Virus record (IMG/VR): IMGVR_UViG_3300046693_000004
Coordinates: 1 to 59,395 of that record
DNA length: 59,395 nt
Reading direction: 5' to 3' (one strand)
Origin: a virus
In this document: one piece after another, positions 1 through 59,395 of the stretch
Position numbering within the stretch: position 1 is the first letter of the stretch
Layout: each line of letters begins with the position of its first letter
Made by a program: the position numbers and the translations under genes
Notes under the pieces: model-generated
Databases searched by the model: none
What the model saw: only the letters and a program-made list of their open reading frames with translations
What the model was told of the DNA's origin: nothing

Positions 1-107
1 CTACTAATCTGCATTCCTTTACCATAAACAAATTCAACTTCATATAAAGAGCCATCATCTAACACTATTACACATTTTCCTTTATACATAAAGCATTGTA
101 ATATCAT
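1..107 (-). CDS. hypothetical protein, 3' end cut by window edge
   Basis: An ATG at 107 overlaps the stop of the upstream gene in an ATGA junction. The frame stays open for 35 codons to the first base of the window. Its residues (GKCVIVLDDGSLYEVEF) suggest a small beta-rich protein, but I do not recognise it. The C-terminus lies outside the window. Confidence 0.55.
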   Translation of the reverse strand, partial: MILQCFMYKGKCVIVLDDGSLYEVEFVYGKGMQIS

Positions 108-316
108 GGTTGATACAATCCCTTACTATTCTTAATATGAATTGCATAATGCTTACCTGCACTTTCAGCATTAGTGAATGCCTCAAAATCTCTATGCGAA
201 CAATCACCATAGCTGTAGGTCTTACCATTCTGAAAAATAATGTGCATTACATTCTTTTCATCATCATGTTCGCATGACTTAAGAAAGGAGTGGTCGGAGA
301 AATGGTGAGTTTTCAT
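104..316 (-). CDS. small hypothetical phage protein (70 aa)
   Basis: Histidine-rich 70-residue protein with no domain I can name. It starts in an ATGA overlap with the gene ending at 313 and ends in an ATGA overlap with the partial gene at 107. This places it in a translationally coupled early operon. No signal peptide or membrane helix is visible. Confidence 0.6.
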   Translation of the reverse strand: MKTHHFSDHSFLKSCEHDDEKNVMHIIFQNGKTYSYGDCSHRDFEAFTNAESAGKHYAIHIKNSKGLYQP

Positions 317-486
317 GATTCTAACCTTTTGTAAAATTCATACACATTTGTTTCAGGTTCACATTTAACGAGTACATTAGTAAACCAATTTTGTACATAT
401 CGATAGCGCAACATTCCTTCTTCCATGTCGCTGCACTCTTTCATTTCCTTAAGAGCTATTACAATCGCTTCTTCTAACTTAGTCAT
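313..486 (-). CDS. small hypothetical phage protein (57 aa)
   Basis: A 57-codon frame read from 486 to 313, starting MTKLEEAIVIALKEM and ending in an ATGA overlap with the next gene. The N-terminal half looks helical and acidic. No family recognised. It lies just downstream of the tRNA at 500-576, so both probably share one transcript. Confidence 0.55.
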   Translation of the reverse strand: MTKLEEAIVIALKEMKECSDMEEGMLRYRYVQNWFTNVLVKCEPETNVYEFYKRLES

Positions 487-499
487 TCTAACTCCTATT

Positions 500-576
500 T
501 GGTGCCCGTGGTCAGATTCGAACTGACAAACACAAAATTTTAAGTTTTGCTGCGTGACCAGTTAGCATACACGGGC
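500..576 (-). tRNA. tRNA, anticodon UAA (Leu, codon UUA), class I fold
   Basis: Reading from 576 to 500, all cloverleaf arms can be drawn. The acceptor GCCCGTG pairs with CACGGGC, followed by discriminator A and an encoded CCA. The D-arm has GG at the usual place, and the T-arm is GTCAG/TTCGAAT/CTGAC. The anticodon stem CAAAA/TTTTG closes the loop CTTAAAA, giving anticodon UAA, which reads the leucine codon UUA. The variable region is only 5 nt, whereas bacterial leucine tRNAs normally have a long variable arm. UUA should be common in this AT-rich phage and rare in a GC-rich host, so codon supply is a reasonable role. Confidence 0.85.
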
Positions 577-581
577 AATTT

Positions 582-836
582 TTATCTCTTCCAATGCTCT
601 ATTTCAACATGAAAGCCCATCATTTCAAACTTGTCAATATTAAATTTAGATTGCATATTCAAATCATAAAATATTTCCTTACAATCCATTTTCAATCCAG
701 CTTTGAAATGCTCACTATCACGTTGATTTGCAAATGTTAACTTCATAGTCATAGGGCCAATAACATGATATCTATCGGCAAATCTACGTATGAATTGTAG
801 ACCATTCACAAAGTCGTCATTCCAATCGGTTCTCAT
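582..836 (-). CDS. small hypothetical phage protein (84 aa)
   Basis: 84-residue soluble protein starting MRTDWNDDF, unrecognised. It starts in an ATGA overlap with the stop of the gene at 833-1090 and ends six bases before the tRNA. No signal peptide or cysteine motif. Confidence 0.6.
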   Translation of the reverse strand: MRTDWNDDFVNGLQFIRRFADRYHVIGPMTMKLTFANQRDSEHFKAGLKMDCKEIFYDLNMQSKFNIDKFEMMGFHVEIEHWKR

Positions 837-1090
837 TTAAAATGCCTCTCCCAATCACTAACCGACATTATCTCAGTTGATCTACCATTATTCAAACACC
901 AGAAGCTAACTTTTCCAACGAATTGTCGATCTTCTTTCTTACCATAGTCTAACCTAAACTCACGCTCAATCACATCTTTATCTAAATTGTGAATGATTAA
1001 GACTACAGCTTTGTGAGTAATGAAAGCACTTAGCTTGTTATCCCAAGGACCAGACTTAGCTACATCAATGTCTTGATTTATTTCTGTCAT
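833..1090 (-). CDS. small hypothetical phage protein (85 aa)
   Basis: 85-residue soluble protein, unrecognised, with a central hydrophobic beta-like stretch (AVVLIIHNL) and an aromatic C-terminus. It is coupled by ATGA to the next gene. A hairpin at 1130-1161 separates it from the codon-adapted gene at 1190-1837. Confidence 0.6.
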   Translation of the reverse strand: MTEINQDIDVAKSGPWDNKLSAFITHKAVVLIIHNLDKDVIEREFRLDYGKKEDRQFVGKVSFWCLNNGRSTEIMSVSDWERHFK

Positions 1091-1129
1091 TCTTATTTAC
1101 CTATTGTTATTATTAGTTATTCTAACACC

Positions 1130-1161
1130 AAGGGGTAGAGCCATCAATTGCCCTACCCCTT
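1130..1161 (-). terminator. hairpin after the gene ending at 1190
   Basis: A 9-bp perfect inverted repeat (AAGGGGTAG / CTACCCCTT) with a 14-nt loop lies just downstream of the stop at 1190. There is no clear U-tract, so it may be a weak terminator or an mRNA 3' stabiliser. Confidence 0.5.
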
Positions 1162-1189
1162 AGCCCCGTCCAATTATCAGGTACTTAAA

Positions 1190-1837
1190 TCAGACTTCGC
1201 GTGCAATCAATGCACCGTCATCAGGAGCAGTCCAATTACCCAACACCTGACCCTTAGTAATCGGCCGCAAGACAAACTTACGCACCGGCTTACGAATGGG
1301 ACGAGTAACGGTTTCCTTGATCTTATTACCAGCGGCATCAAGTTCTGCCTTGTTACCCTTACCACGCTTGGTAACTTCAACAGTTTCAGTCTCGCCAGTA
1401 GCTTCACTGTACTTATGGTTCTGAGCACTAACCGTTGACTGCAACTTCTTAGCAGCATCAGCCTTATCGGAATTGGGCACGAAAAATGAACCGCCAACAG
1501 GCATATCAGCAAACGGATAGACAGTAGGAGCACCAGCGCCCTTACGATTACCGCGATTAGACGCAGGAACCGGAATATCAGTCATAATACCATACATAGG
1601 CTTACCTTTATTTTCTTCAGTTGGATTTGAAATATTTTTCAAGTATGCGATACCAGCATCGGTAACACGAGCCAATGCCTTGCCTTCAACAATATCAGCA
1701 GTATTAACTTCAATCAAGCCTTCAAGTGAAGCTGCTTCATTCTGCGTAACGCGATAAGCAGCCGTTTCAGGAGCCGACGCAATAGCAGTCAGCAAAACAA
1801 CATTCACAGAGCTAGACTTAGCGGGCTTCTTAGCCAT
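1190..1837 (-). CDS. phage protein with YP..MPVG.SFFV domain (215 aa)
   Basis: 215-residue soluble protein. The motif YPFADMPVGGSFFVP at about residues 107-121 starts a small domain that recurs in two other proteins here (11739-12137 and 58625-59290). I know this signature from small phage proteins of unknown function. The C-terminal DDGALIAREV closely matches the end of the 58625-59290 protein. Codon use looks richer in G and C than the neighbours, as in the coat gene, which suggests high expression. It has its own promoter-like sequence at 1901-1928 and a 3' hairpin. Function unknown. Confidence 0.75.
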   Translation of the reverse strand: MAKKPAKSSSVNVVLLTAIASAPETAAYRVTQNEAASLEGLIEVNTADIVEGKALARVTDAGIAYLKNISNPTEENKGKPMYGIMTDIPVPASNRGNRKGAGAPTVYPFADMPVGGSFFVPNSDKADAAKKLQSTVSAQNHKYSEATGETETVEVTKRGKGNKAELDAAGNKIKETVTRPIRKPVRKFVLRPITKGQVLGNWTAPDDGALIAREV

Positions 1838-1900
1838 TTCAAGTTTCCTTTTTGTTTGTTCTAAATTCGTTCGTCATTGAACGCTTGCATTAACAACATC

Positions 1901-1928
1901 AAGATAAGGGATTGGTTTCAGGTGTCAA
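1901..1928 (-). promoter_or_regulatory. candidate sigma70-like promoter for 1190-1837
   Basis: On the minus strand TTGACA (1928-1923) is followed after 16 nt by TATCTT (1906-1901), about 65 bases upstream of the start at 1837. Candidate by sequence only. Confidence 0.4.
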
Positions 1929-1929
1929 C

Positions 1930-2118
1930 CTACTTTTTGAAAATTTCTTTCATGTTGTTATAGAAGCTCATTTCGATAGCCGCCTCTTGCAACGGTGTAA
2001 GAACATACTCACCGGGGCACGGACCAGCTAAATCATAATCATGCCCACAAACTTGACAGAACGTCACATTCTTGTACGCATCATCGCGATATGTCGATAG
2101 TTTGTGGGCATATGGCAT
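1930..2118 (-). CDS. small zinc-ribbon-like protein (62 aa)
   Basis: Starts at the ATG of 2118 (MPYAHKLSTYRDDAYK), which overlaps the stop of the upstream membrane gene as TAATG. A longer frame reaches 2232, but its first 38 codons overlap a better membrane-protein frame. CQVCG and a later C-P-G form a possible zinc site. Role unknown. Confidence 0.55.
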   Translation of the reverse strand: MPYAHKLSTYRDDAYKNVTFCQVCGHDYDLAGPCPGEYVLTPLQEAAIEMSFYNNMKEIFKK

Positions 2119-2261
2119 TAAACAACACTCTTGTGTAAATAATTTCCAGCTAGAGGCAGTATTGCAGCAATAAACATAGCAGGATGCATCATTACACCAG
2201 TTACTAAACATACTCCAAACATTGTCCCCCACATAAAACCCATCGTACGTGAATAATTCAT
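2118..2261 (-). CDS. small membrane protein (47 aa)
   Basis: Frame of 47 codons starting directly after the TAA of the gene at 2262 (TAA then ATG) and ending TAATG into the next gene. Two hydrophobic stretches (GFMWGTMFGVCLVTGVMM and AMFIAAILPLAG) suggest two membrane helices. No family recognised. Confidence 0.5.
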   Translation of the reverse strand: MNYSRTMGFMWGTMFGVCLVTGVMMHPAMFIAAILPLAGNYLHKSVV

Positions 2262-2459
2262 TTATTTCCAGCCTTTCGCAGCATCTATGTCAAGTGCTCT
2301 ATCAATAGCTGACATTTCTTCTTTAACTTGGTAGCTGCCGTCATTGGTATTTAAATAAGAACTAGCGCCATTTTCATCACTAGGTCCGTAGGCTTCTACA
2401 GCATTTGAATTAATTCTGATAGGTTCATTGTTCGGCATTTGGGTTAGTTTTAGCCACAT
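2262..2459 (-). CDS. FlbD-like small protein (65 aa)
   Basis: The layout WLKLTQ...EPIRINS..VEAY..........YLNTNDGSYQVKEEM resembles the short FlbD-like fold found in flagellar operons and often in phages, where its role is unclear. No membrane segment. Followed at once by the membrane gene at 2261. The family call rests on pattern similarity only. Confidence 0.5.
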   Translation of the reverse strand: MWLKLTQMPNNEPIRINSNAVEAYGPSDENGASSYLNTNDGSYQVKEEMSAIDRALDIDAAKGWK

Positions 2460-2561
2460 ATTTCAGCCCCTATAGATTGTTGCTAGTCGCGAATGATGCA
2501 TCACTCCACTAGCATTATGCCTAGCCTAGCCATTAGGGGAAGCACAACAGCTAAATTAAAA

Positions 2562-2813
2562 TTATTCCTTCTTTTCAGGTGCTTCCTTCGGCACTGGAAT
2601 AGCATCAGGCGCCTTAGCTTGCTGTGCTGTAAATTGCTCGCGTAGCTTCTGCAACAGCGGTACAACATCTTTGTAGGGTTGGGTTTCCAATCCCTTAGCA
2701 ATTACATCCACTTCAGCAGGAGTAACCTTGAATGTAAATTCGCTAGGCTGCTGTGCATAAACAGGAACAACAAAAGCAGCAATGAAAGCGATAGGCCAGA
2801 TAAGTTTATGCAT
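2562..2813 (-). CDS. secreted small protein with Sec signal (83 aa)
   Basis: Starts at the ATG of 2813 (MHKLIWPIAFIAAFVVPVYA), a classic Sec signal with a VYA-Q cleavage site. The mature part is about 63 residues and ends in a proline-, lysine- and glutamate-rich tail. A longer frame to 2870 overlaps the upstream gene and is less likely. Periplasmic location inferred; function unknown. Confidence 0.6.
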   Translation of the reverse strand: MHKLIWPIAFIAAFVVPVYAQQPSEFTFKVTPAEVDVIAKGLETQPYKDVVPLLQKLREQFTAQQAKAPDAIPVPKEAPEKKE

Positions 2814-2967
2814 TTTTAGTTTCCTTTTCGTTACAAATAACGATAACAAGAGATGTCCAAACAGGCTCATTATCAGTAAGAATTTTTACAGCCTCGTCAA
2901 TACTGTTCATTTCCATATCAATTTCATATTCGTGTTTGTCTGTGTTAACAGTTAAATGAATTTTCAT
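2806..2967 (-). CDS. small hypothetical protein (53 aa)
   Basis: 53-codon frame starting MKIHLTVNTDKHEYEIDM, acidic then hydrophobic. Its start overlaps the stop of the 58-aa gene upstream (ATGA), and its end overlaps the start of the secreted protein by 8 bases. Confidence 0.5.
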   Translation of the reverse strand: MKIHLTVNTDKHEYEIDMEMNSIDEAVKILTDNEPVWTSLVIVICNEKETKNA

Positions 2968-3140
2968 TCCTTTAGCTCCATTGGATACATTTTCATTAGC
3001 ACATTCAGCGGCAATGCGCGTTCAATCTCTACCTTGAATACCACATCACTGTCAACATTCTTTCCATGTCCATCAGTCTTAAGCTGATGCTGAATTGATG
3101 GACACAAGCGACCATTGACTTTTGTGTAGAGGAACATCAT
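2964..3140 (-). CDS. small hypothetical protein (58 aa)
   Basis: 58-codon frame starting MMFLYTKVNGRLCPS, with a TGATG junction to the upstream cysteine-rich gene and an ATGA junction downstream. Looks like a short beta protein. Not recognised. Confidence 0.5.
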   Translation of the reverse strand: MMFLYTKVNGRLCPSIQHQLKTDGHGKNVDSDVVFKVEIERALPLNVLMKMYPMELKE

Positions 3141-3265
3141 TCGTCGTCTTCTTCCTCTTCATTTTCAGCTTCATAGCAGTCATCGCAGATAAAATCTTCA
3201 TAGCAGCAGTTATCATCGTCAATAAGTTCACAGCCGCACTTGCAGCATTTGTCTGTTTCTTTCAT
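3137..3265 (-). CDS. small zinc-ribbon-like acidic protein (42 aa)
   Basis: From the ATG at 3265 the protein reads MKETDKCCKCGCELIDDD and has a second cysteine cluster (ICDDC), a likely zinc ribbon, with an acidic C-terminus. A longer frame to 3319 overlaps the small membrane peptide frame. Role unknown. Confidence 0.55.
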   Translation of the reverse strand: MKETDKCCKCGCELIDDDNCCYEDFICDDCYEAENEEEEDDE

Positions 3266-3345
3266 GTCATCACCATTTGTAATGTGATTACAATAAGCCA
3301 GATTGAGCCGATAACGCAAATGCCTTTGGCTGCTTCAGCTATCAT
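3262..3345 (-). CDS. possible 27-aa single-helix membrane peptide
   Basis: 27-codon frame MIAEAAKGICVIGSIWLIVI... that is nearly all one hydrophobic helix. It overlaps the upstream stop by 11 bases and ends ATGA into the next gene, like other micro-genes here. Kept with caution because of its size. Confidence 0.35.
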   Translation of the reverse strand: MIAEAAKGICVIGSIWLIVITLQMVMT

Positions 3346-3529
3346 AACCGTAATCCATGATCGCAATTTTAAACTTATCTCTGCGAGGTGAGCTAATTTT
3401 AAGTCTAATAAAAGACCAAATTAGCCCCCACGTAAGATTGTAAACAGGTTTTGGTGAGCTACTGAGATATAAACCACCATCCCAATAACCGTCAATGGGG
3501 CTATCAGTGTGGTAAGGCGGTGCTTTCAT
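3335..3529 (-). CDS. small hypothetical protein (64 aa)
   Basis: Starts at 3529 (MKAPPYHTDSPIDGYWDGG), one base after the stop of the S15-like gene. The middle holds a tryptophan-rich hydrophobic segment (LTWGLIWSFIRLKI) that could touch the membrane. Unrecognised. Confidence 0.5.
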   Translation of the reverse strand: MKAPPYHTDSPIDGYWDGGLYLSSSPKPVYNLTWGLIWSFIRLKISSPRRDKFKIAIMDYGYDS

Positions 3530-3530
3530 A

Positions 3531-3686
3531 TCACTTCCCATTAATACGATTGTTAAGATTGACAATCCTAGTTGCACTCATACTGTCCCTAGGATGCCGT
3601 TCAAGGTGCTCTTTAATTCCAACAACAGCACGATGCAACTTGGCGATTGAGCGCGGCTTAGCAGTGTTCTTCTTTTTCGTGGTCAT
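3531..3686 (-). CDS. S15-like basic mini-protein (51 aa)
   Basis: From the ATG at 3686 (MTTKKKNTAKPRSIAK) a basic 51-residue protein. The stretch IKEHLERHPRDSMSATRIVNL follows the layout of the core helix-turn of ribosomal protein bS15 (L..H...HP.D..S). RNA binding is an inference. A longer frame to 3755 overlaps the L7/L12-like gene and is unlikely. Confidence 0.45.
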   Translation of the reverse strand: MTTKKKNTAKPRSIAKLHRAVVGIKEHLERHPRDSMSATRIVNLNNRINGK

Positions 3687-3690
3687 TCTA

Positions 3691-4008
3691 TTAACTCGCA
3701 AACTTAACTGATGCATCCATAGCAGGTGATGGCTTACTAACCCAATACTTCTCAACAGCGTCCTTAGCTTCCTTCAAACCAGTACCAGTAAGAGTACGGT
3801 AAGACTTAATTGCCTCAATCTTAAGACAGCCGCCATTCATAAGGCGCATAAGATTATTAATCTCTTCTTCAGTAGCAGAAACCTTAGCTGGCTCAAAACA
3901 AGCATTCACCAAATTACCAATATCTTCAACCTGATAGCTATCATAGCTATCATTCTTCCTGAGTGACGTAAGATACGAAATCAGGACTGCAAACTTAATA
4001 TTATTCAT
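3691..4008 (-). CDS. protein with ribosomal L7/L12 C-terminal-like domain (105 aa)
   Basis: Residues about 65-90 read IKSYRTLTGTGLKEAKDAVEKYW. This matches the C-terminal domain of ribosomal protein bL12 (IK..R..TGLGLKEAKDLVE), the part that contacts translation factors. The N-terminal half is unrelated to the bL12 dimerisation domain. L12-like domains have been reported in phages. A role in diverting translation factors or binding ribosomes is inferred. It lies next to an S15-like mini-protein. Confidence 0.7.
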   Translation of the reverse strand: MNNIKFAVLISYLTSLRKNDSYDSYQVEDIGNLVNACFEPAKVSATEEEINNLMRLMNGGCLKIEAIKSYRTLTGTGLKEAKDAVEKYWVSKPSPAMDASVKFAS

Positions 4009-4047
4009 CTTTCATTCTCCATTCATGTTCATTTGTGGGTATTGACT

Positions 4048-4086
4048 GGCGGGAAGCTATCGGAGTGAACCTACACACTTCCCGCC
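4048..4086 (-). terminator. hairpin after the ParB-like gene
   Basis: A 9-bp perfect inverted repeat (GGCGGGAAG / CTTCCCGCC) with a 21-nt loop lies between the ParB-like stop (4114) and the next start (4008). No U-tract. Terminator or processing hairpin. Confidence 0.45.
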
Positions 4087-4113
4087 GCATGGTTAGGTGC
4101 ACCTAGAGCCATG

Positions 4114-4908
4114 TCACAGTTTAAACGCTTCCTTAACCTTATCAAACCATTCTGTAGGCATTCTGATAACCACTTCGGTTGGGTCATCGTCATCAACGCT
4201 AGCATACTCGAATGCCTCTAGCAATAGCTTTTTATGATTTACTTTATTCAACCCCTCAACATCACCCGGTTTAAGTTTCTTGCCGGTCTTCTTAGCCTTC
4301 TCTAGCCCCTCGCGCAATGCCTGTTCAGCCGCGCTGCCAAGCTCTTTGGTGGCTTCCAGCACCAGCGAAGCACTCGCCTGCCCATTCAAAACCGCGTCCT
4401 TACCGACTTTCCCAATTGTGTTGTGCTCAAGAATGCGAATGACTTGAGCTTTAGAGATAAGACACTTAAGCGCAATCTGTTCTTCAGTCAATCCCATTTC
4501 CAACAGCCGCATAAAGTGTTTTGCATCTTCAAACACACTGAAAGGCTTAGACGAATTACGCAGGCGTTGATTAATCAATTCATCTTCAGGACTTGCATAA
4601 CGATCTTCAGCGCGAACAGGCACCAGCTTGATATCATGACCGCGCGAGATAGCCAGAAGCGCAGCTTTGTGACGACACTCACCATCACGAATGAATGCCT
4701 CACCATCTTGCCACTTAACGATAATCGGCTGCTTGACGCCACCTACAGCAATAATATTAGCGCAAAGGTCTTCAATGTATTGGGAATTTTCAGGATCATT
4801 AAAATCCCGGCTATTCCAGCCATCTTGAACCTTGAGCTTACGAGGATCAATCATATGACCTTCAAAGCCACGTTCGGCGATTGAAGCAAGTCCAGTTGTT
4901 TTAGCCAT
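4114..4908 (-). CDS. ParB-like nuclease / partition-type protein (264 aa)
   Basis: The N-terminal half carries the ParB fold, with the box DGECRHKAAL at residues 75-84 corresponding to the GERR-type nucleotide site. A helix-turn-helix-like stretch (LTEEQIALKCLISKAQVIRIL) lies near residues 136-157, and a helical tail follows. Phage ParB-like proteins can be CTP-dependent DNA clamps or nucleases. The sequence does not say which. It is flanked by hairpins and has one TGTGGGYA site on each side (4034, 4948), suggesting a separately expressed cistron. Confidence 0.75.
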   Translation of the reverse strand: MAKTTGLASIAERGFEGHMIDPRKLKVQDGWNSRDFNDPENSQYIEDLCANIIAVGGVKQPIIVKWQDGEAFIRDGECRHKAALLAISRGHDIKLVPVRAEDRYASPEDELINQRLRNSSKPFSVFEDAKHFMRLLEMGLTEEQIALKCLISKAQVIRILEHNTIGKVGKDAVLNGQASASLVLEATKELGSAAEQALREGLEKAKKTGKKLKPGDVEGLNKVNHKKLLLEAFEYASVDDDDPTEVVIRMPTEWFDKVKEAFKL

Positions 4909-4932
4909 GTTAGCTCCCCTTTAGAGTGGTTA

Positions 4933-4952
4933 GGGTAGCATTTGCGCTACCC
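4933..4952 (-). other. short hairpin between two early genes
   Basis: Inverted repeat GGGTAGC / GCTACCC with a 6-nt loop, overlapping a TGTGGGTA site. It sits between the gene ending at 4962 and the ParB-like start. Could be a weak terminator; no U-tract. Confidence 0.35.
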
Positions 4953-4961
4953 ACAGATTAA

Positions 4962-5174
4962 TTAATGTAGTTGGTTCCAAGTTTTGTGCCCATCTGCAAA
5001 TTCTACAAGAGCACTACCGCGCCAGCCCCAATTACGTTTAGCACAGCTTTCATGTGAAAAACCAATAATAGTCGCTGTTTCTGACTTTGATACGTATTCG
5101 CCGCGCTTTGTAGGGTGAGGTTCTGCACGAAAACCAGTGATGACATCACCATAATTATAGGACTTGTTAGACAT
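4962..5174 (-). CDS. small hypothetical phage protein (70 aa)
   Basis: 70-residue soluble protein with a conserved-looking centre (TATIIGFSHESCAKRNWGWRGSALVEFADG), probably a small beta barrel. Not recognised. It sits between hairpins at 4933 and 5202. Confidence 0.6.
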   Translation of the reverse strand: MSNKSYNYGDVITGFRAEPHPTKRGEYVSKSETATIIGFSHESCAKRNWGWRGSALVEFADGHKTWNQLH

Positions 5175-5201
5175 CTTACTTCCCCTCTAGGTGCAATGGT
5201 T

Positions 5202-5220
5202 GGAGGGGCGTTACCCCTCC
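5202..5220 (-). terminator. GC-rich hairpin upstream of 4962-5174
   Basis: GGAGGGG / CCCCTCC with a 5-nt loop, about 110 bases beyond the endonuclease VII stop and 28 bases before the start at 5174. Possible terminator of the upstream unit; no U-tract. Confidence 0.4.
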
Positions 5221-5329
5221 TGTTGCCATTGTCTTACCCCTGTGTTGCTCGTCTTCAGTGACTACACATTAGCACAGCCATAACCTATGTCAATCCAACT
5301 TGCGATAATTATATTGCTATTTGCACCCC

Positions 5330-5677
5330 CTATTTTGTAATTTTATGTCGCTCCATATATTCATATAAACCATCAAGCCTTTCACTTTCTATTTCAAGAT
5401 GACCTAGAGTAGTATTGCAACCATTACAAAGCAATTCTCTTACTTTTCCAGTAGTGTGACAATGATCTACTGCTATTTTACTTATTTGACTCCAATTCAA
5501 ATATTTATTACACTTTAGATTACCACACTTCCAATTTTGTTTCTTGGCCATTTCAAGTTTTTGTTCTGGTGTAATTCCATAGGCATGTTTTAAAGATTAC
5601 CTATACTGATATTCTCTAGCTTTTGCATTTAATTTTCTTGTATGCTCAATACGCTCTTGCAATGTTCTAGATACCAT
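5330..5677 (-). pseudogene. endonuclease VII-like HNH gene split by an in-frame TAA
   Basis: The start at 5677 has a strong GGAGG ribosome site. The frame reads 26 codons, meets TAA at 5599-5597, then continues open in the same frame to 5330. The part after the stop has the recombination endonuclease VII pattern: YGITPEQ, a first cysteine pair (CGNLKC), VDHCHTTGKVRELLC, then CNGCNTTLGHL, which are the zinc and catalytic His residues of that HNH family. Such enzymes resolve branched DNA or act as homing nucleases. A 73-aa protein could restart at the ATG of 5551 and would keep the metal and HNH residues. The TAA may be a mutation, a sequencing error or a readthrough site. Confidence 0.75.
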
Positions 5678-5695
5678 AAATCCTCCATAACAAAA

Positions 5696-5732
5696 TTACC
5701 CGCCTATGCTGCATTGCAACATAAACGGGTAA
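5696..5732 (-). terminator. hairpin after 5757-6266
   Basis: TTACCCG / CGGGTAA outer stem with an inner imperfect stem (TATGCTGC / GCAACATA), just downstream of the stop at 5757 and before the endonuclease VII ribosome site. Confidence 0.45.
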
Positions 5733-5756
5733 TTGAGTAATGATTAAACTATAGTT

Positions 5757-6266
5757 CTATTTATTTTCTACATATTTCAAAAGCTTTTCTAGCATCTTAA
5801 AATGCTCACCAATAATACTAAAAGCTTCCTCTTTAGAATACGGCTTAACACGACAATCATCAATATATTTGCGAGCTTCAATGACAATTAAATCAGGAAC
5901 AGGATTAACCCAACTCTTCCACTTAATTTCACCACCTACCCATAAAACAAGTCCTTCTGGCCATTGTTCAAGGCGGATTATACCGTATCTATCAGCTACA
6001 CCTTTCACATATCCATTAGGTAAATCAATTCTTTCATTATCTAGCTCAAATATTTTTCGAATTTGCTCCTTCTTCGGCTCATCAAACTTAAGCAGTCCGA
6101 GTGCAGCTAGTACATCAATAATGCTGCCACTTGTAGACATAGGAGCGCCATAAGCTTTACTAGCAATCTTAACAGCCTCTTCTCTCGTCATTTTAGGTTG
6201 TTCCTTTTTGAAATACTCTTCATATTGTTTATCAATTTTATTTATCCAATCTTGCGAGTTCTTCAT
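5757..6266 (-). CDS. hypothetical phage protein (169 aa)
   Basis: Started at the ATG of 6266, just after the stop of the VRR-NUC gene and an AAGG sequence; an upstream start at 6296 is less likely. Soluble, with helical charged ends and a tryptophan-rich middle (RLEQWPEGLVLWVGGEIKWKSW). No domain recognised. Probably co-transcribed with the nuclease gene. Confidence 0.6.
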   Translation of the reverse strand: MKNSQDWINKIDKQYEEYFKKEQPKMTREEAVKIASKAYGAPMSTSGSIIDVLAALGLLKFDEPKKEQIRKIFELDNERIDLPNGYVKGVADRYGIIRLEQWPEGLVLWVGGEIKWKSWVNPVPDLIVIEARKYIDDCRVKPYSKEEAFSIIGEHFKMLEKLLKYVENK

Positions 6267-6270
6267 TCCT

Positions 6271-6690
6271 TTACCCCTCCGACAAATATTCCACAATCGT
6301 CTTCACTGCGTCTTCCCAACCATAACACACCTTTACAGCATAACCTTGTGAAGTTAGAAAAGTCAACCATTCGCGTTGGTCATCAGCTACACCACCATTC
6401 TTTTCTGTTCGCCGCTTAGGAATTTTAAGCTCAATGTATAGACCGCAGTATAATATTCCATTTCCTATGCGTTGTATAACTATCGGCAAACAAATATCAG
6501 GCACACCATTCTTTAACCCTGCTGCCTTCTCTTTACCCTTCTGACCACTAGTAGAGAAGAAGCCATTAGCACTAGAAAATAGCCATTTAGTTAATGGATA
6601 TTTAGCAGCATTAATTTGGAAATAGCAGAAAATTGCTGCCTGATGCCCATGCTCAGTACCAGAAGCGGCAAGCTGTTCAGGAGATATCAT
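6271..6690 (-). CDS. VRR-NUC endonuclease (139 aa)
   Basis: Compact PD-(D/E)XK nuclease of the VRR-NUC type. KNGVPDICLP carries the catalytic Asp, YIELKIPKRR supplies the E-x-K pair, and a downstream Gln (DDQREWL) and aromatic end (VCYGWEDAVKTI) complete the layout. Phage VRR-NUC proteins are thought to cut branched DNA or Holliday junctions. Length is typical for the phage form. It starts in an ATGA overlap with the 44-aa gene upstream. Confidence 0.85.
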   Translation of the reverse strand: MISPEQLAASGTEHGHQAAIFCYFQINAAKYPLTKWLFSSANGFFSTSGQKGKEKAAGLKNGVPDICLPIVIQRIGNGILYCGLYIELKIPKRRTEKNGGVADDQREWLTFLTSQGYAVKVCYGWEDAVKTIVEYLSEG

Positions 6691-6821
6691 TCCTCCCCAT
6701 CCTCTTCTAATGAATTAGTAGCTGATTCGAGTATGTCTAGCATGTCATTCTTTGGTAAGTCCTTGCGCCATTCTTTAATCAGCTTAGCAAGTTCAATTTC
6801 AAATGCTTCTTTATCAGTCAT
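6687..6821 (-). CDS. small acidic protein (44 aa)
   Basis: 44-codon frame MTDKEAFEIELAKLIKEWRK... with ATGA junctions at both ends. Predicted helical and acidic. Sits directly upstream of the VRR-NUC gene; partner role only a guess. Confidence 0.5.
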   Translation of the reverse strand: MTDKEAFEIELAKLIKEWRKDLPKNDMLDILESATNSLEEDGEE

Positions 6822-7033
6822 GTCATAAAACCCTTTACTGCATATTTATTTCCAACATAATTATACATCTTCTCTTTTTCATACTTTGGCTTAGGCTCTT
6901 TCATCTTAACATGAATGCGATATTTTACTTGTTTCGTTTTATAAGCTCCTTTATTCCAATCAATACAATTATTTTTACTATCATATAGGGCGCTACATCC
7001 CCATTCATAAACATTCACCCAATATTCTTTCAT
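6818..7033 (-). CDS. small hypothetical protein (71 aa)
   Basis: 71-residue basic protein rich in Lys and Tyr (MKEYWVNVYEWGCSALYDS start), probably a small beta fold. ATGA junctions on both sides. Unrecognised. Confidence 0.55.
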   Translation of the reverse strand: MKEYWVNVYEWGCSALYDSKNNCIDWNKGAYKTKQVKYRIHVKMKEPKPKYEKEKMYNYVGNKYAVKGFMT

Positions 7034-7212
7034 TGTTTATTTCCATATCTTTTATGATAGCTAGCCCAACGCTTAGCTTCATCCTTTTCAAATAAGCTAT
7101 GTTGGCAACAAGAAAAATCAGGGCAATATTCATCATCAATTAAATTATGATAGCATCTTCCTTGCGCCCAAGCAAGAGTTTGAGCTTTAACCCGCTCTTG
7201 ATAGCTATTCAT
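7030..7212 (-). CDS. small cysteine-containing protein (60 aa)
   Basis: 60 residues with a cysteine/histidine cluster (RCYHNLIDDEYCPDFSCCQHS) that may bind metal, followed by a basic helical tail. I associate this short pattern with phage genes of unknown role. ATGA junctions at both ends. Confidence 0.55.
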   Translation of the reverse strand: MNSYQERVKAQTLAWAQGRCYHNLIDDEYCPDFSCCQHSLFEKDEAKRWASYHKRYGNKQ

Positions 7213-7418
7213 TTTCCCTTAGCTTTCCTCTTAACCGAATACGCAATTGCAACTGCTTGTTTAACTGGCTTACCAGCTTTCACTTCAGCTTTGATATTAG
7301 ATTTAAAAGCCTTTTGAGAAGCTGATTTCTTAAGTGGCATAATATTATACTCCTTTGGATATTGTGAATAACCTTCGGCTAAATATTTTCCCATATGAAT
7401 CCAATAAAATTCATTCAT
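7209..7418 (-). CDS. small basic protein with MPLKKSASQKAF domain (69 aa)
   Basis: The last 43 residues, from an internal ATG at 7340 preceded by GGAG, form a basic lysine-rich protein of a type common in phages (NIKAEVKAGKPVKQAVAIAY). The frame is open back to an ATG at 7418 that overlaps the upstream stop as ATGA. Either a 26-residue extension or two start sites are possible. Confidence 0.6.
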   Translation of the reverse strand: MNEFYWIHMGKYLAEGYSQYPKEYNIMPLKKSASQKAFKSNIKAEVKAGKPVKQAVAIAYSVKRKAKGK

Positions 7419-7585
7419 TCTTCCATCTTCGTATAAAGAGGAATTAAATTTCTAATAGCTGCTTCTGGAACACAAGGTTTAGAAAAAGTTACATAGCGTG
7501 TCCAGCATGAATATTTTTCCTTAGCATCTTTATCATAAAAACTTGCTAATTCATACATCCAAGCAACAGGAATATTATTCGTCAT
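7415..7585 (-). CDS. small hypothetical protein (56 aa)
   Basis: 56-codon frame starting MTNNIPVAWMYELASFYDK, soluble, unrecognised. Overlaps the upstream RHH gene by 11 bases and the next gene by ATGA. Confidence 0.5.
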   Translation of the reverse strand: MTNNIPVAWMYELASFYDKDAKEKYSCWTRYVTFSKPCVPEAAIRNLIPLYTKMEE

Positions 7586-7850
7586 TCTCTATTCCCCACT
7601 CAATATACTGTCTAACTTTTTCAGAAGCACTAACACCATCACGAGCAGCTACAGCTTTCACCTTATCCCATTCCTCACTCGAAATAGCAATAGACTGACG
7701 AGTGTCATATTGCTTTACAGGGCCACCGCGACCAAGTTTATTTATTGTCCAACCATTATTGCGACGACCAAGAGAATCAAGTTTAACACCCTGCTCCTTT
7801 AATCTTGCTTGTTGCCCATACCACAATTCGTCATCATGAGCACTACCCAT
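7575..7850 (-). CDS. ribbon-helix-helix-like regulator (91 aa)
   Basis: Start taken at 7850 (MGSAHDDELWYGQ). The C-terminal half (TRQSIAISSEEWDKVKAVAARDGVSASEKVRQYIEWG) has the strand-helix-helix layout of RHH DNA-binding proteins. The N-terminal half is arginine- and glycine-rich. Overlaps the upstream HTH gene by 8 bases, so the two could form a regulatory pair. Target unknown. Confidence 0.6.
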   Translation of the reverse strand: MGSAHDDELWYGQQARLKEQGVKLDSLGRRNNGWTINKLGRGGPVKQYDTRQSIAISSEEWDKVKAVAARDGVSASEKVRQYIEWGIENDE

Positions 7851-8208
7851 TTTTAACACCTAAAAATCTATTCAAACCACTTCTATCAGTCTCGTAACGA
7901 GCTAAACCATGCTTTTTACCCAATTGACTAACAAATCCAGCACTAACACCATACTGCCCACAAATATCTTTCTGCGGTACTCCAGCCTTAAGCTTAGCAA
8001 TAATTACAGCACGAGTATCATCACTAATCAATTGTTTAGGACGCTTAGGCAAGCTAAATTGTCTAGCATAACGTAATACAGTTGTTCTGCTCATATCAAA
8101 TGCTGCTGCTATTTCTTCAACATTCTGACCACTTTCATATTTATTTAACATTTGTGTTGTGCGCTCAAAGCGGCGCATATGGTCAACTTGAACAGATAAG
8201 AAGCGCAT
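7843..8208 (-). CDS. double helix-turn-helix DNA-binding protein (121 aa)
   Basis: Two helix-turn-helix segments can be seen. The first is VEEIAAAFDMSRTTVLRYAR at about residues 31-50. The second is PQKDICGQYGVSAGFVSQLG at about 77-96, each followed by a basic stretch. This resembles homeodomain-like resolvase or transposase HTH repeats without a catalytic domain. A transcription regulator of the left operon, or a packaging-initiation protein, are both possible. A TGTGGGYA site (7955) lies inside the gene. Confidence 0.65.
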   Translation of the reverse strand: MRFLSVQVDHMRRFERTTQMLNKYESGQNVEEIAAAFDMSRTTVLRYARQFSLPKRPKQLISDDTRAVIIAKLKAGVPQKDICGQYGVSAGFVSQLGKKHGLARYETDRSGLNRFLGVKNG

Positions 8209-8336
8209 TATTCCTCACTTGTTCCAGGTATAAGCCAGCAGGATTCATTAACAGCCCATTGACAGAATTTCCCGTCAAATCTTTTACAAATTATACAATA
8301 ATTATTTGCTTTATAGTACCAAATATACATATTCAT
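8208..8336 (-). CDS. micro-protein (42 aa)
   Basis: 42 codons, MNMYIWYYKANNYCIICKRF start, ending WLIPGTSEE. TAATG junction to the HTH gene. The motif WLIPGT also ends the 50-aa product of 8629-8781, so the two look related. Confidence 0.45.
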   Translation of the reverse strand: MNMYIWYYKANNYCIICKRFDGKFCQWAVNESCWLIPGTSEE

Positions 8337-8410
8337 TTTCCATTCTTATGCATACCAAACAAGATGCTTATATATCTATAAGACAAATACCAATTATATT
8401 CAGTAGTCAT
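8333..8410 (-). CDS. micro-protein (25 aa)
   Basis: 25-codon frame MTTEYNWYLSYRYISILFGM..., aromatic and partly hydrophobic, with ATGA junctions on both sides. Supported mainly by its place in the coupled chain. Confidence 0.3.
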   Translation of the reverse strand: MTTEYNWYLSYRYISILFGMHKNGK

Positions 8411-8538
8411 CGTGGCAACACCACATAGCTACACCATCCCTTGCTGATAATATTATTAACAACTGGCTCGTATTGAGCTACGAAATAGTGCTTTGTAATG
8501 TATTTAAAGAAGCGATGATAGAAGGAATTATAAGTCAT
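8407..8538 (-). CDS. micro-protein ending SYVVLPR (43 aa)
   Basis: 43-codon frame starting MTYNSFYHRFFKYITKHYF and ending CSYVVLPR. The ending recurs in the 28-aa product of 8878-8964 (YSYVVLPQ). ATGA junctions on both sides. Confidence 0.4.
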   Translation of the reverse strand: MTYNSFYHRFFKYITKHYFVAQYEPVVNNIISKGWCSYVVLPR

Positions 8539-8636
8539 TTGAATCCACCATCTAGCAATACTCTTACGAGGAAATAAATTGTTATAACGATTAATACTAT
8601 TTGAATAATGTTTAGATTTGGTATCTCGTTAGTCAT
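8535..8636 (-). CDS. single-helix membrane micro-protein (33 aa)
   Basis: 33 codons with one clear hydrophobic helix (IIQIVLIVITIYFLVRVLL) and a polar N-terminus. ATGA into the next gene. Confidence 0.45.
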   Translation of the reverse strand: MTNEIPNLNIIQIVLIVITIYFLVRVLLDGGFK

Positions 8637-8781
8637 TGTATGTTCCCGGTATTAGCCATTCGCTATCAGACGGCCTATTATCCCATGATGTATAATCACC
8701 AGTTATAGCGATTATACCAACATGTGTTTCATCACTGCTATTATCATACCAAGCAGGCACAGTGTTATAAATCACAAACAT
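8629..8781 (-). CDS. micro-protein (50 aa)
   Basis: 50 codons starting MFVIYNTVPAWYDNSSDE and ending SEWLIPGTYND, sharing WLIPGT with the 42-aa product of 8208-8336. Overlaps the next start by 8 bases. Confidence 0.4.
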   Translation of the reverse strand: MFVIYNTVPAWYDNSSDETHVGIIAITGDYTSWDNRPSDSEWLIPGTYND

Positions 8782-8782
8782 T

Positions 8783-8881
8783 TCACAAATCCTGCCATCT
8801 ATGCCCACAAAGAGGCTGCTTGTCCAATCCGTAAGCTAGTACACCAACTATGATCATTGGAGCAAATATAAGTAATATCAT
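8783..8881 (-). CDS. single-helix membrane micro-protein (32 aa)
   Basis: 32 codons beginning with a hydrophobic helix (MILLIFAPMIIVGVLAYGL), then a short polar tail that holds a TGTGGGYA site. Starts in an ATGA overlap. Confidence 0.4.
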   Translation of the reverse strand: MILLIFAPMIIVGVLAYGLDKQPLCGHRWQDL

Positions 8882-8964
8882 TGCGGCAACACCACGTAGG
8901 AATACCAATACGGTGCTCTACTAGAAATAATTACAATAGGCTCCCAATTTTGACACCAGAACAT
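8878..8964 (-). CDS. micro-protein ending SYVVLPQ (28 aa)
   Basis: 28 codons starting MFWCQNWEPIVIISSRAP. The end YWYSYVVLPQ resembles the end of the 43-aa product of 8407-8538, suggesting duplication within this array. Confidence 0.35.
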   Translation of the reverse strand: MFWCQNWEPIVIISSRAPYWYSYVVLPQ

Positions 8965-9072
8965 TTAAACCTCCCAAAACCAGAGTGGATTTAAAAACGG
9001 CTCTTCAATCCACGTAATTTTAGCGCCATCACTAATTGCAAACTTATTATTTAGACCCATCCAAATTATCAT
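8965..9072 (-). CDS. micro-protein (35 aa)
   Basis: 35 codons, tryptophan-rich (MIIWMGLNNKFAISDGAKIT start, ending WFWEV). Its TAA is followed directly by the ATG of the next gene. Confidence 0.35.
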   Translation of the reverse strand: MIIWMGLNNKFAISDGAKITWIEEPFLNPLWFWEV

Positions 9073-9075
9073 TAC

Positions 9076-9165
9076 TCAATCTCCCCAAAACCATACACCA
9101 CTACGGCCAAAATAATATCTTACGCCATGAAAGTCAACGTATTTTAGTTTGCTCCAACGTGACAT
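9076..9165 (-). CDS. micro-protein (29 aa)
   Basis: 29 codons, MSRWSKLKYVDFHGVRYYF start, ending WFWGD, similar in its end to the previous product (WFWEV). Overlaps the upstream frame by about 30 bases, so one of the two may be wrong. Confidence 0.3.
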   Translation of the reverse strand: MSRWSKLKYVDFHGVRYYFGRSGVWFWGD

Positions 9166-9253
9166 ATCGTTCTCCCGAATTTAAATGAATTAGGACAACA
9201 TTAAGCTGATAAGTCAAGTGACGCATTACACGTAGCTCTTGCTCTTTAGTCAT
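9134..9253 (-). CDS. micro-protein (39 aa)
   Basis: 39 codons, MTKEQELRVMRHLTYQLNVV start, soluble helical look. Overlaps the next frame by 32 bases. Unrecognised. Confidence 0.35.
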   Translation of the reverse strand: MTKEQELRVMRHLTYQLNVVLIHLNSGERYVTLEQTKIR

Positions 9254-9262
9254 ATCACACAC

Positions 9263-9406
9263 TCACTTAAAACAAATAGCTGCGGCGATTAGGAATAGTG
9301 CAATAGCTTGAAAATTGCTAGCTGGAAAATCTTTCTCTTGAAATGAAATAATTAAGATTACAGGCGCAAGTATCAAGCTAATTCCACCAATCGCATTCAC
9401 AATCAT
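9263..9406 (-). CDS. two-helix membrane micro-protein (47 aa)
   Basis: 47 codons with two hydrophobic segments (GGISLILAPVILIISF and IALFLIAAAICF) joined by a short polar loop. Starts in an ATGA overlap. A holin-like shape, but nothing specific supports lysis. Confidence 0.45.
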   Translation of the reverse strand: MIVNAIGGISLILAPVILIISFQEKDFPASNFQAIALFLIAAAICFK

Positions 9407-9573
9407 TTGCTATTCCTTTCCAATTCCGTAGCTACTAATGTGGGTATTCTATTAATAATAATTCTAGAACCTTTCAAACTCGGCGCAACAGGCTGAAACT
9501 CAACGCGACCTTCAGCATAGATATTAAACCATTTATCATCATAGCTAAATTTGAATACAGGTATGTCATTCAT
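9403..9573 (-). CDS. small hypothetical protein (56 aa)
   Basis: 56 codons, MNDIPVFKFSYDDKWFNIYA start, a likely small beta protein. TAATG junction upstream, ATGA downstream. A TGTGGGTA site (9439-9446) lies inside. Confidence 0.5.
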   Translation of the reverse strand: MNDIPVFKFSYDDKWFNIYAEGRVEFQPVAPSLKGSRIIINRIPTLVATELERNSK

Positions 9574-9662
9574 TATTTATTCCTTCCAAATACATATGGC
9601 GAGATAAACCATCCTAAAGCGAAGAACGCAATATACCACATTGCAAACAAAGCACATTCCAT
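9573..9662 (-). CDS. single-helix membrane micro-protein (29 aa)
   Basis: 29 codons, almost entirely one aromatic hydrophobic helix (FAMWYIAFFALGWFISPYVF). Starts directly after the stop of the 63-aa gene. Confidence 0.45.
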   Translation of the reverse strand: MECALFAMWYIAFFALGWFISPYVFGRNK

Positions 9663-9854
9663 TTACATATTCCTTATCTTCTCTTCTGTTACCACTTCAC
9701 AGAAGCGTTCATATTTATTATGCAAGTAAGCTCGTTCCTCCGCAGTCATATGGTCAAGCATAGCACCCTGAGCAATCAAAGGCCACAAATCTTTATTTAC
9801 CACAAGATTGGAGATAAAGAAATGTACAATTGGGTCAGGATGACGCTTAACCAT
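9663..9854 (-). CDS. small hypothetical protein (63 aa)
   Basis: Start placed at 9854 (MVKRHPDPIVHFFISNLVVN), because the longer frame to 9905 overlaps a better membrane micro-gene. Soluble and helical with an acidic C-terminal half. Unrecognised. Confidence 0.5.
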   Translation of the reverse strand: MVKRHPDPIVHFFISNLVVNKDLWPLIAQGAMLDHMTAEERAYLHNKYERFCEVVTEEKIRNM

Positions 9855-9939
9855 TATCGCGCTTCCATAACTCATATTCAATTCTAGCACCAATACAGAT
9901 ACCAATCAATAGACCAATTATGAGTAATTTCAAGTCCAT
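9847..9939 (-). CDS. single-helix membrane micro-protein (30 aa)
   Basis: 30 codons, MDLKLLIIGLLIGICIGARI start: one hydrophobic helix then a charged tail, a type I or spanin-like shape. Overlaps the next start by 8 bases. Confidence 0.45.
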   Translation of the reverse strand: MDLKLLIIGLLIGICIGARIEYELWKRDNG

Positions 9940-9940
9940 A

Positions 9941-10471
9941 TCATTCCACCTTCACACTAAGGCACCATTTTTGAATAATTTCTTTAGCAGCATGACCATT
10001 ATCAAGATAAGTATCTGGTGTCAATAGTCGTAATACTTGCCAACTAGTCGGGTAGTTCTCTTGCACGCGAGCCATCCATCGCAGTAGTTCGGGTTTGTCA
10101 TATTCACAAGATTTACCTTGAACCCCAATCAAGTAAGAAGGCACAACACTACTAAAACCAGCTAATGTAGGCAGATGATAAATATTCCAACCTTCATCCT
10201 TTTCCCCCGGCTCGCAAAAGTCAAGCCCCAAGTCACCAACTACGATAACAGGAATTGTTTTATTACCTAGTTTGATTGGACGGATTTCCCTTGTGCTTCC
10301 ATCAGATATTATATCTACACCATACATAATAACTGACTTGCCCACACTTACAGGCGCCATCCAAGGTGTTTTAGTTTTAAGCCTCTCTAGCCCCGGAGGT
10401 TCAGGTAATTCATCATCAGGCTTCCAATTTTCAATCTTCGGCTTATCACCCCATTCCTTTGACCAATTCAT
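9941..10471 (-). CDS. hypothetical phage protein (176 aa)
   Basis: 176-residue soluble protein, the largest in this part of the left arm. The start (MNWSKEWGDKPKIENWKPDD) is fixed by an ATGA overlap with the upstream micro-gene. It contains a beta-rich middle and a C-terminal helical tryptophan-containing part. I do not recognise a family. Confidence 0.6.
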   Translation of the reverse strand: MNWSKEWGDKPKIENWKPDDELPEPPGLERLKTKTPWMAPVSVGKSVIMYGVDIISDGSTREIRPIKLGNKTIPVIVVGDLGLDFCEPGEKDEGWNIYHLPTLAGFSSVVPSYLIGVQGKSCEYDKPELLRWMARVQENYPTSWQVLRLLTPDTYLDNGHAAKEIIQKWCLSVKVE

Positions 10472-10605
10472 TTGAACCTCCTGCTACAGCAGACAATACT
10501 AATGCCCAAAATCCATAAAATAACAAACATAGTATTATTTTCTTTATGGGCATTTATAGAAGCCATCATGAACATTAAAAGGCTACAACGATAAATACCA
10601 TTCAT
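10468..10605 (-). CDS. membrane micro-protein (45 aa)
   Basis: 45 codons with a hydrophobic C-terminal half (FVILWILGISIVCC) and a methionine-rich N-terminal half that may also insert. ATGA into the 176-aa gene. Confidence 0.4.
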   Translation of the reverse strand: MNGIYRCSLLMFMMASINAHKENNTMFVILWILGISIVCCSRRFK

Positions 10606-10657
10606 ATCTATACCTCATTCCTTTGCTGAATGCCCCGCAGTATGTAGCATCATTCAT
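10583..10657 (-). CDS. possible micro-protein (24 aa)
   Basis: 24-codon frame MNDATYCGAFSKGMRYRYEW... starting in an ATGA overlap but overlapping the next frame by 23 bases. Weakly supported. Confidence 0.2.
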   Translation of the reverse strand: MNDATYCGAFSKGMRYRYEWYLSL

Positions 10658-10806
10658 TTTGCGAAATCCTTTAAGATAAGACACATACCAATTCCAATAC
10701 AAAATCCAAAGCTAATAGCACTCCATATATCAGAGTTATTAAATTTATCGTAGATATAAGGAAGGTTAACTAGACCAGCGGCTATTGTTACAACACCATA
10801 TATCAT
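10654..10806 (-). CDS. two-helix membrane micro-protein (50 aa)
   Basis: 50 codons with hydrophobic segments at both ends (YGVVTIAAGLVNLPYIY and ISFGFCIGIGMCLIL). TGATG junction upstream, ATGA downstream. Confidence 0.45.
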   Translation of the reverse strand: MIYGVVTIAAGLVNLPYIYDKFNNSDIWSAISFGFCIGIGMCLILKDFAK

Positions 10807-10892
10807 CACTTATACCCCTTCATCTTCATATATCCCACCCATACCACAATCCAAGCGATTGGCAATAGCAAGACCAGAAGCAAATAATACAT
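10806..10892 (-). CDS. single-helix membrane micro-protein (28 aa)
   Basis: 28 codons, MYYLLLVLLLPIAWIVVWVG then a short basic tail. A GGGAGG ribosome site precedes the ATG, which is unusually strong support for so short a gene. Confidence 0.5.
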   Translation of the reverse strand: MYYLLLVLLLPIAWIVVWVGYMKMKGYK

Positions 10893-10894
10893 TT

Positions 10895-10963
10895 TTACCT
10901 CCCTAATGCTAGATAAATTAATACAGCAGCTATAATAATTAAAACAAATATTGCAAACTCCAT
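10895..10963 (-). CDS. single-helix membrane micro-protein (22 aa)
   Basis: 22 codons, MEFAIFVLIIIAAVLIYLAL, essentially one membrane helix. It starts just after the stop of the 94-aa gene with an AAGGAGG-like sequence upstream. Confidence 0.45.
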   Translation of the reverse strand: MEFAIFVLIIIAAVLIYLALGR

Positions 10964-10964
10964 T

Positions 10965-11249
10965 TTATTCCTCCTTCAATGCTGCGTCAACTGCACATTC
11001 CCATACAGCGAATGGAAAGCAAGACTGCATCTTTCCATGTCCTGTAGCCATTCTCATTTCATAATAATCATTCTGCATCTTAGATGTAGGCTCGCGCATT
11101 GCTTTAATAACGAGCTTAGCCATATCGATATGAATCTGTTTTTGCAAATCACTCATAGTACCTATTTCATAATTATCCCATTGTAAACCAGATTCGCCGC
11201 ATTCATTATAATCCCATAAAGCCCTAGCCACCTTCTCAATCATATTCAT
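10965..11249 (-). CDS. hypothetical phage protein (94 aa)
   Basis: 94-residue soluble protein (MNMIEKVARALWDYNECGES start). The pattern of an N-terminal amphipathic helix and a C-terminal alanine/tryptophan helix is, from memory, frequent among small phage proteins of Rhizobiales. Function unknown. TAATG junction with the next upstream gene. Confidence 0.6.
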   Translation of the reverse strand: MNMIEKVARALWDYNECGESGLQWDNYEIGTMSDLQKQIHIDMAKLVIKAMREPTSKMQNDYYEMRMATGHGKMQSCFPFAVWECAVDAALKEE

Positions 11250-11587
11250 TATCTCTTCTCCATGCTATCTACTACACCATCAGCATATTCAAGCCGTTGC
11301 ATAATCAGCGGCTTAATGCGTTCATAAATTTCTTCATATTCATTAGCACATTCTTGCATAGTTTCCTCTCTACTCTTTTGCTTAGGAAGTAGCGTCATCA
11401 TCATATCTGCCATCAAAGCAGAAATAAAATAATCTTTCGCTTGATCGCATATATGCATTCTCTGTGCTGAAATAACAACAGCAGTACAAATCATTGCTGA
11501 TAGATTATCTATATTATCATTCATCACTGTCAATCTCTCCTGAAAGCAATGACACTCAGGTATTGTTAGGCCAATTGGTTTAATCAT
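11249..11587 (-). CDS. hypothetical phage protein (112 aa)
   Basis: 112-residue helical protein rich in Met and Ala. The ATG at 11587 overlaps the stop of the upstream split gene as ATGA. An internal start at MNDNIDNLSAM is possible. Unrecognised. Confidence 0.55.
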   Translation of the reverse strand: MIKPIGLTIPECHCFQERLTVMNDNIDNLSAMICTAVVISAQRMHICDQAKDYFISALMADMMMTLLPKQKSREETMQECANEYEEIYERIKPLIMQRLEYADGVVDSMEKR

Positions 11588-11742
11588 TCGCCCTTCTCCT
11601 TAAATACCTTCACCATATCCAATATAATTTCTGCTCTATTCAAGCAAGCTTGCCCCATTTAACTATCAGGACCAAACTTACCAACAGCTTCTAGCAATCC
11701 ATTAACATACTTCTTAATCCAATCAATAGGAATAGCATTCAT
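11584..11742 (-). pseudogene. small phage gene split by an in-frame TAA
   Basis: From the ATG at 11742 the frame gives 27 residues (MNAIPIDWIKKYVNGLLEAV start), a TAA at 11661-11659, then an immediate ATG and 24 more residues in the same frame (MGQACLNRAEIILDMVKVFK). The two parts together look like one small helical phage protein of about 52 residues. Either one gene has a nonsense codon or two coupled micro-genes lie end to end. Confidence 0.5.
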
Positions 11743-12137
11743 TCATCCTTCTCCTTCTCAAATCCAAAATTAGTTTTAGTATCCGCAACAGTTATACTAT
11801 TAGGATTGGCAGGATGACCCATCTTATTCAAAGTGTCAACAATGCCGGTGCTTGAAGCAATAGCTGCTTGCTCGTCTAGTGGCTTGCAGGCTACCTCATA
11901 ACCAACTTCAGGTCCGTGGTCTACTACTCGAAATTTCTTACCATACTTCTTACCCATTCGATTAGCAAATGGACGTAAGCTGGTAATCTTCATTTCATTA
12001 TGTGCGACAATGAAGCTCTTACCAATTGGCACAGTTGCCCACGGATATTTAGGTGTAAAGGCGTGTCGCTTGATTGGCTCGCTGGATTGTGGCGAGCTAT
12101 CGACTATGCCACGCAACTTTGCGTTCTCGTCTTGCAT
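11739..12137 (-). CDS. phage protein with YPW.TVPIGKSFIV domain (132 aa)
   Basis: Residues about 29-43 (YPWATVPIGKSFIVA) followed by SLRPFANRMGKKYGKKFRVVD form a compact domain I know from small phage proteins of unknown function. Related domains occur in 1190-1837 and 58625-59290. It is the first gene of the leftward operon, so it is probably expressed early. The C-terminal 50 residues look disordered. Confidence 0.65.
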   Translation of the reverse strand: MQDENAKLRGIVDSSPQSSEPIKRHAFTPKYPWATVPIGKSFIVAHNEMKITSLRPFANRMGKKYGKKFRVVDHGPEVGYEVACKPLDEQAAIASSTGIVDTLNKMGHPANPNSITVADTKTNFGFEKEKDE

Positions 12138-12185
12138 TTTCAGCTTGTCCCTTTGTTACTTCTGCTAGCGATCTAACAGCGCATG

Positions 12186-12214
12186 AAGGTACTCGCCACT
12201 AGTCACTGTGTCAA
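12186..12214 (-). promoter_or_regulatory. candidate leftward early promoter
   Basis: TTGACA (12214-12209) and TACCTT (12191-12186) on the minus strand, 17 nt apart, about 50 bases upstream of the first leftward gene. The extended -35 gCTTGACACA recurs at the rightward promoter (12580). Confidence 0.5.
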
Positions 12215-12579
12215 GCTAGAATGAGACTAAGGTGAAAACAAAATTGAGAGAACAAAACGTGAATATTTGTAGCTTCATTGTATACCCACACATAGGCTGT
12301 TTACGGGCTTTTTCTGCGAAAAGTCCCTCTCTCACTTACTTATCTATTAATATAATATAATATATTATTATTTATTATTATTACATACATATAGGTACAA
12401 TGATACAAGCAGTTACAATTGTACCGACTTGCATCGTTGTACCGCCCTCCCTTCCCCCTCCAGAGCCCTAAACATTATACAACATTAAACTCATTGAAAT
12501 CGTTGAAGAAAATCATTATACTTGTGAGTTAATGTCGACTTTTGCAATAGATTTTGACATTTTTGTGGGCACAAAATGC

Positions 12580-12608
12580 TTGACACACTCACAAGCATGA
12601 GTTATCGT
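12580..12608 (+). promoter_or_regulatory. candidate rightward early promoter
   Basis: TTGACA (12580-12585), a 17-nt spacer and TATCGT (12603-12608), about 40 bases upstream of the first rightward gene. Just upstream, a TGTGGGCA site lies in the near-palindrome TTTTGTGGGCACAAAA (12561-12576), a possible operator. Confidence 0.45.
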
Positions 12609-12646
12609 TCGCGTTCCAATATGAAAGACAACATGAGGAACATCTA

Positions 12647-12871
12647 GTGTCAAAGCTTGACGATGAAATTGAAGAGTTGAAGCGCAATGTGCGTGACATC
12701 ACGCCACAAAATATACAACGTCTTAGACAACTGCGTACAAAGGGCGAACGGCCTACAGCAGGCAAGCGAATAGCTAAGTTAGAAAATCGTATGAAAGAAC
12801 TTGAAATTGAAGTTGAGCGGTTACGTAGTATGGTCAATCACATGATGCCTGATAAGTCAGATGATGATTGA
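12647..12871 (+). CDS. coiled-coil small protein (74 aa), GTG start
   Basis: GTG start at 12647 preceded by GAGGAAC. The 74 residues are charged and helical (DDEIEELKRNVRD..., KRIAKLENRMKELEIEVERL), a likely coiled coil. First gene of the rightward operon. Role unknown; perhaps an oligomerising regulator. Confidence 0.55.
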   Translation: MSKLDDEIEELKRNVRDITPQNIQRLRQLRTKGERPTAGKRIAKLENRMKELEIEVERLRSMVNHMMPDKSDDD

Positions 12872-12989
12872 TTTGTGGTGATGATAGGGCACAAGGCAAG
12901 CTAACGTGACGATACAAACGATACAATTTAGCTATTGCAATTGTTATTCGATGGAGTTAGATTATTGAAGTCAACCAAGGGGAATGGAC

Positions 12990-13139
12990 ATGGAACTCAC
13001 CATCAGCGAAATGATTGCAATTGTGAATGCAATGAAGCATTACAATCCAAAAGCTTTATGTCTCAAAGAGCAAAAGGAAGCGTTGCTAAAGAAGCTGAAT
13101 GAGGAAATTGACAATCAGATGGATAAAGTTCAAATCTAG
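12990..13139 (+). CDS. small helical protein (49 aa)
   Basis: Start chosen at 12990 because AAGGGG at 12977-12982 gives good spacing; an ATG at 12984 is too close. The product starts MELTISEMIAIVNAMKHYN and is helical with a lysine-rich middle. Unrecognised. Confidence 0.5.
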   Translation: MELTISEMIAIVNAMKHYNPKALCLKEQKEALLKKLNEEIDNQMDKVQI

Positions 13140-13142
13140 GGA

Positions 13143-13171
13143 TTGACAACCTCATCAGCTTAACTTAGATT
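13143..13171 (+). promoter_or_regulatory. candidate rightward promoter
   Basis: TTGACA (13143-13148) and TAGATT (13166-13171) separated by 17 nt, 27 bases before the start at 13198. Sequence match only. Confidence 0.4.
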
Positions 13172-13197
13172 ACTGTATCGAAGCAAGGGGAAGTGAA

Positions 13198-13401
13198 ATG
13201 ATTACCACTAGCCAAATCCTTAAGCAAATTGACTGCAAGCACCTTTCGCTTATGAATGGAAAGGGCTACTGGTACTTTATCTTCGATAATAACATCGCTT
13301 ATGAAACACACAGTATCTATACAATGCGTCTGAATGATCTTCGCATTGAAGAATGGATAGCAGAAGGTAAAGAATTTGTTGACGCAATGAAGGGGAGATA
13401 A
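13198..13401 (+). CDS. small hypothetical protein (67 aa)
   Basis: 67-residue soluble protein starting MITTSQILKQIDCKHLSLMN, with AAGGGGAAG just upstream. Probably a small alpha/beta fold. Unrecognised. Confidence 0.55.
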   Translation: MITTSQILKQIDCKHLSLMNGKGYWYFIFDNNIAYETHSIYTMRLNDLRIEEWIAEGKEFVDAMKGR

Positions 13402-13405
13402 ATAA

Positions 13406-13672
13406 ATGAGCTACACTGTCATCAACTTTAGAAGTAAGAAGGCGTTGAAGGAGGCTGTTAAGAACTGGAATGAACGGACTGAAATTGGTATGATGGCTGC
13501 TTATCAAAAGCATGGCACCGTTCGCCCGATAGCTTGCTACCAACCCGGCCTTGGTCCTGACTTGTCCAACTATACAGGACGTGTTAGCTTGGAGGGACCG
13601 CATTACCCCAAGGCTCATTCGTGGTATGCTGAAGGTGAATTGGTGAATGGAATATTGGTGAAGGTGAAGTGA
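13406..13672 (+). CDS. small hypothetical protein (88 aa)
   Basis: 88-residue basic protein with an N-terminal helix (KKALKEAVKNWNER) and a proline- and tyrosine-rich C-terminal half. GGGGAG precedes the start by 8 bases. Followed at once by the structured RNA region. Unrecognised. Confidence 0.55.
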   Translation: MSYTVINFRSKKALKEAVKNWNERTEIGMMAAYQKHGTVRPIACYQPGLGPDLSNYTGRVSLEGPHYPKAHSWYAEGELVNGILVKVK

Positions 13673-13677
13673 TAATC

Positions 13678-13766
13678 GGAAGGTATGGATAGTTAATTCG
13701 GGGCTACTAAAGTGTTAGTCGGAATTAATGAAAAGGCTATCGGCCGTAAGGCTTTCCATACCTTCC
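13678..13766 (+). ncRNA. predicted three-way-junction RNA element
   Basis: A 12-bp perfect outer stem pairs GGAAGGTATGGA (13678-13689) with TCCATACCTTCC (13755-13766). Inside, TTAATTC (13693) pairs with GAATTAA (13722) and encloses a small perfect hairpin ACTAA-AGTG-TTAGT (13706-13719). A third arm contains GGC-TATCG-GCC (13735-13745). The element sits between two genes, 20 bases before the ribosome site of the next. It could be a cis-regulatory leader, an RNA processing site or a free RNA. No known ribozyme core was recognised. Confidence 0.6.
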
Positions 13767-13786
13767 AATTAACATAGGGGAATAAA

Positions 13787-13888
13787 ATGCTTGAATATGA
13801 CCTATTGATAATTGAAATAGTTGAAAGTGACGACGAATGGTATGAAAAGAAATTAGACGAGCAATGGGAATCAGATTGTGACACTTAA
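13787..13888 (+). CDS. acidic micro-protein (33 aa)
   Basis: 33 codons starting MLEYDLLIIEIVESDDEWYE, strongly acidic. AGGGG at 13776-13780 gives a good ribosome site just after the structured RNA, so the RNA could control its translation. Confidence 0.5.
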   Translation: MLEYDLLIIEIVESDDEWYEKKLDEQWESDCDT

Positions 13889-14009
13889 CACCATCAAACT
13901 CATTGTAGGCATCACAGCCGGGTATGGTTACGCAATCACAACCTTACTTGACATGATGCCTACAGTTAAGCTAGGATTAGTCAACTTAATTGTTATGGGG
14001 AGGTTGTAA
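13878..14009 (+). CDS. small membrane protein (43 aa), GTG start
   Basis: GTG start overlapping the end of the acidic micro-gene by 11 bases. Two hydrophobic stretches (IKLIVGITAGYGYAI and VKLGLVNLIVM) suggest two short membrane helices. Unrecognised. Confidence 0.4.
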   Translation: MTLNTIKLIVGITAGYGYAITTLLDMMPTVKLGLVNLIVMGRL

Positions 14010-14011
14010 TT

Positions 14012-14209
14012 ATGGCACGATTTCTTAAGACGCGCGCACGTAAGCCGCTAGCTGAAGAAAGTATTTCAACTGGCGTAACAAACTATCGCGATGATGGGGG
14101 ACTTAGATTTACTATCTCTTGTGGAGATTATAAAATTTCTCTTACTCACATGGAAAAAGATCATGTAATTGAGCAATGGAATAAGATGCAACAGGAGCAT
14201 GAAAAATGA
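14012..14209 (+). CDS. small hypothetical protein (65 aa)
   Basis: 65-residue basic protein (MARFLKTRARKPLAEESIST start), with GGGGAGG upstream of the ATG. Ends in an ATGA overlap with the next gene. Probably a small beta protein; not recognised. Confidence 0.55.
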   Translation: MARFLKTRARKPLAEESISTGVTNYRDDGGLRFTISCGDYKISLTHMEKDHVIEQWNKMQQEHEK

Positions 14210-14394
14210 ATGAGCCACGCAAGCTAACTCGCCGCGATTACAACTGGTATCCTGATGTAGATGACGACAACGATTATGTGTGGCGTCATGGTGCTTGGGA
14301 AGTTGATAACCGCGATGAAGAGGTTGACGAAGATGCATTAGAGGAATGGGAAGAGAAAAGGCGCGAGCGCATTGCAAGACAGAATGAATATTAA
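14206..14394 (+). CDS. small acidic protein (62 aa)
   Basis: 62 residues, very acidic in the middle (DVDDDNDYVW, EEVDEDALEEWEEK) with a basic tail. ATGA start overlap; stop TAA directly followed by ATG. Its charge pattern could mimic DNA, but that is only a thought. Confidence 0.5.
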   Translation: MNEPRKLTRRDYNWYPDVDDDNDYVWRHGAWEVDNRDEEVDEDALEEWEEKRRERIARQNEY

Positions 14395-14637
14395 ATGACT
14401 GAAATTCAAGTACGTCCCAAAGCTGATAAGCGCATTGCATGGCAGTTTACAGGTGAACGCTATGTATGGCCAGATTGGGTATGTAATTGTACCAAGTGGA
14501 TTGGTGATGAATTATTTCTTGGTCGCCAGTCAGGACTTCAATTAGTTAAACCAACAGAATGGTTAATTAAAGATCTTGATGGCGGAATTAGCTGGTGTAG
14601 AAATGATGACATGTGGAATGTATGGGAGAAGGTGTGA
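14395..14637 (+). CDS. small phage protein (80 aa)
   Basis: 80-residue tryptophan-rich protein (WQFTGERYVWPDWVCNC...KPTEWLIKDLDGG...WNVWEKV). This layout recalls small phage proteins of unknown role with a PGDWIVKG-type ending. The stop overlaps the next start as TGATG. Confidence 0.6.
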   Translation: MTEIQVRPKADKRIAWQFTGERYVWPDWVCNCTKWIGDELFLGRQSGLQLVKPTEWLIKDLDGGISWCRNDDMWNVWEKV

Positions 14638-14771
14638 TGCGATATCATGGTGCTAATCGCTACTCAGTCTACCAACTCTACGCATTTGTAGTCTGTAGGC
14701 AGCATGATAAATATGGTGAAAGTGTACATAGCTATTGGAGCTATTGCGTCTACCCACAGGAGAAGAAATGA
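14637..14771 (+). CDS. micro-protein (44 aa)
   Basis: 44-codon frame starting MRYHGANRYSVYQLYAFVVC, tyrosine-rich, ending in an ATGA overlap. A TGTGGGYA site (14751) lies near its end. Unrecognised. Confidence 0.4.
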   Translation: MRYHGANRYSVYQLYAFVVCRQHDKYGESVHSYWSYCVYPQEKK

Positions 14772-14947
14772 AGCATTCTGTACAACGTCAATATATACTA
14801 AGCCAAGATGAAGTTAAATGTGCTATTTATGATTATCTTAAGAAAATGGATAAGCCTATCCCTGAAAATTTTAATAAACTTGAGTATGCTTGGAATGGGC
14901 ATAAAGAATGTCATGTGGATTACAATGACGTAATTATTACTCCCTAA
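14768..14947 (+). CDS. small hypothetical protein (59 aa)
   Basis: Start at 14768 set by the ATGA overlap (MKHSVQRQYILSQDEVKCAI). Soluble, helix then beta. Its last 11 bases overlap the 3' end of the convergent primase gene, so the two transcripts collide here. Confidence 0.55.
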   Translation: MKHSVQRQYILSQDEVKCAIYDYLKKMDKPIPENFNKLEYAWNGHKECHVDYNDVIITP

Positions 14948-17237
14948 GCAAACTCAAATCCTTCAACACATAGCTCTTCTGCGTTGTCCCATATTTACTA
15001 CCTAATTCCATCTTCCCAATCTCTCTAATTGTATCAGCATCGCAAAGGGTGCTGATACATCTTTTTATGGCTATAGTGCTACCCATCTTGTCATTCTTGA
15101 ATGATGCTTGTGCCACTAGCCGTCTATTCAGATAGCTACCAGTCAATATCTTATCATCATAGAGCTTCTGTGGCACCTTGTATTTAGTTATCACTTCTGG
15201 ATTATTGTAGTATTCTCGTATCATTCGCTTCATTTCATCTAGCTGCTTAAGCTCCCCTGTGTTGGCGCCAATTTCGCCCATTTCAAACCGTGAGCTAAGC
15301 ACTCGAATATCGTTGGACACTAGCTCCATTGCCCATTGAACGTACTCAGGTGTCACTACAGGCTCAATGGGGTTCACTCCTACAGCTATCAAGGCAGAAA
15401 TCTTCAACGTCTTCATGTGGGCACGGTTCCACAACTGTCTGATGAAATCTTTATCGTTGGCATTCACTTTATCTGTTGCAAATATTTGATATTGGCGTAG
15501 AAGCTTGTCCGCAGCTTCATTGCATTGGACATTCACAACTCTGTTAGCGTGCATTATGCTTTCAGATTGAGCACATAGCGATGAAAACTGATCTACAAGC
15601 TGAAAGTTAGGCTCTACGTTGATAGCATTTTCATTAAGATAGGGAACTTTTCCCTTGTATTCGATTATTAAGAACCTAGGTAGTAAGCCAGCGGAAACCA
15701 TATCCTCATTGAGAACGTTGTAGAACGTCTCAGGAGTGCTTTCAGCAAGGATAGTAAACGCGGGTGCTCTAGTTTCGCTGATGTTCTTTTCTTTATCGGA
15801 GTAGATTGACGGTCGGAAGGATTGGTGATGTCCAGATTTATTGTACAAATCGAGCATGATCCGCAGCAAGTTCTTCTCACTGCCATTAGCATGAGGGTTG
15901 CTAATGCTTTGAAGACGAATGCCAAACTCGCCCAATATGCTCACAAAGCAGGGGTGAGTATTAATATACTTGACAAGAGCTTGACCGCTGGCGATTTCGG
16001 CCGGGCCTAAAAATCCGGCTGAAGTTGGCACCTGTAGCTTTACGCTGTTCATTAACTTATCAATGCCGCTAGCCATTGTCTCTTTACCGGCACCAGTTTG
16101 AGCAATCAGAATAACGTACTGATTAAGTCCTGTGCCTGAAATATTATAAGCCTTACCGCAAATTCCAGCCATCAAGCCAATAGCACCAGCGATAGCAATT
16201 TCTGGTACTTGACGTGGTGAGCTATCGTAGATGAATTGAGCTATCACTCCCATTAAGCCGGGCGGAAGTGATATGGTTGATTTATAATATGTGGGTATAG
16301 CTGGAACCATATGTTCATTAACAGACACAGGAACAGTAATGTTTTCAATTTGTTTCGGCTTTGTCCTGAACTGTTCTAGCGCCACCTTAAATCCATCAAT
16401 ATCAATAGGTGGCAACATTTGATCAAATGATTTTCTAATCATCCAATTTACATAATCATTACGCTTAGCCTTCGGTCTAGCTCCTAATGGAGATTGACGA
16501 AACATCCTAGCAATCTGTGTTTCATTTTGTGTATAGAATGCAAACATATTAATTAGTGCAAGATCAGCTTCGGATTGTGATTGATACAAATCCTGCCAAT
16601 GACCTTTATACAGTAAATTAAATTTATCACCATTCACAGCACCTTTAGCCATATCAACAATGGCAACATCAGTAGCTAATTCAGGTGCGTTACCATTATA
16701 TTGAATTGTTTGCGGAGTGCCAGCACCCATTTGCTCATAGAGCATTGTAAGCTTGTCTTGATGATCGCGAATAGGAGCCGAATTATATACATTCCCTGTC
16801 ATAGTAGCATAGCGACCAGATGAATATAATTCAATCTTTGATCGCCTACGACCTTGTGGTATCTGCCCACGAATAATAATATGCAAGCCTATGCCTGAAG
16901 GTGAGACTTCAGCATAGCTATCAAACTCACGGAAGATTTTTAATTGACGTTCGGTAACAGTAGGATCGCCCAAAGGGTCATCGAGATCAATAAAAGTATA
17001 TGGGTCATTTTCCGAAAAGACGAATCCAATGCCTGAATAAGAAAAACGGCTGGCAAGTGCGCCGTCAAAAGTAGTCCAAGTGTCTGGATTGTTAACATTT
17101 GCCATTTCTCCACTCACGGAGTACGGTACTTTAGTTGGTTTGGCAGCACCAATATCTTCATAACGCCATAAGACAAATTGCTTAAGTTGGCGCAATTCTT
17201 CAGGTATATTATAGTATGGACGTAGAATATCGTTCAT
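14937..17237 (-). CDS. NrS-1-like primase-polymerase fused to helicase (766 aa)
   Basis: Residues 1-155 form an archaeo-eukaryotic primase (PrimPol) domain. The metal site is FIDLDD (D84, D86), SPSGIGLH (112-119) supplies the catalytic His, and ELYSSGRYATMTG (136-148) follows. The wording and order closely recall the deep-sea phage NrS-1 primase-polymerase. A PriCT-like helical domain follows (about 221-269, with MFRQSP and KRNDYV). The C-terminal half is a DUF3987-type ATPase with Walker A TGAGKET (381-387). Such enzymes start DNA chains without a primer at short template motifs and unwind DNA. It lies on its own leftward unit with a small RHH-like gene. It is the obvious candidate reader of the TGTGGGYA sites. 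Confidence 0.85.
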   Translation of the reverse strand: MNDILRPYYNIPEELRQLKQFVLWRYEDIGAAKPTKVPYSVSGEMANVNNPDTWTTFDGALASRFSYSGIGFVFSENDPYTFIDLDDPLGDPTVTERQLKIFREFDSYAEVSPSGIGLHIIIRGQIPQGRRRSKIELYSSGRYATMTGNVYNSAPIRDHQDKLTMLYEQMGAGTPQTIQYNGNAPELATDVAIVDMAKGAVNGDKFNLLYKGHWQDLYQSQSEADLALINMFAFYTQNETQIARMFRQSPLGARPKAKRNDYVNWMIRKSFDQMLPPIDIDGFKVALEQFRTKPKQIENITVPVSVNEHMVPAIPTYYKSTISLPPGLMGVIAQFIYDSSPRQVPEIAIAGAIGLMAGICGKAYNISGTGLNQYVILIAQTGAGKETMASGIDKLMNSVKLQVPTSAGFLGPAEIASGQALVKYINTHPCFVSILGEFGIRLQSISNPHANGSEKNLLRIMLDLYNKSGHHQSFRPSIYSDKEKNISETRAPAFTILAESTPETFYNVLNEDMVSAGLLPRFLIIEYKGKVPYLNENAINVEPNFQLVDQFSSLCAQSESIMHANRVVNVQCNEAADKLLRQYQIFATDKVNANDKDFIRQLWNRAHMKTLKISALIAVGVNPIEPVVTPEYVQWAMELVSNDIRVLSSRFEMGEIGANTGELKQLDEMKRMIREYYNNPEVITKYKVPQKLYDDKILTGSYLNRRLVAQASFKNDKMGSTIAIKRCISTLCDADTIREIGKMELGSKYGTTQKSYVLKDLSLLRE

Positions 17238-17271
17238 TAACCCCAGCCCGTGCCCGAATTAGTATGAAGGG

Positions 17272-17451
17272 TTATGAATTGATTAATTCTGCTAATCGCT
17301 TATCAGATACTCTTGTTACTAATACAGCTTTTAAAACATCAGACAACGAAAGTCTTTTGCCTGTCATATTCTCTAAATTCTTACGCAATTGAATTAGATC
17401 AGGAACAATATTCTCGCCGATCAAAGAAACATTAATACGATTTGTGGGCAT
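17272..17451 (-). CDS. RHH-like small DNA-binding protein (59 aa)
   Basis: 59 codons starting ATGCCCACA, one of the five gene starts that overlap a TGTGGGYA site. The layout RINVSL..E...DLIQLRKNLENMTGKRLSLSDVLKAVL matches a strand followed by two helices, as in ribbon-helix-helix repressors. It lies directly upstream of the primase gene and faces the divergent promoter region at 17452-17717. An autorepressor of this region is a reasonable inference. Confidence 0.55.
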   Translation of the reverse strand: MPTNRINVSLIGENIVPDLIQLRKNLENMTGKRLSLSDVLKAVLVTRVSDKRLAELINS

Positions 17452-17532
17452 TGTGATTAGTTTCCCATTCTTGGATTTAATCCTATAAGAGCGTAGCTTA
17501 GAGCCATCAATCCGTCAATGACAAAATGACGC

Positions 17533-17561
17533 TTGACACCGCTTTAGGCCATGGCTAAGGT
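17533..17561 (+). promoter_or_regulatory. candidate promoter of the replication operon
   Basis: TTGACA (17533-17538) and TAAGGT (17556-17561), 17 nt apart, within the repeated context GCTTGACACC also seen near 12 kb. A transcript would carry a leader of about 150 nt before the first gene at 17718. Confidence 0.45.
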
Positions 17562-17598
17562 CCGAGTAACGGATTGCAGGGTGATGACAGCCCCAAAT

Positions 17599-17645
17599 GG
17601 TTCTAAGTCTACCATGCTCTTGTCAAGTATGGTGTTTTCGGAACC
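17599..17645 (+). promoter_or_regulatory. nested inverted repeat in operon leader
   Basis: GGTTC (17599) pairs with GAACC (17641). Inside, ACCAT (17611) pairs with ATGGT (17629) around CTT-GTC-AAG. As DNA it is an imperfect palindrome over a minus-strand TTGACA, so it may be an operator. As RNA it would be a leader hairpin. Confidence 0.4.
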
Positions 17646-17717
17646 GAGAAAGCAATACCGAGATAAGGTGCTGGACTAACAGAAAACGGCACCGCATAAT
17701 TTATAAAGGAATAGTAA

Positions 17718-18029
17718 ATGAAAGATGACCACGAAGATTTGAAAGATAGAAGCACCACACCTTTCAATGAAACTAAGGAATATAAAGAAAAGATTGCTGA
17801 AGGCATGGAGGCAATTAATAGACGTAGCAGCGTTGCCCAACTTGTACCCACAAAATCAGATGCTGAATTAGCTAATGAGCTTAAGGAAAAGGTAGCCGAA
17901 GCTTATAAGCCTTTCCTTGAACTTTTAAATGAATATGATAAGCATGGCTTAAATGTGCAAGCTGGTGTCGGTAAGAACGCATTTGGTAAATATGCAATTG
18001 TGCAGTTGCAAGTGATTAAGGTGTTTTAG
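17718..18029 (+). CDS. hypothetical phage protein (103 aa)
   Basis: 103-residue helical, charged protein; first gene of the replication operon, with AAAGGA upstream. The last base of its TAG stop is also the first base of tRNA-Thr, so tRNA processing would cut the mRNA at this stop. Unrecognised. Confidence 0.6.
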   Translation: MKDDHEDLKDRSTTPFNETKEYKEKIAEGMEAINRRSSVAQLVPTKSDAELANELKEKVAEAYKPFLELLNEYDKHGLNVQAGVGKNAFGKYAIVQLQVIKVF

Positions 18030-18104
18030 CCGGTTTAGCTCAGTTGGTAGAGCAATTCATTTGTAACGAATAGGTCGCAGGTTCAATTCCTGCAATCGGC
18101 ACCA
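18029..18104 (+). tRNA. tRNA-Thr (UGU)
   Basis: Full cloverleaf: acceptor GCCGGTT/AATCGGC, D-arm GCTC/GAGC with GGTAG loop, T-arm GCAGG/CCTGC with TTCAATT loop, discriminator A and encoded CCA. The anticodon loop TTTGTAA gives UGU, reading ACA/threonine. The top pair of the anticodon stem is an A.C mismatch. ACA is likely common in phage genes and rare in a GC-rich host. Confidence 0.9.
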
Positions 18105-18120
18105 AATAAAGGAATAAATT

Positions 18121-18603
18121 ATGCCTGATGAATGGACTAACCCAACTCCTGCTGATCCCCGTGATTTGCTTGACCGCGATACTGTGCTGCTATCATGGCA
18201 GCAAGCTAAAGATGTTTTAGAGGCGGCTAAAACTACTGAAATGGAATGGCGCAAATACGTTGTAAAACGCGCTTTCCCTACACCTAACGAGGGTGTTAAT
18301 ACTCTTTCTCTTGGTGGTGGATATGAGCTTAAAGGTACGGTAAAATACAATTATAAGCTTGATAAAGATATTAGCAAAGTGTGGGCTGTTCAAAATCGAA
18401 TTGCTGCGCTTGGCAATCGTGGCGCTTTTCTAGCCGATAAATTCTTTAGCTGGAAAGTTGACTTTCTGACTACTGAGTATAAGGCACTGCTAAAAGAAAA
18501 AGATGAAAGCGAAGAGGCTAAGCAAATACTTGGTTTGATTAATGAGGTTCTGACCATTGATGAAGCTGCGCCGACGCTTAGTATCAAGGAGCCTAAGAAA
18601 TGA
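18121..18603 (+). CDS. hypothetical phage replication-operon protein (160 aa)
   Basis: 160 residues, soluble. The central part (EMEWRKYVVKRAFPTPNEGVNTLSLGGGYELKGTVKYNYKL, in pieces) matches my memory of a family found next to single-strand-annealing or Sak4 genes in phages. It could assist recombination. AAGGAATAA upstream gives the ribosome site right after the tRNA. Confidence 0.65.
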   Translation: MPDEWTNPTPADPRDLLDRDTVLLSWQQAKDVLEAAKTTEMEWRKYVVKRAFPTPNEGVNTLSLGGGYELKGTVKYNYKLDKDISKVWAVQNRIAALGNRGAFLADKFFSWKVDFLTTEYKALLKEKDESEEAKQILGLINEVLTIDEAAPTLSIKEPKK

Positions 18604-18803
18604 CACCCGGCGATGCAAATGTAGTATCAAATCTAAGGCGTCAATTAAAAGAAGCTGTGGCTATTTATACAGATAAGCAGCTTGCTGATGCTTGGCGAAA
18701 TTTTAGTCAGTCTGAAGACTATCCTGAAATGGAAAAATTTATAGACTGGATTGAACCCACGGAAGACCAAGGCGAAGATGTACTAGGACTTAAGCCAGAA
18801 TGA
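18600..18803 (+). CDS. small acidic protein (67 aa)
   Basis: 67 residues, starting in an ATGA overlap and ending in another one. Acidic C-terminal half (EPTEDQGEDVLGLKPE). Between the 160-aa gene and the Sak4-like ATPase. Unrecognised. Confidence 0.55.
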   Translation: MTPGDANVVSNLRRQLKEAVAIYTDKQLADAWRNFSQSEDYPEMEKFIDWIEPTEDQGEDVLGLKPE

Positions 18804-19465
18804 ACCTCTCTGACCTTAAACCAGCTTCAACATACGCTAATATGAGTGGATTAAAAGCCATTGTATATGGTCCTCCGGGTAGTGGAAAAACGCCTGTGTT
18901 CAACACAGCCACTAGACCATTACTGTTAGCTTGCGAGCCGGGTCTATTATCAATGCGAGGCTCGCAAGTACCTACCTTTCAAGCTCATACACCAGAAGCG
19001 CTAGATGATTTTTTTAAATGGTTATTCTCTAGCGCAGAGACTAAAAATTTTGATACTGTTGGTGTTGACAGTGTAAGCCAATTAGCTGATGTATATTTAC
19101 AGGCTGCTTTAAAAAAGCATAAGCATGGTTTGCAGGCATATGGAGAAATGGCAGAAAAGGTTATGGATATTCTACGTCCATTATTCTTTTTAAAAGAAAA
19201 ACATTGTTATTTAATCTGCAAGCAAACTATTGAAGCTGGAGTAATGAAGCCTTACTTTTTAGGAAAACAATTACCTACAGAAGTACCTCATTTATATGAT
19301 GCTATTTTGCATCTTGGGCTTCATAACGTGCCTCAAGTTGGACAAGTGCAGAGCTTCCAAACTAAACAAAGTTATGATATACTCGCGCGAGATAGAAGCG
19401 GTAGATTAGCTGAATTTGAACAACCTGATTTCGGTGCAATTATTAGAAAGGCGATGCAGACATGA
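18800..19465 (+). CDS. Sak4-like RecA-fold ATPase (221 aa)
   Basis: Walker A is GPPGSGKT at residues 24-31 and a Walker B-like TVGVDSVSQL follows. Length (221 aa) and the short N-terminus before the P-loop fit the Sak4 family of phage single-strand annealing ATPases, often sited near an SSB gene as here. It should help strand annealing and recombination-dependent replication. The residue after the P-loop Thr is Pro, which is uncommon. ATGA overlaps couple it to both neighbours. Confidence 0.75.
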   Translation: MNLSDLKPASTYANMSGLKAIVYGPPGSGKTPVFNTATRPLLLACEPGLLSMRGSQVPTFQAHTPEALDDFFKWLFSSAETKNFDTVGVDSVSQLADVYLQAALKKHKHGLQAYGEMAEKVMDILRPLFFLKEKHCYLICKQTIEAGVMKPYFLGKQLPTEVPHLYDAILHLGLHNVPQVGQVQSFQTKQSYDILARDRSGRLAEFEQPDFGAIIRKAMQT

Positions 19466-19692
19466 ATAGCTTAGAAGAAGCACAGCAAACTATGTATGAT
19501 CTTATCAAAAAGCTTGAACTTAAAATTAATTCTCTAGATGAAAATCAGAGTGTAAGAGCTAAAGCACTTGAATTTGCTAGCTGCATGTACATTAATGATA
19601 ATGGAAACAAGGGAGATACCAAAGCAGAAGGGTTTATTGCTTTTGCTAATGAAGTTTACAAATATCTTAAGGAAGGAAAGTCAAATGCCTAA
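19462..19692 (+). CDS. small helical protein (76 aa)
   Basis: 76 residues, helical and charged, starting in an ATGA overlap with the ATPase gene. Unrecognised. Its 3' end overlaps the next start by 8 bases. Confidence 0.55.
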   Translation: MNSLEEAQQTMYDLIKKLELKINSLDENQSVRAKALEFASCMYINDNGNKGDTKAEGFIAFANEVYKYLKEGKSNA

Positions 19693-19882
19693 AGGAGTTT
19701 ATAAGCGAAAGAAAGCTGGTAGGTCAAATGGAAGTAGGGATAAGCTGAAAGAGCTTATGCAACACACTCCACTATGGTCAACACCTACCGAACCTCCTAC
19801 TTTCCTATCTCGTCTTGAGGCAGCTACAGTTAAATATGAGCAAGCAATCAACGATACTATTACAGCTTTGAAAGGACAGTAG
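19685..19882 (+). CDS. small basic protein (65 aa)
   Basis: Start at 19685 (MPKGVYKRKKAGRSNGSRDK), with AAGGAAAG just upstream; a longer frame to 19568 only shadows the previous gene. The basic N-terminus followed by a helical half suggests nucleic acid binding. TAG is followed directly by the next ATG. Confidence 0.55.
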   Translation: MPKGVYKRKKAGRSNGSRDKLKELMQHTPLWSTPTEPPTFLSRLEAATVKYEQAINDTITALKGQ

Positions 19883-20182
19883 ATGAATGATGATGAAATT
19901 GAAAAAGAAATTCAAGCTAAGGGTTTGAATGCGCCGCGCCTTAATCCTGCAAAAATTATGGCTACAATTCTTGCAGAACAATATTATGTATTTCCCGGAA
20001 CCGTAATGACAGTTTGTTGTCTTACACTTCAAAATGGCTATAATGTTGTGGGTACAAGTGCACCCGCCTCTCCTGAAAATTTTGATAAAGAAATGGGAGA
20101 AAAGATTTCTAAAACCAAGGCTCAGGACCAGATTTGGGCACTTGAAGGTTACTTGTTGAAATCAAAGCTGAAAGGACAGTAA
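19883..20182 (+). CDS. hypothetical phage protein (99 aa)
   Basis: 99 residues. The central part (TVMTVCCLTLQNGYNVVGTSAPASPENFDKEMG, in pieces) and the ending AQDQIWALEGYLLK fit a common phage family related to the T4-like Gp49 / DUF-type proteins of unknown function, as far as I recall. Soluble. It sits in the replication operon. Confidence 0.6.
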   Translation: MNDDEIEKEIQAKGLNAPRLNPAKIMATILAEQYYVFPGTVMTVCCLTLQNGYNVVGTSAPASPENFDKEMGEKISKTKAQDQIWALEGYLLKSKLKGQ

Positions 20183-20183
20183 A

Positions 20184-20399
20184 ATGCATCCATCAACATT
20201 CGAGTATCTGAAGCCTACTGATGAACAGATTAAGCAAATGGCTGTTGTCCGTGAAGCAGCAAAAGCTTATTGTGAAATTCTGGAAAGAATGCTTCCAGAT
20301 GGACCAGATAAAACTTATATGATTCGCAATCTTCGCAGTAACGCAATGTGGGCGAATATCGCAATTACTCGTTTGCCTGATGGCACTCCCCGTTCATAA
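20184..20399 (+). CDS. Acb2-like small phage protein (71 aa)
   Basis: 71 residues ending in NLRSNAMWANIAITRLPDG, with a preceding helix EAAKAYCEILERMLPDGPDKTYMIR. This is close to the pattern of the small helical phage family that includes Acb2-type cyclic-nucleotide sponges, which block CBASS defence. The match is from memory and needs a search. If right, the protein would form a hexamer that sequesters signalling nucleotides. AAAGGACAG provides the ribosome site. Confidence 0.5.
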   Translation: MHPSTFEYLKPTDEQIKQMAVVREAAKAYCEILERMLPDGPDKTYMIRNLRSNAMWANIAITRLPDGTPRS

Positions 20400-20416
20400 C
20401 AAAAGGAACTAATTAA

Positions 20417-21094
20417 ATGCAACCCTATAACTTTGATGCTACTAATATCACACCGCAACAAGGTGCTGGCGCACATCCAGCCGGTATGTTTCCATTTGTA
20501 ATTACTAATACATTTGGACAAGATACCAAGGCTAAGGATGGTGCTATGCTTTGTGTAGTGATGACTTCCAATGTTGGGAGTATCACCAATCGCTACAATA
20601 TTTTCAATGCTAGCGAAGCTGCAATGGAGATTGCCAAGAAAGAGCTTAGCGCATTGTGCCATGCAACTGGTGTATTTGTGTTGACTATTGTTGATGGTAA
20701 TAACCAGTTGCTTCCTTATGACCAATGGGCACGTGAAATTCGTAACGCTCGCGGTGTGATGGAAATTGGGCCGCAAGCCAACGACCCAAAATACATGGAA
20801 GTTAAAAAGGTTTATGACCAAGCCGGTAATGAACCCGGTAAATCTCCCGGTGCAGCACCACAGCCACAGGGGCAAGGTGGTGGCGGTAGTTGGGGTGCTG
20901 GTGCTCCTGCTCAGAATAACCCGCCAGCCTCTACAGGCGGTCAGGGAGGGGCTTGGGCACCTAATTCGGGTAGCAATCCTCCAGCCAATAATCCCCCTGC
21001 TCAGGGAGGCTGGCAACCCGGCCCAACTGGCGGTGCTCCTGCTAGTGGTGGCGCTCCCGGCAATCCGCCTTGGGCTGGTGGTGGTCAGAAGTAG
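20417..21094 (+). CDS. SSB-like protein (DUF669 type) with Gly/Pro-rich tail (225 aa)
   Basis: Residues 1-135 (MQPYNFDATNITPQQ... MFPFVITNTFGQDTKAKDGAMLCVVM, in pieces) follow the DUF669-type phage single-strand DNA-binding protein pattern. From about residue 135 to the end it is a low-complexity Gly/Pro/Gln/Asn linker. The tail ends WAGGGQK rather than the acidic tip of bacterial SSB, so it may not recruit host partners in the usual way. It lies close to Sak4, as in other phages. A terminator follows. Confidence 0.65.
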   Translation: MQPYNFDATNITPQQGAGAHPAGMFPFVITNTFGQDTKAKDGAMLCVVMTSNVGSITNRYNIFNASEAAMEIAKKELSALCHATGVFVLTIVDGNNQLLPYDQWAREIRNARGVMEIGPQANDPKYMEVKKVYDQAGNEPGKSPGAAPQPQGQGGGGSWGAGAPAQNNPPASTGGQGGAWAPNSGSNPPANNPPAQGGWQPGPTGGAPASGGAPGNPPWAGGGQK

Positions 21095-21156
21095 CTTTCA
21101 ACCCTGTTCATAAATAAGGCAGGGAAAATAAAAATAACCGTATAAGCTAACTTAAC

Positions 21157-21184
21157 AGCAGGGGTGAAGTAGCCCCTGCTTTTT
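21157..21184 (+). terminator. rho-independent terminator
   Basis: AGCAGGGG / CCCCTGCT stem followed directly by TTTTT, downstream of the SSB-like gene. The clearest intrinsic terminator in the window. Confidence 0.8.
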
Positions 21185-21197
21185 AGGAGTTGAAGGG

Positions 21198-21401
21198 ATG
21201 ATTAAATATATTTTAATAGTGTTGTATATAATTGCCATACCTTTTAGTTATAGTGGTTGCTTAGGATATTTTATGACTAAATACCCTTCTTCTATTATTC
21301 AGGAAGAAAGAGCTTTTTGTACTATGATAACCATATGGCCTCTTGGTCCATTTATTGTGCCATTTCACACTGGTTTTTATTATAGAGGCTTTATGCTGTA
21401 A
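21198..21401 (+). CDS. small membrane protein (67 aa)
   Basis: 67 residues with two hydrophobic stretches (YILIVLYIIAIPFSYSGCLG and MITIWPLGPFIVPFH). AGGAG precedes the ATG. It ends TAATG into the nuclease gene. Membrane location inferred; role unknown. Confidence 0.55.
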   Translation: MIKYILIVLYIIAIPFSYSGCLGYFMTKYPSSIIQEERAFCTMITIWPLGPFIVPFHTGFYYRGFML

Positions 21402-22309
21402 TGCCCACAATCACCCTCAATTCAGATGGCTCATTTCCACTTCAGGAAATAACAGCAGAGCTATATAAGCTCACTGATGAATATAGCATTGAAACTTATC
21501 CAGCAAAGCATCGTGAACATTTAGGTGCGTCGGCTATTGGTGAAGAGTGTTATCGTAAGCTCTATTATGATTTCCGTTGGGTTAAACTTCAGAATGCCGA
21601 ACCTCGAATGCGTCGATTGTGGGCAAGGGGACATAGTGAAGAAGAGAAAATTGATAAGATATTAACTTGGATGGGTTTCTTTGTTCGCGAGATTGATCCT
21701 GTAACTAATAAACAATATAAATTTAGTGCTGTAGAGGGTCACTATGGAGGGTCGGGGGATGGCATTGCATTGCTACCTTGGTTTAGGGAAGATGATAGTA
21801 AGCGAATATTAGTTGAAAAGAAAACGTTTAAAAATGATTTATTTAATAAGCTAAAGGGTGCCTACAATCAAGAGAAGACTAAAGGAATTGGTGAAGGATT
21901 AATTACGAGCAATCCGAAATATTGGGCACAGCAATGTGCATATGGCCGCGCTTTCAAGCTAAACTATTCATTATTCATCGCAGTCAATAAAGACAATGAC
22001 GAAATTCATTATGAATTAAACAAACTGGATTGGGATTATGCTTTACTATTGGAGAATAAAGCTAGGGATGTTATTTACGCGAAAGAGCCACCAGCTAGGA
22101 TTTCAGAGAACCCCGTATTTTATAAATGTAAATGGTGTCATCATCAGGACGTATGTCACCACGGAGAAGTTGTAGAGACTAATTGCCGATCTTGTAAGAT
22201 GGCAGTACCGGCTCCTAATGGGGAATGGGGGTGCAATAAGTTTAATATGTTGATACCGGAAGACTTCATCAAGGTTGGTTGTGAGCACCATCAGAGTGTA
22301 AATGAATAG
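21401..22309 (+). CDS. Cas4/RecB-type PD-(D/E)XK exonuclease (302 aa)
   Basis: Motifs in order: SAIGEECYRKLYYDFRW (first cysteine, as in Cas4-like proteins), RGHSEEEKI, GGSGDGI (catalytic Asp), VEKKTF (E-x-K) and YWAQQCAYGRAF (Gln/Tyr motif). Then cysteines CKWCHHQDVCHH and later CRSC...C may bind an iron-sulfur cluster or zinc. It should be a DNA exonuclease for recombination or replication. The start ATGCCCACA overlaps a TGTGGGYA site and the upstream stop (TAATG). Confidence 0.8.
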   Translation: MPTITLNSDGSFPLQEITAELYKLTDEYSIETYPAKHREHLGASAIGEECYRKLYYDFRWVKLQNAEPRMRRLWARGHSEEEKIDKILTWMGFFVREIDPVTNKQYKFSAVEGHYGGSGDGIALLPWFREDDSKRILVEKKTFKNDLFNKLKGAYNQEKTKGIGEGLITSNPKYWAQQCAYGRAFKLNYSLFIAVNKDNDEIHYELNKLDWDYALLLENKARDVIYAKEPPARISENPVFYKCKWCHHQDVCHHGEVVETNCRSCKMAVPAPNGEWGCNKFNMLIPEDFIKVGCEHHQSVNE

Positions 22310-22316
22310 GTGATTT

Positions 22317-22637
22317 ATGGACGATAAGGACATTCCAGTTACAGCATTAAATCCTTGGCATCCTGTAACTAATGCCATAGACTTAAAAATTCTAGGAAAG
22401 CTTGGTGAAGAAGTAAATGAATTAGGTTCCGCTATTTCACGCTGCATTATTCAAGGTGTAGATGAATGCGAGCCAGTTACTAAAAAGCCTAATAAGGAAT
22501 GGTTAGAGAACGAAATTGCTGATGTTAAAGCAGGAATATTCTTGACCGAAGAACGCTTTGCTTTAGATAAGGAACGAATTACAGCTAGAGCAAGAGCTAA
22601 GATTAGTGCGCTTAGGCAGTGGCATTACATGGCATGA
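22317..22637 (+). CDS. MazG-like nucleotide pyrophosphohydrolase-fold protein (106 aa)
   Basis: The string KLGEEVNELGSAISRCIIQG with the later ENEIADVKAG gives the EExxE...ExxD metal-binding layout of the MazG/dUTPase all-alpha NTP pyrophosphohydrolases. The phage variant probably trims nucleotide pools or alarmones. Length is short but typical. The end overlaps the helicase start (ATGA). Confidence 0.7.
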   Translation: MDDKDIPVTALNPWHPVTNAIDLKILGKLGEEVNELGSAISRCIIQGVDECEPVTKKPNKEWLENEIADVKAGIFLTEERFALDKERITARARAKISALRQWHYMA

Positions 22638-24241
22638 TTGAATTAAGACCATACCAAGCAGAAGGATTAACCGCTTTGTGGGATTATTTCGCACAAGGGA
22701 ATAAAGGTAATCCTCTCATAGCTTGGCCTACAGGAACAGGGAAGAGCATAGTACCTGCAATCTGGATTCGCTACGTAATGGGCCAATGGCCTAATCAGCG
22801 TTTCTTAATGATAACGCATGTGAAGGAGCTTATTCAGCAGAATTATGATGTTCTTAGAATGGTGTGGCCTAACGCACCAGTCAGTATTTATTCAGCAGGA
22901 TTAGGCTTAAAAAATCCTGCAATGCCGATTGTGTTTGGTGGCGTGCAGTCAATGTGCAAACACCCTGCTATATTCGGTTGGCGGGATATTATTTTTATTG
23001 ACGAAGCTCATTTAATTAATCAGCATGATACAAGCATGTATAAAACATTCTTGTCTACAATGAAGTTGATTAACCCAAATGTAAAAATCATAGGAATGTC
23101 TGCAACTCCCTTCAGAATGGGTTGGGGACTGATTACCGATCCATTGGTAGATGAACATGGAAACGATGGACGACTATTTACCGATATTGTTCACGATATT
23201 ACTGAAATGGAATCATTCAATCGTCTTATCGCAGAAGGATATATATCGCCACTTATTCCTGTTCGCACTCATGAAGAGTTAGACATTACAGGAGTAGGTG
23301 TTAATGGTGGTGAATATATTCAAAGTCAGCTTCAAGCGGCTGTTGATAAGCAAGACCTTAATTATAAAATCTGCCAAGAAATAACAGCAGTAGGAGCTAA
23401 TAGACGTTGCTGGTTAACGTTTGCATCAGGTATTGATCATGCAGAGCATTTAGCAGAAAATTTTAGAAGTTTTGGTATTAGTGCTGCTGCCATTCACTCA
23501 AAGCAGAAATCAGAATACAATGACGAAGCTATCAAGGATTTTAAGAACTTCAAGCTTCGCTGTATTATCAATTATGGTAAGCTGACTACAGGATTTAATC
23601 ATCCTCAAATAGATTATATCCCGATGGTGCGCGCTACACTCTCTGTTCCTTTGTGGGTACAGATGCTAGGACGTGGCACTAGACCAGCAGAAGGCAAAAT
23701 TAACTGCTTGGTAGGCGATTATGCGCGAAATACGCCTCGTCTAGGGCCTATCAATGACCCTGTAATTCCTAGAAAAAAAGGTGAGGGTGTTGGCGATGTG
23801 CCCGTCAAGTTGTGTGATAGTTGTGGCGCTTATAATCATACTCGTGTACAATTCTGTTGCCAATGCGGGAATGAATTTCAATTTAGGAATAAGCTTGTCG
23901 CTAAAGCTGGTACACAAGCGTTATTAAAAAGTGACATTCCAGAAATTATAGATTATAATGTCACCTATCCTACGTATGCGAAGAAGATGGGTAAAAGTGG
24001 TGGCGAATATATACTAGTAACTTACCATTGCGGCGCACATGCATTTAAGGAATTTATTTTTCCTGAAGGCAAAGGATCGCTAAAGCATAAATATCACCTA
24101 TGGTGGAGGCAGCGCGCAAATATCCCGCCTCCTGAGACTGTAGATGGTGTAATTAGTCATGCTAAGGAATTAATGAAGCCTAAGACTATATCGGTATGGG
24201 CGAATAAAAAATTTCCTGAAGTTATGAGAAGTGAGTTTTGA
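22634..24241 (+). CDS. SF2 DEAH-box DNA helicase (535 aa)
   Basis: Start at 22634 set by an ATGA overlap (MIELRPYQAEG). Walker A TGTGKS (33-38), DEAH box IDEAH (122-126) and motif III SAT (156-158) are in order. Motif VI-like QMLGRGTRP appears near residue 350. A four-cysteine zinc ribbon (CDSCG...CCQCG) follows at about 393-412, then a C-terminal domain of about 120 residues. This is the RadD/UvsW-like layout seen in phages. It should unwind or remodel replication forks. Next to a nuclease and a MazG-like gene. Confidence 0.85.
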   Translation: MIELRPYQAEGLTALWDYFAQGNKGNPLIAWPTGTGKSIVPAIWIRYVMGQWPNQRFLMITHVKELIQQNYDVLRMVWPNAPVSIYSAGLGLKNPAMPIVFGGVQSMCKHPAIFGWRDIIFIDEAHLINQHDTSMYKTFLSTMKLINPNVKIIGMSATPFRMGWGLITDPLVDEHGNDGRLFTDIVHDITEMESFNRLIAEGYISPLIPVRTHEELDITGVGVNGGEYIQSQLQAAVDKQDLNYKICQEITAVGANRRCWLTFASGIDHAEHLAENFRSFGISAAAIHSKQKSEYNDEAIKDFKNFKLRCIINYGKLTTGFNHPQIDYIPMVRATLSVPLWVQMLGRGTRPAEGKINCLVGDYARNTPRLGPINDPVIPRKKGEGVGDVPVKLCDSCGAYNHTRVQFCCQCGNEFQFRNKLVAKAGTQALLKSDIPEIIDYNVTYPTYAKKMGKSGGEYILVTYHCGAHAFKEFIFPEGKGSLKHKYHLWWRQRANIPPPETVDGVISHAKELMKPKTISVWANKKFPEVMRSEF

Positions 24242-24243
24242 AG

Positions 24244-24457
24244 ATGTATGACACCGGATTTGATTATCATTGTTCTATTTATGTAGATAATGAAGACGAT
24301 AAGCCAAGTAAAGAAGCTATTGCCATAATGAAAAATAATTTACAAGGTGTTAAAAATAGAGACAATGTGAATACATCACGGCCTAAGGAAAAATGGTTTT
24401 TTTGATAAAGAGGCTAATAAGTGGATATATATTTTAGGCGTTATTAAAAATGCCTAA
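24244..24457 (+). pseudogene. small gene broken in a T7 run
   Basis: From 24244 the frame gives 53 residues (MYDTGFDYHCSIYVDNEDD start) and stops at 24405, just after seven T's. If one T is skipped the frame continues FFDKEANKWIYILGVIKNA to a TAA at 24457. That would overlap the next start by 8 bases, as is normal here. So the intact protein is probably 70 residues. A sequencing error, a mutation or polymerase slippage would all explain it. Confidence 0.55.
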
Positions 24458-24671
24458 GCTACGAATGGAACAATACTATGACTTACGCTCGCTAATCCGC
24501 GATGCTGTGCTAAAAACAATTCAAACAGATTGTGCATACGAATCCTGCTTAGTCTGTGAAAAATTCGATGAAGCCAATGAGCTATGCAAGCTAGCTAACC
24601 AGCGTCCACCAGCAAGAGTAATTGCTTATGGGTGTCCTAGCTTTACAGATAAAGAGCAACCACCTTTTTAG
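24450..24671 (+). CDS. small cysteine-rich protein (73 aa)
   Basis: 73 residues with cysteines in a zinc-like layout (CAYESCLVCEKFD...LCKLANQRPPARVIAYGCPSF, in pieces). I associate this with small phage proteins of unknown function in replication operons. Soluble. Confidence 0.55.
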   Translation: MPKLRMEQYYDLRSLIRDAVLKTIQTDCAYESCLVCEKFDEANELCKLANQRPPARVIAYGCPSFTDKEQPPF

Positions 24672-24680
24672 GAATTGATA

Positions 24681-24908
24681 ATGCAAATAATTAAAATTAA
24701 TCAGTATGATGCAGTTACAAATAGTTACGTAAGAATAACTATTAAAGGCGAGCTTGTTTCTATTGAGCAAGAAAGAAGTTTACAAGGTAAAATTAACGAG
24801 GCTATTTGGAGTAATCTTTGGCCTAATCTAGCTAAAGATGCTAGATTTGCACCAATGGAAATTGTAGATGCCTTAGAAAAAGGCGGCTTAAAGATAGTAG
24901 ATAAATAA
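24681..24908 (+). CDS. small hypothetical protein (75 aa)
   Basis: ATG at 24681 preferred because AGGA lies 7 bases upstream; a TTG at 24675 is possible. 75 residues, beta then helix. Ends one base before the clamp-like gene. Unrecognised. Confidence 0.5.
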   Translation: MQIIKINQYDAVTNSYVRITIKGELVSIEQERSLQGKINEAIWSNLWPNLAKDARFAPMEIVDALEKGGLKIVDK

Positions 24909-24909
24909 C

Positions 24910-25923
24910 ATGGGCCGTAAACCAAATAAAATCAAAACTACAAACCCTTTCCTTGAGGCTATTCAATTTGTTGGTACTGCTTTAAAAGAAACTGGCACAG
25001 CCTACGAGACACACATCTATCTCAACAACAATTGGGCTATAGCTAACAACGGTGTTCTAGCTGTAGGATGTCCTATTAGCTGGCCTAACATCGCCACGCC
25101 TAATTATAGCTTATTCGCTGCTGCCTTGTCTAAGTGTGGGTCAGATTGGGAAATAGCTGTTATAGCACCACCGCTTGATGCTGACCCAACATTAAAACAC
25201 ACGTCCAAATTACGAATTAGCCAAGGTAAATTTCGCGCCTTCATTCCTTGCTGCGATCCAATCACTATTGTTTTGCCCACAATTGACCAGCCGATAGCGG
25301 CTATCAATAACAATTTTCGCACTGGAATTGAAAAAGTTTCGATGCTTGCTAATGACAATGGTCAATCTGTAATTGAAGCATCTATTTTAATGAATGGTCA
25401 ATCGCTTATAGGTACAGACAGAACTATTATTATTGAATATTGGCATGGATGCAACTTACCGCCCGGTTTAGCTCTACCTAAAGCTTTTGCTGTAGCATTG
25501 TGTAAGATATCTAAAAATCTTGTATCTTTTGGATTTAGCGCAAATAGCGCCACTTTCTACTTTGAGGATAATAGTTGGATTAAGACACAGCTGTTTAGTG
25601 AAAGCTGGCCAGATGTAAATGCAATCATGGCTAGAGGCTCAAATCCTCAACCTATTCCGAAGGGATTATTTGATGCAGTTAAAACTATTGAATCTTTCTC
25701 ACCGGATAATTTGGTTCACTTTGATGCTGGCATACTGCGCTCCCATTCTAATTCTGATACTGGCGCTAGCTTTGAAGTATCAGGGTTGCCTAAAGGGCCT
25801 ATTTTCAACATCAAATATTTAAAGCTAATTGAAAATCTAGCTACTAGCATTGATTTCTTTGCTGGTAATGCTACGTTGTTTTTTGGTGAATCGGTCAGGG
25901 GCGCTATCGCAAATAGGGTGTAG
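24910..25923 (+). CDS. sliding-clamp-like protein (337 aa)
   Basis: The layout looks like repeated clamp-type domains. An N-terminal part has NWAIANNGVLAVGCPI. A middle domain reads EASILMNGQSLIGTDRTIIIEYW then LPPGLALPKAFAVALCKI. A later part reads FGFSANSATFYFEDNSWIKT and SWPDVNAI. These strings recall DnaN beta clamps in short form. Sited two genes before the DNA polymerase, a processivity factor is a good inference, but I see no peptide that proves it. Length is slightly under the 360-380 of bacterial DnaN. Confidence 0.5.
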   Translation: MGRKPNKIKTTNPFLEAIQFVGTALKETGTAYETHIYLNNNWAIANNGVLAVGCPISWPNIATPNYSLFAAALSKCGSDWEIAVIAPPLDADPTLKHTSKLRISQGKFRAFIPCCDPITIVLPTIDQPIAAINNNFRTGIEKVSMLANDNGQSVIEASILMNGQSLIGTDRTIIIEYWHGCNLPPGLALPKAFAVALCKISKNLVSFGFSANSATFYFEDNSWIKTQLFSESWPDVNAIMARGSNPQPIPKGLFDAVKTIESFSPDNLVHFDAGILRSHSNSDTGASFEVSGLPKGPIFNIKYLKLIENLATSIDFFAGNATLFFGESVRGAIANRV

Positions 25924-25927
25924 GGAA

Positions 25928-26086
25928 ATGAAGGGTGATAAAACTAAGCAACCAACAGAATGTAGAATAGATGAAGAAAATAAATGCTTAAATATGAAAT
26001 GCAGTTATGAAGGATACGATAAAGAAACTTATCGCTGCGATATTTGCGGCGAAAGTTATAATTTATATTACTATGATATGCAGTAA
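25928..26086 (+). CDS. zinc-ribbon small protein (52 aa)
   Basis: 52 residues from ATG 25928, with TAGGGAA upstream. Four cysteines (CLNMKC...CDICG) give a likely zinc ribbon. Ends TAATG into the polymerase gene. Unrecognised beyond the ribbon. Confidence 0.5.
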   Translation: MKGDKTKQPTECRIDEENKCLNMKCSYEGYDKETYRCDICGESYNLYYYDMQ

Positions 26087-28017
26087 TGCCCACACTTAAT
26101 GCTGATGGCTTCCTAACAACTTCGCGCAAGGTTGAACTACAGCCATATCAACCACGCGAGCTAATCCTGTGGCAGGAAATGACAGATGAAGATATTCGTA
26201 GCAATTCTGGCGATCTTATTTTTGATTCTGAGTGCTACACTAACTATTATTTGGCCGCGTTTAAACATATTACCACAAACAAAATTATCAAGCTTGTACC
26301 GCCTTTTGATCCTAGGAAGCTTAGCTATATTCTTCATTCTTACAATTGCATTGGCTTTAATTCGATAAAGTATGATTTACCTTTATTGTGGGCAGCATAT
26401 AAAAATCAGAATTTAGGCTTCTTAAAGCAAGTTTCTAATGATCTAGTGCGCGGCGAATGGTATCAGGAAGTTTGCAAGGTTCACGGAATAGTAGTTCATC
26501 AAACTCCTAATATTGACCTTATTGAGGTTTGTCCAAATAAAGGTAGCCTTAAGCTCTATGCAGCACGTTTGCATGTACAACGTATTCAAGAGCTTCCATA
26601 TCATCATATGGATATTCTTGACGAGCAACAAAAATTAGTTGTAGCAGATTATTGTATTAATGGGGATTTACCAGCTACAGAATTGATATTTAAATTCAAT
26701 AAAGATCGCTTAGAACTTCGCCGCTATCTTGGTATAAAGTATCAAGATAATCTTATGAGCAAATCAGACGCTCAGATGGCAGAAGCAATTGTTGTTAAGG
26801 AGTTGACGCGAAAGACTGGCAAGCGACCGAAGAAAGCAGACTTAACGGAAGAATATAATTTTTACTATCAACCTCCTACATACCTACAATTCAGGACACC
26901 ACAGCTACAAGAATTGTTAGCCTCGATCACTACCCATAAATTCACTCTTGACGACATAGCCAGAATTAAGGTTCCTGAGTTTCTTAAGAGTAGTGAGGGT
27001 AAAGGAGTTACATTAAGCATTAAAGATTTCTCTTGTACATTTGGAATTGGTGGACTTCATAGTAAGGAAAAGACAGTAGCTTATAAAGCAGAAAACAGTT
27101 ATTTTATTTCAGATAATGATGCTGCGAGTTACTACCCGGCTATCATTCGAAATCTTGGTTTATATCCTGAGCACCTAGGACCAATTTTCCTAGATGTTTT
27201 TAACGGAATGACTGAAGACCGCTTGCGCGCTAAAGCTCTTAAGCAATTTGCTGAAGACAAAGGGTTGAAGATCGCCATTAACGGCATTAGTGGAAAATAT
27301 AATTCAGAACACAGCGTAGTATTTTCGCCGCGATGCTATGTGCAGATGACACTTACCGGGCAGCTATCTATTCTGCTGCTCATAGAATATTTAGAGCATG
27401 AAGGTTTAAAAGTTATCAATGCTAATACAGATGGAATTGTTATTTACGGAAATAATTATGAATTATTAAGGCAAATTATAGCATATTGGGAAAGTCAAGT
27501 TAACTTCAAAACAGAAGAGACTTTTTATAAGGCGTATTACGCACGAGATGTGAATGCATATTTTGCTGTTAAGGAAACTGGTGAAGTCAAAGTTAAAGGT
27601 CCATACTCTGAAGTTGGTTCACAGACTGGAACACAGCTAGATAACAATCCAATTATGCTTATTTGCTCTGATGCTATTAAGAAGATGTTAAATGAAGGTG
27701 TGGAGATAGAGAAGACGATTATAGAATGTAAGGACATTACTCGATTTGTAACGGTGCGAAATGTCAAAGGTGGTGCCCACAAATCAGGACATTACTTAGG
27801 CAAAGTCATTCGCTGGTACTATGGCAAAGGTGAGCTAGGAACAATCAATTATGTTGAGACTAATAACAAAGTGCCAATGACTGAAGGCGCTATACCACTT
27901 ATGGACCTAGGAGATTTCCCAAGCGATCTAGATCACCAACGATACATTGATGAAGCTAAGGCGATCCTATATGATGTTGGATACCTAAAGCGATCACAGG
28001 AGGTTAAATTTTTCTGA
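26086..28017 (+). CDS. compact family B-like DNA polymerase with 3'-5' exonuclease (643 aa)
   Basis: Exonuclease motifs: FDSE (46-49), GFNSIKYDLP (90-99) and DYCINGDLPAT (188-198). Polymerase motifs: A is DNDAASYYPAII (343-354), B is KIAINGISGKYN (395-406) and C is NTDGI (447-451), all in family B order. Motif C has N-T-D-G instead of the usual D-T-D-S. A GIGGLHS string (320-326) precedes motif A, as in some phage polymerases. The protein is short for family B (643 aa). It is the replicative polymerase by context. The start ATGCCCACA overlaps a TGTGGGYA site. Confidence 0.8.
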   Translation: MPTLNADGFLTTSRKVELQPYQPRELILWQEMTDEDIRSNSGDLIFDSECYTNYYLAAFKHITTNKIIKLVPPFDPRKLSYILHSYNCIGFNSIKYDLPLLWAAYKNQNLGFLKQVSNDLVRGEWYQEVCKVHGIVVHQTPNIDLIEVCPNKGSLKLYAARLHVQRIQELPYHHMDILDEQQKLVVADYCINGDLPATELIFKFNKDRLELRRYLGIKYQDNLMSKSDAQMAEAIVVKELTRKTGKRPKKADLTEEYNFYYQPPTYLQFRTPQLQELLASITTHKFTLDDIARIKVPEFLKSSEGKGVTLSIKDFSCTFGIGGLHSKEKTVAYKAENSYFISDNDAASYYPAIIRNLGLYPEHLGPIFLDVFNGMTEDRLRAKALKQFAEDKGLKIAINGISGKYNSEHSVVFSPRCYVQMTLTGQLSILLLIEYLEHEGLKVINANTDGIVIYGNNYELLRQIIAYWESQVNFKTEETFYKAYYARDVNAYFAVKETGEVKVKGPYSEVGSQTGTQLDNNPIMLICSDAIKKMLNEGVEIEKTIIECKDITRFVTVRNVKGGAHKSGHYLGKVIRWYYGKGELGTINYVETNNKVPMTEGAIPLMDLGDFPSDLDHQRYIDEAKAILYDVGYLKRSQEVKFF

Positions 28018-28253
28018 TGAATGTCCTTAAAGCCATGCAAGATACTACAAGAATTGCTTTTGAACGATGCATGAAAGGTGAGGGTAGTTTAAGCTATGAA
28101 CACATAGCTGGAATGCAGATTACAATGCAGGAATCGGAAATGTCTTATGGTAAAATGTGCCGCTGGTTAGGTTGGGCACAATGTGCCGTTGTAGCTTCAG
28201 GAGTAGCTACATTAGATGATATGAAGGCAATTAACACACTCAATAAAGCATAG
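28017..28253 (+). CDS. small hypothetical protein (78 aa)
   Basis: 78 residues, last gene of the rightward operon. A helical protein with several Met residues; its middle (MGKMCRWLGWAQ-like) matches no family I know. It starts one base into the polymerase stop (TGATG) and its end overlaps the convergent CHAP-like gene by 14 bases. Confidence 0.55.
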   Translation: MNVLKAMQDTTRIAFERCMKGEGSLSYEHIAGMQITMQESEMSYGKMCRWLGWAQCAVVASGVATLDDMKAINTLNKA

Positions 28254-28809
28254 CCATTCTACTACCCGGATTAACAATCGTAAATCCAGCAATGGAACGG
28301 TTATGAATCCTTATGCGTCCACCACCCGAATTAGCATCCCATGATTTCCAAATATTTCCGCTAGTGTGACTTACCAATTGAAATACATGACCACGCCTAG
28401 CAGCTACCATTCCCGGTGCCGCTTCAGCCCTAGGGAAGCGTAGCCAGTTAGCAGCTAGCCATAGATCGCGCTTGGCCGTGCCGAAAATTTTAATCGCCAG
28501 AGCACAGCCACAGAACCGATGGGGGCAACCCTGTGGCCTTCCCCCGATAACCTCACCCACGCCTCGCGCTACGCGCCTAGCGACCCATTGAACAGGGTCA
28601 GAGGCATAGGTTTCGCCAGCATAGCGGGGAACAGAAACCCGGTTCCTATGTTGGCGTTGTGCGTAATGCCGTACCTTCACTCTTTTGTGAGCATAAGAAA
28701 GTGCGCGAGCAGTTGAATAATTTTTTCGACTATCAAAATAACGATCATCAGATTGAGCATTGGCGTTAGTAATGAAAAGTAAGCTAATAATAACAAGCAA
28801 ATATTTCAT
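28240..28809 (-). CDS. secreted cysteine-rich protein, putative cell-wall hydrolase (189 aa)
   Basis: Sec signal MKYLLVIISLLFITNANA at the N-terminus. The mature C-terminal domain (GCPHRFCGCALAIKIFG, WLAANWLRFPRAEAAPGMVA, HVFQLVSH, WDANSGGGRIRIHNRSIAGF) matches a family I remember as abundant in Bradyrhizobium. It looks like a CHAP/NlpC-type fold with Cys, His and Asp/Asn. With the membrane and lipoprotein genes upstream it looks like the end of a lysis cassette. The host clue comes from this gene. Confidence 0.6.
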   Translation of the reverse strand: MKYLLVIISLLFITNANAQSDDRYFDSRKNYSTARALSYAHKRVKVRHYAQRQHRNRVSVPRYAGETYASDPVQWVARRVARGVGEVIGGRPQGCPHRFCGCALAIKIFGTAKRDLWLAANWLRFPRAEAAPGMVAARRGHVFQLVSHTSGNIWKSWDANSGGGRIRIHNRSIAGFTIVNPGSRMAMLY

Positions 28810-29213
28810 TCTTTAATCCTTGGTGGAGCAACATCACTTTCAATTAGACGTGCTGTGTTATGTAATGCGTCTAAGCGTCTATGAAGTCCTTGCATGTCTT
28901 CTTTTCGTTCAATCCTTAACTCATCATATTGTTTTTTAACTTCATCTCTAAACTCTTTTAAATGTTCAAGAACAACTAATGTACCAGCGTTGAAAACTTC
29001 AATGGCATTTAATCTTTTTTCAATGCCACCCATAAGTAAATCTACTTTATCATCTAAACCTTGAGTACGTTGGTCAAAAGCTGTTCTAGTAGCATGACGC
29101 TCTTTAGCTAAGTGAACTTGTATTCGCCATGCTACTATAAACGAAGCTACGCTTATTGTAACTATAAGAGTTACAATAAAGATTATCTGTTCCCATGATG
29201 CGCCACCACTCAT
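28806..29213 (-). CDS. single-TM coiled-coil protein, i-spanin-like (135 aa)
   Basis: One membrane helix near the N-terminus (WEQIIFIVTLIVTISVASFIVAW) and then about 100 residues of charged coiled coil. This is the shape of an inner-membrane spanin, and a lipoprotein gene lies two genes away. The assignment rests on shape and context only. ATGA overlap with the next gene. Confidence 0.5.
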   Translation of the reverse strand: MSGGASWEQIIFIVTLIVTISVASFIVAWRIQVHLAKERHATRTAFDQRTQGLDDKVDLLMGGIEKRLNAIEVFNAGTLVVLEHLKEFRDEVKKQYDELRIERKEDMQGLHRRLDALHNTARLIESDVAPPRIKE

Positions 29214-29500
29214 TACGTCTTATCTTCTTCCTGCACTCGCGCCCAAGCAGCATCAAAAGCGTCATCTGCTTGTTTTTCTAATGCATCAAGGCGTGCAAGC
29301 TGTTCTGGAGTAACTTCAGCGTTATCCTTAAGAGCAGAAATGATATTTAGAACAAAAGGTTTAACGTCCTGATACTCTTTAATTGCTAGTGGTACAATTT
29401 CTTCTAGAGTATCAATTACCATACCAATGGTAGAACCACCGGGAACTAATGGAAGTAAATTTTCAACAAGCTTTAAAAGTCCTGTTACAACTGAGTTCAT
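29213..29500 (-). CDS. small helical protein of the lysis region (95 aa)
   Basis: 95 residues, with an amphipathic or mildly hydrophobic N-terminal half (LLKLVENLLPLVPGGSTIGMVI) and a charged C-terminal half. Could be a membrane-associated lysis or host-binding helper. TAATG and ATGA junctions tie it to both neighbours. Confidence 0.5.
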   Translation of the reverse strand: MNSVVTGLLKLVENLLPLVPGGSTIGMVIDTLEEIVPLAIKEYQDVKPFVLNIISALKDNAEVTPEQLARLDALEKQADDAFDAAWARVQEEDKT

Positions 29501-29892
29501 TGCACTGTTCCAATATGATAGGTGTCCATAATTCCAGTTAACGTTGTCACTGCAAGCTGCAATGCATCATACAAGCCTGCTGTACCTAATTCACCCGGAT
29601 GACTGCGTTGAAATGCAACTAAATCATTGCGAGCTTTACGAGCATTAATAACAGCAGGACCAAGAACAGCAGATACTTCTTTAGTTCGGCAAACCTTACT
29701 AGTCGTCTTATCGCAACGAGTAAGATTAAGATAATTGGTTGCAGTAACTTCAATAGAAGCAAAACTATTTCTAGCAATAGTAATTTGCTGTTCTGTAACT
29801 GTTACAGAGCTTGCTGAATCAACTAATCGAGTGATACCAGCACAACCACTTACAGAAAATGCTAGAACTAAAATTAAAAGAATTTTTTTCAT
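29497..29892 (-). CDS. lipoprotein, o-spanin candidate (131 aa)
   Basis: The N-terminus MKKILLILVLAFSVSGCAG is a lipoprotein signal, with the acylated Cys at residue 17. The mature protein has a beta-then-helix look with one cysteine pair (CDKTTSKVC). It is longer than most o-spanins and not proline-rich, so the spanin call is weak. Outer-membrane lipoprotein location inferred. Confidence 0.55.
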   Translation of the reverse strand: MKKILLILVLAFSVSGCAGITRLVDSASSVTVTEQQITIARNSFASIEVTATNYLNLTRCDKTTSKVCRTKEVSAVLGPAVINARKARNDLVAFQRSHPGELGTAGLYDALQLAVTTLTGIMDTYHIGTVQ

Positions 29893-30026
29893 CGCTTGAT
29901 CCTCATTTCGTTATAAATAAATGCCAGTCTATTAAAATTAGCAAACCAATTGCTAACTAACTTTTCAGCTTCTAAGGATAGCTGTTTATAGCTCATAGCT
30001 TTATAATTTAGCTCCCATGTACTCAC
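29889..30026 (-). CDS. small hypoth. protein (45 aa), GTG start
   Basis: GTG at 30026 overlaps the stop of the putative holin gene as GTGA. 45 residues (MSTWELNYKAMSYKQLSLEA start as initiated), helical. Ends ATGA into the lipoprotein gene. Unrecognised. Confidence 0.5.
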   Translation of the reverse strand: MSTWELNYKAMSYKQLSLEAEKLVSNWFANFNRLAFIYNEMRIKR

Positions 30027-30373
30027 GGCGAAGCTCCTGTTGCAATATCGATTACTTGTGCGCGATCTTCTTGATTAGTTCCGACTTTAGGCTGTTGTGG
30101 GTCAGTTGCCACTTGAGCCAATGTTTGATTAGCTTGGGTATTAACTTGAATCCTTTCAACACCCGGCATTGCAGCAACTTCTTTTACTAATGAGCCTTGT
30201 GTTGATAATGCTACGGTTATTGAGTTAAGAATCATATTGGTTAATCCGGCAACAGATATAATACTTTTTGTAATACCGGGACCAAATAAATCTGTAAGCT
30301 GCGCTGTTGATACCATCAGCACACTTAAGATTGCTCCACAAATCGCTAGAATTGTTTTTCCGTTTAAGTTCAT
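30023..30373 (-). CDS. putative holin-type membrane protein (116 aa)
   Basis: Start at 30373 (MNLNGKTILAICGAILSVLM), after a TTAAAAGGAAA ribosome site. It has two hydrophobic segments (residues 6-22 and about 38-58) and a soluble tail with AMPGVERIQVNTQANQTLAQVA. I remember similar proteins in phages of Rhizobiales. Holin activity is inferred from its shape and its position next to the putative lysis genes. Confidence 0.55.
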   Translation of the reverse strand: MNLNGKTILAICGAILSVLMVSTAQLTDLFGPGITKSIISVAGLTNMILNSITVALSTQGSLVKEVAAMPGVERIQVNTQANQTLAQVATDPQQPKVGTNQEDRAQVIDIATGASP

Positions 30374-30384
30374 AATATTTCCTT

Positions 30385-33240
30385 TTAACAAGTTGTAACT
30401 AATGCATTTCCAAGCATTCCGCAAGTATTAGTCGATCCTATACTATCTGCTGCACCCCAAGTACCAATTTTAGAAGAAGTCGGTTGCCAAATAGTTACTT
30501 TATCAACTGTTGATGCTAATAACAATGCTCTACCTGCTGTACATGTACCATTGCATTTAATTAAATTATTAGAAACACTAATACCAGAACTATCGTTAAT
30601 GGTAATTGAGTTGGTTGAGGAATTATTATCAGAGCTAATTGCATTATTAGAGTATATCATATTATAGTTAAAAGTACCTCCTGTATTAGAAGATACTAAT
30701 AAGGCTCTAGGTGCATTATCATTAATGTTCCCATCAATGATTAATTCAGTCATAATAAAAGTAGATTTACAAGCAGCCGCAGCAGCAGTACCAGCTAATG
30801 TAGTGACATAAACGCCAGCACCACCGGGAGTTCCGCTAGTTTGACTAGCAATTGTAGTACCTGCTGCTACACCAGTTCCTGTTACAGTTTGACCTAAAGC
30901 AGCAACACCACCAGTAACTATTGTACCTGTAACACCTGTTACAGTCATATTAGTACCGGATTGTGTACAAGTAAAACTAGCAGAAACGCTATCTAACTGA
31001 ATTGATGCTGTTGGAGTACCAGTTCCAACTAACAAATTATGGTGAATATGTAATTCTGAGGTTTGGCCTCCAATATTTAAATAAACAGGTCGCGGGGCAA
31101 ATATCTGATTATTAGTTAAATTAAAAGCACCACCTGATTGCCAAAGTAATCCAATAGTATTTGAAGTAATAGGTGCAAAAACCTGAAAATAATTATCCCG
31201 AATAATATTACCTCCGCTATCTGGTGCAAGAGGATTAGAAACTTTAACACCATAATTATAATATGGCGACACAGTGCTATTTTTAATTGTACCGTTTAAA
31301 GAATTAAGCAAATTAATTCCAGAAGTACCATTTGTTACATTAACGCTATCTATTACTCCACCAATATTATTATATGTATTGTTACCATATTGTATTCCAA
31401 CTACTCCAGTTGTAGAAAGAGAAGGATACGAGCAGGTTAAATTTTTAACATTAAGTGTTTTATTAGCACTAGATGGATTAAAGTTAATACAATTTATGGT
31501 ACTTGTAGTTGGAAAAATAAATGTAGAATTTGCTCCATCACCTTCAATTGATACATTTGTTTGTACATTAATAGCACTAGATGAAATAATACATCTACCA
31601 GAAAGTAAAAGTGTATTGCCGGGGCCAGTTAAGCTTTGTACATAAATAGAAGCGTTATTTAATTCTAAAGTATCATCATTTGAACCGTCACATACTGCAC
31701 CAAAAATACTTGCCGGAACGCGAGCTTGCTTAACTAAAATCCAACGCCCGCTACCTACACTTGGCGCTATACAAGACCCACCATCATCCGTACAAGATGC
31801 TCCACTATCCCAATAATAAATTGTGGATGGTGAATCACCATTTGCATAATAGCCTGTCCTAGTAGCCCAACTATATAACCCAGAACCCAAAGCCTTTAAA
31901 GCTGCATTTGTAGCAACTGTAATAGTTGGTGCAGTTACCGTAGGAGCTAAAGAAATGATATTACCAGTACATAAAAGTCCTGTTCCGCAAGCTATGTCAC
32001 CAACCATTAAACCCAATGAAGTAACACCGCTAGCATCTGCGCTATTTTGGTCAGGTGTAATCTTAATAATATAATTTAAAGTTTGTGTAGATTGAACAAT
32101 ACCAAAAGGTGTAGATATTCCACCTTGAGCAGTTCCAGTAAACGTACCTCCACCTCCTAAATGTGCTACTACATCAATTCCTGTAACAGCAACATTATTT
32201 GTAACAACAACTGTTGCCCCCACACCACCTCCACCAAATGAAGTACCTGCTGCACTATTAATAAGATTACCTGCATTATTTAACGTATGTGTGTGACCCG
32301 GATCACCTATGCTAATGCCTCCATTACCCACAGTTAAATTACCACCAAGATTACCAGCAGGAGTATAAGGAGGCAAATTAGATGCAAGTAATGTTTTAGT
32401 TTGTCCGCCACCTTTAGCACCTGTGGCGCTTGCAGTGACACCTAATCCAGTAGAAGTTAAATTAGTACAATCTGTGCCGCCCATGTTACATCTACCAGCA
32501 ACTACATAACCTCTTAAATCAGGAACATTAAATGTAGTAGAACCATTACCGTTCCCGTAAAGAAAAAATACTCCAGTTGTAGCTGTAGTTAAACTAGCAT
32601 TAGTATTCATAGTAACAGTAGTAGAAGTTTTAGAAAGAACAGTAGAGCCTGCTGCAATACAAGTAGTTTCTAAAACAGCACCAGCAGGAATTTGAGATGT
32701 ATCAGACAATCCTGTTAAAATAGGACTACCCGAAGTGCAATTAACATTCTGATTTAAAGTTACAGCAGTATAAAAAGCAGCATAAGTAATGCGTGAAATT
32801 TCTTGCCCATATGCGAATACATATTGATTAGGAGCAACCAAACCAGCCCAAGACTTGACAGTACCAACTAAATCACCATCGCCCGTACCTGTAGTAGAAC
32901 CACCTGTACCAGCAGAAGCGGTTACAGCATCAAAAATAGTAACATTTGCAGATGTGCGGACTAATTGACGGTAAGTACCATCACCATAAATAATAGCTCT
33001 TCCACCAGCATCTAAAATAACCGGATTAGTGTTAGGCGTAGTTTTAGCAGCATCCTGCCATGTCGTCTTAAAAGTAGTGGTCGAGGGGATATAGAAAAAA
33101 ACTTTACCGCTTGAAAGCGGATTGCCATTATTGTCTAGAAATTGGGTCTTACCCTGTGGCAATATAGCGGCGTTCTGCGCAAGAGCAGGATTTAATAAAA
33201 GAAAAGAAAAAAAGAGGAAGTTGATGATAGTTTTCATCAT
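30385..33240 (-). CDS. tailspike with Sec signal, head-binding, collar and beta-helix parts (951 aa)
   Basis: After a signal peptide (ending NPALAQ, residue 22) comes a P22 tailspike-like head-binding domain (about 25-110: FLDNNGNPLSSGKVFFYI, NPVILDAGGRAIIYGDGTYR). A tail-collar domain follows (about 130-400, with YGNGNGSTTFNVPDLRG and GDPGHTHT). The rest is a beta-helix with pectate-lyase-like turns (about 500-930), interrupted by an inserted GTIVTGGVAALGQTVTGTGV module also seen in another tail gene. It should bind and probably degrade surface polysaccharide. A cleavable signal on a tailspike is very odd for a phage structural protein. The collar and spike parts may have been joined by recombination. 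Confidence 0.75.
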   Translation of the reverse strand: MMKTIINFLFFSFLLLNPALAQNAAILPQGKTQFLDNNGNPLSSGKVFFYIPSTTTFKTTWQDAAKTTPNTNPVILDAGGRAIIYGDGTYRQLVRTSANVTIFDAVTASAGTGGSTTGTGDGDLVGTVKSWAGLVAPNQYVFAYGQEISRITYAAFYTAVTLNQNVNCTSGSPILTGLSDTSQIPAGAVLETTCIAAGSTVLSKTSTTVTMNTNASLTTATTGVFFLYGNGNGSTTFNVPDLRGYVVAGRCNMGGTDCTNLTSTGLGVTASATGAKGGGQTKTLLASNLPPYTPAGNLGGNLTVGNGGISIGDPGHTHTLNNAGNLINSAAGTSFGGGGVGATVVVTNNVAVTGIDVVAHLGGGGTFTGTAQGGISTPFGIVQSTQTLNYIIKITPDQNSADASGVTSLGLMVGDIACGTGLLCTGNIISLAPTVTAPTITVATNAALKALGSGLYSWATRTGYYANGDSPSTIYYWDSGASCTDDGGSCIAPSVGSGRWILVKQARVPASIFGAVCDGSNDDTLELNNASIYVQSLTGPGNTLLLSGRCIISSSAINVQTNVSIEGDGANSTFIFPTTSTINCINFNPSSANKTLNVKNLTCSYPSLSTTGVVGIQYGNNTYNNIGGVIDSVNVTNGTSGINLLNSLNGTIKNSTVSPYYNYGVKVSNPLAPDSGGNIIRDNYFQVFAPITSNTIGLLWQSGGAFNLTNNQIFAPRPVYLNIGGQTSELHIHHNLLVGTGTPTASIQLDSVSASFTCTQSGTNMTVTGVTGTIVTGGVAALGQTVTGTGVAAGTTIASQTSGTPGGAGVYVTTLAGTAAAAACKSTFIMTELIIDGNINDNAPRALLVSSNTGGTFNYNMIYSNNAISSDNNSSTNSITINDSSGISVSNNLIKCNGTCTAGRALLLASTVDKVTIWQPTSSKIGTWGAADSIGSTNTCGMLGNALVTTC

Positions 33241-33331
33241 TTTGACTTTAACCTTAATCTTCTTTCACGAATATATAAACTGGCAAATAATTATATATAC
33301 TGTACCCACAACTATAATAATCTTCTTAGCT

Positions 33332-35425
33332 TTAGAATTTGCCCGATTTCTCTCTAAGATAGTCCGTCAATGGTGTGCCAGTCAATACCGGCAATTTAGA
33401 CGTGATATCTTTAGCAGTAGTTATCTTACTACTTTGGACTTTCTCAATCTTGCCAAGCGCAGTCAACGCACTATCTCGCATAAGACCACTACGCGAAAAT
33501 AAATCAGCAGAACTTACAGCAAGATTATCACTTCCAATTTCCATTAATCTTTTCTTACCACCAATACCTATATTTCTAAGAGCCATAACACCAGAAGCAA
33601 CACCCGGACTACCAGTTGCTAAATCAGTAGCGAATCCCTTTACAGCGTCAGTAACAAAACCACTACTATCATTACGTTCGCCATACTTGCGTTGATAAGC
33701 TTGGCGTTCTGCTGTTTGAGCACCATGTCTAATTTCATTTTCTACTGCCCTAAATGTAATTGCTTTATGCAAATCATCTAAAACAGATTCAGCACTAGGG
33801 CCGAATGCATGTTTGAATATTTCTCTATTGGTGTCTTTCTTACCAAACAGTCTAGCTGCACCGCTCAATTGACCTTGTGCAGATTGCTCCATTAAATTAC
33901 CAGCAGCCGCAAGAATACCTTTCTTAATGCTTTCCTGTACTTCTGGAGTAGCAGCATCGAAAGTTCTAATAAACTCTGCCTTATTAACATTTTTAGCAAT
34001 TGCATCATGACCAATTACTAAACCGTCCTTAATTTTCATTTTTTCGGAAAATTTAGTATCAGCAGCTAACATTTGAGGATTGGTTTTAATTTCAGCGTCC
34101 AATAGCTTACGTGTATTCTCTACAGAGGCTAAAGCCTTTGGAGGTAACTTATCCGCAGTTTTATTGATTATATCGTCTATGCCTTCTCTTACCTCATGTA
34201 AGTCTTTCACACTAGTTTTTAATGATCCATCTTTTTTGTAAAAGAATCCTTTAATCTTTTCTAAAACAGCAGCCTTATCACCAACAGCAGTTTCTAAATT
34301 GTCATCAATATGACTGAGTACACCAGAAGCATCTAGCTTTTGAGGAGATGTGTGGGCAGCACTATAATCAGCTTTTGTTAAAGTTCTAGCTTCAGTAGTA
34401 ATATTATCCGCTTCTGTACCTTTAGCCTTACCGCGTTCTACATAAACATCAGGCTTTGCACCAAATTTATTTTCAAATATTTTTACAGCATCAACATTAG
34501 CAGTAGCAGCGCGATCAGCAAAAGCACCTTTTAATATTGCTGTAGGCTTGCCACCAAATGAAGCTAATCCGCTTGCTTCAGCAGATAAGGAAGGGTCTAA
34601 ATCTGCAATAGTGGCTTTTGATCCCATTTGCCTTAAAGCAATAGCTGCTTCTTCTGGTGTATAACCAGCATCTTTTAAAGAACCAATAATATTTTTAGCA
34701 GCACTAGGGGGCATTCCAACTTCATTGGCTAATCTGGACACTGATAAATTAGCCCAAGAATTACCCATTGCAGATAAGGCTTTAGAAATACCAACTACTG
34801 CACCATGAGTAAGCGGACCAGCTACAACGCCAGTAGCAGCACCAATACCAATATCTACAGGTAATGAAGTTTCAGGACGCGCCGAATTGGTTAAGGCGTT
34901 AAATTCACCACCAGCAATACCACCTTGTAACCCCATTGCACCAACACGATTAATCAATGGTGCAGCAATTTTCTCACCGCTAGAAAGCATTGTAGGTAAA
35001 GCACGTGCTACTACATTTGCGCCTTGCATTATCCTAGCTGGCACTAAAGGCGCTGTAGCTGCGATTTGACCACCAATGCGGCCTATATCCGCTGTTGTGC
35101 TATCTGGATAAGTATTTTTATAGTCTTCCTGTTCTTTAACTACACGCTTATCAAAATTAGCCGCCCTTTCCTCACCACCGAGAGCTAATTTTCTATCAAC
35201 ATAACCGATTCCTTTACCCACAGTATTAAGAACGTCATTGACACCTTGGGTAAATCCACCAACAGCTTTATTAGTAAAACTAGGTTCTACAGCAGCAGCT
35301 TCAACTGCTTGAGTTTTAGGCGTAGAGAATTGCTTATATAACGATTCTACATCAACGCCAGATTTATCAGGCGATTTAGTAGAATTACCACTAAAATAAT
35401 TATATAAGTCATCAACTTCAGCCAT
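33332..35425 (-). CDS. internal virion / DNA ejection protein, gp16-like role (697 aa)
   Basis: 697 residues: a disordered polar N-terminus, alanine/glycine-rich hydrophobic stretches (GAMGLQGGIAGGEF, IGIGAATGVVAGPLTHGAVVG) and a long charged helical C-terminal half. Position after the gp7- and gp20-like genes matches the third P22 ejection protein, which helps move DNA across the envelope. The family is too divergent to prove. Starts in an ATGA-like overlap at 35425. Confidence 0.6.
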   Translation of the reverse strand: MAEVDDLYNYFSGNSTKSPDKSGVDVESLYKQFSTPKTQAVEAAAVEPSFTNKAVGGFTQGVNDVLNTVGKGIGYVDRKLALGGEERAANFDKRVVKEQEDYKNTYPDSTTADIGRIGGQIAATAPLVPARIMQGANVVARALPTMLSSGEKIAAPLINRVGAMGLQGGIAGGEFNALTNSARPETSLPVDIGIGAATGVVAGPLTHGAVVGISKALSAMGNSWANLSVSRLANEVGMPPSAAKNIIGSLKDAGYTPEEAAIALRQMGSKATIADLDPSLSAEASGLASFGGKPTAILKGAFADRAATANVDAVKIFENKFGAKPDVYVERGKAKGTEADNITTEARTLTKADYSAAHTSPQKLDASGVLSHIDDNLETAVGDKAAVLEKIKGFFYKKDGSLKTSVKDLHEVREGIDDIINKTADKLPPKALASVENTRKLLDAEIKTNPQMLAADTKFSEKMKIKDGLVIGHDAIAKNVNKAEFIRTFDAATPEVQESIKKGILAAAGNLMEQSAQGQLSGAARLFGKKDTNREIFKHAFGPSAESVLDDLHKAITFRAVENEIRHGAQTAERQAYQRKYGERNDSSGFVTDAVKGFATDLATGSPGVASGVMALRNIGIGGKKRLMEIGSDNLAVSSADLFSRSGLMRDSALTALGKIEKVQSSKITTAKDITSKLPVLTGTPLTDYLREKSGKF

Positions 35426-36798
35426 TACTGACCACCAGTAATATCAATTAAGCCCTGATTTCTAACAATAGCTAATGATTTCCAAAACTTTTTGCCTTCA
35501 AAAGTATTAGCTTTCTTTTTCATTTCATCTAATAAATCTTGGCGCTCTTTTGGTTCCATCATATCAATACCAAAAGCTCTAGCGTCAGCCCTAGCTGGAA
35601 AAGTAGAACGATGTTCCCCATATTTATTATAATCATTACCTTCAAATGCACCTGCTCTAGCAGCTTGTATTCTATCCTGTACAATAGCATCTTTAGTTAA
35701 CTTAACTAAAGCTTGATTAATTTGCCCTTTAGGGTCTGGATTACTAGCTTGAGCTAAAGCCTGTCCTGCATCTGATCTACCTGCTAAAGGACTTTGACCA
35801 ACATAGGCAGCTAATTTCTTATTAACCTCTTGTCTTAATGCAACAGGATCATTTGGAGTAGTTGGAGAAATACCTAATACTTTAGCTACTGCTAAAGCTT
35901 TATTATATTGGTCAGTTAGTGGGCCTGTTGTCATACCTTTCATTAAAGGTATCGCCTGTAAAGCAGGTTGAATTTGAGTTAGTTTTGCAGTTGCTAAATT
36001 CTGATCTTCAACAAGCTGTTTGCGCCCTTCTTCAAACATAGGAGGCATAGCAGCAGCACCACCGGGAAAACGTTGGGCTACCGATTGCGCTGGCGTAGGA
36101 GCTTCTACAGGTAACGGATTGTCGCGCACCATAGGTGGTGCTGTGTTCGGCCCTGTAGTTATCGTAGAGCCATCAGGAGCTTTTCTAGTGCCTACAGGAA
36201 GTGGCCTAGTGTCAACCGGAGGGGTAACTAAGGGGCCGCTACTAGGTGCTGTATAGCGAGGCTGGCCACGGTTCGGGCCTTCTTCAACTACCTCTTGTGT
36301 AGTAACTGGTAATTTAGTGGTTGCAATCGGGTTAGGATTAATTTGAACACCAAATCCGGGGCGCGGGGATGATCTAGTTTGATAAATATTACGATTATCT
36401 GTAGTTGTGCCTTGTTGGCCAGCATAATATTCTAATGCTTCTTTCGCATGTAATGCGCGAGCAATGTAGCGATCTTTAAAAGCTTGAATATCTTTCTGAT
36501 CGGTAGGAATTTCCTTTACAGCCTGAGAATACATTTCAGGAGTTAAATATTTTTGATTAACAGCACCTTGAAGCACTTTAAAAATATGCTGTGGTGTCGC
36601 ATCAGGAGGTAATGAATTAATTTCCTTGGTCATATAATCCAAGCCTTGATTAACTAATTCAAGCTTGGATTTATCAATATTAATTTTACCTTGCTCAATA
36701 GCTTGCGCACCTTGCTGCAAGCCTTGAAGCTTACCAACCATATCTAATGCACCCGGTTGTGTGGGTAAACGATAACTAGAGGTATCAACTTCGGCCAT
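35425..36798 (-). CDS. internal virion / DNA ejection protein, gp20-like role (457 aa)
   Basis: 457 residues: helical N-terminus with Gln/Ala coils (LQGLQQGAQAIEQGKINID), a proline-rich disordered middle (about 150-250) and a helical C-terminus. Sited between the gp7-like gene and the 697-aa gene, which is the order of P22 gp7-gp20-gp16. Role by synteny. Confidence 0.6.
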   Translation of the reverse strand: MAEVDTSSYRLPTQPGALDMVGKLQGLQQGAQAIEQGKINIDKSKLELVNQGLDYMTKEINSLPPDATPQHIFKVLQGAVNQKYLTPEMYSQAVKEIPTDQKDIQAFKDRYIARALHAKEALEYYAGQQGTTTDNRNIYQTRSSPRPGFGVQINPNPIATTKLPVTTQEVVEEGPNRGQPRYTAPSSGPLVTPPVDTRPLPVGTRKAPDGSTITTGPNTAPPMVRDNPLPVEAPTPAQSVAQRFPGGAAAMPPMFEEGRKQLVEDQNLATAKLTQIQPALQAIPLMKGMTTGPLTDQYNKALAVAKVLGISPTTPNDPVALRQEVNKKLAAYVGQSPLAGRSDAGQALAQASNPDPKGQINQALVKLTKDAIVQDRIQAARAGAFEGNDYNKYGEHRSTFPARADARAFGIDMMEPKERQDLLDEMKKKANTFEGKKFWKSLAIVRNQGLIDITGGQ

Positions 36799-36809
36799 GT
36801 TAAACTAAC

Positions 36810-37616
36810 CTAATAAATTGCTGTAGAGCTAGCAAAATTACTACCACTAGAGGGAGTTCCATACAATCCTTTATATGCAGCATAGCCACCAATATCACTA
36901 GCAGCTTTACCTATAGCACTTCCTGTAGCATTATAAGCAGCAGCTTGTGCATTACCGCCTCCAATAGTATTAGCTGCAACACCTTGACCAGTAGCAGTAT
37001 TGACACCAGCTTGAGTAGTTGCTGCTTTATTGCCGATAGTAGCAGTTTGAGCAGCAGCATTACCGCCAACAGTCACAAGTCCCATAAGTCTATCAAAAGC
37101 ATTTTGACGATTGGTATTTTCTAAGGCGAATTGATCTTTATATGTCTGATTAGCTAAGCCTGTAGTGAATGAAGCAGCACCTTTTAACGCTGCACCAGAA
37201 ACACCTAACCCGCGAGCAGCGGCAGAATTTTGAACTGCTTTCAAACCTTGATCTTTAGTAAACTGATAACCGGGAGTCTTTTCTAGTGCAGCTTGATCCA
37301 TTTCAATTGGAGAAGTTAAGAAGGGTAGACGCTTTTGTAATTCAGCAAGATTTTCATTACCAGCAGTGCGATATGGTGCAAGGTCTTCACGGGTTTGCCC
37401 GTATTGGTCAGCTAAAAGCTTATTAGATTCACGACCTAATGTAAGTTGAGTATCTGAAGCCTTGTTAGTAGCTGCTACTTGAGCATCAGCAGCTTTACTA
37501 GATGTATAAGCCGTAGTCGCTGCACCAATAACAGCAGAACCAACAATAGCAGTAGCTACCCATGCATTACAGTATGCAGATGGATAGTCTTCAAAGTCAA
37601 ATAGTTCTCGGATCAT
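36810..37616 (-). CDS. DNA transfer protein, gp7-like (268 aa)
   Basis: Starts at 37616 in an ATGA overlap. After a polar start there is a membrane-like Ala/Gly segment (VATAIVGSAVIGAATTAY). A helical domain follows with REDLAPYRTAGNENLAELQ, and PGYQFTKDQGLKAVQNSAAARGLGVSGA is the hallmark of phage DNA-transfer proteins (in pieces). The C-terminus is Gly/Ala/Asn-rich. It should be ejected with the genome. Confidence 0.75.
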   Translation of the reverse strand: MIRELFDFEDYPSAYCNAWVATAIVGSAVIGAATTAYTSSKAADAQVAATNKASDTQLTLGRESNKLLADQYGQTREDLAPYRTAGNENLAELQKRLPFLTSPIEMDQAALEKTPGYQFTKDQGLKAVQNSAAARGLGVSGAALKGAASFTTGLANQTYKDQFALENTNRQNAFDRLMGLVTVGGNAAAQTATIGNKAATTQAGVNTATGQGVAANTIGGGNAQAAAYNATGSAIGKAASDIGGYAAYKGLYGTPSSGSNFASSTAIY

Positions 37617-38086
37617 GGCAATGGTAAATCCAATTGCATATCTGAAGTCTTCAACTCTTCAACAAATCTCTGAAATTCATCTTCATCTTGAGCAATAAAA
37701 TGAGTTTCAATTTCATCAACATCAGTAAGATTTGTGCCGTGTACCGTTACCCACAAACAATCGGTTAAAGCATGTGCGATACGCTTAGTACCAGCAGGAG
37801 AATTAACAATAAAAGGTGCTTCAATTTGCTTAACTTCCTCACCAACTAAAACTTGCATCGCACCTTGCATAAGTAAATTCAATTGTGGATATTTATGTAT
37901 CTTGCCTGTAAGAATGGTATCTTTAGGAATGTACAGCGCGCGGGCATAGACACCAAGAGAAAAATAGTTTTCGTGCCGTAGCTCTAATTGAGGCTGCTTT
38001 TTCATTTCAGCTTCAAAGGAGTTTACTACCGCTCTTGTTGAATTTAAAGCGCCTGTACCGAATAGAGCTAATTCCAGCATACTCAT
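37613..38086 (-). CDS. cupin-like virion-region protein (157 aa)
   Basis: Residues 40-125 (ARALYIPKDTILTGKIHKYP, LNLLMQGAMQVLV, APFIVNSPAGTKRIAHAL, CLWVTVHG) follow the double-stranded beta-helix cupin pattern, with histidines in the metal positions. A homologous gene often lies among podovirus tail genes. Function unknown. Coupled by ATGA to the gp7-like gene. Confidence 0.6.
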   Translation of the reverse strand: MSMLELALFGTGALNSTRAVVNSFEAEMKKQPQLELRHENYFSLGVYARALYIPKDTILTGKIHKYPQLNLLMQGAMQVLVGEEVKQIEAPFIVNSPAGTKRIAHALTDCLWVTVHGTNLTDVDEIETHFIAQDEDEFQRFVEELKTSDMQLDLPLP

Positions 38087-38090
38087 TCTT

Positions 38091-38210
38091 CTATTCCTCC
38101 ACTACAAACCATTCGCCATTTATTTCGTGTCTGTAACTAACTCCTGCCATCATAATTATTTGTGATATTTCTGGATTATAGTAGCTGTCTAGAATTTGTT
38201 TTGTGCTCAT
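38091..38210 (-). CDS. micro-protein (39 aa)
   Basis: 39-codon frame MSTKQILDSYYNPEISQIIM... starting in an ATGA overlap and ending five bases before the cupin start. Unrecognised. Confidence 0.45.
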   Translation of the reverse strand: MSTKQILDSYYNPEISQIIMMAGVSYRHEINGEWFVVEE

Positions 38211-38422
38211 GCTGTTTTACCTTCCAAAAGGTCTATAAGCTCTTGCTCTGCATAACCATAGTTATGATAGAAATCTTGACTATTTTGATAGCGCAAAGCA
38301 GATTTAGCTAATTTAGCTGTACCTTTAGTAATAGTCACATATCCATTGTCTTCAGCGTCAGCACCACCACAGCCAGTCATTACTTTAGTCCAGTCAGGGC
38401 GATTAGCAGCCATAGGATACAT
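38207..38422 (-). CDS. small hypothetical virion-region protein (71 aa)
   Basis: 71 residues; MYPMAANRPDWTKVMTGCGG start, soluble and helical at the end. It directly follows the 114-aa gene (TAA then ATG). Unrecognised. Confidence 0.5.
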   Translation of the reverse strand: MYPMAANRPDWTKVMTGCGGADAEDNGYVTITKGTAKLAKSALRYQNSQDFYHNYGYAEQELIDLLEGKTA

Positions 38423-38767
38423 TTATTGCGCTCCTGTATTTTGTCCATAGTTAGCTAAGAACTTTATTGTAGGCAGCACCGAATAAGTTACAGTTATAGT
38501 ATCTTCAATAGCTACAGGAATTAGCTTCATCCCCGTCACATCTATAGTTATTTGACCGCGCGTGAGCGTTATTGCTGAAACTGTTCCTCCTGTAACCGAT
38601 ACGTTTCCCGGTTCTTTTGAAGTGTAAGAAAATGGTGAAGCACTTAATGTAACATCAGCAATGTTAGGAGGGGCTTGTGTAAATTGCTGTAAATAAAAAT
38701 TCCAAGGCGATGCGAGGTTTAAACCTTTTGTAACAAACTGCTGTACTAGATTTGGAAGGGGGATCAT
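38423..38767 (-). CDS. small virion-region protein (114 aa)
   Basis: 114 residues: an amphipathic N-terminus with WNFYLQQFTQAPPNI, then a beta-rich domain ending VTYSVLPTIKFL. The layout of N-terminal F-Q-F-T-Q-A-P-P and a beta sandwich resembles particle proteins next to the hub in podoviruses. A minor structural role is likely but unproven. Confidence 0.5.
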   Translation of the reverse strand: MIPLPNLVQQFVTKGLNLASPWNFYLQQFTQAPPNIADVTLSASPFSYTSKEPGNVSVTGGTVSAITLTRGQITIDVTGMKLIPVAIEDTITVTYSVLPTIKFLANYGQNTGAQ

Positions 38768-38872
38768 TTATAATCCAACCCAGATACATATATTATTCCA
38801 CCATCTGCTGAAACTAGTTCCAGGTTTGCAAGCCCCATCATGGCCGGGAGGTAATATGCAAGTCCATTTCAT
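38768..38872 (-). CDS. micro-protein (34 aa)
   Basis: 34 codons, MKWTCILPPGHDGACKPGTS start, with two cysteines and a tryptophan-rich end. ATGA overlap with the hub gene; TAA followed directly by the next ATG. Confidence 0.4.
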   Translation of the reverse strand: MKWTCILPPGHDGACKPGTSFSRWWNNICIWVGL

Positions 38873-40323
38873 GTCTTACTTGCTTTCACTTCAGCAAATC
38901 CACCAAGCAAACTTGTTTTTAAAGCTACTGACCATTCAAGTTTAAAGATTCTATCTCTTGCCATACCTAATCTATTCCAAGATACTGTAGTTAAATACTC
39001 GCCTTGTAATCCAAAACCCTGCTGAATGCCGTTACCATAAGTCCTACCGCGATCATCAGAAAAATATAAAGTCATCATAGGTTCTAAATCAGGATCGTCA
39101 ATATCAGTTGTTCCAACTTCAATATCAGCATCAAAAGAATTATAAATTATTCTATTATATTCAGGTCCAACCATATGCATAAAAGTTTTTCGACGCAAAA
39201 TCGGGCCTTCAAAATCAGTGTAAACCTCTGGGTCTAAAATGTAAATCCGCCCTGTTTCCCAATCACCAATCATGTTTTGATTATTAAAAAACATAAACGT
39301 ATTAGCACGATGGCGATTAATATTACCGTTTTCATCAAGCCATGACCAACGAAACCACTCTTCAGTAGTTAAATCATAAACCCAAGTAACATTAGCTGTA
39401 GGGAAAATTATAACATAAAAAGCATGATTTTCTTGTGCCCATACTCCACCAATAGCATCAGCTACAGTTTCATAGCCTTCCATTTCATTAGTAAGAAATG
39501 ATGTAGCTATGTTCTTAGTCTGATATCCAAAGCCCATCAATATTTGAAATTGACCTTGCCTATCCTGCATAAGCCAAAATACAATTACATCTTGCGAGGC
39601 AATTGAATATTGTGCTCCACATCCATGATCGATAAAGGCACCTTGAACAAGCTGAAAATAAAAATCAGCCGCACCTGTACCAATCCAAATTTCAGTAGTA
39701 AGAGCACCAATTAACCAAAGCTCTTTATGAACTGTAGCAATACCCACAATTGGGTCAGCAGAACCACTTTTAGCAGCTATGTCTAATGGATCAAACGCCG
39801 TCATAGCTACGATTTGAGTATAGTCTATCATAGAGCCAGAAATATAAAATTGATTAGTATCAGGCCGATTGAATACGAAAAATGTATCCAAAAAGACCAC
39901 AAAATCCGCGCCATAAAATGCAGGGTCGATAATTTGTGTAAAGGAGTTGTCAGACATATTAATCGCCCAACCTTCAACACCGTCAACTAAGACAATGATT
40001 AAGCCATTGTCTGACATTGACACTTGGCTAGCGCGATCAGGAATAGCGCCAACAAATACCATAGCACCATTAGTTGCTATGGCATAAACTCTTGTGCCAA
40101 CAACTTCATAAGCAGTACCAAGAGTAGTCCTATAAAGACAACGTGAATTATCCTCTTGGTCAGGAGTACCAAATAAGGTGGAACCGGGAGTTTGATAATA
40201 AGTGGTTTGTGCAGGAGCTTGCTTATTACTATTAACTTCCATATATAAGTTAATAGTTTCCTGTGCCGATGCTATCGGACTTCTATCACGATAAGCACCA
40301 CCTAGGCACGGAACACGAGACAT
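38869..40323 (-). CDS. gp10-like packaged DNA stabilisation protein / tail hub (484 aa)
   Basis: The whole length (484 aa) and the repeat-rich beta layout match the P22 gp10 family. Visible strings are SRVPCLGGAYRDRSPIASAQETINLYME, LYRTTLGTAYEVVG, ASQVSMSDNGLIIVLVDG and HRANTFMFF (in pieces). It plugs the portal tail and links to the tailspike. Order (gp4, then gp10) matches P22. No signal peptide, unlike several tail genes here. Confidence 0.85.
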   Translation of the reverse strand: MSRVPCLGGAYRDRSPIASAQETINLYMEVNSNKQAPAQTTYYQTPGSTLFGTPDQEDNSRCLYRTTLGTAYEVVGTRVYAIATNGAMVFVGAIPDRASQVSMSDNGLIIVLVDGVEGWAINMSDNSFTQIIDPAFYGADFVVFLDTFFVFNRPDTNQFYISGSMIDYTQIVAMTAFDPLDIAAKSGSADPIVGIATVHKELWLIGALTTEIWIGTGAADFYFQLVQGAFIDHGCGAQYSIASQDVIVFWLMQDRQGQFQILMGFGYQTKNIATSFLTNEMEGYETVADAIGGVWAQENHAFYVIIFPTANVTWVYDLTTEEWFRWSWLDENGNINRHRANTFMFFNNQNMIGDWETGRIYILDPEVYTDFEGPILRRKTFMHMVGPEYNRIIYNSFDADIEVGTTDIDDPDLEPMMTLYFSDDRGRTYGNGIQQGFGLQGEYLTTVSWNRLGMARDRIFKLEWSVALKTSLLGGFAEVKASKT

Positions 40324-40454
40324 TATGATCTACTCTTAATTTCAGCCTTAACCTGCCTAATAGTAGGCACCATTGAATTTTTATAAATCTCTCTTGTTTC
40401 TTTATCTCTATTACGCCAATTTAATTCTTTAAGCCAAGCTTTTAACTCTGACAT
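40323..40454 (-). CDS. micro-protein (43 aa)
   Basis: 43-codon frame MSELKAWLKELNWRNRDKET... between gp4-like and gp10-like genes, ending TAATG into the hub gene. Charged and helical. Unrecognised. Confidence 0.45.
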   Translation of the reverse strand: MSELKAWLKELNWRNRDKETREIYKNSMVPTIRQVKAEIKSRS

Positions 40455-40496
40455 TTTCCAAAAGCATAAAAAAGTGTTAGGTGGGTTAAGTATCAC

Positions 40497-41474
40497 CTAA
40501 CCCACTCCATAGCCATCAGGATTATACAATGAAAATGCATGTCCCTTACGAATACCGGGAGGCATTCCAAGTGTTGGCACTTGTGTATTAGCAGAACGAA
40601 CAGTATTAAGAGCACTCTTGGCTAGTCGTTGTGTTTGCTCACCAACAGGAAGATTATATGCAGAGCATAAACGAATAGCTAAATTATAATGAATAGCTTC
40701 CTCATACTCTTCAGGCATATCAAATTCACTATCCAAGCTGATAGTGGTATTAGTTACAGTATAAACAAATCCAGAGCCACCACCTAAAGCCGCGTCATCA
40801 ATACCTAAAACATCATTAATAACGTAGTTTTGTCCTGCATTCTGAATAGTAGCAACTGTAACAATACCACCAGCTACAGTAATATCTACAGCCGCACTAT
40901 TTTGATTTTCACCGCCACCAACTAAAGGTGTAGCAGGATATAAACCATCTGTATAACCAGTACCGCCAACAAACCTACCAGCACTAATTCGCTGTTGCCA
41001 GTTAGCAGAACCTTTAACAATTAAATGAAGTTCATAAGTAGCATCTGGAACTGGCCAGAAATAGACATTTCCATACGGATAAGCAGCATCATAAAACACC
41101 CTATATGGAAATGAGCTTAATTCTTTAAGAGCAATTAAAGCATAATCTTCATAACTAAAGATTAATTTACATGGAATAGATACAGGAGTGCTAACATCAG
41201 ACTGCAACAAGATCATATAAGCTGATTGTATCTTATCTGGCCTAGCTGCATTCCAGTATTGACCGGGGCCAATCTTATTAGATTTTAATCCATTACCCAC
41301 AACTGAGATATCAATAAGATTGGGCACAAGCCAGCGTTTTTTCTGCCAAGCCGCCATCATGCGCTTAAGATATGTAAACCCATCATCAGTATCTTGAGCA
41401 AGTAGCGTTTGGCCAACGCCTAAGACGCCAGCCTCACGCATTGCTAGATTGATGAAGTCTCTAGCTGTAGGCAT
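40497..41474 (-). CDS. gp4-like tail accessory factor with inserted domain (325 aa)
   Basis: N-terminal residues 1-150 (MPTARDFINLAMREAGVLG, GFTYLKRMMAAWQKKRW, FPYRVFYDAAYPYGNVYFWP) match the P22 gp4 tail accessory factor family, which closes the portal ring. The C-terminal helices are also typical. At about 175-240 there is an inserted beta segment (AGGIVTVATIQNAGQNYVIN...ALGGGSGFVYTV, in pieces) absent from P22 gp4. Such inserts in tail proteins often add surface or ligand binding. Confidence 0.85.
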   Translation of the reverse strand: MPTARDFINLAMREAGVLGVGQTLLAQDTDDGFTYLKRMMAAWQKKRWLVPNLIDISVVGNGLKSNKIGPGQYWNAARPDKIQSAYMILLQSDVSTPVSIPCKLIFSYEDYALIALKELSSFPYRVFYDAAYPYGNVYFWPVPDATYELHLIVKGSANWQQRISAGRFVGGTGYTDGLYPATPLVGGGENQNSAAVDITVAGGIVTVATIQNAGQNYVINDVLGIDDAALGGGSGFVYTVTNTTISLDSEFDMPEEYEEAIHYNLAIRLCSAYNLPVGEQTQRLAKSALNTVRSANTQVPTLGMPPGIRKGHAFSLYNPDGYGVG

Positions 41475-41479
41475 TTAAA

Positions 41480-41701
41480 TTACTGCTGTGCCCAACCGGG
41501 TTTCTTCTCTTCCTTTGGTTCTTTAGCTTCAGGATTATTCTTAAGCCATTTCTTATGTTCATCTGGACTATTAACAATTACACCAGCCACAACTTTATTG
41601 TTTTCAATCTTCTGACCAACAATTTGTGGGTATTGTTTTCTACCATCAATTTCAAGCGGAAATTCATCAACAACTTTTTCAGTCTGAGCTTCTTCAGCCA
41701 T
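41480..41701 (-). CDS. small hypothetical protein (73 aa)
   Basis: 73 residues with an acidic N-terminus (AEEAQTEKVVDEFPLEIDG) and a lysine-rich end (KEPKEEKKPGW). Overlaps the next gene by 8 bases. Probably a minor virion or scaffolding-related protein; unrecognised. Confidence 0.5.
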   Translation of the reverse strand: MAEEAQTEKVVDEFPLEIDGRKQYPQIVGQKIENNKVVAGVIVNSPDEHKKWLKNNPEAKEPKEEKKPGWAQQ

Positions 41702-41882
41702 TTTTCTTAACCTTCATTTTTTCATCGGTTGAATTAAGAAATGATAGATACTGCTCACTAGATAATGTAGCAAAAGGTTTACCAGAAATGTCTAAGCCTT
41801 TTTCTAAATTGGTAAAATAAAGCCTAGCTAAATTTTGGTCAACCTTATCACTTAAGAAATAAAGGTGGTTTTCAATATCCAT
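41694..41882 (-). CDS. small hypothetical protein (62 aa)
   Basis: 62 residues, helical with a lysine-rich end, starting just after the terminator that follows the coat gene. Unrecognised. Confidence 0.5.
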   Translation of the reverse strand: MDIENHLYFLSDKVDQNLARLYFTNLEKGLDISGKPFATLSSEQYLSFLNSTDEKMKVKKNG

Positions 41883-41889
41883 ATCACAC

Positions 41890-41919
41890 CTTTAAAAAGT
41901 AGGGGCATTTGCGCCCCTA
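41890..41919 (-). terminator. terminator after coat gene
   Basis: TAGGGGC / GCCCCTA stem (41900-41919) followed on the minus strand by CTTTTT. It separates the abundant coat transcript from the minor genes downstream. Confidence 0.75.
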
Positions 41920-41937
41920 TAAGTTGGAGGAAACCAA

Positions 41938-43161
41938 TTAAACCTTATCCGCCACTACGCAAAGCCACTCAGGACGGATATACCTAAAGCCAAATAACAC
42001 GTCCACACGAGTAGCTAACTGATCGCTATTCGGCAGATAGTCAGTAAGCACGCGCATGGAAATACCATTGTATTCCGAACGCGCACACTCCACAACGGCA
42101 CCAGTGACCAACACAAGGTCAGCGGTTGCCATCGTAACAGCCTTCTGAGTGTAGGCAATAGACTTGCGGAACACTTCACCCGGCTTAGTCACCATAAGCA
42201 CCGCACCACCAGCAGGAGCGGGAACAGAAACAGTCTGAAACTGCTGATTAACACCAGCAATAGGAGCAATCAAATCAGGGTAAATAGGAATGCTAGTATC
42301 GTTAATCGCAACATCAGCAGTAACAACAAACTGCTGAAGCGTTCCTAAATCCTGCTTATTGACACGGTTAACCTGATTAACCGTAGCAACTGTAATAAAG
42401 TCACCCTTCTTAAGAGTGGTAGCAATTGCAGTAACAGTGAGTGCAGAAACGTTATTCTGCGCACCGTTAATGGTAGATGTACCTGCGTAAGTGCCAGAAG
42501 TGTGCTTAATAACAGTCTGATCTTCAAACCAACGCTCATAGCCTAAACCAGACTTCATGCTACCAGAACGAAATTGAGCACTAATTTCAGGAGTAGGATT
42601 AAACTGACCAGCCATAGTAGCGACGGCGCGAGCATTGGAAGTAGGATCAAGAACAATTCGGCGGCTGTTCATATCCGCTGAATTTTGAGTAAGAGTTGCA
42701 TTACCTAAAAGGTACTGTTCAATACCGGGGGAAATAATATTACCACCAGCATCAACGTTAGAAACGAAGTTACTGACGCCACCTTCAGAACCATTCATAA
42801 TGGTAACGGCAACCTCACCAGCAAGGTTGTTAATAATAGGCGCCATCACCAATTCTGAGTAGTTGTCAATATCCATCGTGCGTTCAGCAGAAGTGAACGG
42901 CACTGCGATATTAACCTGATCGGAAACGGTTAAAGTGGTGTATTTCTGTTGCGTAGGCTGCAACTGCATTGCAGGACCACGGGTAGGCACATAATCGCTA
43001 GGCAGACGAATACGCAACGTCTCACCAATTTTTGCACCATCAATGGCAAATTGAGGGTCATACTGAGTATCCATGTTCATAATGAACAGGTTAGAGTTTT
43101 TGAATAATCGTACTGCTTCAGCAGTAATCATGTCGATGGTTAATAAAGTATTACCGGGCAT
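41938..43161 (-). CDS. P22-like major coat protein (407 aa)
   Basis: 407 residues with an N-terminal AVRLFKNSNLFIMNMDTQYD, ETLRIRLPSDYVPTRGP, a central insertion region and a C-terminal ISMRVLTDYLPNSDQLATRVDVL that marks the P22 coat/HK97-fold family. Length is close to P22 gp5 (430). Codon use is visibly richer in G/C at third positions than the neighbours, as expected for the most abundant virion protein. A structured leader lies upstream and a terminator downstream. A fragment of its C-terminus recurs in 50180-50407. Confidence 0.85.
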   Translation of the reverse strand: MPGNTLLTIDMITAEAVRLFKNSNLFIMNMDTQYDPQFAIDGAKIGETLRIRLPSDYVPTRGPAMQLQPTQQKYTTLTVSDQVNIAVPFTSAERTMDIDNYSELVMAPIINNLAGEVAVTIMNGSEGGVSNFVSNVDAGGNIISPGIEQYLLGNATLTQNSADMNSRRIVLDPTSNARAVATMAGQFNPTPEISAQFRSGSMKSGLGYERWFEDQTVIKHTSGTYAGTSTINGAQNNVSALTVTAIATTLKKGDFITVATVNQVNRVNKQDLGTLQQFVVTADVAINDTSIPIYPDLIAPIAGVNQQFQTVSVPAPAGGAVLMVTKPGEVFRKSIAYTQKAVTMATADLVLVTGAVVECARSEYNGISMRVLTDYLPNSDQLATRVDVLFGFRYIRPEWLCVVADKV

Positions 43162-43219
43162 AACTTAGAATCCTTAAGTGAACTAATTGGTTAATCAAAT
43201 GCCAATAATGGCGCGAATG

Positions 43220-43317
43220 CTTTTTAGCTAAAAAGATTTTTGGGAAGGTGCTCTAACGAGCAGCAGGGTTGTTAAGGGACAACCGAGAAACCAGACAGGT
43301 GCGGTTAAGCCAGCACC
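43220..43317 (-). promoter_or_regulatory. structured leader of the coat mRNA
   Basis: Within the 280-base gap upstream of the coat gene there is a 16-bp perfect palindrome CTTTTTAGCTAAAAAG (43220-43235). Two further hairpins are GGTTGT/ACAACC (43267-43284) and GGTGC/GCACC (43298-43317). Together with the hairpin at 43351 they suggest a folded 5' untranslated region. Possible roles are stability or translational control. Confidence 0.5.
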
Positions 43318-43350
43318 AGAAGGCGAATGCTGCAATCTACCCACAAATGA

Positions 43351-43389
43351 TTAGCCCCTGCAAGCGGAATTTTTGCTTACAGGGGCTAA
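43351..43389 (-). terminator. long hairpin between lysozyme and coat genes
   Basis: TTAGCCCCTGCAAGC pairs with GCTTACAGGGGCTAA (one mismatch) around a 9-nt loop. It lies downstream of the lysozyme stop. No U-tract follows on the minus strand, so it may be a processing site rather than a terminator. Confidence 0.55.
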
Positions 43390-43440
43390 GTTGCGAGTGT
43401 GCCGTAGGATAGTCCTTAGGCAAGTGGAATCACCTACCTT

Positions 43441-43887
43441 TCACTTATACCTTGTTAAAAACTGACTTTGTTCTGTAGTTCTACGTCCAATTATTTCCTT
43501 TGGAATCTTCCAATCCATAATGTGTTTAGCGCAGCCTGCTTTATCGCCAGCGTTAAACAATTTTATTGCTGTTGATTTAGCAAATTTTTCTACATTGAAT
43601 GTAATTGAAACGAATGCATCAAATTCATGATCTTCAGCAGGCACTTTTAATGCATTGTTTACAAGCCTTTCATATTTCACAAGATCATGCATTAGAATTT
43701 CATCACATTCCTGTGCAGTAAATTTTTTGTTCTTAGTGTCTTTATAGAAAGGTTGACCTGCATTATCAGTGTGACCAACGCAACAAGTCCATACGCCTTG
43801 TGTGTCTTTATACCATTTTAAAATCTTACCTTCTCTATCAGTAAGCCTTTGTCTACCTCTTAATGTCATCTTGTAATTTGTGGGCAT
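43441..43887 (-). CDS. T4-type lysozyme, GH24 endolysin (148 aa)
   Basis: The catalytic triad layout of T4 lysozyme is present: E19, D28 and T34 in REGKILKWYKDTQGVWT, followed by CVGHTD. No signal peptide or signal-anchor, so release would need a holin. The gene lies between scaffold and coat genes, not beside the putative lysis cassette at 28-30 kb. Either it acts in the virion or the lysis genes are split. The start ATGCCCACA overlaps a TGTGGGYA site. Confidence 0.8.
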   Translation of the reverse strand: MPTNYKMTLRGRQRLTDREGKILKWYKDTQGVWTCCVGHTDNAGQPFYKDTKNKKFTAQECDEILMHDLVKYERLVNNALKVPAEDHEFDAFVSITFNVEKFAKSTAIKLFNAGDKAGCAKHIMDWKIPKEIIGRRTTEQSQFLTRYK

Positions 43888-43972
43888 GATTATATCCTTT
43901 AATTAGGCCCTCATGTATATCATGAGCTAACAATCTTTCAGAAAGGGCACGGTCAACCCGCCCGGCCATTAA

Positions 43973-44836
43973 TTAATTCAACCCCATCTTGCGCTTTCTA
44001 TATGCTTCAGATTGTGCAGCACGAATACGAGCAAATTCAGCCATATTTTTAGGGTCTAGAACATCAGGAGTAACGCCGCGTCCCTTAAGACCTTCATTAG
44101 GAGCAGGTACTTTAGAAATAGGCTTAGGCGGCTTCTTAAGCTTATTAGAAATGTCATTTAACCTTAAAGCCATCTTAGCAGGACTAAGAACATGAATTTC
44201 TTCATACTCGTCTTCATGCTTAGTAAGATACATTAATACATCACCGCCATGATTAGGAAGGTCATCAAGAATACCAATCATAGTACCCGGAATCATACCA
44301 TTATTATAATCTTCAGCCATAGCTTCAATTTTAGTTTTGAAGTCCTTATCGATTTTCTTAGCTTCTTCTGCAATACGATTAACAGAAGCTTCAAACTCAT
44401 TTTTAGTTATCTCTTCTTTAGCAAATTCTTTAGCACGCTTAACAACTTCTTCTTCAGTAAATACCTTTTCATCATCAGGACGTGCAGCAAGCTGCTTATT
44501 AGCTTCTTCTAATTCCTTACGCAAATCACGGTTCTTTTTACGCTCTTTCTCAATACGATTTTTAAGCCTTTCTCGCTCCTTAGCAGTTAAAGTTTTATCT
44601 TCTAATTCTTCCTCTAATTCTTCAACCTTCTCTTCAGAGGCTTCAATTTTTTCCTCTACATCTTCAGGCTCTTTTACTTCTTCTTCCTTAACTTCCTCTT
44701 CCTTCTTAACGCCATCCTCTTCAGCAATCTTTGCTTCGGCATCCGCCTTAGCTTTAACAGCATCGGCTTCAGTCTTAATAATAGCAATGGAATCGCGTTC
44801 GGCTTGTGCCGCCTTCTTCTGTTCTTCGGTAGCCAT
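43973..44836 (-). CDS. scaffolding protein (287 aa)
   Basis: 287 residues: Ala/Lys/Glu-rich, long acidic coiled coil (about 40-125 with EEKVEELEEELEDK), then a folded middle and a basic C-terminus (AAQSEAYRKRKM). This is the composition and position of P22-like scaffolds, whose basic C-terminal helices bind the coat. Located between portal-side genes and the coat gene. Confidence 0.75.
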   Translation of the reverse strand: MATEEQKKAAQAERDSIAIIKTEADAVKAKADAEAKIAEEDGVKKEEEVKEEEVKEPEDVEEKIEASEEKVEELEEELEDKTLTAKERERLKNRIEKERKKNRDLRKELEEANKQLAARPDDEKVFTEEEVVKRAKEFAKEEITKNEFEASVNRIAEEAKKIDKDFKTKIEAMAEDYNNGMIPGTMIGILDDLPNHGGDVLMYLTKHEDEYEEIHVLSPAKMALRLNDISNKLKKPPKPISKVPAPNEGLKGRGVTPDVLDPKNMAEFARIRAAQSEAYRKRKMGLN

Positions 44837-44837
44837 G

Positions 44838-45047
44838 TTAGGATTTCCTTTTCTTTATCTCTTGTTTGATTTCATTACGAAGTGCTTTAAAACTTGGATT
44901 TATTTCTGGCTTAGGCTTCAGCTTTTCAAATTTAGGATGCTTTAACGATTCTAAATAATTTTCTTCAACTCCTGAAAGTTCCCAATCAGCAGCTTGAAGT
45001 TCCTTTAGGGTCATGCCCACAATATCAGCGCCTTTAAATTTTGCCAT
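44838..45047 (-). CDS. small hypothetical protein (69 aa)
   Basis: 69 basic, helical residues (MAKFKGADIVGMTLKELQAA start) directly before the scaffold gene. The start is overlapped by the end of the 40-aa gene. A head-assembly helper is possible; unrecognised. Confidence 0.55.
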   Translation of the reverse strand: MAKFKGADIVGMTLKELQAADWELSGVEENYLESLKHPKFEKLKPKPEINPSFKALRNEIKQEIKKRKS

Positions 45048-45156
45048 ATGCTTTCATAATCTCTTCAAATGATTTGTCATCATCTTTCTTATAATCAGGC
45101 ACTTCTTTAGGTGGTTTTTCCTTAGCTAATATTTTAGTTGGTAATTTCTTTGTCAT
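45034..45156 (-). CDS. micro-protein (40 aa)
   Basis: 40-codon frame MTKKLPTKILAKEKPPKEVP... starting in an ATGA overlap and overlapping the next start by 14 bases. Basic, probably disordered. Confidence 0.5.
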   Translation of the reverse strand: MTKKLPTKILAKEKPPKEVPDYKKDDDKSFEEIMKAYGKI

Positions 45157-45371
45157 AGCTTACTCACAATCTTAGCTTGCTCTTTAACGTAAGATTTTAC
45201 ATCTTTCATTAAAGCCTTATCGCTACGGACTTCATCGGCACGCTGAATACTTCTCAGTGCGTCTTCAGCCCTATAACGTCTTTCGCGCTCTACATCAGCT
45301 TTATTTGGCTTATATGACACACATGAGGCAGTAGAAGGCATTTCAACTGGCAGCTTTGGTTTCTTAGCCAT
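45153..45371 (-). CDS. small basic protein (72 aa)
   Basis: Start at 45371 (MAKKPKLPVEMPSTASCVSY). A middle of KPNKADVERERRYRAEDALRS then helix; similar to short phage proteins near portal and scaffold genes. It overlaps the upstream gene by 8 bases. Unknown role. Confidence 0.55.
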   Translation of the reverse strand: MAKKPKLPVEMPSTASCVSYKPNKADVERERRYRAEDALRSIQRADEVRSDKALMKDVKSYVKEQAKIVSKL

Positions 45372-45783
45372 TTGCATTTCCTTTCATTAAAGCAGCAGTG
45401 TCACCACTATTAACATGCTCAAATCTCTTAGTATTCACAATAATTGGAGGCTCTGGCTTACAGTCTAGAACCTTGGTCAAATCAATGTCAGGCAACTTAT
45501 TATCAAACAATGCTGTAGTGTCATCATCGTGAATACGCTCTTGCAACGCAGTCCAAATTTCATGCTTCATTGCAGGACTAGCGTTAGGTTGATTTAGAAT
45601 ATCGATTAAGTGCGATACTGCGCGCGGGATAAATTTAATGAAATTGTGAGCAGCGTAATACCTAGCTGATTTGTGTTTTGAAGTGAGACCTTGAGAACGT
45701 CCAACGTCGTAGAAGACGGCTGCAAATTCTAACGCGGTGCGTTCAATAAGTGTGGTGCGCGGGGAGGCGAGTTTTTTATTCAT
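45364..45783 (-). CDS. hypothetical head-region protein (139 aa)
   Basis: 139 residues, helical (ERTALEFAAVFYDVGRSQGL, HNFIKFIPRAVSHLIDIL). I recall similar genes beside portal genes in podoviruses but have no function. ATGA overlap with the 683-aa gene. Confidence 0.55.
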   Translation of the reverse strand: MNKKLASPRTTLIERTALEFAAVFYDVGRSQGLTSKHKSARYYAAHNFIKFIPRAVSHLIDILNQPNASPAMKHEIWTALQERIHDDDTTALFDNKLPDIDLTKVLDCKPEPPIIVNTKRFEHVNSGDTAALMKGNANG

Positions 45784-47831
45784 TCTGTATTCTCAAACGG
45801 GTTGTGGTCAACTTTAACGAGGCGCGGCTTGCGCTTGAATGGGTCATCTGACACCGGGGTAAAAGTTGGTACACCACTTGAGTACAACGGAAATCCCTTG
45901 TTAGCAATAGTTTCGCGCATTTGTGGTGTGATTTTGATTATTGGGATTTTATCACCTTTTAAGTTTTCAATCATTCTACCAACAGTTTCTTCTACCATTA
46001 AATCATGAATACCATCGCGTTCGCTTTCTAATGCTTTAACTTCGTTTGATTTAATAGCTTCGCTATTTCTACCGTTATTAGTCAGTTTGTTAATTTCTTT
46101 AGTATATTCGTCCCAAGCTTTAGCATATTTAGTTTGTGCCTCTTCATCCGGCCTAATTTCATTCTTTTTAATCTTGCTCTTATCTGCAGGTAAATTTTCA
46201 TACTCCACCTTCCCGCCCATCTTTTTAATTAACGCATTAGCTTTAGCTGGCAACATGGTGTCATAAAAGGCTTTCATGCCTTCACCGCCTACTTTGAGCT
46301 CAACTCCACTATATTCTATTGCTCCTGTTAAACCTTCCTTATTATCTTTTATTATTTTTTCAGCTAACTCTTTACCTACAGTATCAGCAAGCTTATCCTC
46401 TGTAACTCTATCTGCTAAAGCATTAGAGGTTTTATGACCCTTTTGAGTACCAGATATATTGTAACTTCCATCTTGCCGCTTAGTAGCTGTTATGTTGTCA
46501 TAATGCTTACTCAAATCATACCTAGCTGCCTGTGCCTCCCCCGGAGTCCAAGACACAGCATCATAACCCTTAGTAGCTGCCTCTGATAACACACGCTTTA
46601 ATGCAAGTTCATCCCAAGTCTTTTTAAATGGTGCATTGGGTACGCCACTTTTAGCATTCCTAACGGCCTCTTGAGCTAATCTGTATTCTTCCTGTAATGG
46701 AATTAATATGCGATCAATCTCAGGCATATCAGGAAATTCTTTGCGATTTCTTAATTCTGCTCTAGCATCTTCTAATTTAGTGTAAGCTGTATCTAATCTA
46801 CTTGTTAAAGCCTTTTCAGCTTCAGGATTAAAATATCCTTGCTTCCTCCCTGCCTGATGCCAATCACTTTGAATTTCTTCAACATGCAATGTCTTACCAA
46901 CTCCGGGTACTTCTCTATCATTCATACGAATATGGGCTAATACATTAGGTTCATCCCAATGGGAGGATTTGTAGTCAGGCATTCCTTTATATCTAGATAA
47001 TCCTTCGATATCTCTATTTTCAGGTTGAATTTTATTCATTATGTCAACCCATTCTGCTTTTTGTTCTGGTGTAGCTTCCCTACCCAAAGCCTCAAGTTCA
47101 CGCCTTCTAGCATCTAATTTTTCGGCCTTATTAGGTACATTTAAAGTTAACTCTCTGTAATTTTCTCCACCCGGCAATTGCCATTGAGAATAGCTATTTG
47201 TCTTACCTTGATAAGTTGGATTTAAATTTTCATTAAACTTAATCCCATTATCCGCAACATGCTGTGCTAATTGTTCCTTAGTTAACGGCTTATCGCCAAG
47301 TCCAGTTAAACTAAATTCCAATTCTTCAGGCTTAACACCCGGTTGATTTTTTAAGTAGCTAGTCCATTGCTCAGGAGTAGCTTTCTGTACCTTTGAACCT
47401 GCAATAGTATTTTCTAAGGTAGAATAAAACTTACCACCAATAGCACCTAGAGCACCTTTTTCAGCTAAAGGAATAGAAGACATTCCAGCTAAGCCAGCCA
47501 TGTCCTGTACACGTTCGATAACAGGCTGTGAGGTATGTCCGCTATCATCAGTGATAGGCACAGCACCAGAATAAACATCACCAGCAATGGTGCTACCGCT
47601 TCTAACCATTCGTTCTGGCCAAGTCTGATAGCGTTCCTCACCACCAGTGCCAAATAACTTATTACCAATCTTACTACCTGCACTTACCTGAAAATCATCA
47701 ATTAAGCGATTATCTGGTAATTCCGGTATTGTAGGCAAAGCTAATTCTTTACGCTTGATAGTGTTAGTTTCAGGATCAATAAAATAATCCTTTGGTGAAA
47801 CTCCAAACTGAGCATAAAGATCATCAGCCAT
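45780..47831 (-). CDS. large polyvalent-type protein, probably virion-packaged (683 aa)
   Basis: 683 residues. A central motif LHVEEIQSDWHQAGRKQGYF (about 295-315) is typical of the large polyvalent proteins of phages and conjugative elements, which are injected with the DNA. Nearby SWTPGEAQAARYDL and a C-terminal PIIKITPQMRETIANKGFPLY fit the same family. The N-terminal part resembles the start of the 697-aa ejection protein (LFGTGGEERYQTWPERM versus LALGGEERAANF). It sits between portal and scaffold genes. A protective or ejected role is inferred. Confidence 0.6.
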   Translation of the reverse strand: MADDLYAQFGVSPKDYFIDPETNTIKRKELALPTIPELPDNRLIDDFQVSAGSKIGNKLFGTGGEERYQTWPERMVRSGSTIAGDVYSGAVPITDDSGHTSQPVIERVQDMAGLAGMSSIPLAEKGALGAIGGKFYSTLENTIAGSKVQKATPEQWTSYLKNQPGVKPEELEFSLTGLGDKPLTKEQLAQHVADNGIKFNENLNPTYQGKTNSYSQWQLPGGENYRELTLNVPNKAEKLDARRRELEALGREATPEQKAEWVDIMNKIQPENRDIEGLSRYKGMPDYKSSHWDEPNVLAHIRMNDREVPGVGKTLHVEEIQSDWHQAGRKQGYFNPEAEKALTSRLDTAYTKLEDARAELRNRKEFPDMPEIDRILIPLQEEYRLAQEAVRNAKSGVPNAPFKKTWDELALKRVLSEAATKGYDAVSWTPGEAQAARYDLSKHYDNITATKRQDGSYNISGTQKGHKTSNALADRVTEDKLADTVGKELAEKIIKDNKEGLTGAIEYSGVELKVGGEGMKAFYDTMLPAKANALIKKMGGKVEYENLPADKSKIKKNEIRPDEEAQTKYAKAWDEYTKEINKLTNNGRNSEAIKSNEVKALESERDGIHDLMVEETVGRMIENLKGDKIPIIKITPQMRETIANKGFPLYSSGVPTFTPVSDDPFKRKPRLVKVDHNPFENTE

Positions 47832-50179
47832 TATTCAACTCTATAATGTTGGTTATTCTGTTCCACATACCAAGCTCCATCAGGGGCCTTGCGCGCACCG
47901 GGTACAGGAGGCTCATCCGCCCCTTCCCCCTCACCACCAGCCGCTACAGGCTCAATAGGCGTACCTCCATCACCTATCCCTGCCTCGTCAATATCAGGCA
48001 TTCCTAGAGCTTCAGCAACAGCCTGTTTAATAAGAGGTTGGACTTGTTCAAGACTAAATGCAGGTCCAGCATTACCAACAGCAGCAATACGCCTACTGAT
48101 AGCGTCCCAATCATCTCTAGTCTCACCAACTTTAGCTTTTCTAAAGTTAAGTTCTAGCTCATGCTCCTTACGCTCTAAATCCTTAGCCTTTAATTCAAGT
48201 TCTGCATTTTTATCTTTCAATTGCTGTGCTTGTTCTGTAACAAGTCCTGTCAATTGCTCAATCTTATCTGCTGCCTGATGCATAGCTTGCTCAACTTGCG
48301 GGTCAGGACCATCATTGGCAATATTGGGCGGTAAGAATTTCTTCCAACGCTTTGAAAGAGCTTGCGACTTCGGGAAGTCTGCCATTTCAAAATAAATATC
48401 GCCAGCACGTTCCATAAACTCTTTAGAACTTGCTGCAAGCTGCGACATAGCACTAAACGATTCCATACGCTTAGTAGCATAAGAAGGTCCAGTATCAGCT
48501 TGAATATCATATGTACCGATATTAGGATTAAAAATTAACTCTTTAATCTTCTCATCATTATCAGTTTCATTTGTGGGCATTTCTTTTACAGCATCAGGCG
48601 CATTAGGATCAATAGTCATATTAATGATAGTACCGTCACTAGCTGTAATACGCTGCACCCGCTTTGTATCGTAAATTTTTGGAATAAGATCAATAATCTG
48701 CTTTCCAGTGTTACGAATAGCCATAGCCTGATTATCTAAGAAATGATAAGTAGCGCGATCACCTTGACGTTGCCTTGCATTAATTGCAACACCAGACTTA
48801 GCATTTTCATTTTCACCAGTCTGCGATTGATACTGCCCAGTAGTCATCATCATTTCTTGAATAGAAATCTGCATACGTTGAACATATGCAGGTGATGCTT
48901 GTGGAGCAGCAGGACGAGTAGGGGGAGGAATAGGATCGCCATTCTCATCAATATGATTATATGGTAAATAAGAGTGATTAACAGTATTAGCTGTTTTATA
49001 ATACTCTTCAAATCCTTCAATAGCAGCAGCAGGAGCTAACCACGGCACTTTAGTTTGAAGTGCGCCGTATTCAACATCAGCAGAGGCATTCCAGTTATAC
49101 ATACGCTGTGGGTCAATTAATTGACGTGTGTGCCCCTTACGATCTAACACACCATTAATAACCGTCTCTGTACCAACAAGGCGTACAATTGGAACATATT
49201 TCCCAAGCCACGGACCACGATCAATAATGCGATCACCGGCAATCTTAAACCATTGCACATCGTCAATTAAAAGTTTGCGCTCCTGATATTGATAAGCTTC
49301 TCTGTTTTCTTTATTTGTATGGATTTCTTTATATTCTAATTTCTCTTGCTCGTCTAGATCATCGATCTTCTTTAAAACCTGTCCACCATTAGCATTAATC
49401 CAAGTAACAAGCTTACTTTTCTTTTGAGTTTTGCGATAGTATTCACAAACTCTAACAGTATTTTGCGTCATCCATCCATCAGGACTATTACCACCTAAAA
49501 CACTATTACTCACAATTGACGCATATTCAGGATACTTAGATTTAAACAAATCCTTAGGTTCATCATCAAAAATAAAACCAAACCATGCATCTGAGCCGTC
49601 AACTTCATTAATATTAGGGTCTAAATAGACAGAACGAGGGTCTTTAATACGACGAATATAAATCTCTTGGTCAAATGATTCATCATCAGGATATTCAACT
49701 TGAATACGCCAATAACCTATACCAGCCTCAACTTGGAAGGTTAGTGCACTATCATAGATACTTTCTGCATTGGAAATATATTCAATATGATAGACAATTT
49801 CCTGAAACAATTGAGCAGCGTCATATGAGGCTTCATCACCTACAGGACGAATACGAACACCCGGCTTATTTTGCTTAGCATCATTAATAACCATCAGATT
49901 GTGCTGATTGGTTTTATTGATAGTGAGGCAAGGGCGATTTACACCAGTACGATCATTATATAAAACATCATCCCATTGAAAATGATTGTGCGTATCGGCA
50001 TTGGCAAATTTATAATCATACTCAAAATTAACGCGAGCTTGTGCTTCCCAAGCTACGCAAATACGAAACCTATTCTTAGCTTCAATAACTATATCGTCGT
50101 CTTCTTTAGTTGGTGGTGGTACTGGTTTATTAACCGTCACATCCCAATTTAAAGACCAATTGTTGTCATCTGTGGGCAT
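47831..50179 (-). CDS. P22-like portal protein (782 aa)
   Basis: 782 residues, close to P22 gp1 (725). Portal strings in order: WEAQARVNFEYDYKFANAD, DRTGVNRPCLTINK, GIGYWRIQVEYPDDESFDQ, DPRSVYLDPNINEVDGSDAW and a long C-terminal coiled barrel (QLTGLVTEQAQQLKDKNAEL). It forms the dodecameric DNA channel and docks the terminase. The start ATGCCCACA overlaps a TGTGGGYA site and directly follows the Tat/coat-fragment gene. Confidence 0.85.
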   Translation of the reverse strand: MPTDDNNWSLNWDVTVNKPVPPPTKEDDDIVIEAKNRFRICVAWEAQARVNFEYDYKFANADTHNHFQWDDVLYNDRTGVNRPCLTINKTNQHNLMVINDAKQNKPGVRIRPVGDEASYDAAQLFQEIVYHIEYISNAESIYDSALTFQVEAGIGYWRIQVEYPDDESFDQEIYIRRIKDPRSVYLDPNINEVDGSDAWFGFIFDDEPKDLFKSKYPEYASIVSNSVLGGNSPDGWMTQNTVRVCEYYRKTQKKSKLVTWINANGGQVLKKIDDLDEQEKLEYKEIHTNKENREAYQYQERKLLIDDVQWFKIAGDRIIDRGPWLGKYVPIVRLVGTETVINGVLDRKGHTRQLIDPQRMYNWNASADVEYGALQTKVPWLAPAAAIEGFEEYYKTANTVNHSYLPYNHIDENGDPIPPPTRPAAPQASPAYVQRMQISIQEMMMTTGQYQSQTGENENAKSGVAINARQRQGDRATYHFLDNQAMAIRNTGKQIIDLIPKIYDTKRVQRITASDGTIINMTIDPNAPDAVKEMPTNETDNDEKIKELIFNPNIGTYDIQADTGPSYATKRMESFSAMSQLAASSKEFMERAGDIYFEMADFPKSQALSKRWKKFLPPNIANDGPDPQVEQAMHQAADKIEQLTGLVTEQAQQLKDKNAELELKAKDLERKEHELELNFRKAKVGETRDDWDAISRRIAAVGNAGPAFSLEQVQPLIKQAVAEALGMPDIDEAGIGDGGTPIEPVAAGGEGEGADEPPVPGARKAPDGAWYVEQNNQHYRVE

Positions 50180-50407
50180 TTATAAATCGCCTTGAATATA
50201 CATGTTTGGGTTATTAAAGAGCTTTACAGCCTCGTTAACCCACTCAGGCTTAATCTTTAAAGAACCATACAAAACATCTACACTTCCACTATATGCAGGT
50301 ACATAATCACTTATAACTCGCATTGAAATAGTATTAGCAATAGGCAAAGAAATAGCCGGTAGAGCTACGCTGCTTAATAAACCTTTTAAGAAGCCACGCC
50401 TATTCAT
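50180..50407 (-). CDS. Tat signal fused to coat C-terminal fragment (75 aa)
   Basis: From the ATG at 50407, one base after the terminase stop, the product starts MNRRGFLKGLLSSVALPAIS, a textbook twin-arginine (Tat) signal. It then reads ISMRVISDYVPAYSGSVDVL and LKIKPEWV. The same region of the coat protein is ISMRVLTDYLPNSDQLATRVDVL...IRPEW. So the mature part is a copy of the coat C-terminus. The stop abuts the portal start. Coupled translation in the packaging operon seems likely. I know of no precedent. A longer frame to 50467 overlaps terminase. Confidence 0.65.
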   Translation of the reverse strand: MNRRGFLKGLLSSVALPAISLPIANTISMRVISDYVPAYSGSVDVLYGSLKIKPEWVNEAVKLFNNPNMYIQGDL

Positions 50408-50408
50408 A

Positions 50409-51862
50409 CTACCCTCCCATCCAATTCGTTCCAGGCCTAAATGCTGGCCTAATAACTCCAGCACCAACAGTTTTAATAGGCTTTTTCATTTGTGTTTCTG
50501 ACTTTAAGCTAGTCGCAAATGTTTGAAATGCATCCGCACCGTGGCTAAATTCATTGTGTAATGGTTCTCTACTAAATGTACCTGTATCCTCATCAACCTT
50601 ATATTGATAGTTACAGAGACATTGCCAACCATCGGCCGTTGCCTCTTCATCGAAATTACAAAGATCAAAGATAACACGAGCAGCCCGAATACCATGCACC
50701 TTTTTAGCAACACGAGGAACAATTTTCACCTTCCCCGGATAGCTATCGCGCAAGATTTTTGCAGTAGAGCGTCCTGCAAGCGTTTCATTATCACCATCAT
50801 GTGGCAAATAATGATAACCATAGTTATAACCCAATGACTGTAAGTGCTGAATATAAAAAGGTATTTTCTTTAATCGATCCTGATAAAAGGCAATTAGATT
50901 ATACTCAATACCAACCTGTTGTACAAACCAAATTGAAGTATAGTCATCATGACCCAAGTCCCAAAAAGTATGAACAACACGCGAAGAGTCATAACGAACT
51001 TCACCCCTACGCTTATCTTTTAAGACTTTCTTAATCTCTTCAGCGTAAATAGCACCATCTAAAACCTGTTTAGTGTTGCCTTCCCACACATGTAAATAAT
51101 CAATATCATTTCACGCCTTAGATCGGGCGGGAAAAATTTATTATCATCATGATTGACTTTAACAACAAATGCATATCGCTTGTTGCGAATATGCTGATAA
51201 CGTTGTTTCTCTAATGCAGTAAGATAATCAATATCAATGCTATTATCTAACTTCTCTTTAACAGAATAATAAAATTTTTGGTCTTCTAGGTCAACTTCAC
51301 CGTTAATAAAATCAGGTGCATATTGTTGACGTTTAATTACATAACGTTTATAAATTTCATCATCTTCTAATTCAGGATTAAATGTAAACCACAACTCAGG
51401 ACCAAGCCCAAATGGTCCGCCCATTCCAGCAGGATCATTTTCATGGCGACCACGAATAGTAGGGCCAAGTTTATCTAATGAAGTCTTAGAAATATTTCTA
51501 GCTTCATCAGTCCAGTTAATATCAATTTTAGCTAGTGATTTAATTGATTCAATGTTATGCCGTAAACCAGCAAATAAAAATTCAGAACCAGTGAGCTTAG
51601 AAACTATTCTAGTAGCTTGAATTTGAAAAGTATCTGCTAGACTAGCAGAGTTAATACAATTAACTAATGTTTGATAGGATGATTGCGCGAGTGAATTTTG
51701 AAATTCACGACTACATAAAATACGCAGCTTCTTATGATTAGCGAAAACAGGTAAGGCTGTAGAAGCACCTTCAGTCTTACCTGCTCCACGACCACCATAG
51801 ATAATTTTTAAGCGTGCTGGTTCAAATAAGAATGCAAGCTTTCTGAGAAATTCGATTGCCAT
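50409..51862 (-). pseudogene. terL: large terminase subunit, split by a frameshift
   Basis: The upstream part (51862-51059) has Walker A GGRGAGKT (23-30) and the Walker B-like NWTDEA (D119, E120). The downstream part (to 50409) has the RNase H-like nuclease motifs TFWDLGHDDY and the final HGADAF. Frame one reads FPPDLRREM then loses homology. A second frame picks up DIDYLHVWEGNTKQ. A -1 shift near GTGAAATG (about 51107) would give one 484-residue protein of normal size. Family members usually have several more residues at this point, so a small deletion is also possible. The downstream part has no ribosome site. The ATPase that drives packaging cannot be missing from a working phage. Confidence 0.75.
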
Positions 51863-51928
51863 AAAATCATTTCATAATTAGCCAAACAGTGAAAATGTTA
51901 AAAATTGCCCACAATTTAAGGAATGTCA

Positions 51929-54355
51929 TCATGGAGGAATAACCACACCTTGATTAGTCAGCATTTGTATTGTCACTCCAGGACTGCCAGCAGTATTGGC
52001 ACTGTACACCGGACCGCTGTTGGCGGCCTTGCCTACCCACAGAGCAAAACCGGGGGCGGTCAGATCATCCAAGCTCTTCGCGCCAGTTACCGCTGACTGC
52101 GTCACGGTGCGTGTCCCGGCGATCATTTCGTTTATGACAGCCCGAGGAAAGGTCGACACGCTCCCATCCGACTGTTTAATCATGCTCCAGTTGTCCAAGA
52201 CAGACAGAGACCATGAAAGCGCCCCCGCTCCAGCGTAGACCGGGTTTGGGGTCGCTGTTAGAGACGAGAACTTGCCCCATAGCAAAAATGTAGACGCGGG
52301 GGTAGTGCCAGCAGCACCGCCCAAATAAGTAGCCGTGTGGCATGACCACAATGGCAAATTGGCAGTGCACCCCGACAACGAAACAGCGTTCTCGTTCCCG
52401 GAGCTATTGACGAAGGTAGCTTGGGGTGCGGGGTGCGGCCGGATGCTAACCGGAGTTATCCCGGCCGGAAATCCGCTCGTTGCGCTCGTTTGGATGTACG
52501 TATTATTAAAGTCCTGTGTCACATCCGTGACTTGAAACAGCCCGGCAGTCTGGCCTGCTATGGCTATAAACGAATTCGCCCCCGGAACGGCCCAACGCGC
52601 TTGGCTTTCGAGTATCCCATAACTCTGCCAGTTCGGGATTGTGATGATCCCGGTCGCACCAAATGTCCAATTCGAAGTTACAGGATGATCGTACCCCCCT
52701 GACGCTATGTCACTCGCAATCACGCAACTGGTGCAAGATACCGAATCCGACCGACCATAAGCATACGCGCCGGGAGACAACCCTGTGCCGGTACTACCCG
52801 TGTCCTGTATCGTGACGTTGGTGCCAACAAATACCTTTGGTGTTCCAAAAATATGCCCGGTAACGGTCGTGCCGGATATGTTGACCCGGTTGATCGACGA
52901 GCTTTGAAAATCAAGAGTTCGGAAGGTGCCGCCCGTAATGTTGATCGTGCCTATCATCTTGTCGATTTCGACAACGCAATTTGAGGCGGTCACGTTCGTG
53001 TAGTAGAAAGTCTCATTCTGCGATGGGATAGAGCATAGGCCGCCTATGAGAGTCGCGTCGGTGAATTTGATCGTCCTGCCATTAGTCGCGAGCGAATTAT
53101 TTGTGGTGTCAGTGATGGTGACACCCTGATAGTCCTGCACCGTCTCCCATGAGTCTTGCAGAAGGTACAAGGTTGCGGGACCACCGTCGTCAACCTCGAA
53201 CTCATTCCCGGTACTAAACTGCGGCCAAGTCGATTTGTATGTGATCGCCAACGGAGCATCGAAACAAACCTGATGCGTGCCTGAATCCGAACTGACGACC
53301 GTCCTGTATTCAAAGAAATGCTGGTTGCTCGGAAATCCGTAAGGGGTGCCCCATATATACTGGATGTTATATCCAGTCATCTGCACCTTGGCGCCGACCG
53401 GGAACAGCGAGGTTCGATCCCCGCCAACAGTGCCGCCACTCGTGTATGTACCCGCAAATAGCGAATGAAAAAGATCAAGGTGCGTGCCGTCGACCTTGCG
53501 GGACCACCAGAGCCCGTTCGTGCTATTGTCCAAGCCACCTGTAGCGACAACGCCCTGAACGAATACCGCGTCTCCATCCGTGTACCCAGTCGTGGAGTTG
53601 ACTGTGAGCCGTACAACGCCGGTTCCGGTTAATGCTTGGCTGGAAAGTGTTTGCGTTGCATTGACAGTGTATGTGCCTGCACCCCCACTGCCGCTCCCGA
53701 ACGCTGTGATGGTCGTGTACGTAATGGGCGTGTTGACGCCGATGGTGGAACCTGACCCTCGAACGATTTGGCCGATCGCAATCGTGCCCGTAACCGATGA
53801 AGCGGTTAGCGTCGTTCCGGAAATGCCTCCGGTGAACGAGGCGTCCCCAACACTGTTGGAAACATTGGAGACCGTCGCAAGCGGCTGCGTGATCAGCGTG
53901 ACGCAGCTATCGCCCGCCGTTGCCGTTGCCGTTCGGACGCTATGTTTGTTGTCCTGATATTGCCCGCGACCGCCGAGCCGTAGCGGAGTTGAGCTGGTGT
54001 TCGTGAGCGCCCCGCCGGAATATCCAGAATAAATGAAATTCTTGATGCCATCGAAGATAAAGAAATTGCCGGATGTTAGTGTCGTTAGTTTGCAATTAAG
54101 CCCATCCGCCAACAGCTTGACTTGGCTCGATCCCTGATTAGCCAGCGCCCACGTCCTGAACGACACAAACGAAGCTGTGTCGTCGGCCACGCCATTGCAC
54201 GTAGCCAATGGAGACGTACAAGGCCCCGATGCTCCCACCGTAACCCCCGTGACAGGGTTGCATGTGATCTGTGGCGTAACAACAGCCGAACCGTGTGTCC
54301 ATCCTGCAACGACCAATAGTATGAAAATAAGAAAGGGTAGTTTTTTCACACTCAC
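51929..54355 (-). CDS. secreted tail fibre / pectate-lyase-like spike (808 aa)
   Basis: Sec signal (KKLPFLIFILLVVAGWTHG), then CNGVADDTASFVSFRTWALAN, which is the N-terminal turn of pectate-lyase-like beta-helix spikes, and a long beta-helical body. Residues about 180-260 carry the GTIAIGQIVRGSG...GSGGAGTYTVNATQTLSS module also found in the 951-aa tailspike. Base composition is clearly richer in GC than the rest of the genome. It is probably a receptor-binding or depolymerase protein acquired with its neighbour. ATGA overlap with 54352. Confidence 0.65.
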   Translation of the reverse strand: MSVKKLPFLIFILLVVAGWTHGSAVVTPQITCNPVTGVTVGASGPCTSPLATCNGVADDTASFVSFRTWALANQGSSQVKLLADGLNCKLTTLTSGNFFIFDGIKNFIYSGYSGGALTNTSSTPLRLGGRGQYQDNKHSVRTATATAGDSCVTLITQPLATVSNVSNSVGDASFTGGISGTTLTASSVTGTIAIGQIVRGSGSTIGVNTPITYTTITAFGSGSGGAGTYTVNATQTLSSQALTGTGVVRLTVNSTTGYTDGDAVFVQGVVATGGLDNSTNGLWWSRKVDGTHLDLFHSLFAGTYTSGGTVGGDRTSLFPVGAKVQMTGYNIQYIWGTPYGFPSNQHFFEYRTVVSSDSGTHQVCFDAPLAITYKSTWPQFSTGNEFEVDDGGPATLYLLQDSWETVQDYQGVTITDTTNNSLATNGRTIKFTDATLIGGLCSIPSQNETFYYTNVTASNCVVEIDKMIGTINITGGTFRTLDFQSSSINRVNISGTTVTGHIFGTPKVFVGTNVTIQDTGSTGTGLSPGAYAYGRSDSVSCTSCVIASDIASGGYDHPVTSNWTFGATGIITIPNWQSYGILESQARWAVPGANSFIAIAGQTAGLFQVTDVTQDFNNTYIQTSATSGFPAGITPVSIRPHPAPQATFVNSSGNENAVSLSGCTANLPLWSCHTATYLGGAAGTTPASTFLLWGKFSSLTATPNPVYAGAGALSWSLSVLDNWSMIKQSDGSVSTFPRAVINEMIAGTRTVTQSAVTGAKSLDDLTAPGFALWVGKAANSGPVYSANTAGSPGVTIQMLTNQGVVIPP

Positions 54356-55100
54356 CCGCCAATAATCTTGCCGCCACCGCCACCAATCGCTGGTGGTGTT
54401 ATAGTCGCGGAATTACCTCCGAAATTAAACGAATTGGTAACGGTCGGTTGCGTGCCGGTGAAGATAATGTTGTGCAAACCACTCCACTGGATCGTTGAAC
54501 CAGACGCAGATACTATCGTGGCAACTCCGCTATTCACACTGCCTGGGGCGATTAGAATCTGATTTGTCGACGTTCCGACCCAATTAAAGGCGTTTGTGAC
54601 TGTTTGCGTCCCGCCTTGAGGAAAGAAAACTGAATTAGGGGCACCGATATTGAGCGTAGCGAATGTGTTGTTGCTAAAAACATTGATCGCTCCACCGCTA
54701 CTGTTCGCGCTAAACGTAACGGTATTGTAGGTTTTTCCACCCCCGTCAAATTGAAGAAAGCCAGTTCCGACACCTGTATAAGCGATTGTCGATCCATTAG
54801 CATTCAGTGTTAGCGTACCGCCGCCTGCGCTGGCATCCCATAATGTGCCGTTGTTCGAATTGTCGGAAAGAGTCCACGTTCCATTTCCAAGATTGACCGT
54901 TTTAGTACCAGACCCGCTACATCCCATTGAAGGACTGGCAGTCAACGTAACGTTTTTATTATTTGCGCTCCAGTCCAGGGTGCCACCAAACGTCCCACAT
55001 ACAATCCTCTGAAGGTTAATAAGATCAATCGTAACAGTGACGGTCCCTCCTCCCGAGGCGCTGTCAAATGTTGCGATATCTCCAGTATTCATCGGAATAC
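51929..55100. other. GC-rich foreign module
   Basis: By eye the base composition rises to about 55% GC here against about 38-40% elsewhere, with GC-rich third positions. It has only one TGTGGGYA site, near its edge (52034). The module holds the 808-aa spike and most of the 307-aa gene. Recent acquisition from a GC-rich source is the simplest reading. Confidence 0.65.
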
Positions 55101-55275
55101 TACTAGTAGCTGCACAGGTTCCGGGAACTCCACCAGTAGAACTAGCCCATGACGAAATATTAATAGCTGTAAAACTACCTGTTCCACCTACCCAAAAACA
55201 GTTAGCAGCCGCGTTTGCTTTAGTAATAAATAAAGATACAAGAAAAAGAAGTGCAACACGCATAATAATTTTCAT
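54352..55275 (-). CDS. secreted beta-rich tail-region protein (307 aa)
   Basis: Start at 55275 set by an ATGA overlap (MKIIMRVALLFLVSLFITKA): a Sec signal ending NAA. The mature part is Gly/Ser/Thr-rich beta repeat (NCFWVGGTGSFTAINISSWAS start), like autotransporter-like or fibre domains. Composition changes inside the gene: AT-rich for the first 50 or so codons, GC-rich after about 55100, so it looks like a mosaic joint. Function probably surface binding. Confidence 0.6.
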   Translation of the reverse strand: MKIIMRVALLFLVSLFITKANAAANCFWVGGTGSFTAINISSWASSTGGVPGTCAATSSIPMNTGDIATFDSASGGGTVTVTIDLINLQRIVCGTFGGTLDWSANNKNVTLTASPSMGCSGSGTKTVNLGNGTWTLSDNSNNGTLWDASAGGGTLTLNANGSTIAYTGVGTGFLQFDGGGKTYNTVTFSANSSGGAINVFSNNTFATLNIGAPNSVFFPQGGTQTVTNAFNWVGTSTNQILIAPGSVNSGVATIVSASGSTIQWSGLHNIIFTGTQPTVTNSFNFGGNSATITPPAIGGGGGKIIGG

Positions 55276-56183
55276 TGCTGCACCCATGCAATATGTCCTG
55301 CTAGCGGTGTTGCTGCCGAAGTGATTAAGCATAAATCTACATTAGTTCCTGCTGTAGCAGCTACAGCGAAACCACCATTACCCATAGAAACACCACCATT
55401 TGCTGCAAAATTAGGACCATTAGCAGCAGTAGTACCGCCAACTACACCAGCAGTGCCACTACCACAAGTACCGCCTGTACCTTCCACTATACCCACATTA
55501 TCAGCAGCAGCCGAAGTTAGAAGCATATAACAAACATATGTCTTTTTTGACGCCGCTGGAGCTACAATGCGCGTTGTAGTGACTGTAGTAATACTAATTG
55601 GTGTATAAGTTTTAGCTACAGTCTGACAAGGATCGCCAATTTGACCAACTAAATTGCCACCAACATTTAAACCATTATAGCTTGCATTAGCAGGAACAGC
55701 AGCGGCCGTAGCACCAACCCCAACTTGTGAGGATGTAAGAGCTACTAAATTTGTAGTACCGGGCGTAGTTTGATCTATTCCAACTTTACCAATAATAGCA
55801 GAACCGGCAGTTAATGAACCAATAGCATTAGTTCCTGCTGGAATAGCACCAGCAGTGTTAGAAATAATAGTATCTAATTTAGTTAATTCAGAAGTCTGGT
55901 TAGCTGCTGTAGCGACACCTGTAACTGTAATAGTGCCGCTTACTGGAACAACTGTACCACTTGCAATACCTTGAATAGTAATCACATTAGTATTAGCAGT
56001 ACCAGCAGTACCTAAAATACTAGCTCCTGTAGAGCCTACTAAATTAACACCCTGAGATTGAACACCAGCACCAATATCGATTGTACGCATCGTAACTCCC
56101 GTACCGGGAGTTAAAATGACTGCATTATCTGCTGCTTGTGCTAATGTGGGTAAAAGGAATAATAAAGCTAATAGCTTTTTCAT
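55272..56183 (-). CDS. secreted tail-region protein (303 aa)
   Basis: Sec signal MKKLLALLFLLPTLAQA-AD. Mature protein is Ala/Thr/Gly-rich beta. Its last 110 residues (YTPISITTVTTTRIVAP, EGTGGTCGSGT, VDLCLITSAATPLAGHIAWVQ) align with the 146-aa protein of 56336-56776, so the two are paralogues. A structural or host-surface role is likely. Confidence 0.65.
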   Translation of the reverse strand: MKKLLALLFLLPTLAQAADNAVILTPGTGVTMRTIDIGAGVQSQGVNLVGSTGASILGTAGTANTNVITIQGIASGTVVPVSGTITVTGVATAANQTSELTKLDTIISNTAGAIPAGTNAIGSLTAGSAIIGKVGIDQTTPGTTNLVALTSSQVGVGATAAAVPANASYNGLNVGGNLVGQIGDPCQTVAKTYTPISITTVTTTRIVAPAASKKTYVCYMLLTSAAADNVGIVEGTGGTCGSGTAGVVGGTTAANGPNFAANGGVSMGNGGFAVAATAGTNVDLCLITSAATPLAGHIAWVQQ

Positions 56184-56396
56184 TTAAATTACCGTGATAT
56201 ATTGGCTGTTACAAGCATCTGTAAAATCTAATGAATTAGAACAACTAGGACCAACACCAGTAGCACCTTTACCAGCTTTTAAAAGTGGTAGAAATCCTGC
56301 AAAAGCAGCAGTTGAAAGAATTACAAAAGCAATGATTAAAATTGTGCGTATGACACAGCACCGGACATTTGAACAGCAGCCGAAGTAGTAGCGCAA
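56184..56396 (-). CDS. small secreted protein, start uncertain (up to 70 aa)
   Basis: A hydrophobic signal-like segment (ILIIAFVILSTAAFA-GF) is followed by CSNSLDFTDACNSQYI, directly before the start of the 303-aa gene. The only standard start is a TTG at 56396 that overlaps the upstream gene by 60 bases. An unusual ATT start just after the upstream stop is possible. A real coding frame with an uncertain beginning. Confidence 0.4.
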   Translation of the reverse strand: MRYYFGCCSNVRCCVIRTILIIAFVILSTAAFAGFLPLLKAGKGATGVGPSCSNSLDFTDACNSQYITVI

Positions 56397-56776
56397 AGAG
56401 CATTACCTTGAGGAACTAAAATAACAATCCCCATACCATCACCCTTAGAAATACCTGCCTGAGCAGTTAGGGGATATGGTCCAGTTAAGCTAGTAGTACC
56501 TGTACCGCAATTAGTACCAGTGCCGTAAACTAATGTAAAATTACCTGTACCTCCTGAAATAACATCCCAAGAGGTAACAAAAATAGTTTTACCATTAACA
56601 AGAGCAACTAATTGAGTAGTTGTAGCTGTAGAAATATTAATCGGAACTGAAGTTGCTGCTTGCACAGCAGGAACACAATTAGTGCCATTAGTAGTATAAC
56701 AACTAGCTGTTCTACTTTGTGCTAAGGCAATTGTGGGCAAGAGTAATGCCCACAATAAGATTAGGAGCTTTTTCAT
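56336..56776 (-). CDS. secreted tail-region protein (146 aa)
   Basis: Start at 56776 in an ATGA overlap: MKKLLILLWALLLPTIALAQ, a Sec signal. The mature domain (SVPINISTATTTQLVALVNG, NFTLVYGTGTNCGTGTTSL, GNALCATTSAAVQMSGAVSY) is paralogous to the C-terminal part of the 303-aa protein. Two TGTGGGYA sites lie at its 5' end (56732, 56747). Confidence 0.65.
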   Translation of the reverse strand: MKKLLILLWALLLPTIALAQSRTASCYTTNGTNCVPAVQAATSVPINISTATTTQLVALVNGKTIFVTSWDVISGGTGNFTLVYGTGTNCGTGTTSLTGPYPLTAQAGISKGDGMGIVILVPQGNALCATTSAAVQMSGAVSYAQF

Positions 56777-57315
56777 TGAAGTGGCGCCAAGCAAACGGTA
56801 ACAGTAACGCCAACAGATGATTGAATTGCATCAGCAAAATCAACAGCTAATCGATTACCAGCCGCAAGATTAACAACACCAGCCGTAGTAACTAATGCAC
56901 CTGTTTGAGTAGTGTTGGCTGTAGCATTTAAGTTAAAAGCAGTAGATAACAAATCAGTACCAGCACCGGGAGCGGCAGTACCAGTATCTTTAGTTACCTG
57001 AAGTGTAGAGGTTCCGCCAGCAGCTACAGAATGAATTTCACTGATACTTATTACTCGCATTGCACGAGTAGCAATAAAAAATACTTGATCTACCGCAGTA
57101 GTAGGTGCAGCGGCAGTAGCTCCTGTAAAATAATAAGTGGGGCAAATAAGGCCACCATTAATAGCGTCAACCGTTTTATTAAGCTGATTGCCATTAGGGC
57201 TAATAAAACCATTTGGATATTTAAGAAGCAACTGAGAACTAGCATTAGCCTGTTGAGCATGGCTTAAGCTAGGAAAACAAGCCATCATTAAAGCCGCAAG
57301 CAATAATTTTTTCAT
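56773..57315 (-). CDS. secreted tail-region protein (180 aa)
   Basis: Sec signal MKKLLLAALMMACFPSLSHAQ; mature protein is Ala/Thr-rich with a beta core (DQVFFIATRAMRVISISEIH...STLQVTKDTGTAAPGAG, in pieces) resembling the small particle proteins of other podoviruses. ATGA junction with the next gene. Terminator upstream at 57338. Confidence 0.6.
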   Translation of the reverse strand: MKKLLLAALMMACFPSLSHAQQANASSQLLLKYPNGFISPNGNQLNKTVDAINGGLICPTYYFTGATAAAPTTAVDQVFFIATRAMRVISISEIHSVAAGGTSTLQVTKDTGTAAPGAGTDLLSTAFNLNATANTTQTGALVTTAGVVNLAAGNRLAVDFADAIQSSVGVTVTVCLAPLQ

Positions 57316-57337
57316 AATAATTTGTTCCTATATAAAA

Positions 57338-57362
57338 ATAAAAGGGGCTAAAAGCCCCTTAA
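57338..57362 (-). terminator. rho-independent terminator
   Basis: AAGGGGC-TTTT-AGCCCCTT followed on the minus strand by TTATTTTTATA, between the stop at 57363 and the start at 57315. A good intrinsic terminator inside the late region. Confidence 0.75.
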
Positions 57363-57944
57363 TTACTGTGTACGGTGCCAAATGCCAACAGTGGCGCTTG
57401 TCTTACTATAAATATATCCAAAACAAGAGGCGGCACCAGTAACAACAGGAACAAGCATTGCAGTTGGTGCTGTAGTGCTAAAAGTATTGCCAGTGCCAGC
57501 GCCGCTAGTAAGAGTAGTGACAATCTGAGTACCGCAGATGCCAATACGTTGACCATTAAGCATGGTGCTTGAAGCAGCAGGAAGATTAATGGTTAATGCT
57601 GCAATAGTACCAGCAGGAGTAACAATAAGTTGGCGCGTTTGAGCATCAACTGTAATAGTATCACCAGTAACAGGAGTAGTAACAATAAGCTTACCGCCAC
57701 CTAATGACTGAATATCAATTTTAGCACTCTGCACACCACTTGCGCCAATATTTGTATCAACTGGAAGAGTTTCGTTACCAGTTAATGCAGGACCGGCAGG
57801 AACAGTCAAAGTACAAACGTTATTGTTGGTACTGGCGCAATAAGACGGTCCATCAATCTGCGGAAAATTAGGCGCAAAAGTCTGAGCCATTGCGAGAGAA
57901 GGAAATGCAGCAACAGCAAGAACTAAAAGTAATTTCTTAAGCAT
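57363..57944 (-). CDS. secreted tail-region protein (193 aa)
   Basis: Sec signal MLKKLLLVLAVAAFPSLAMAQ. The mature protein (CASTNNNVCTLTVPAG, VTGDTITVDAQTRQLIVTPAG, GICGTQIVTTLTSGAG, SCFGYIYSKTSATVGIWHR) is beta-rich with paired cysteines, fitting an exported, disulfide-bonded fold. Resembles phage fibre/decoration-like proteins. Unrecognised family. Confidence 0.6.
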   Translation of the reverse strand: MLKKLLLVLAVAAFPSLAMAQTFAPNFPQIDGPSYCASTNNNVCTLTVPAGPALTGNETLPVDTNIGASGVQSAKIDIQSLGGGKLIVTTPVTGDTITVDAQTRQLIVTPAGTIAALTINLPAASSTMLNGQRIGICGTQIVTTLTSGAGTGNTFSTTAPTAMLVPVVTGAASCFGYIYSKTSATVGIWHRTQ

Positions 57945-57965
57945 GTAAATACGTCCTTTTGGGGT

Positions 57966-58544
57966 TTATCCGACTAGTTTAAGTTTAACAGGTGAATTTT
58001 CTAATATATCATCAACTTTAGATTCATGCTCAATGGTTTTAACCACTTCTTTCTTATCAGGTTCCACAAACTTAATTTCCATAAACCTAGGTTGATTGTT
58101 TATTGTTGTACTGATGGAGTCTTTAGCAATAAATCCTTGTATGTCTGCGTATAAGCGAAGTGCTGCAAGCCTATCTTTTGCTTCAGCAGCATATCGGTTT
58201 TCGCCATTAAAAATAATGCGCTCTTCTGAAAACTCCAGCAGCTTACGAGACAATGCAGCCTTGTCAAGCAATTCTTCCTTGACAGCAGTAATCGCTGAAT
58301 ATTCTTCTTTTGCTTTAATAACTACAGGGTCTTCAAGCCATTTGGTCGATGCCCACAATGCTTTATTAGTTTCTTTGCCAAATATTGAGCAAGCCGCCTC
58401 GAAACTATTCTTGAAATTTTGAGCTAATGCTATACCAAATGCTTGTTTTAATTCTTCATCATCTTTCCAAGATGGAATAACATTCGTAACTTGCGGGGGA
58501 GTTACGATAAAATTAGTGATAAATGTGTGCCAGTTAGGAACCAT
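57966..58544 (-). CDS. candidate small terminase / head-region protein (192 aa)
   Basis: Start at 58544 preferred; the longer frame to 58580 runs through a hairpin. The middle (WLEDPVVIKAKEEYSAITAV, ELLDKAALSRKLLEFSEERI, EAKDRLAALRLYADIQGFI) is the pattern I recall for small terminase subunits of podoviruses. It is not next to the large subunit, which weakens the call. A TGTGGGTA site lies directly before the start codon. Confidence 0.45.
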   Translation of the reverse strand: MVPNWHTFITNFIVTPPQVTNVIPSWKDDEELKQAFGIALAQNFKNSFEAACSIFGKETNKALWASTKWLEDPVVIKAKEEYSAITAVKEELLDKAALSRKLLEFSEERIIFNGENRYAAEAKDRLAALRLYADIQGFIAKDSISTTINNQPRFMEIKFVEPDKKEVVKTIEHESKVDDILENSPVKLKLVG

Positions 58545-58562
58545 ATACCCACACATAGCAAA

Positions 58563-58592
58563 GCCCGTTGGCACATTCAAGCACCAACGGGC
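58563..58592 (-). terminator. hairpin after 58625-59290
   Basis: GCCCGTTGG / CCAACGGGC, 9 perfect base pairs with a 12-nt loop, then TTTGC. It lies 33 bases after the stop at 58625. Confidence 0.6.
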
Positions 58593-58624
58593 CTCATTTC
58601 AGCTACCGGACTCCCATGCAGCAG

Positions 58625-59290
58625 CTAAAACACTCTCACAATCAAGGCACCATCATCATCAATCTGATCGTTGTCAACATCAGCCGTAACTGACTTAGCA
58701 ACATATTGACGAATTTGAATACGCCTAAGCAGTTGAGTAAAGTTTGCACCTTCAATCGGCTTATCATCTCCACCTAATTGAATAGTGTTATCTGAATTAC
58801 GCCTAAACTCCTTAACCGTGACTTGGTCTAAAATTTCCTCACCCCTATCATTGTGGGCAGGAACAGACCAATATTGGTTTAAACGTAAGACTTCGCTATT
58901 AACCTTAGCCATTAATTCATCAACAGTTTGATTTGGTTCAGTAACGATAAATAATCCGCTACCAATTTCAAGATCATCAATTTGTGGATAGGGAGATACA
59001 AAGTCATCCTTAAGTAATAAGTCGCTTATGTCGTGAATAACTTTAGGTTCAACATCCCATTTCTTTTTGCGTGCTTGCTGCGGCTTACTAGTGGAGTGAA
59101 CTGAAACAATATCTTCACTAGGACCACCTTCAACACGCTTGCCGCTATGCTTAAGCTTTTCCTGTGAGACTACAACAGGATGTGTTTCAGTAGTTTTATT
59201 AGACTGCGGCTGTTCAAATTTCTGATCCGGCTGATTGACGTTTACCGGCTTGTCATGATCCTTAGGATTATCAGCGGTGCGCTGTTCCAT
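58625..59290 (-). CDS. phage protein with YPQ..LEIG.GLFIV domain (221 aa)
   Basis: Start at 59290 (MEQRTADNPKDHDKPVN) chosen since the longer frame to 59359 runs through a hairpin. The first 100 residues are disordered; then PYPQIDDLEIGSGLFIV starts a domain shared with 1190-1837 and 11739-12137. The end IDDDGALIVRVF matches DDGALIAREV of the 1190-1837 protein. Probably abundant, as it is flanked by its own hairpins. Function unknown. Confidence 0.6.
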   Translation of the reverse strand: MEQRTADNPKDHDKPVNVNQPDQKFEQPQSNKTTETHPVVVSQEKLKHSGKRVEGGPSEDIVSVHSTSKPQQARKKKWDVEPKVIHDISDLLLKDDFVSPYPQIDDLEIGSGLFIVTEPNQTVDELMAKVNSEVLRLNQYWSVPAHNDRGEEILDQVTVKEFRRNSDNTIQLGGDDKPIEGANFTQLLRRIQIRQYVAKSVTADVDNDQIDDDGALIVRVF

Positions 59291-59349
59291 AGCCCTAGTC
59301 CCTTTGTGTGGAAAGAATGGGCAGCTAACGCAGGAGCTTGAAAAGGGTT

Positions 59350-59379
59350 CCCCTGCCATCCGGGGGAAGATGGCAGGGG
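59350..59379 (-). terminator. GC-rich hairpin at right end
   Basis: CCCCTGCCATC / GATGGCAGGGG, 11 perfect base pairs with an 8-nt loop, followed on the minus strand by AACCCTTTT. It lies upstream of the 221-aa gene and may end a transcript coming from outside the window. Confidence 0.55.
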
Positions 59380-59395
59380 CGGGAGGGCACTTGGA

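What the first reader, a model, noticed from the sequence alone, without database searches (positions are those of the whole stretch)
14937..17237. NrS-1-like PrimPol-helicase on its own divergent unit
The 766-aa protein keeps the FIDLD..., SPSG.GLH and SGRY motifs of the NrS-1 type primase-polymerase and adds a PriCT-like part and a DUF3987 ATPase. It sits alone with a small RHH gene, opposite in direction to the replication operon, and three TGTGGGYA sites lie in this unit (15416, 16290, 17443). A phage with both a PrimPol and a separate family B polymerase could start DNA chains with no RNA primer.
Basis: partly seen in the sequence, partly recalled or inferred. Interest (0 to 1): 0.7.

Follow-up and report, generated by a model that had tools for sequence, protein, structure and literature searches.

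The report
Phage PrimPol with genome-wide priming sites
The gene is a member of a known phage primase-polymerase family, but the short DNA word noted beside it recurs 46 times around the whole phage genome, spaced out separately on each strand, and most likely marks where this enzyme starts new DNA chains; the same is true of about a hundred related phages.

Summary
The 766-aa ORF is real: an NrS-1-type PrimPol (catalytic domain plus helix-bundle domain, HBD) fused to an MCM-like AAA+ ATPase, not DUF3987. It is an ordinary member of phrog_3022 (relatives in hundreds of phages, many also carrying the family B polymerase). The new result is in the TGTGGGYA sites. They are not a feature of this unit: the 59.4-kb genome holds 46 (3 expected; 13.5 after synonymous shuffling). 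In all 18 phage genomes examined with a full-length PrimPol of this type TGTGGNYA is 3 to 18-fold over-represented; 10 genomes without one show at most 2-fold. The sixth letter (G, or T/C/A) follows PrimPol phylogeny, not host. Same-strand sites avoid each other within about 1 kb while opposite-strand sites are independent, so each single strand carries its own ruler. NrS-1 PrimPol primes at GTGG and TTTGGTTA in vitro (published). Best explanation: TGTGGNYA sites are the PrimPol's template recognition sites and set Okazaki-scale priming positions on both strands. Phylogeny does not separate PrimPol from the co-inherited DEAD helicase as reader; biochemical precedent does. Priming here, and RNA-free starts, are inferred, not shown. 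I found no earlier report of the array.

The parts
14937..17237 (-). PrimPol-helicase gene, 766 aa (phrog_3022)
16698..17225 (-). AEP catalytic domain, about aa 5-180; D84, D86, S112-P-S114, H119, Y143 match NrS-1 D78, D80, S108-P109-S110, H115, Y146
   Evidence: alignment (NrS-1 numbers there are 2 lower because the annotated start lies 2 aa upstream); fold; NrS-1 SPS loop and Y146 from PMC8718748
16413..16685 (-). helix-bundle domain (HBD), about aa 185-275; R254, K256, Y262 correspond to NrS-1 R249, K251, Y261, needed for priming there; R254 and K256 invariant in alignment A3
   Evidence: PF22763; alignments; PMC8718748
15273..16262 (-). MCM-like AAA+ ATPase, about aa 326-655 (Walker A around G384-K385, Walker B around E437)
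   Evidence: (Z 16-18 to MCM chains), conserved residues
17272..17451 (-). small RHH-like gene upstream of PrimPol, 59 aa; start codon overlaps a TGTGGGCA site
18800..19465 (+). Sak4-like annealing protein (replication module)
20417..21094 (+). SSB-like protein (replication module)
21401..22309 (+). Cas4-domain exonuclease (replication module)
22619..24241 (+). DEAD/ResIII helicase (replication module; co-occurs with PrimPol)
24910..25923 (+). DNA polymerase processivity factor
26086..28017 (+). family B-type DNA polymerase
   Evidence: (phrog_1252)
2042..2049 (-). TGTGGGCA site
2103..2110 (+). TGTGGGCA site
4034..4041 (+). TGTGGGTA site
4948..4955 (-). TGTGGGTA site
7955..7962 (-). TGTGGGCA site
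8802..8809 (-). TGTGGGCA site
9439..9446 (+). TGTGGGTA site
10339..10346 (-). TGTGGGCA site
12283..12290 (-). TGTGGGTA site
12564..12571 (+). TGTGGGCA site
14751..14758 (-). TGTGGGTA site
15416..15423 (+). TGTGGGCA site (in PrimPol gene)
16290..16297 (+). TGTGGGTA site (in PrimPol gene)
17443..17450 (+). TGTGGGCA site (start of RHH gene)
17845..17852 (-). TGTGGGTA site
20047..20054 (+). TGTGGGTA site
21402..21409 (-). TGTGGGCA site (start of Cas4 gene)
21618..21625 (+). TGTGGGCA site
23652..23659 (+). TGTGGGTA site
25274..25281 (-). TGTGGGCA site
26087..26094 (-). TGTGGGCA site (start of PolB gene)
26387..26394 (+). TGTGGGCA site
27774..27781 (-). TGTGGGCA site
32325..32332 (-). TGTGGGTA site
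33303..33310 (-). TGTGGGTA site
34351..34358 (+). TGTGGGCA site
35215..35222 (-). TGTGGGTA site
36760..36767 (+). TGTGGGTA site
37748..37755 (-). TGTGGGTA site
39741..39748 (-). TGTGGGTA site
41294..41301 (-). TGTGGGTA site
41625..41632 (+). TGTGGGTA site
43338..43345 (-). TGTGGGTA site
43879..43886 (+). TGTGGGCA site (start of gene 43441-43887)
45014..45021 (-). TGTGGGCA site
48572..48579 (+). TGTGGGCA site
50171..50178 (+). TGTGGGCA site (start of portal gene)
51906..51913 (-). TGTGGGCA site
52034..52041 (-). TGTGGGTA site
55490..55497 (-). TGTGGGTA site
56145..56152 (+). TGTGGGTA site
56732..56739 (+). TGTGGGCA site
56747..56754 (-). TGTGGGCA site
58350..58357 (-). TGTGGGCA site
58546..58553 (-). 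TGTGGGTA site
58852..58859 (+). TGTGGGCA site

Best explanation
The gene encodes a replicative primase-helicase (NrS-1-type PrimPol + HBD + MCM-like AAA+ ATPase). Its HBD reads TGTGGGYA on single-stranded template. The phage genome carries these octamers at Okazaki-scale steps (mean 2.3-3.0 kb) on each strand, so that wherever a strand is laid bare as lagging-strand or displaced template, the PrimPol lays a primer just 5' of GTGG and the phage's family B polymerase with its processivity factor extends it. Shown here: protein family, fold and key residues; the over-representation; its dependence on the PrimPol module across phages; its strand-specific spacing. Taken from published work: NrS-1 PrimPol primes at GTGG and at TTTGGTTA, starting at the first base 5' of the site, with dNTPs.
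For: 46 sites against 3.1 by dinucleotide shuffling and 13.5 +/- 2.1, maximum 19, after synonymous-codon shuffling; strict octamer, almost only TGTGGG[CT]A among one-letter variants. Across 18 phage genomes with full-length PrimPol of this type TGTGGNYA is 3.1-18.5 times expected; in 10 genomes with none, or with only a distant N-terminal relative, 0.6-2.0. Of 111 viral contigs found by PrimPol alone, 100 have more than twice expected, in 60 it is the top octamer of all, in 82 among the top 5; several of the outliers still show a GTGG word, L193/L194 TTGTGGGG, L217 CGTGGTCA. Letter 6 (G versus T/C/A) splits the PrimPol tree with one change and is not set by host: Pseudomonas phages Ab26 (G) and NP1 and Baskent (T/C/A) differ. 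Published recognition: GTGG best, TTTGGTTA, initiation 5' of the site (PMC8718748). Strand-specific spacing: pairs within 600 bp, same strand 9, opposite 109; equal-abundance control words show no exclusion; replicated on 84 contigs, 977 sites: under 1 kb same strand 123 against 317 expected, opposite 322 against 323; strand-label shuffles, combined p 7e-27. Window alone: 7 same-strand pairs within 1 kb against 17.2 expected, p 0.002. The 1-kb floor equals the shortest Okazaki fragments cited for T7 (PMC12839067).
Against: No binding or priming was measured for this protein. NrS-1 itself shows only weak TGTGGNYA enrichment (21 against 7) and two TTTGGTTA sites (PMC7102993), so an array is not needed by every NrS-1-type PrimPol. 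A few contigs (L010, L169, L002) and some integrated prophages show little enrichment. Some gaps are long (up to 8 kb on one strand in the window).
Confidence: 0.8

Rival explanations
1. The sites are operators or stoperators of a phage regulator (the RHH protein at 17272-17451, or an HTH counterpart), binding double-stranded DNA throughout the genome to silence transcription, as in cluster A mycobacteriophages.
For: A small DNA-binding gene sits just upstream of PrimPol in most relatives, and a site overlaps the RHH start codon.
Against: The small gene changes family (RHH-like in the window, L126, L127, L131, L168; HTH-like in many; unrelated in SLUR63 and JenK1) while the GTGG octamer stays. 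Same-strand exclusion with free opposite-strand placement is not expected of a double-strand binder. Sites lie mostly inside genes, 19 sense and 21 antisense.
Confidence: 0.05
2. Another protein of the co-inherited replication module (DEAD helicase, processivity factor, SSB, Sak4, Cas4 or PolB) reads the sites, for example as Chi-like recombination or fork-restart signals.
For: DEAD helicase and processivity factor are found with PrimPol wherever the module is covered here, and the DEAD tree also fits the letter-6 split. Chi sites are likewise short, oriented and over-represented (general knowledge).
Against: Cas4 is absent from phiAxp-1, PolB of this type not detected in Baskent, Vib1207B and Vib033B, Sak4 not detected in Kharn, yet all have the array. 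No Chi sequence known to me shows a same-strand exclusion zone of Okazaki size (general knowledge). The motif core is the published NrS-1 PrimPol recognition sequence.
Confidence: 0.12
3. The excess is compositional or codon-driven, or marks a host-imposed or DNA-modification motif.
For: Some relatives carry modified guanines, as phage 9g does (PMC5567051).
Against: Synonymous shuffling gives 13.5, not 46; shuffles give 3; the motif is the same across hosts from Acinetobacter and Pseudomonas to Rhodobacter and Sphingomonas and differs between phages of one host genus; spacing is strand-specific.
Confidence: 0.03

Closest known systems
NrS-1 phage primase-polymerase (PDB 6a9w, 6k9a; PMC8718748, PMC7102993)
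   Same: AEP catalytic fold and HBD (Z 20 over residues 5-275); catalytic, SPS-loop, Y146 and HBD R249/K251/Y261 counterparts conserved; its recognition core GTGG is contained in TGTGGGYA
   Different: C-terminal motor resembles MCM AAA+ here and SF3-like helicase in NrS-1 (PMC7102993); NrS-1 has 2 copies of its 8-nt site, this phage has 46; NrS-1 has no PolB of this type
phrog_3022 phage 'DNA primase / replicative primase-helicase' (Septimatrevirus Ab26, Kilunavirus KL1, Titanvirus, Queuovirinae)
   Same: Full-length homologues (about 49% identity to Septimatrevirus), same divergent unit and replication module
   Different: Nothing essential; those phages turn out to carry the same kind of array, not described in the papers searched
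pRN1 ORF904 primase with HBD (GTG motif)
   Same: HBD reads GTG on the template (cited in PMC8718748); encoded with a small transcriptional repressor gene (PMC4234260)
   Different: Archaeal plasmid, three-letter motif, zinc-finger AEP
T7 gp4 primase sites (PMC12839067)
   Same: Short template words define priming; proposed sites about 1-6 kb apart
   Different: T7 primase is TOPRIM type and makes RNA (general knowledge); its proposed active sites cluster and depend on flanks; no over-represented octamer with a same-strand exclusion zone is reported in the section read

Membership tests
NrS-1-type PrimPol (AEP with HBD) | AEP catalytic residues DxD and H, SPS loop | tested here: met
   D84, D86, H119, S112-P113-S114 align with NrS-1 D78, D80, H115, S108-P109-S110
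NrS-1-type PrimPol (AEP with HBD) | fold of catalytic domain and HBD | tested here: met
   AlphaFold2 model pLDDT 85.6; NrS-1 N300 chains at Foldseek E 1e-13 and Z 20; PF22763 E 2e-9
NrS-1-type PrimPol (AEP with HBD) | HBD residues needed for priming | tested here: met
   R254, K256, Y262 correspond to R249, K251, Y261
NrS-1-type PrimPol (AEP with HBD) | primer synthesis with dNTPs at specific template words | not testable with these tools
   needs purified protein
   no PF13148 hit to E 0.1 for this protein
MCM-like AAA+ ATPase | MCM AAA+ fold over residues 326-655 | tested here: met
   MCM chains at Z 16-18, rmsd about 3.6 A, 250-275 residues; helicase activity not tested
Stoperator/operator array of a phage repressor | constant cognate repressor | tested here: not met
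   the small upstream gene switches family between relatives that share the octamer
Stoperator/operator array of a phage repressor | placement tied to transcription direction or gene ends | tested here: not met
   19 sense, 21 antisense, 6 intergenic
Primase template recognition sites | short strand-specific ssDNA word with a primase precedent | tested here: met
   strand-specific spacing; GTGG precedent
Primase template recognition sites | nascent 5' ends at the sites | not testable with these tools
   needs in vitro or in vivo end mapping

The most novel reading that the evidence does not exclude
A widespread group of tailed phages hard-codes its Okazaki fragment starts: each strand of the genome carries a ruler of PrimPol recognition octamers (TGTGGNYA) with a minimum spacing near 1 kb, and the octamer's letter 6 co-evolves with the PrimPol module.
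Probability: 0.72. Interest if true: 0.9.

Novelty: new variant of a known kind. Interest (0 to 1): 0.82.

Why it matters
Primase recognition words are usually so short that their positions in a genome say little. Here the word is eight letters long, counted in tens, strand-specific and evenly spaced, so priming positions can be read straight from sequence. That would make lagging-strand site choice, Okazaki length control and PrimPol-to-PolB handover testable in ordinary laboratory phages (for example JenK1 or SLUR63 in E. coli, Ab26 in Pseudomonas), and it offers PrimPols with predictable and apparently different site specificities for DNA amplification tools.

Tried and rejected
Local role of the three sites in this unit: rejected, sites are spread over the whole genome. 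RHH or HTH reader: rejected. Cas4/Chi-like reader: disfavoured by phiAxp-1. Discriminating PrimPol from DEAD helicase by tree: did not work, both fit one or two changes. Looking for specificity residues in the HBD: many columns differ between the G and H groups (positions 271, 239, 275 and others), but the split is essentially one old branch, so no residue can be singled out, and the HBD is no more divergent between the groups than other domains. Array in NrS-1: weak only. DUF3987: no Pfam match; its absence from the fold list was not used as proof. Defence-system link: none for this protein. Literature searches for the octamers in phage papers found nothing relevant, but only open-access PMC text is held.

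Full report
What is there. The ORF 14937-17237 on the minus strand is a 766-aa protein. It belongs to phrog_3022, annotated as DNA primase (E 1e-225), with 455 phage records holding a relative, the best at about 49% identity over the whole length, among them Septimatrevirus 'replicative primase/helicase'. Sequence search against solved structures finds NrS-1 primase-polymerase and a 797-residue DNA primase, 7ola. An AlphaFold2 model (30 homologues, mean pLDDT 85.6) matches NrS-1 N300 over residues 5-275 (Z 20) and MCM-type AAA+ motors over residues 326-655 (Z 16-18). Catalytic D84, D86, H119, the SPS loop, Y143 and the HBD residues R254, K256, Y262 line up with residues of NrS-1 PrimPol, several of which were tested by mutation there (PMC8718748). 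The claimed DUF3987 is not found. The gene pairs with a 59-aa RHH-like gene and diverges from the replication operon, a layout shared with relatives. A family B-type polymerase in the same phage is common in these relatives. So the protein itself is an ordinary member of a known family, here in a P22-like phage (portal and coat matches).

The sites. They are part of 46 spread over the whole 59.4-kb window, 20 on plus and 26 on minus, where shuffles give 3.1. The two forms, TGTGGGCA (24) and TGTGGGTA (22), are the first and third most over-represented octamers when the two strands of each word are listed apart. Nearly all one-letter variants are at background, the exception being TGTAGGCA (11). 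Shuffling synonymous codons inside genes leaves 13.5 +/- 2.1. 40 of the 46 lie in genes, 19 sense and 21 antisense; five sit exactly on a start codon as A|TGCCCACA, where the ATG supplies two letters and the N-terminal Pro-Thr is presumably tolerated (the explanation is inference).

Link to the PrimPol. I collected complete or near-complete genomes of 18 phages (this one included) with a full-length PrimPol of this type, and 10 controls: four that share the P22-like portal, two that share PolB, and four with only a distant N-terminal PrimPol relative (RcKeef, one of the PolB controls, also has a weak partial match). TGTGGNYA is 3.1-18.5 times expectation in the 18 and 0.6-2.0 in the 10. Letter 6 is G in one set (Ab26, KL1, AH03, RcTitan, Kmi2C, Kharn, IMEAB3, FtMidnight, phiAxp-1, this phage) and T, C or A in the other (Baskent, two vibriophages, NP1, SLUR63, Salva, JenK1, MMDA13). 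Phages of one host genus differ and phages of distant hosts agree, so the host does not set it. In 111 viral contigs fetched through PrimPol searches, 100 exceed twice expectation and in 60 the family octamer ranks first of all octamers; of the outliers, two contigs use TTGTGGGG and one CGTGGTCA. On a tree of 113 PrimPols the T/C/A class is separated from the rest by one change.

Strand-specific spacing. If sites are single-strand templates, each strand should be served separately. Gaps on each strand are far more regular than random (combined p 3e-28), and strand labels matter: shuffling them over the same positions raises the irregularity (combined p 7e-27). Within 600 bp there are 9 same-strand and 109 opposite-strand pairs; against random placement same-strand pairs below 1 kb are strongly depleted while opposite-strand pairs are near expectation. 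Words of equal abundance in the same genomes show no such exclusion (no matched words were available in four genomes). An independent set of 84 contigs with 977 sites (not wholly independent of the 18, as a few are close relatives) repeats it: 123 same-strand pairs below 1 kb against 317 expected, 322 opposite against 323. In vibriophage 033B the plus-strand steps range only from 1,348 to 2,487 bp. The window's own array shows it too, more loosely (7 against 17.2, p 0.002).

Mechanism. NrS-1 PrimPol primes at TTTGGTTA and, more efficiently, at GTGG or GTGA, starting at the first base 5' of the site; HBD mutations impair priming (PMC8718748). TGTGGTTA, the SLUR63 form, differs from TTTGGTTA by one letter, and every form found contains GTGG. 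For T7, Okazaki fragments shorter than 1,000 bp are reported not to be seen and proposed active sites lie about 1-6 kb apart (PMC12839067). The simplest account is that TGTGGNYA is the template word of these PrimPols and that selection has set it at Okazaki-scale steps on both strands, so that forks or displaced strands in either direction can be primed, with PolB and its processivity factor extending. What is shown is the sequence signature and its association with the PrimPol module; that the PrimPol reads it is inferred from homology to NrS-1; that the primers are DNA is inferred from NrS-1 and the conserved tyrosine.

Novelty. PrimPol and primase recognition words are known. A genome-wide, strand-wise spaced octamer array coupled to a PrimPol family was not found in the papers I could search, which exclude most subscription journals. 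I therefore call it a new variant of a known kind, with high interest because it is directly testable.

Noticed in passing
window 4153 to 47730, 11 places: TGTAGGCA, one letter from the site, occurs 11 times against 1.7 expected; may be a weak variant or unrelated.
   Followed up: no
window 51929-54355: An 808-aa gene with 55% GC in a 40% GC genome, with a signal-like N-terminus and threonine/glycine-rich sequence: perhaps a recently acquired tail spike or fibre. Two same-strand sites only 128 bp apart (51906, 52034) lie at its edge.
   Followed up: partly
window 51059-51862: Terminase large subunit match in an ORF of only 267 aa: possibly split or interrupted.
   Followed up: no
window 4114-4908: ParB-like protein (phrog_1033, E 3e-34).
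   Followed up: no
window 17443, 21402, 26087, 43879, 50171: Five genes begin ATGCCCACA (Met-Pro-Thr), the start codon supplying part of a site; ATGCCCAC is also an enriched octamer in KL1, IMEAB3 and L011.
   Followed up: partly
L127, L126, L131, L168 upstream of PrimPol, against L003, L005, L015 and others: The small regulator paired with PrimPol alternates between RHH-like and HTH-like proteins among relatives, an apparent replacement of one repressor type by another at a fixed position.
   Followed up: partly
L070-L071 (NrS-1 genome): NrS-1's most over-represented octamer is GTTACACT/AGTGTAAC, 11 copies against 0.5; unexplained.
   Followed up: no
L003, L043-L045 (RcTitan): CCGCAGCC/GGCTGCGG is repeated 28-40 times; unexplained, unrelated to TGTGGGCA.
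   Followed up: no

Follow-up and report, generated by a model that had tools for sequence, protein, structure and literature searches.

The gene described here lies on the minus strand of a viral stretch of 59,395 nt (IMG/VR record IMGVR_UViG_3300046693_000004, positions 1 to 59,395), the whole of which is referred to as the window. Its product, termed the mimic in the following, is a protein of 75 amino acids in which a twin-arginine (Tat) leader precedes segments resembling the coat protein encoded in the same window. The relevant features are:

50180..50407, minus strand: mimic gene with Tat leader, 75 amino acids, ATG start (ORF and translation; coat match 3.4e-9)
50342..50407, minus strand: twin-arginine leader, mimic residues 1-22, MNRRGFLKG plus a hydrophobic stretch (sequence; Pfam TAT_signal 16.0 bits, under the cut-off)
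50237..50335, minus strand: mimic residues 25-57, similar to coat residues 365-400 (local alignment score 84, shuffle p=0.003)
50195..50233, minus strand: mimic residues 59-71, similar to coat residues 15-27 (local alignment score 45, shuffle p=0.003)
41938..43161, minus strand: P22-type coat, source of the mimicked segments (PF11651, 4.6e-27; phrog_283, 2.3e-47)
41962-42069, minus strand: coat residues 365-400
43081-43119, minus strand: coat residues 15-27
47831..50179, minus strand: portal protein, starting immediately behind the mimic stop codon (PF16510, 1.9e-140)
50409..51089, minus strand: C-terminal part of the terminase large subunit, frame shifted relative to the N-terminal part (PF17289, 5.3e-5; phrog_2472, 2.1e-33)
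51059..51862, minus strand: N-terminal part of the terminase large subunit (PF04466, 1.5e-28)

The ORF is as tightly packed between terminase and portal as the first-pass annotation had stated: one base separates it from the C-terminal terminase part (which ends at 50409), none from the portal gene at 50179, and the terminase stop codon lies within reach of its GGGAGG-like ribosome site, the two overlapping. The large terminase gene itself (50409-51862) is split by a frameshift into the two parts 51059-51862 and 50409-51089 and is a single intact gene in relatives, which points to either a lesion or an assembly error. Elsewhere in the window, 54352-57944 encodes a series of small proteins that start with Sec-type signal peptides (MKKLL...), some of these proteins being mutually similar.

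The relation of the mimic to the coat is apparent from several searches. Within its own genome, the only non-self match of the mimic in tblastn is the coat gene (41962-42072, E=4.5e-6, 53% over 34 aa), and in a phmmer comparison of the mature part with the ORFs of the window the coat scores 3.4e-9, followed by the next match at 0.23; a profile of 48 coats of the clade matches the mimic at 3.4e-7. The earlier description as a copy of the coat C-terminus thus holds for the larger segment but is incomplete, since mimic residues 59-71 (EAVKLFNNPNMYI) align ungapped with coat residues 15-27 (EAVRLFKNSNLFI). The order of the two pieces is reversed relative to the coat, the C-terminal piece (365-400) coming first and the N-terminal piece (15-27) second. 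Both outscore 300 of 300 shuffles (p=0.003 each) and, as previously claimed, the alignment to the coat therefore exceeds chance; chance similarity as an account of the mimics was rejected because of these shuffle tests together with the control on small ORFs lacking a Tat leader that is given below. The mimic ORF found no family match in the Pfam, PHROG or TIGR01409-type profile libraries, including PF11651 and phrog_283, and tblastn revealed no relative of it in annotated phages, nor did the species genomes contain one. The single-sequence AlphaFold model of the mimic was poor (pLDDT 58), as was an AlphaFold model of the coat made with 11 sequences (pLDDT 31), and neither is usable.

With MNRRGFLKG close to its N-terminus, the leader conforms to the twin-arginine motif RRxFLK. 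Its designation as a "textbook" Tat signal is borne out by this motif and the following hydrophobic stretch but is somewhat overstated, as the scores fall below the curated cut-offs of both Pfam TAT_signal (16.0 vs 22.7 bits) and TIGR01409 (12.8 vs 16.7). A clean AxA site is not apparent by eye, AIS at about residues 18-20 being the only candidate. The combination of a Tat leader with a coat segment is real and unusual, as had been proposed.

For comparison, eight portal relatives as well as coat relatives of up to 95% identity were taken, and the terminase-portal junction was visible in 22 of them. In none of these 22 does the junction carry the mimic gene, the slot being vacant or occupied by other small ORFs, so that the conservation at this site which had been proposed for checking was not found. 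Because it is missing from the slot in all 22 relatives, the mimic gene is an accessory gene of patchy distribution. The profile of 48 clade coats uncovered, on the other hand, coat-segment proteins without a Tat leader in the clade of the window:

L453 8003-8281: leaderless, coat N-terminal segment (2.4e-19)
L458 166-399 and 599-1009: leaderless, coat N-terminal (5e-10) and C-terminal (1.7e-5) segments
L422 249-662: leaderless, coat C-terminal segment (2e-9)
L435 3455-3739: leaderless, reversed piece order (1.1e-6)
L460: truncated, leaderless coat-segment protein (4.3e-8)
L450 1367-1762: leaderless coat-segment protein (weak match)

These proteins are encoded by small genes of the portal-coat interval, in which coat pieces are joined to unrelated sequence, and the fragments of L422 and L450 lie directly upstream of the coat. 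The same interval harbors TatA genes in L416/L417 and L435/L464 (24.0 and 37.8 bits, cut-off 21). Those at L416 8021-8173 and L435 4839-5090, both above the Pfam cut-off, directly precede Tat-led proteins of 160-169 aa. Further TatA-like genes were found at G046 5703-5825 (above the Pfam cut-off) and G041 56808-56921 (just below it), while the profile search detected none in the window. Since coat-segment proteins of the window clade occur without a Tat leader, coat mimicry as a theme does not depend on export, and the notion that Tat is indispensable to such proteins is weakened accordingly; the clade displays both Tat use and coat mimicry, but without an obligatory link between them, and Tat is optional there. 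As regards loss of the Tat motif across relatives, the coat-segment proteins of the nearest clade are indeed leaderless but those of unrelated phages are Tat-led.

The latter emerged from a search with the mimic ORF, which detected small ORFs with Tat leaders in other phages; in several of these, the mature part resembled a coat of the same contig. To find the leader motif more widely, IMG/VR was scanned with four DNA patterns, one of which alone returned at least 80 loci, and each Tat ORF was compared with the other ORFs of its contig. The resulting sample comprises 97 small ORFs with a Tat leader on 95 contigs that were chosen for Tat motifs and may be incomplete, and as the patterns catch specific spellings of the leader, class frequencies in this sample do not represent population estimates. 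Weak own-contig matches to shadow ORFs (for instance in G020 and G022) were set aside as noise. Matches to the coat of the same contig were obtained in 19 contigs (G000, G001, G003, G009, G025, G028, G029, G034, G036, G047, G051, G055, G075, G078, G082, G084, G085, G088 and S297), with E<1e-3 in 12 of the 19 and E values of 0.006-0.07, resting partly on local alignments, in the others. Apart from the window (3.4e-9), the strongest own-coat matches include G003 (8e-14), G055 (3e-11), G028 (5.8e-11), G084 (2.6e-8), G009 (1.4e-7), G001 (1.7e-7), G047 (1.2e-5), G085 (2.9e-5), G034 (5.9e-5), G075 (3.5e-4) and G082 (9.5e-4), and a second Tat-type ORF of G078 matches its own coat at 1.3e-14. PHROGs and Pfam assign the targets to about nine families of major head proteins (phrog_283, 1357, 267, 264, 334, 14242, 1328, 9953 and 3437); the family calls are weak for the targets of G001 (PHROGs; Pfam SU10_MCP 8.9e-8) and G084, and G082 and G085 have targets of 446 aa that match no family and are coats by reading only. 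Other Tat ORFs resemble terminase (G039, G030), portal (G021, G024) or the major tail protein (G046), and in the 95-contig sample no comparable match to recognised replication, lysis or fibre genes was observed.

The association with Tat leaders was evaluated by a control on the same 95 contigs. Against ORFs of 250 aa or more and with E<1e-3, the 97 Tat-led small ORFs gave 14 matches, 11 of which concern coats, as opposed to 23 matching ORFs among 3371 small ORFs without a Tat leader. The coat-type cases among these 23 are confined to two artefacts at contig ends and a single ORF, G078 3310-3609, which begins with METTRRSFLR and hence itself carries a Tat-type leader. The latter ORF was also the only one to match a coat among 109 Sec-like ORFs in the 19 contigs with known coats, a subset chosen for having matches, for which reason its Fisher values are disregarded. 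A recurrent class of small accessory proteins assembled from pieces of the phages' hallmark structural proteins, mostly the coat and often in reshuffled order, is well supported, the mimic being a Tat-led case; unrelated phages have made such fusions many times, which hints at an undescribed trick, perhaps a decoy.

Several further Tat-led proteins were noted in the course of the survey. In G088 (27767-29356, L365), an MNRRDFLK leader is fused in frame to a terminase of almost full length, no other terminase being seen on that contig, and G039 44555-45526 combines a Tat leader with a terminase-nuclease-like stretch (1.2e-9); as read from the alignment, this stretch differs from the target at two acidic positions. 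Arrays of Tat genes in G087, L259, L262, L266, L281 and L288 share an almost identical leader (MNRRDFLKGTAAAGAAAVLPL) followed by very different mature parts, one of which resembles a T4-like coat by eye. An isolated phage of Acidobacteriota, Tunturiibacter phage Tunturi_3, encodes a Tat-led hypothetical protein (XOB77230.1; L413 42137-42649) without coat similarity evident by eye, and among annotated proteins the coat of this phage comes closest to the G003 mimic.

The anatomy of the class shows common traits. Wherever two significant pieces are present, the C-ward piece precedes the N-ward one, as in the window, in L435 and in the following cases:

G028: coat 88-103, then 14-65
G025: coat 318-329, then 97-135
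G085: coat 358-367, then 28-62

Moreover, the ends of the coat are preferred: only 5 of 32 segments, which are non-independent and in part positioned by eye, fall within the 20-70% stretch (p=1e-4), and all nine segments of the window clade lie outside the 20-80% stretch, though this stretch is well conserved there. In G085, two tandem Tat ORFs cover distinct portions of a single coat, and two Tat ORFs of G055 have nearly identical leaders. The Tat leaders are under strong purifying selection: dN is 0.01 and dS 0.64 between those of G082 and G085, and the G055 leaders retain 94% identical residues at near-saturated synonymous sites. The mature parts are less constrained but dN is still below dS, for instance in the pair G041/G046 (0.61 vs 1.53), whose diverged homologous Tat-led proteins (G041 1317-1934, G046 30436-31023) are tail-tube-like and belong to phages that both possess TatA-like genes. 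Within the window clade, the own coat ranks only 2nd to 46th of 48 for the mimics; specific copying of the own phage's coat was therefore rejected there, and the ranking speaks against fine tuning to the phage's own assembly. An old duplication or acquisition from relatives is a possible origin. Judged by gene order and neighbours, the window, G028 and G088 have the mimic gene between terminase and portal, G084 has it between portal and the head genes that follow, and G003, G055, G078 and G075 carry it in replication-type operons; in late clusters it is situated ahead of the coat.

Bacterial immunity is reported to be triggered by capsid proteins (CapRel, Lit), by portal and terminase (Avs) and by the tail tube (DSR2) (PMC11087589, PMC10286901), and the phage protein DSAD1 competes with the tail tube for DSR2, thereby blocking the sensor at its trigger site (PMC11087589). 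The mimicked proteins, namely coat, terminase, portal and tail tube, constitute the same set, an overlap that may be coincidence because these triggers are also the best-conserved phage proteins. On this basis we favour, as a tentative reading of rather low confidence, that the mimic is a decoy occupying a coat-binding partner, with the Tat leader moving it to or across the membrane. The mimic, the gene of which is ahead of the coat in the packaging operon, would be made before the coat, would display elements of the coat N-arm and C-terminus, and would occupy in the cytoplasm the protein normally binding these elements, this protein most likely being an immune sensor of the host that responds to structural proteins. 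By way of the Tat leader, the mimic would then reach the inner membrane, or pass it, together with the partner that it has bound. The TatA genes beside Tat-led proteins in clade relatives agree with such a role. Tat can export bound partners without a signal of their own (PMC4273604), and carriage of a pre-bound partner would explain why Tat rather than Sec leaders are found. The leaderless versions in relatives would act as plain competitive decoys. Counting against a decoy are these leaderless clade relatives, the absence of a TatA match in the window, the fact that the own coat is not the closest, the shortness of the segments, the poor AlphaFold model (pLDDT 58) and the leader scores under the curated cut-offs. 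The wider proposition, that phages repeatedly build Tat-led mimics of immunity-sensed structural proteins (coat, portal, terminase, tail tube), capture the sensor in the cytoplasm and, by Tat hitchhiking, bring it to the membrane or through it, sometimes with a TatA of their own, is rather unlikely.

Other explanations draw on the same observations. The segments, as N-arm and C-terminal contact elements, might bind the phage's own coat, the leader holding early assembly at the inner membrane or metering coat polymerisation, a role that would agree with the location in packaging or assembly operons (window, G028, G088, G084) and with the preference for coat ends, both in the whole set and in the clade. 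Portal, terminase and tail tube are likewise oligomers. Such a tether or modulator is nonetheless doubtful in view of the replication-type operons of G003, G055, G078 and G075 and of the lack of tuning to the own coat, and the empty slot in 22 relatives implies that the mimic is not needed for assembly. Similarity to a coat family rather than to the own coat specifically, along with the accessory, patchy distribution, would suit a dominant-negative weapon whose coat segments poison the assembly of related co-infecting phages; this is quite unlikely, however, as the producer would also be poisoned unless its own coat were resistant, and the Tat leader would be left unexplained.

A secreted coat fragment acting extracellularly as a signal, a receptor blocker or a decoy for capsid-binding factors, the line taken by the first-pass annotation, would account for the purifying selection on the leader and for the Tat-gene arrays and TatA of some phages. 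Sec would be equally suited to simple secretion, yet no Sec-type small coat-segment proteins occurred in the sample, and coat proteins are not known to bind receptors; secretion for this purpose is accordingly very improbable, and receptor binding or capsid decoration by the mimic finds no support here. Finally, the mimics might be functionless debris, that is, junction fragments of coat duplication or replacement fused by chance to a leader or to small genes. The C-then-N order is what the junction of a tandem duplication gives, and the fragments directly upstream of the coat in L422 and L450 fit this notion as well. Debris would not be expected, however, to recur behind Tat leaders in many unrelated phages, to retain open frames at about 40-50% identity to the coat, to show a leader dN far below dS, or to lie often distant from the coat, and we regard it as unlikely. 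The related "dull option" of a degenerate duplication that gained its leader by chance is disfavoured because of the recurrence in unrelated phages, the almost exclusive occurrence in Tat ORFs within the sample of 95 contigs and the conservation of the leader.

Comparison with known systems places the decoy reading in context. A phage protein occupying the site at which a sensor engages a structural protein is known from DSAD1, which acts on the tail-tube site of DSR2 (PMC11087589), and the mimic resembles a known trigger class, the coat, while its sister proteins resemble terminase, portal and the major tail protein; unlike DSAD1-type anti-defence, the mimic is built from coat segments, is Tat-led and has a putative sensor as its partner. 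As in Tat substrates, an RRxFLK motif and a hydrophobic stretch are found at the N-terminus, but the scores are below curated cut-offs, a cofactor or enzyme domain is absent and the mature part consists of coat segments. Two segments are clearly similar to the N- and C-terminal regions of the P22-type coat (PF11651, phrog_283), yet the mimic has its segments reversed and, with 75 aa, is too short for the coat fold. Hepatitis B e antigen is a capsid protein with a secretion signal and likewise places capsid-derived sequence behind an export signal, although it is non-homologous, near-complete as a capsid protein, directed to a Sec-type route and encoded by an animal virus. Literature searches on Tat signals in phage or capsid contexts, on phage-encoded TatA and on capsid decoys yielded no prior description.

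Provided that the class is as it seems, small proteins derived from pieces of the own coat have arisen independently in many unrelated phages, and Tat would have a role in phages for which these searches yielded no description. The chosen pieces would then mark epitopes of coat-sensing defences yet to be found, and which part of the capsid is recognised by bacteria would become a directly testable question.
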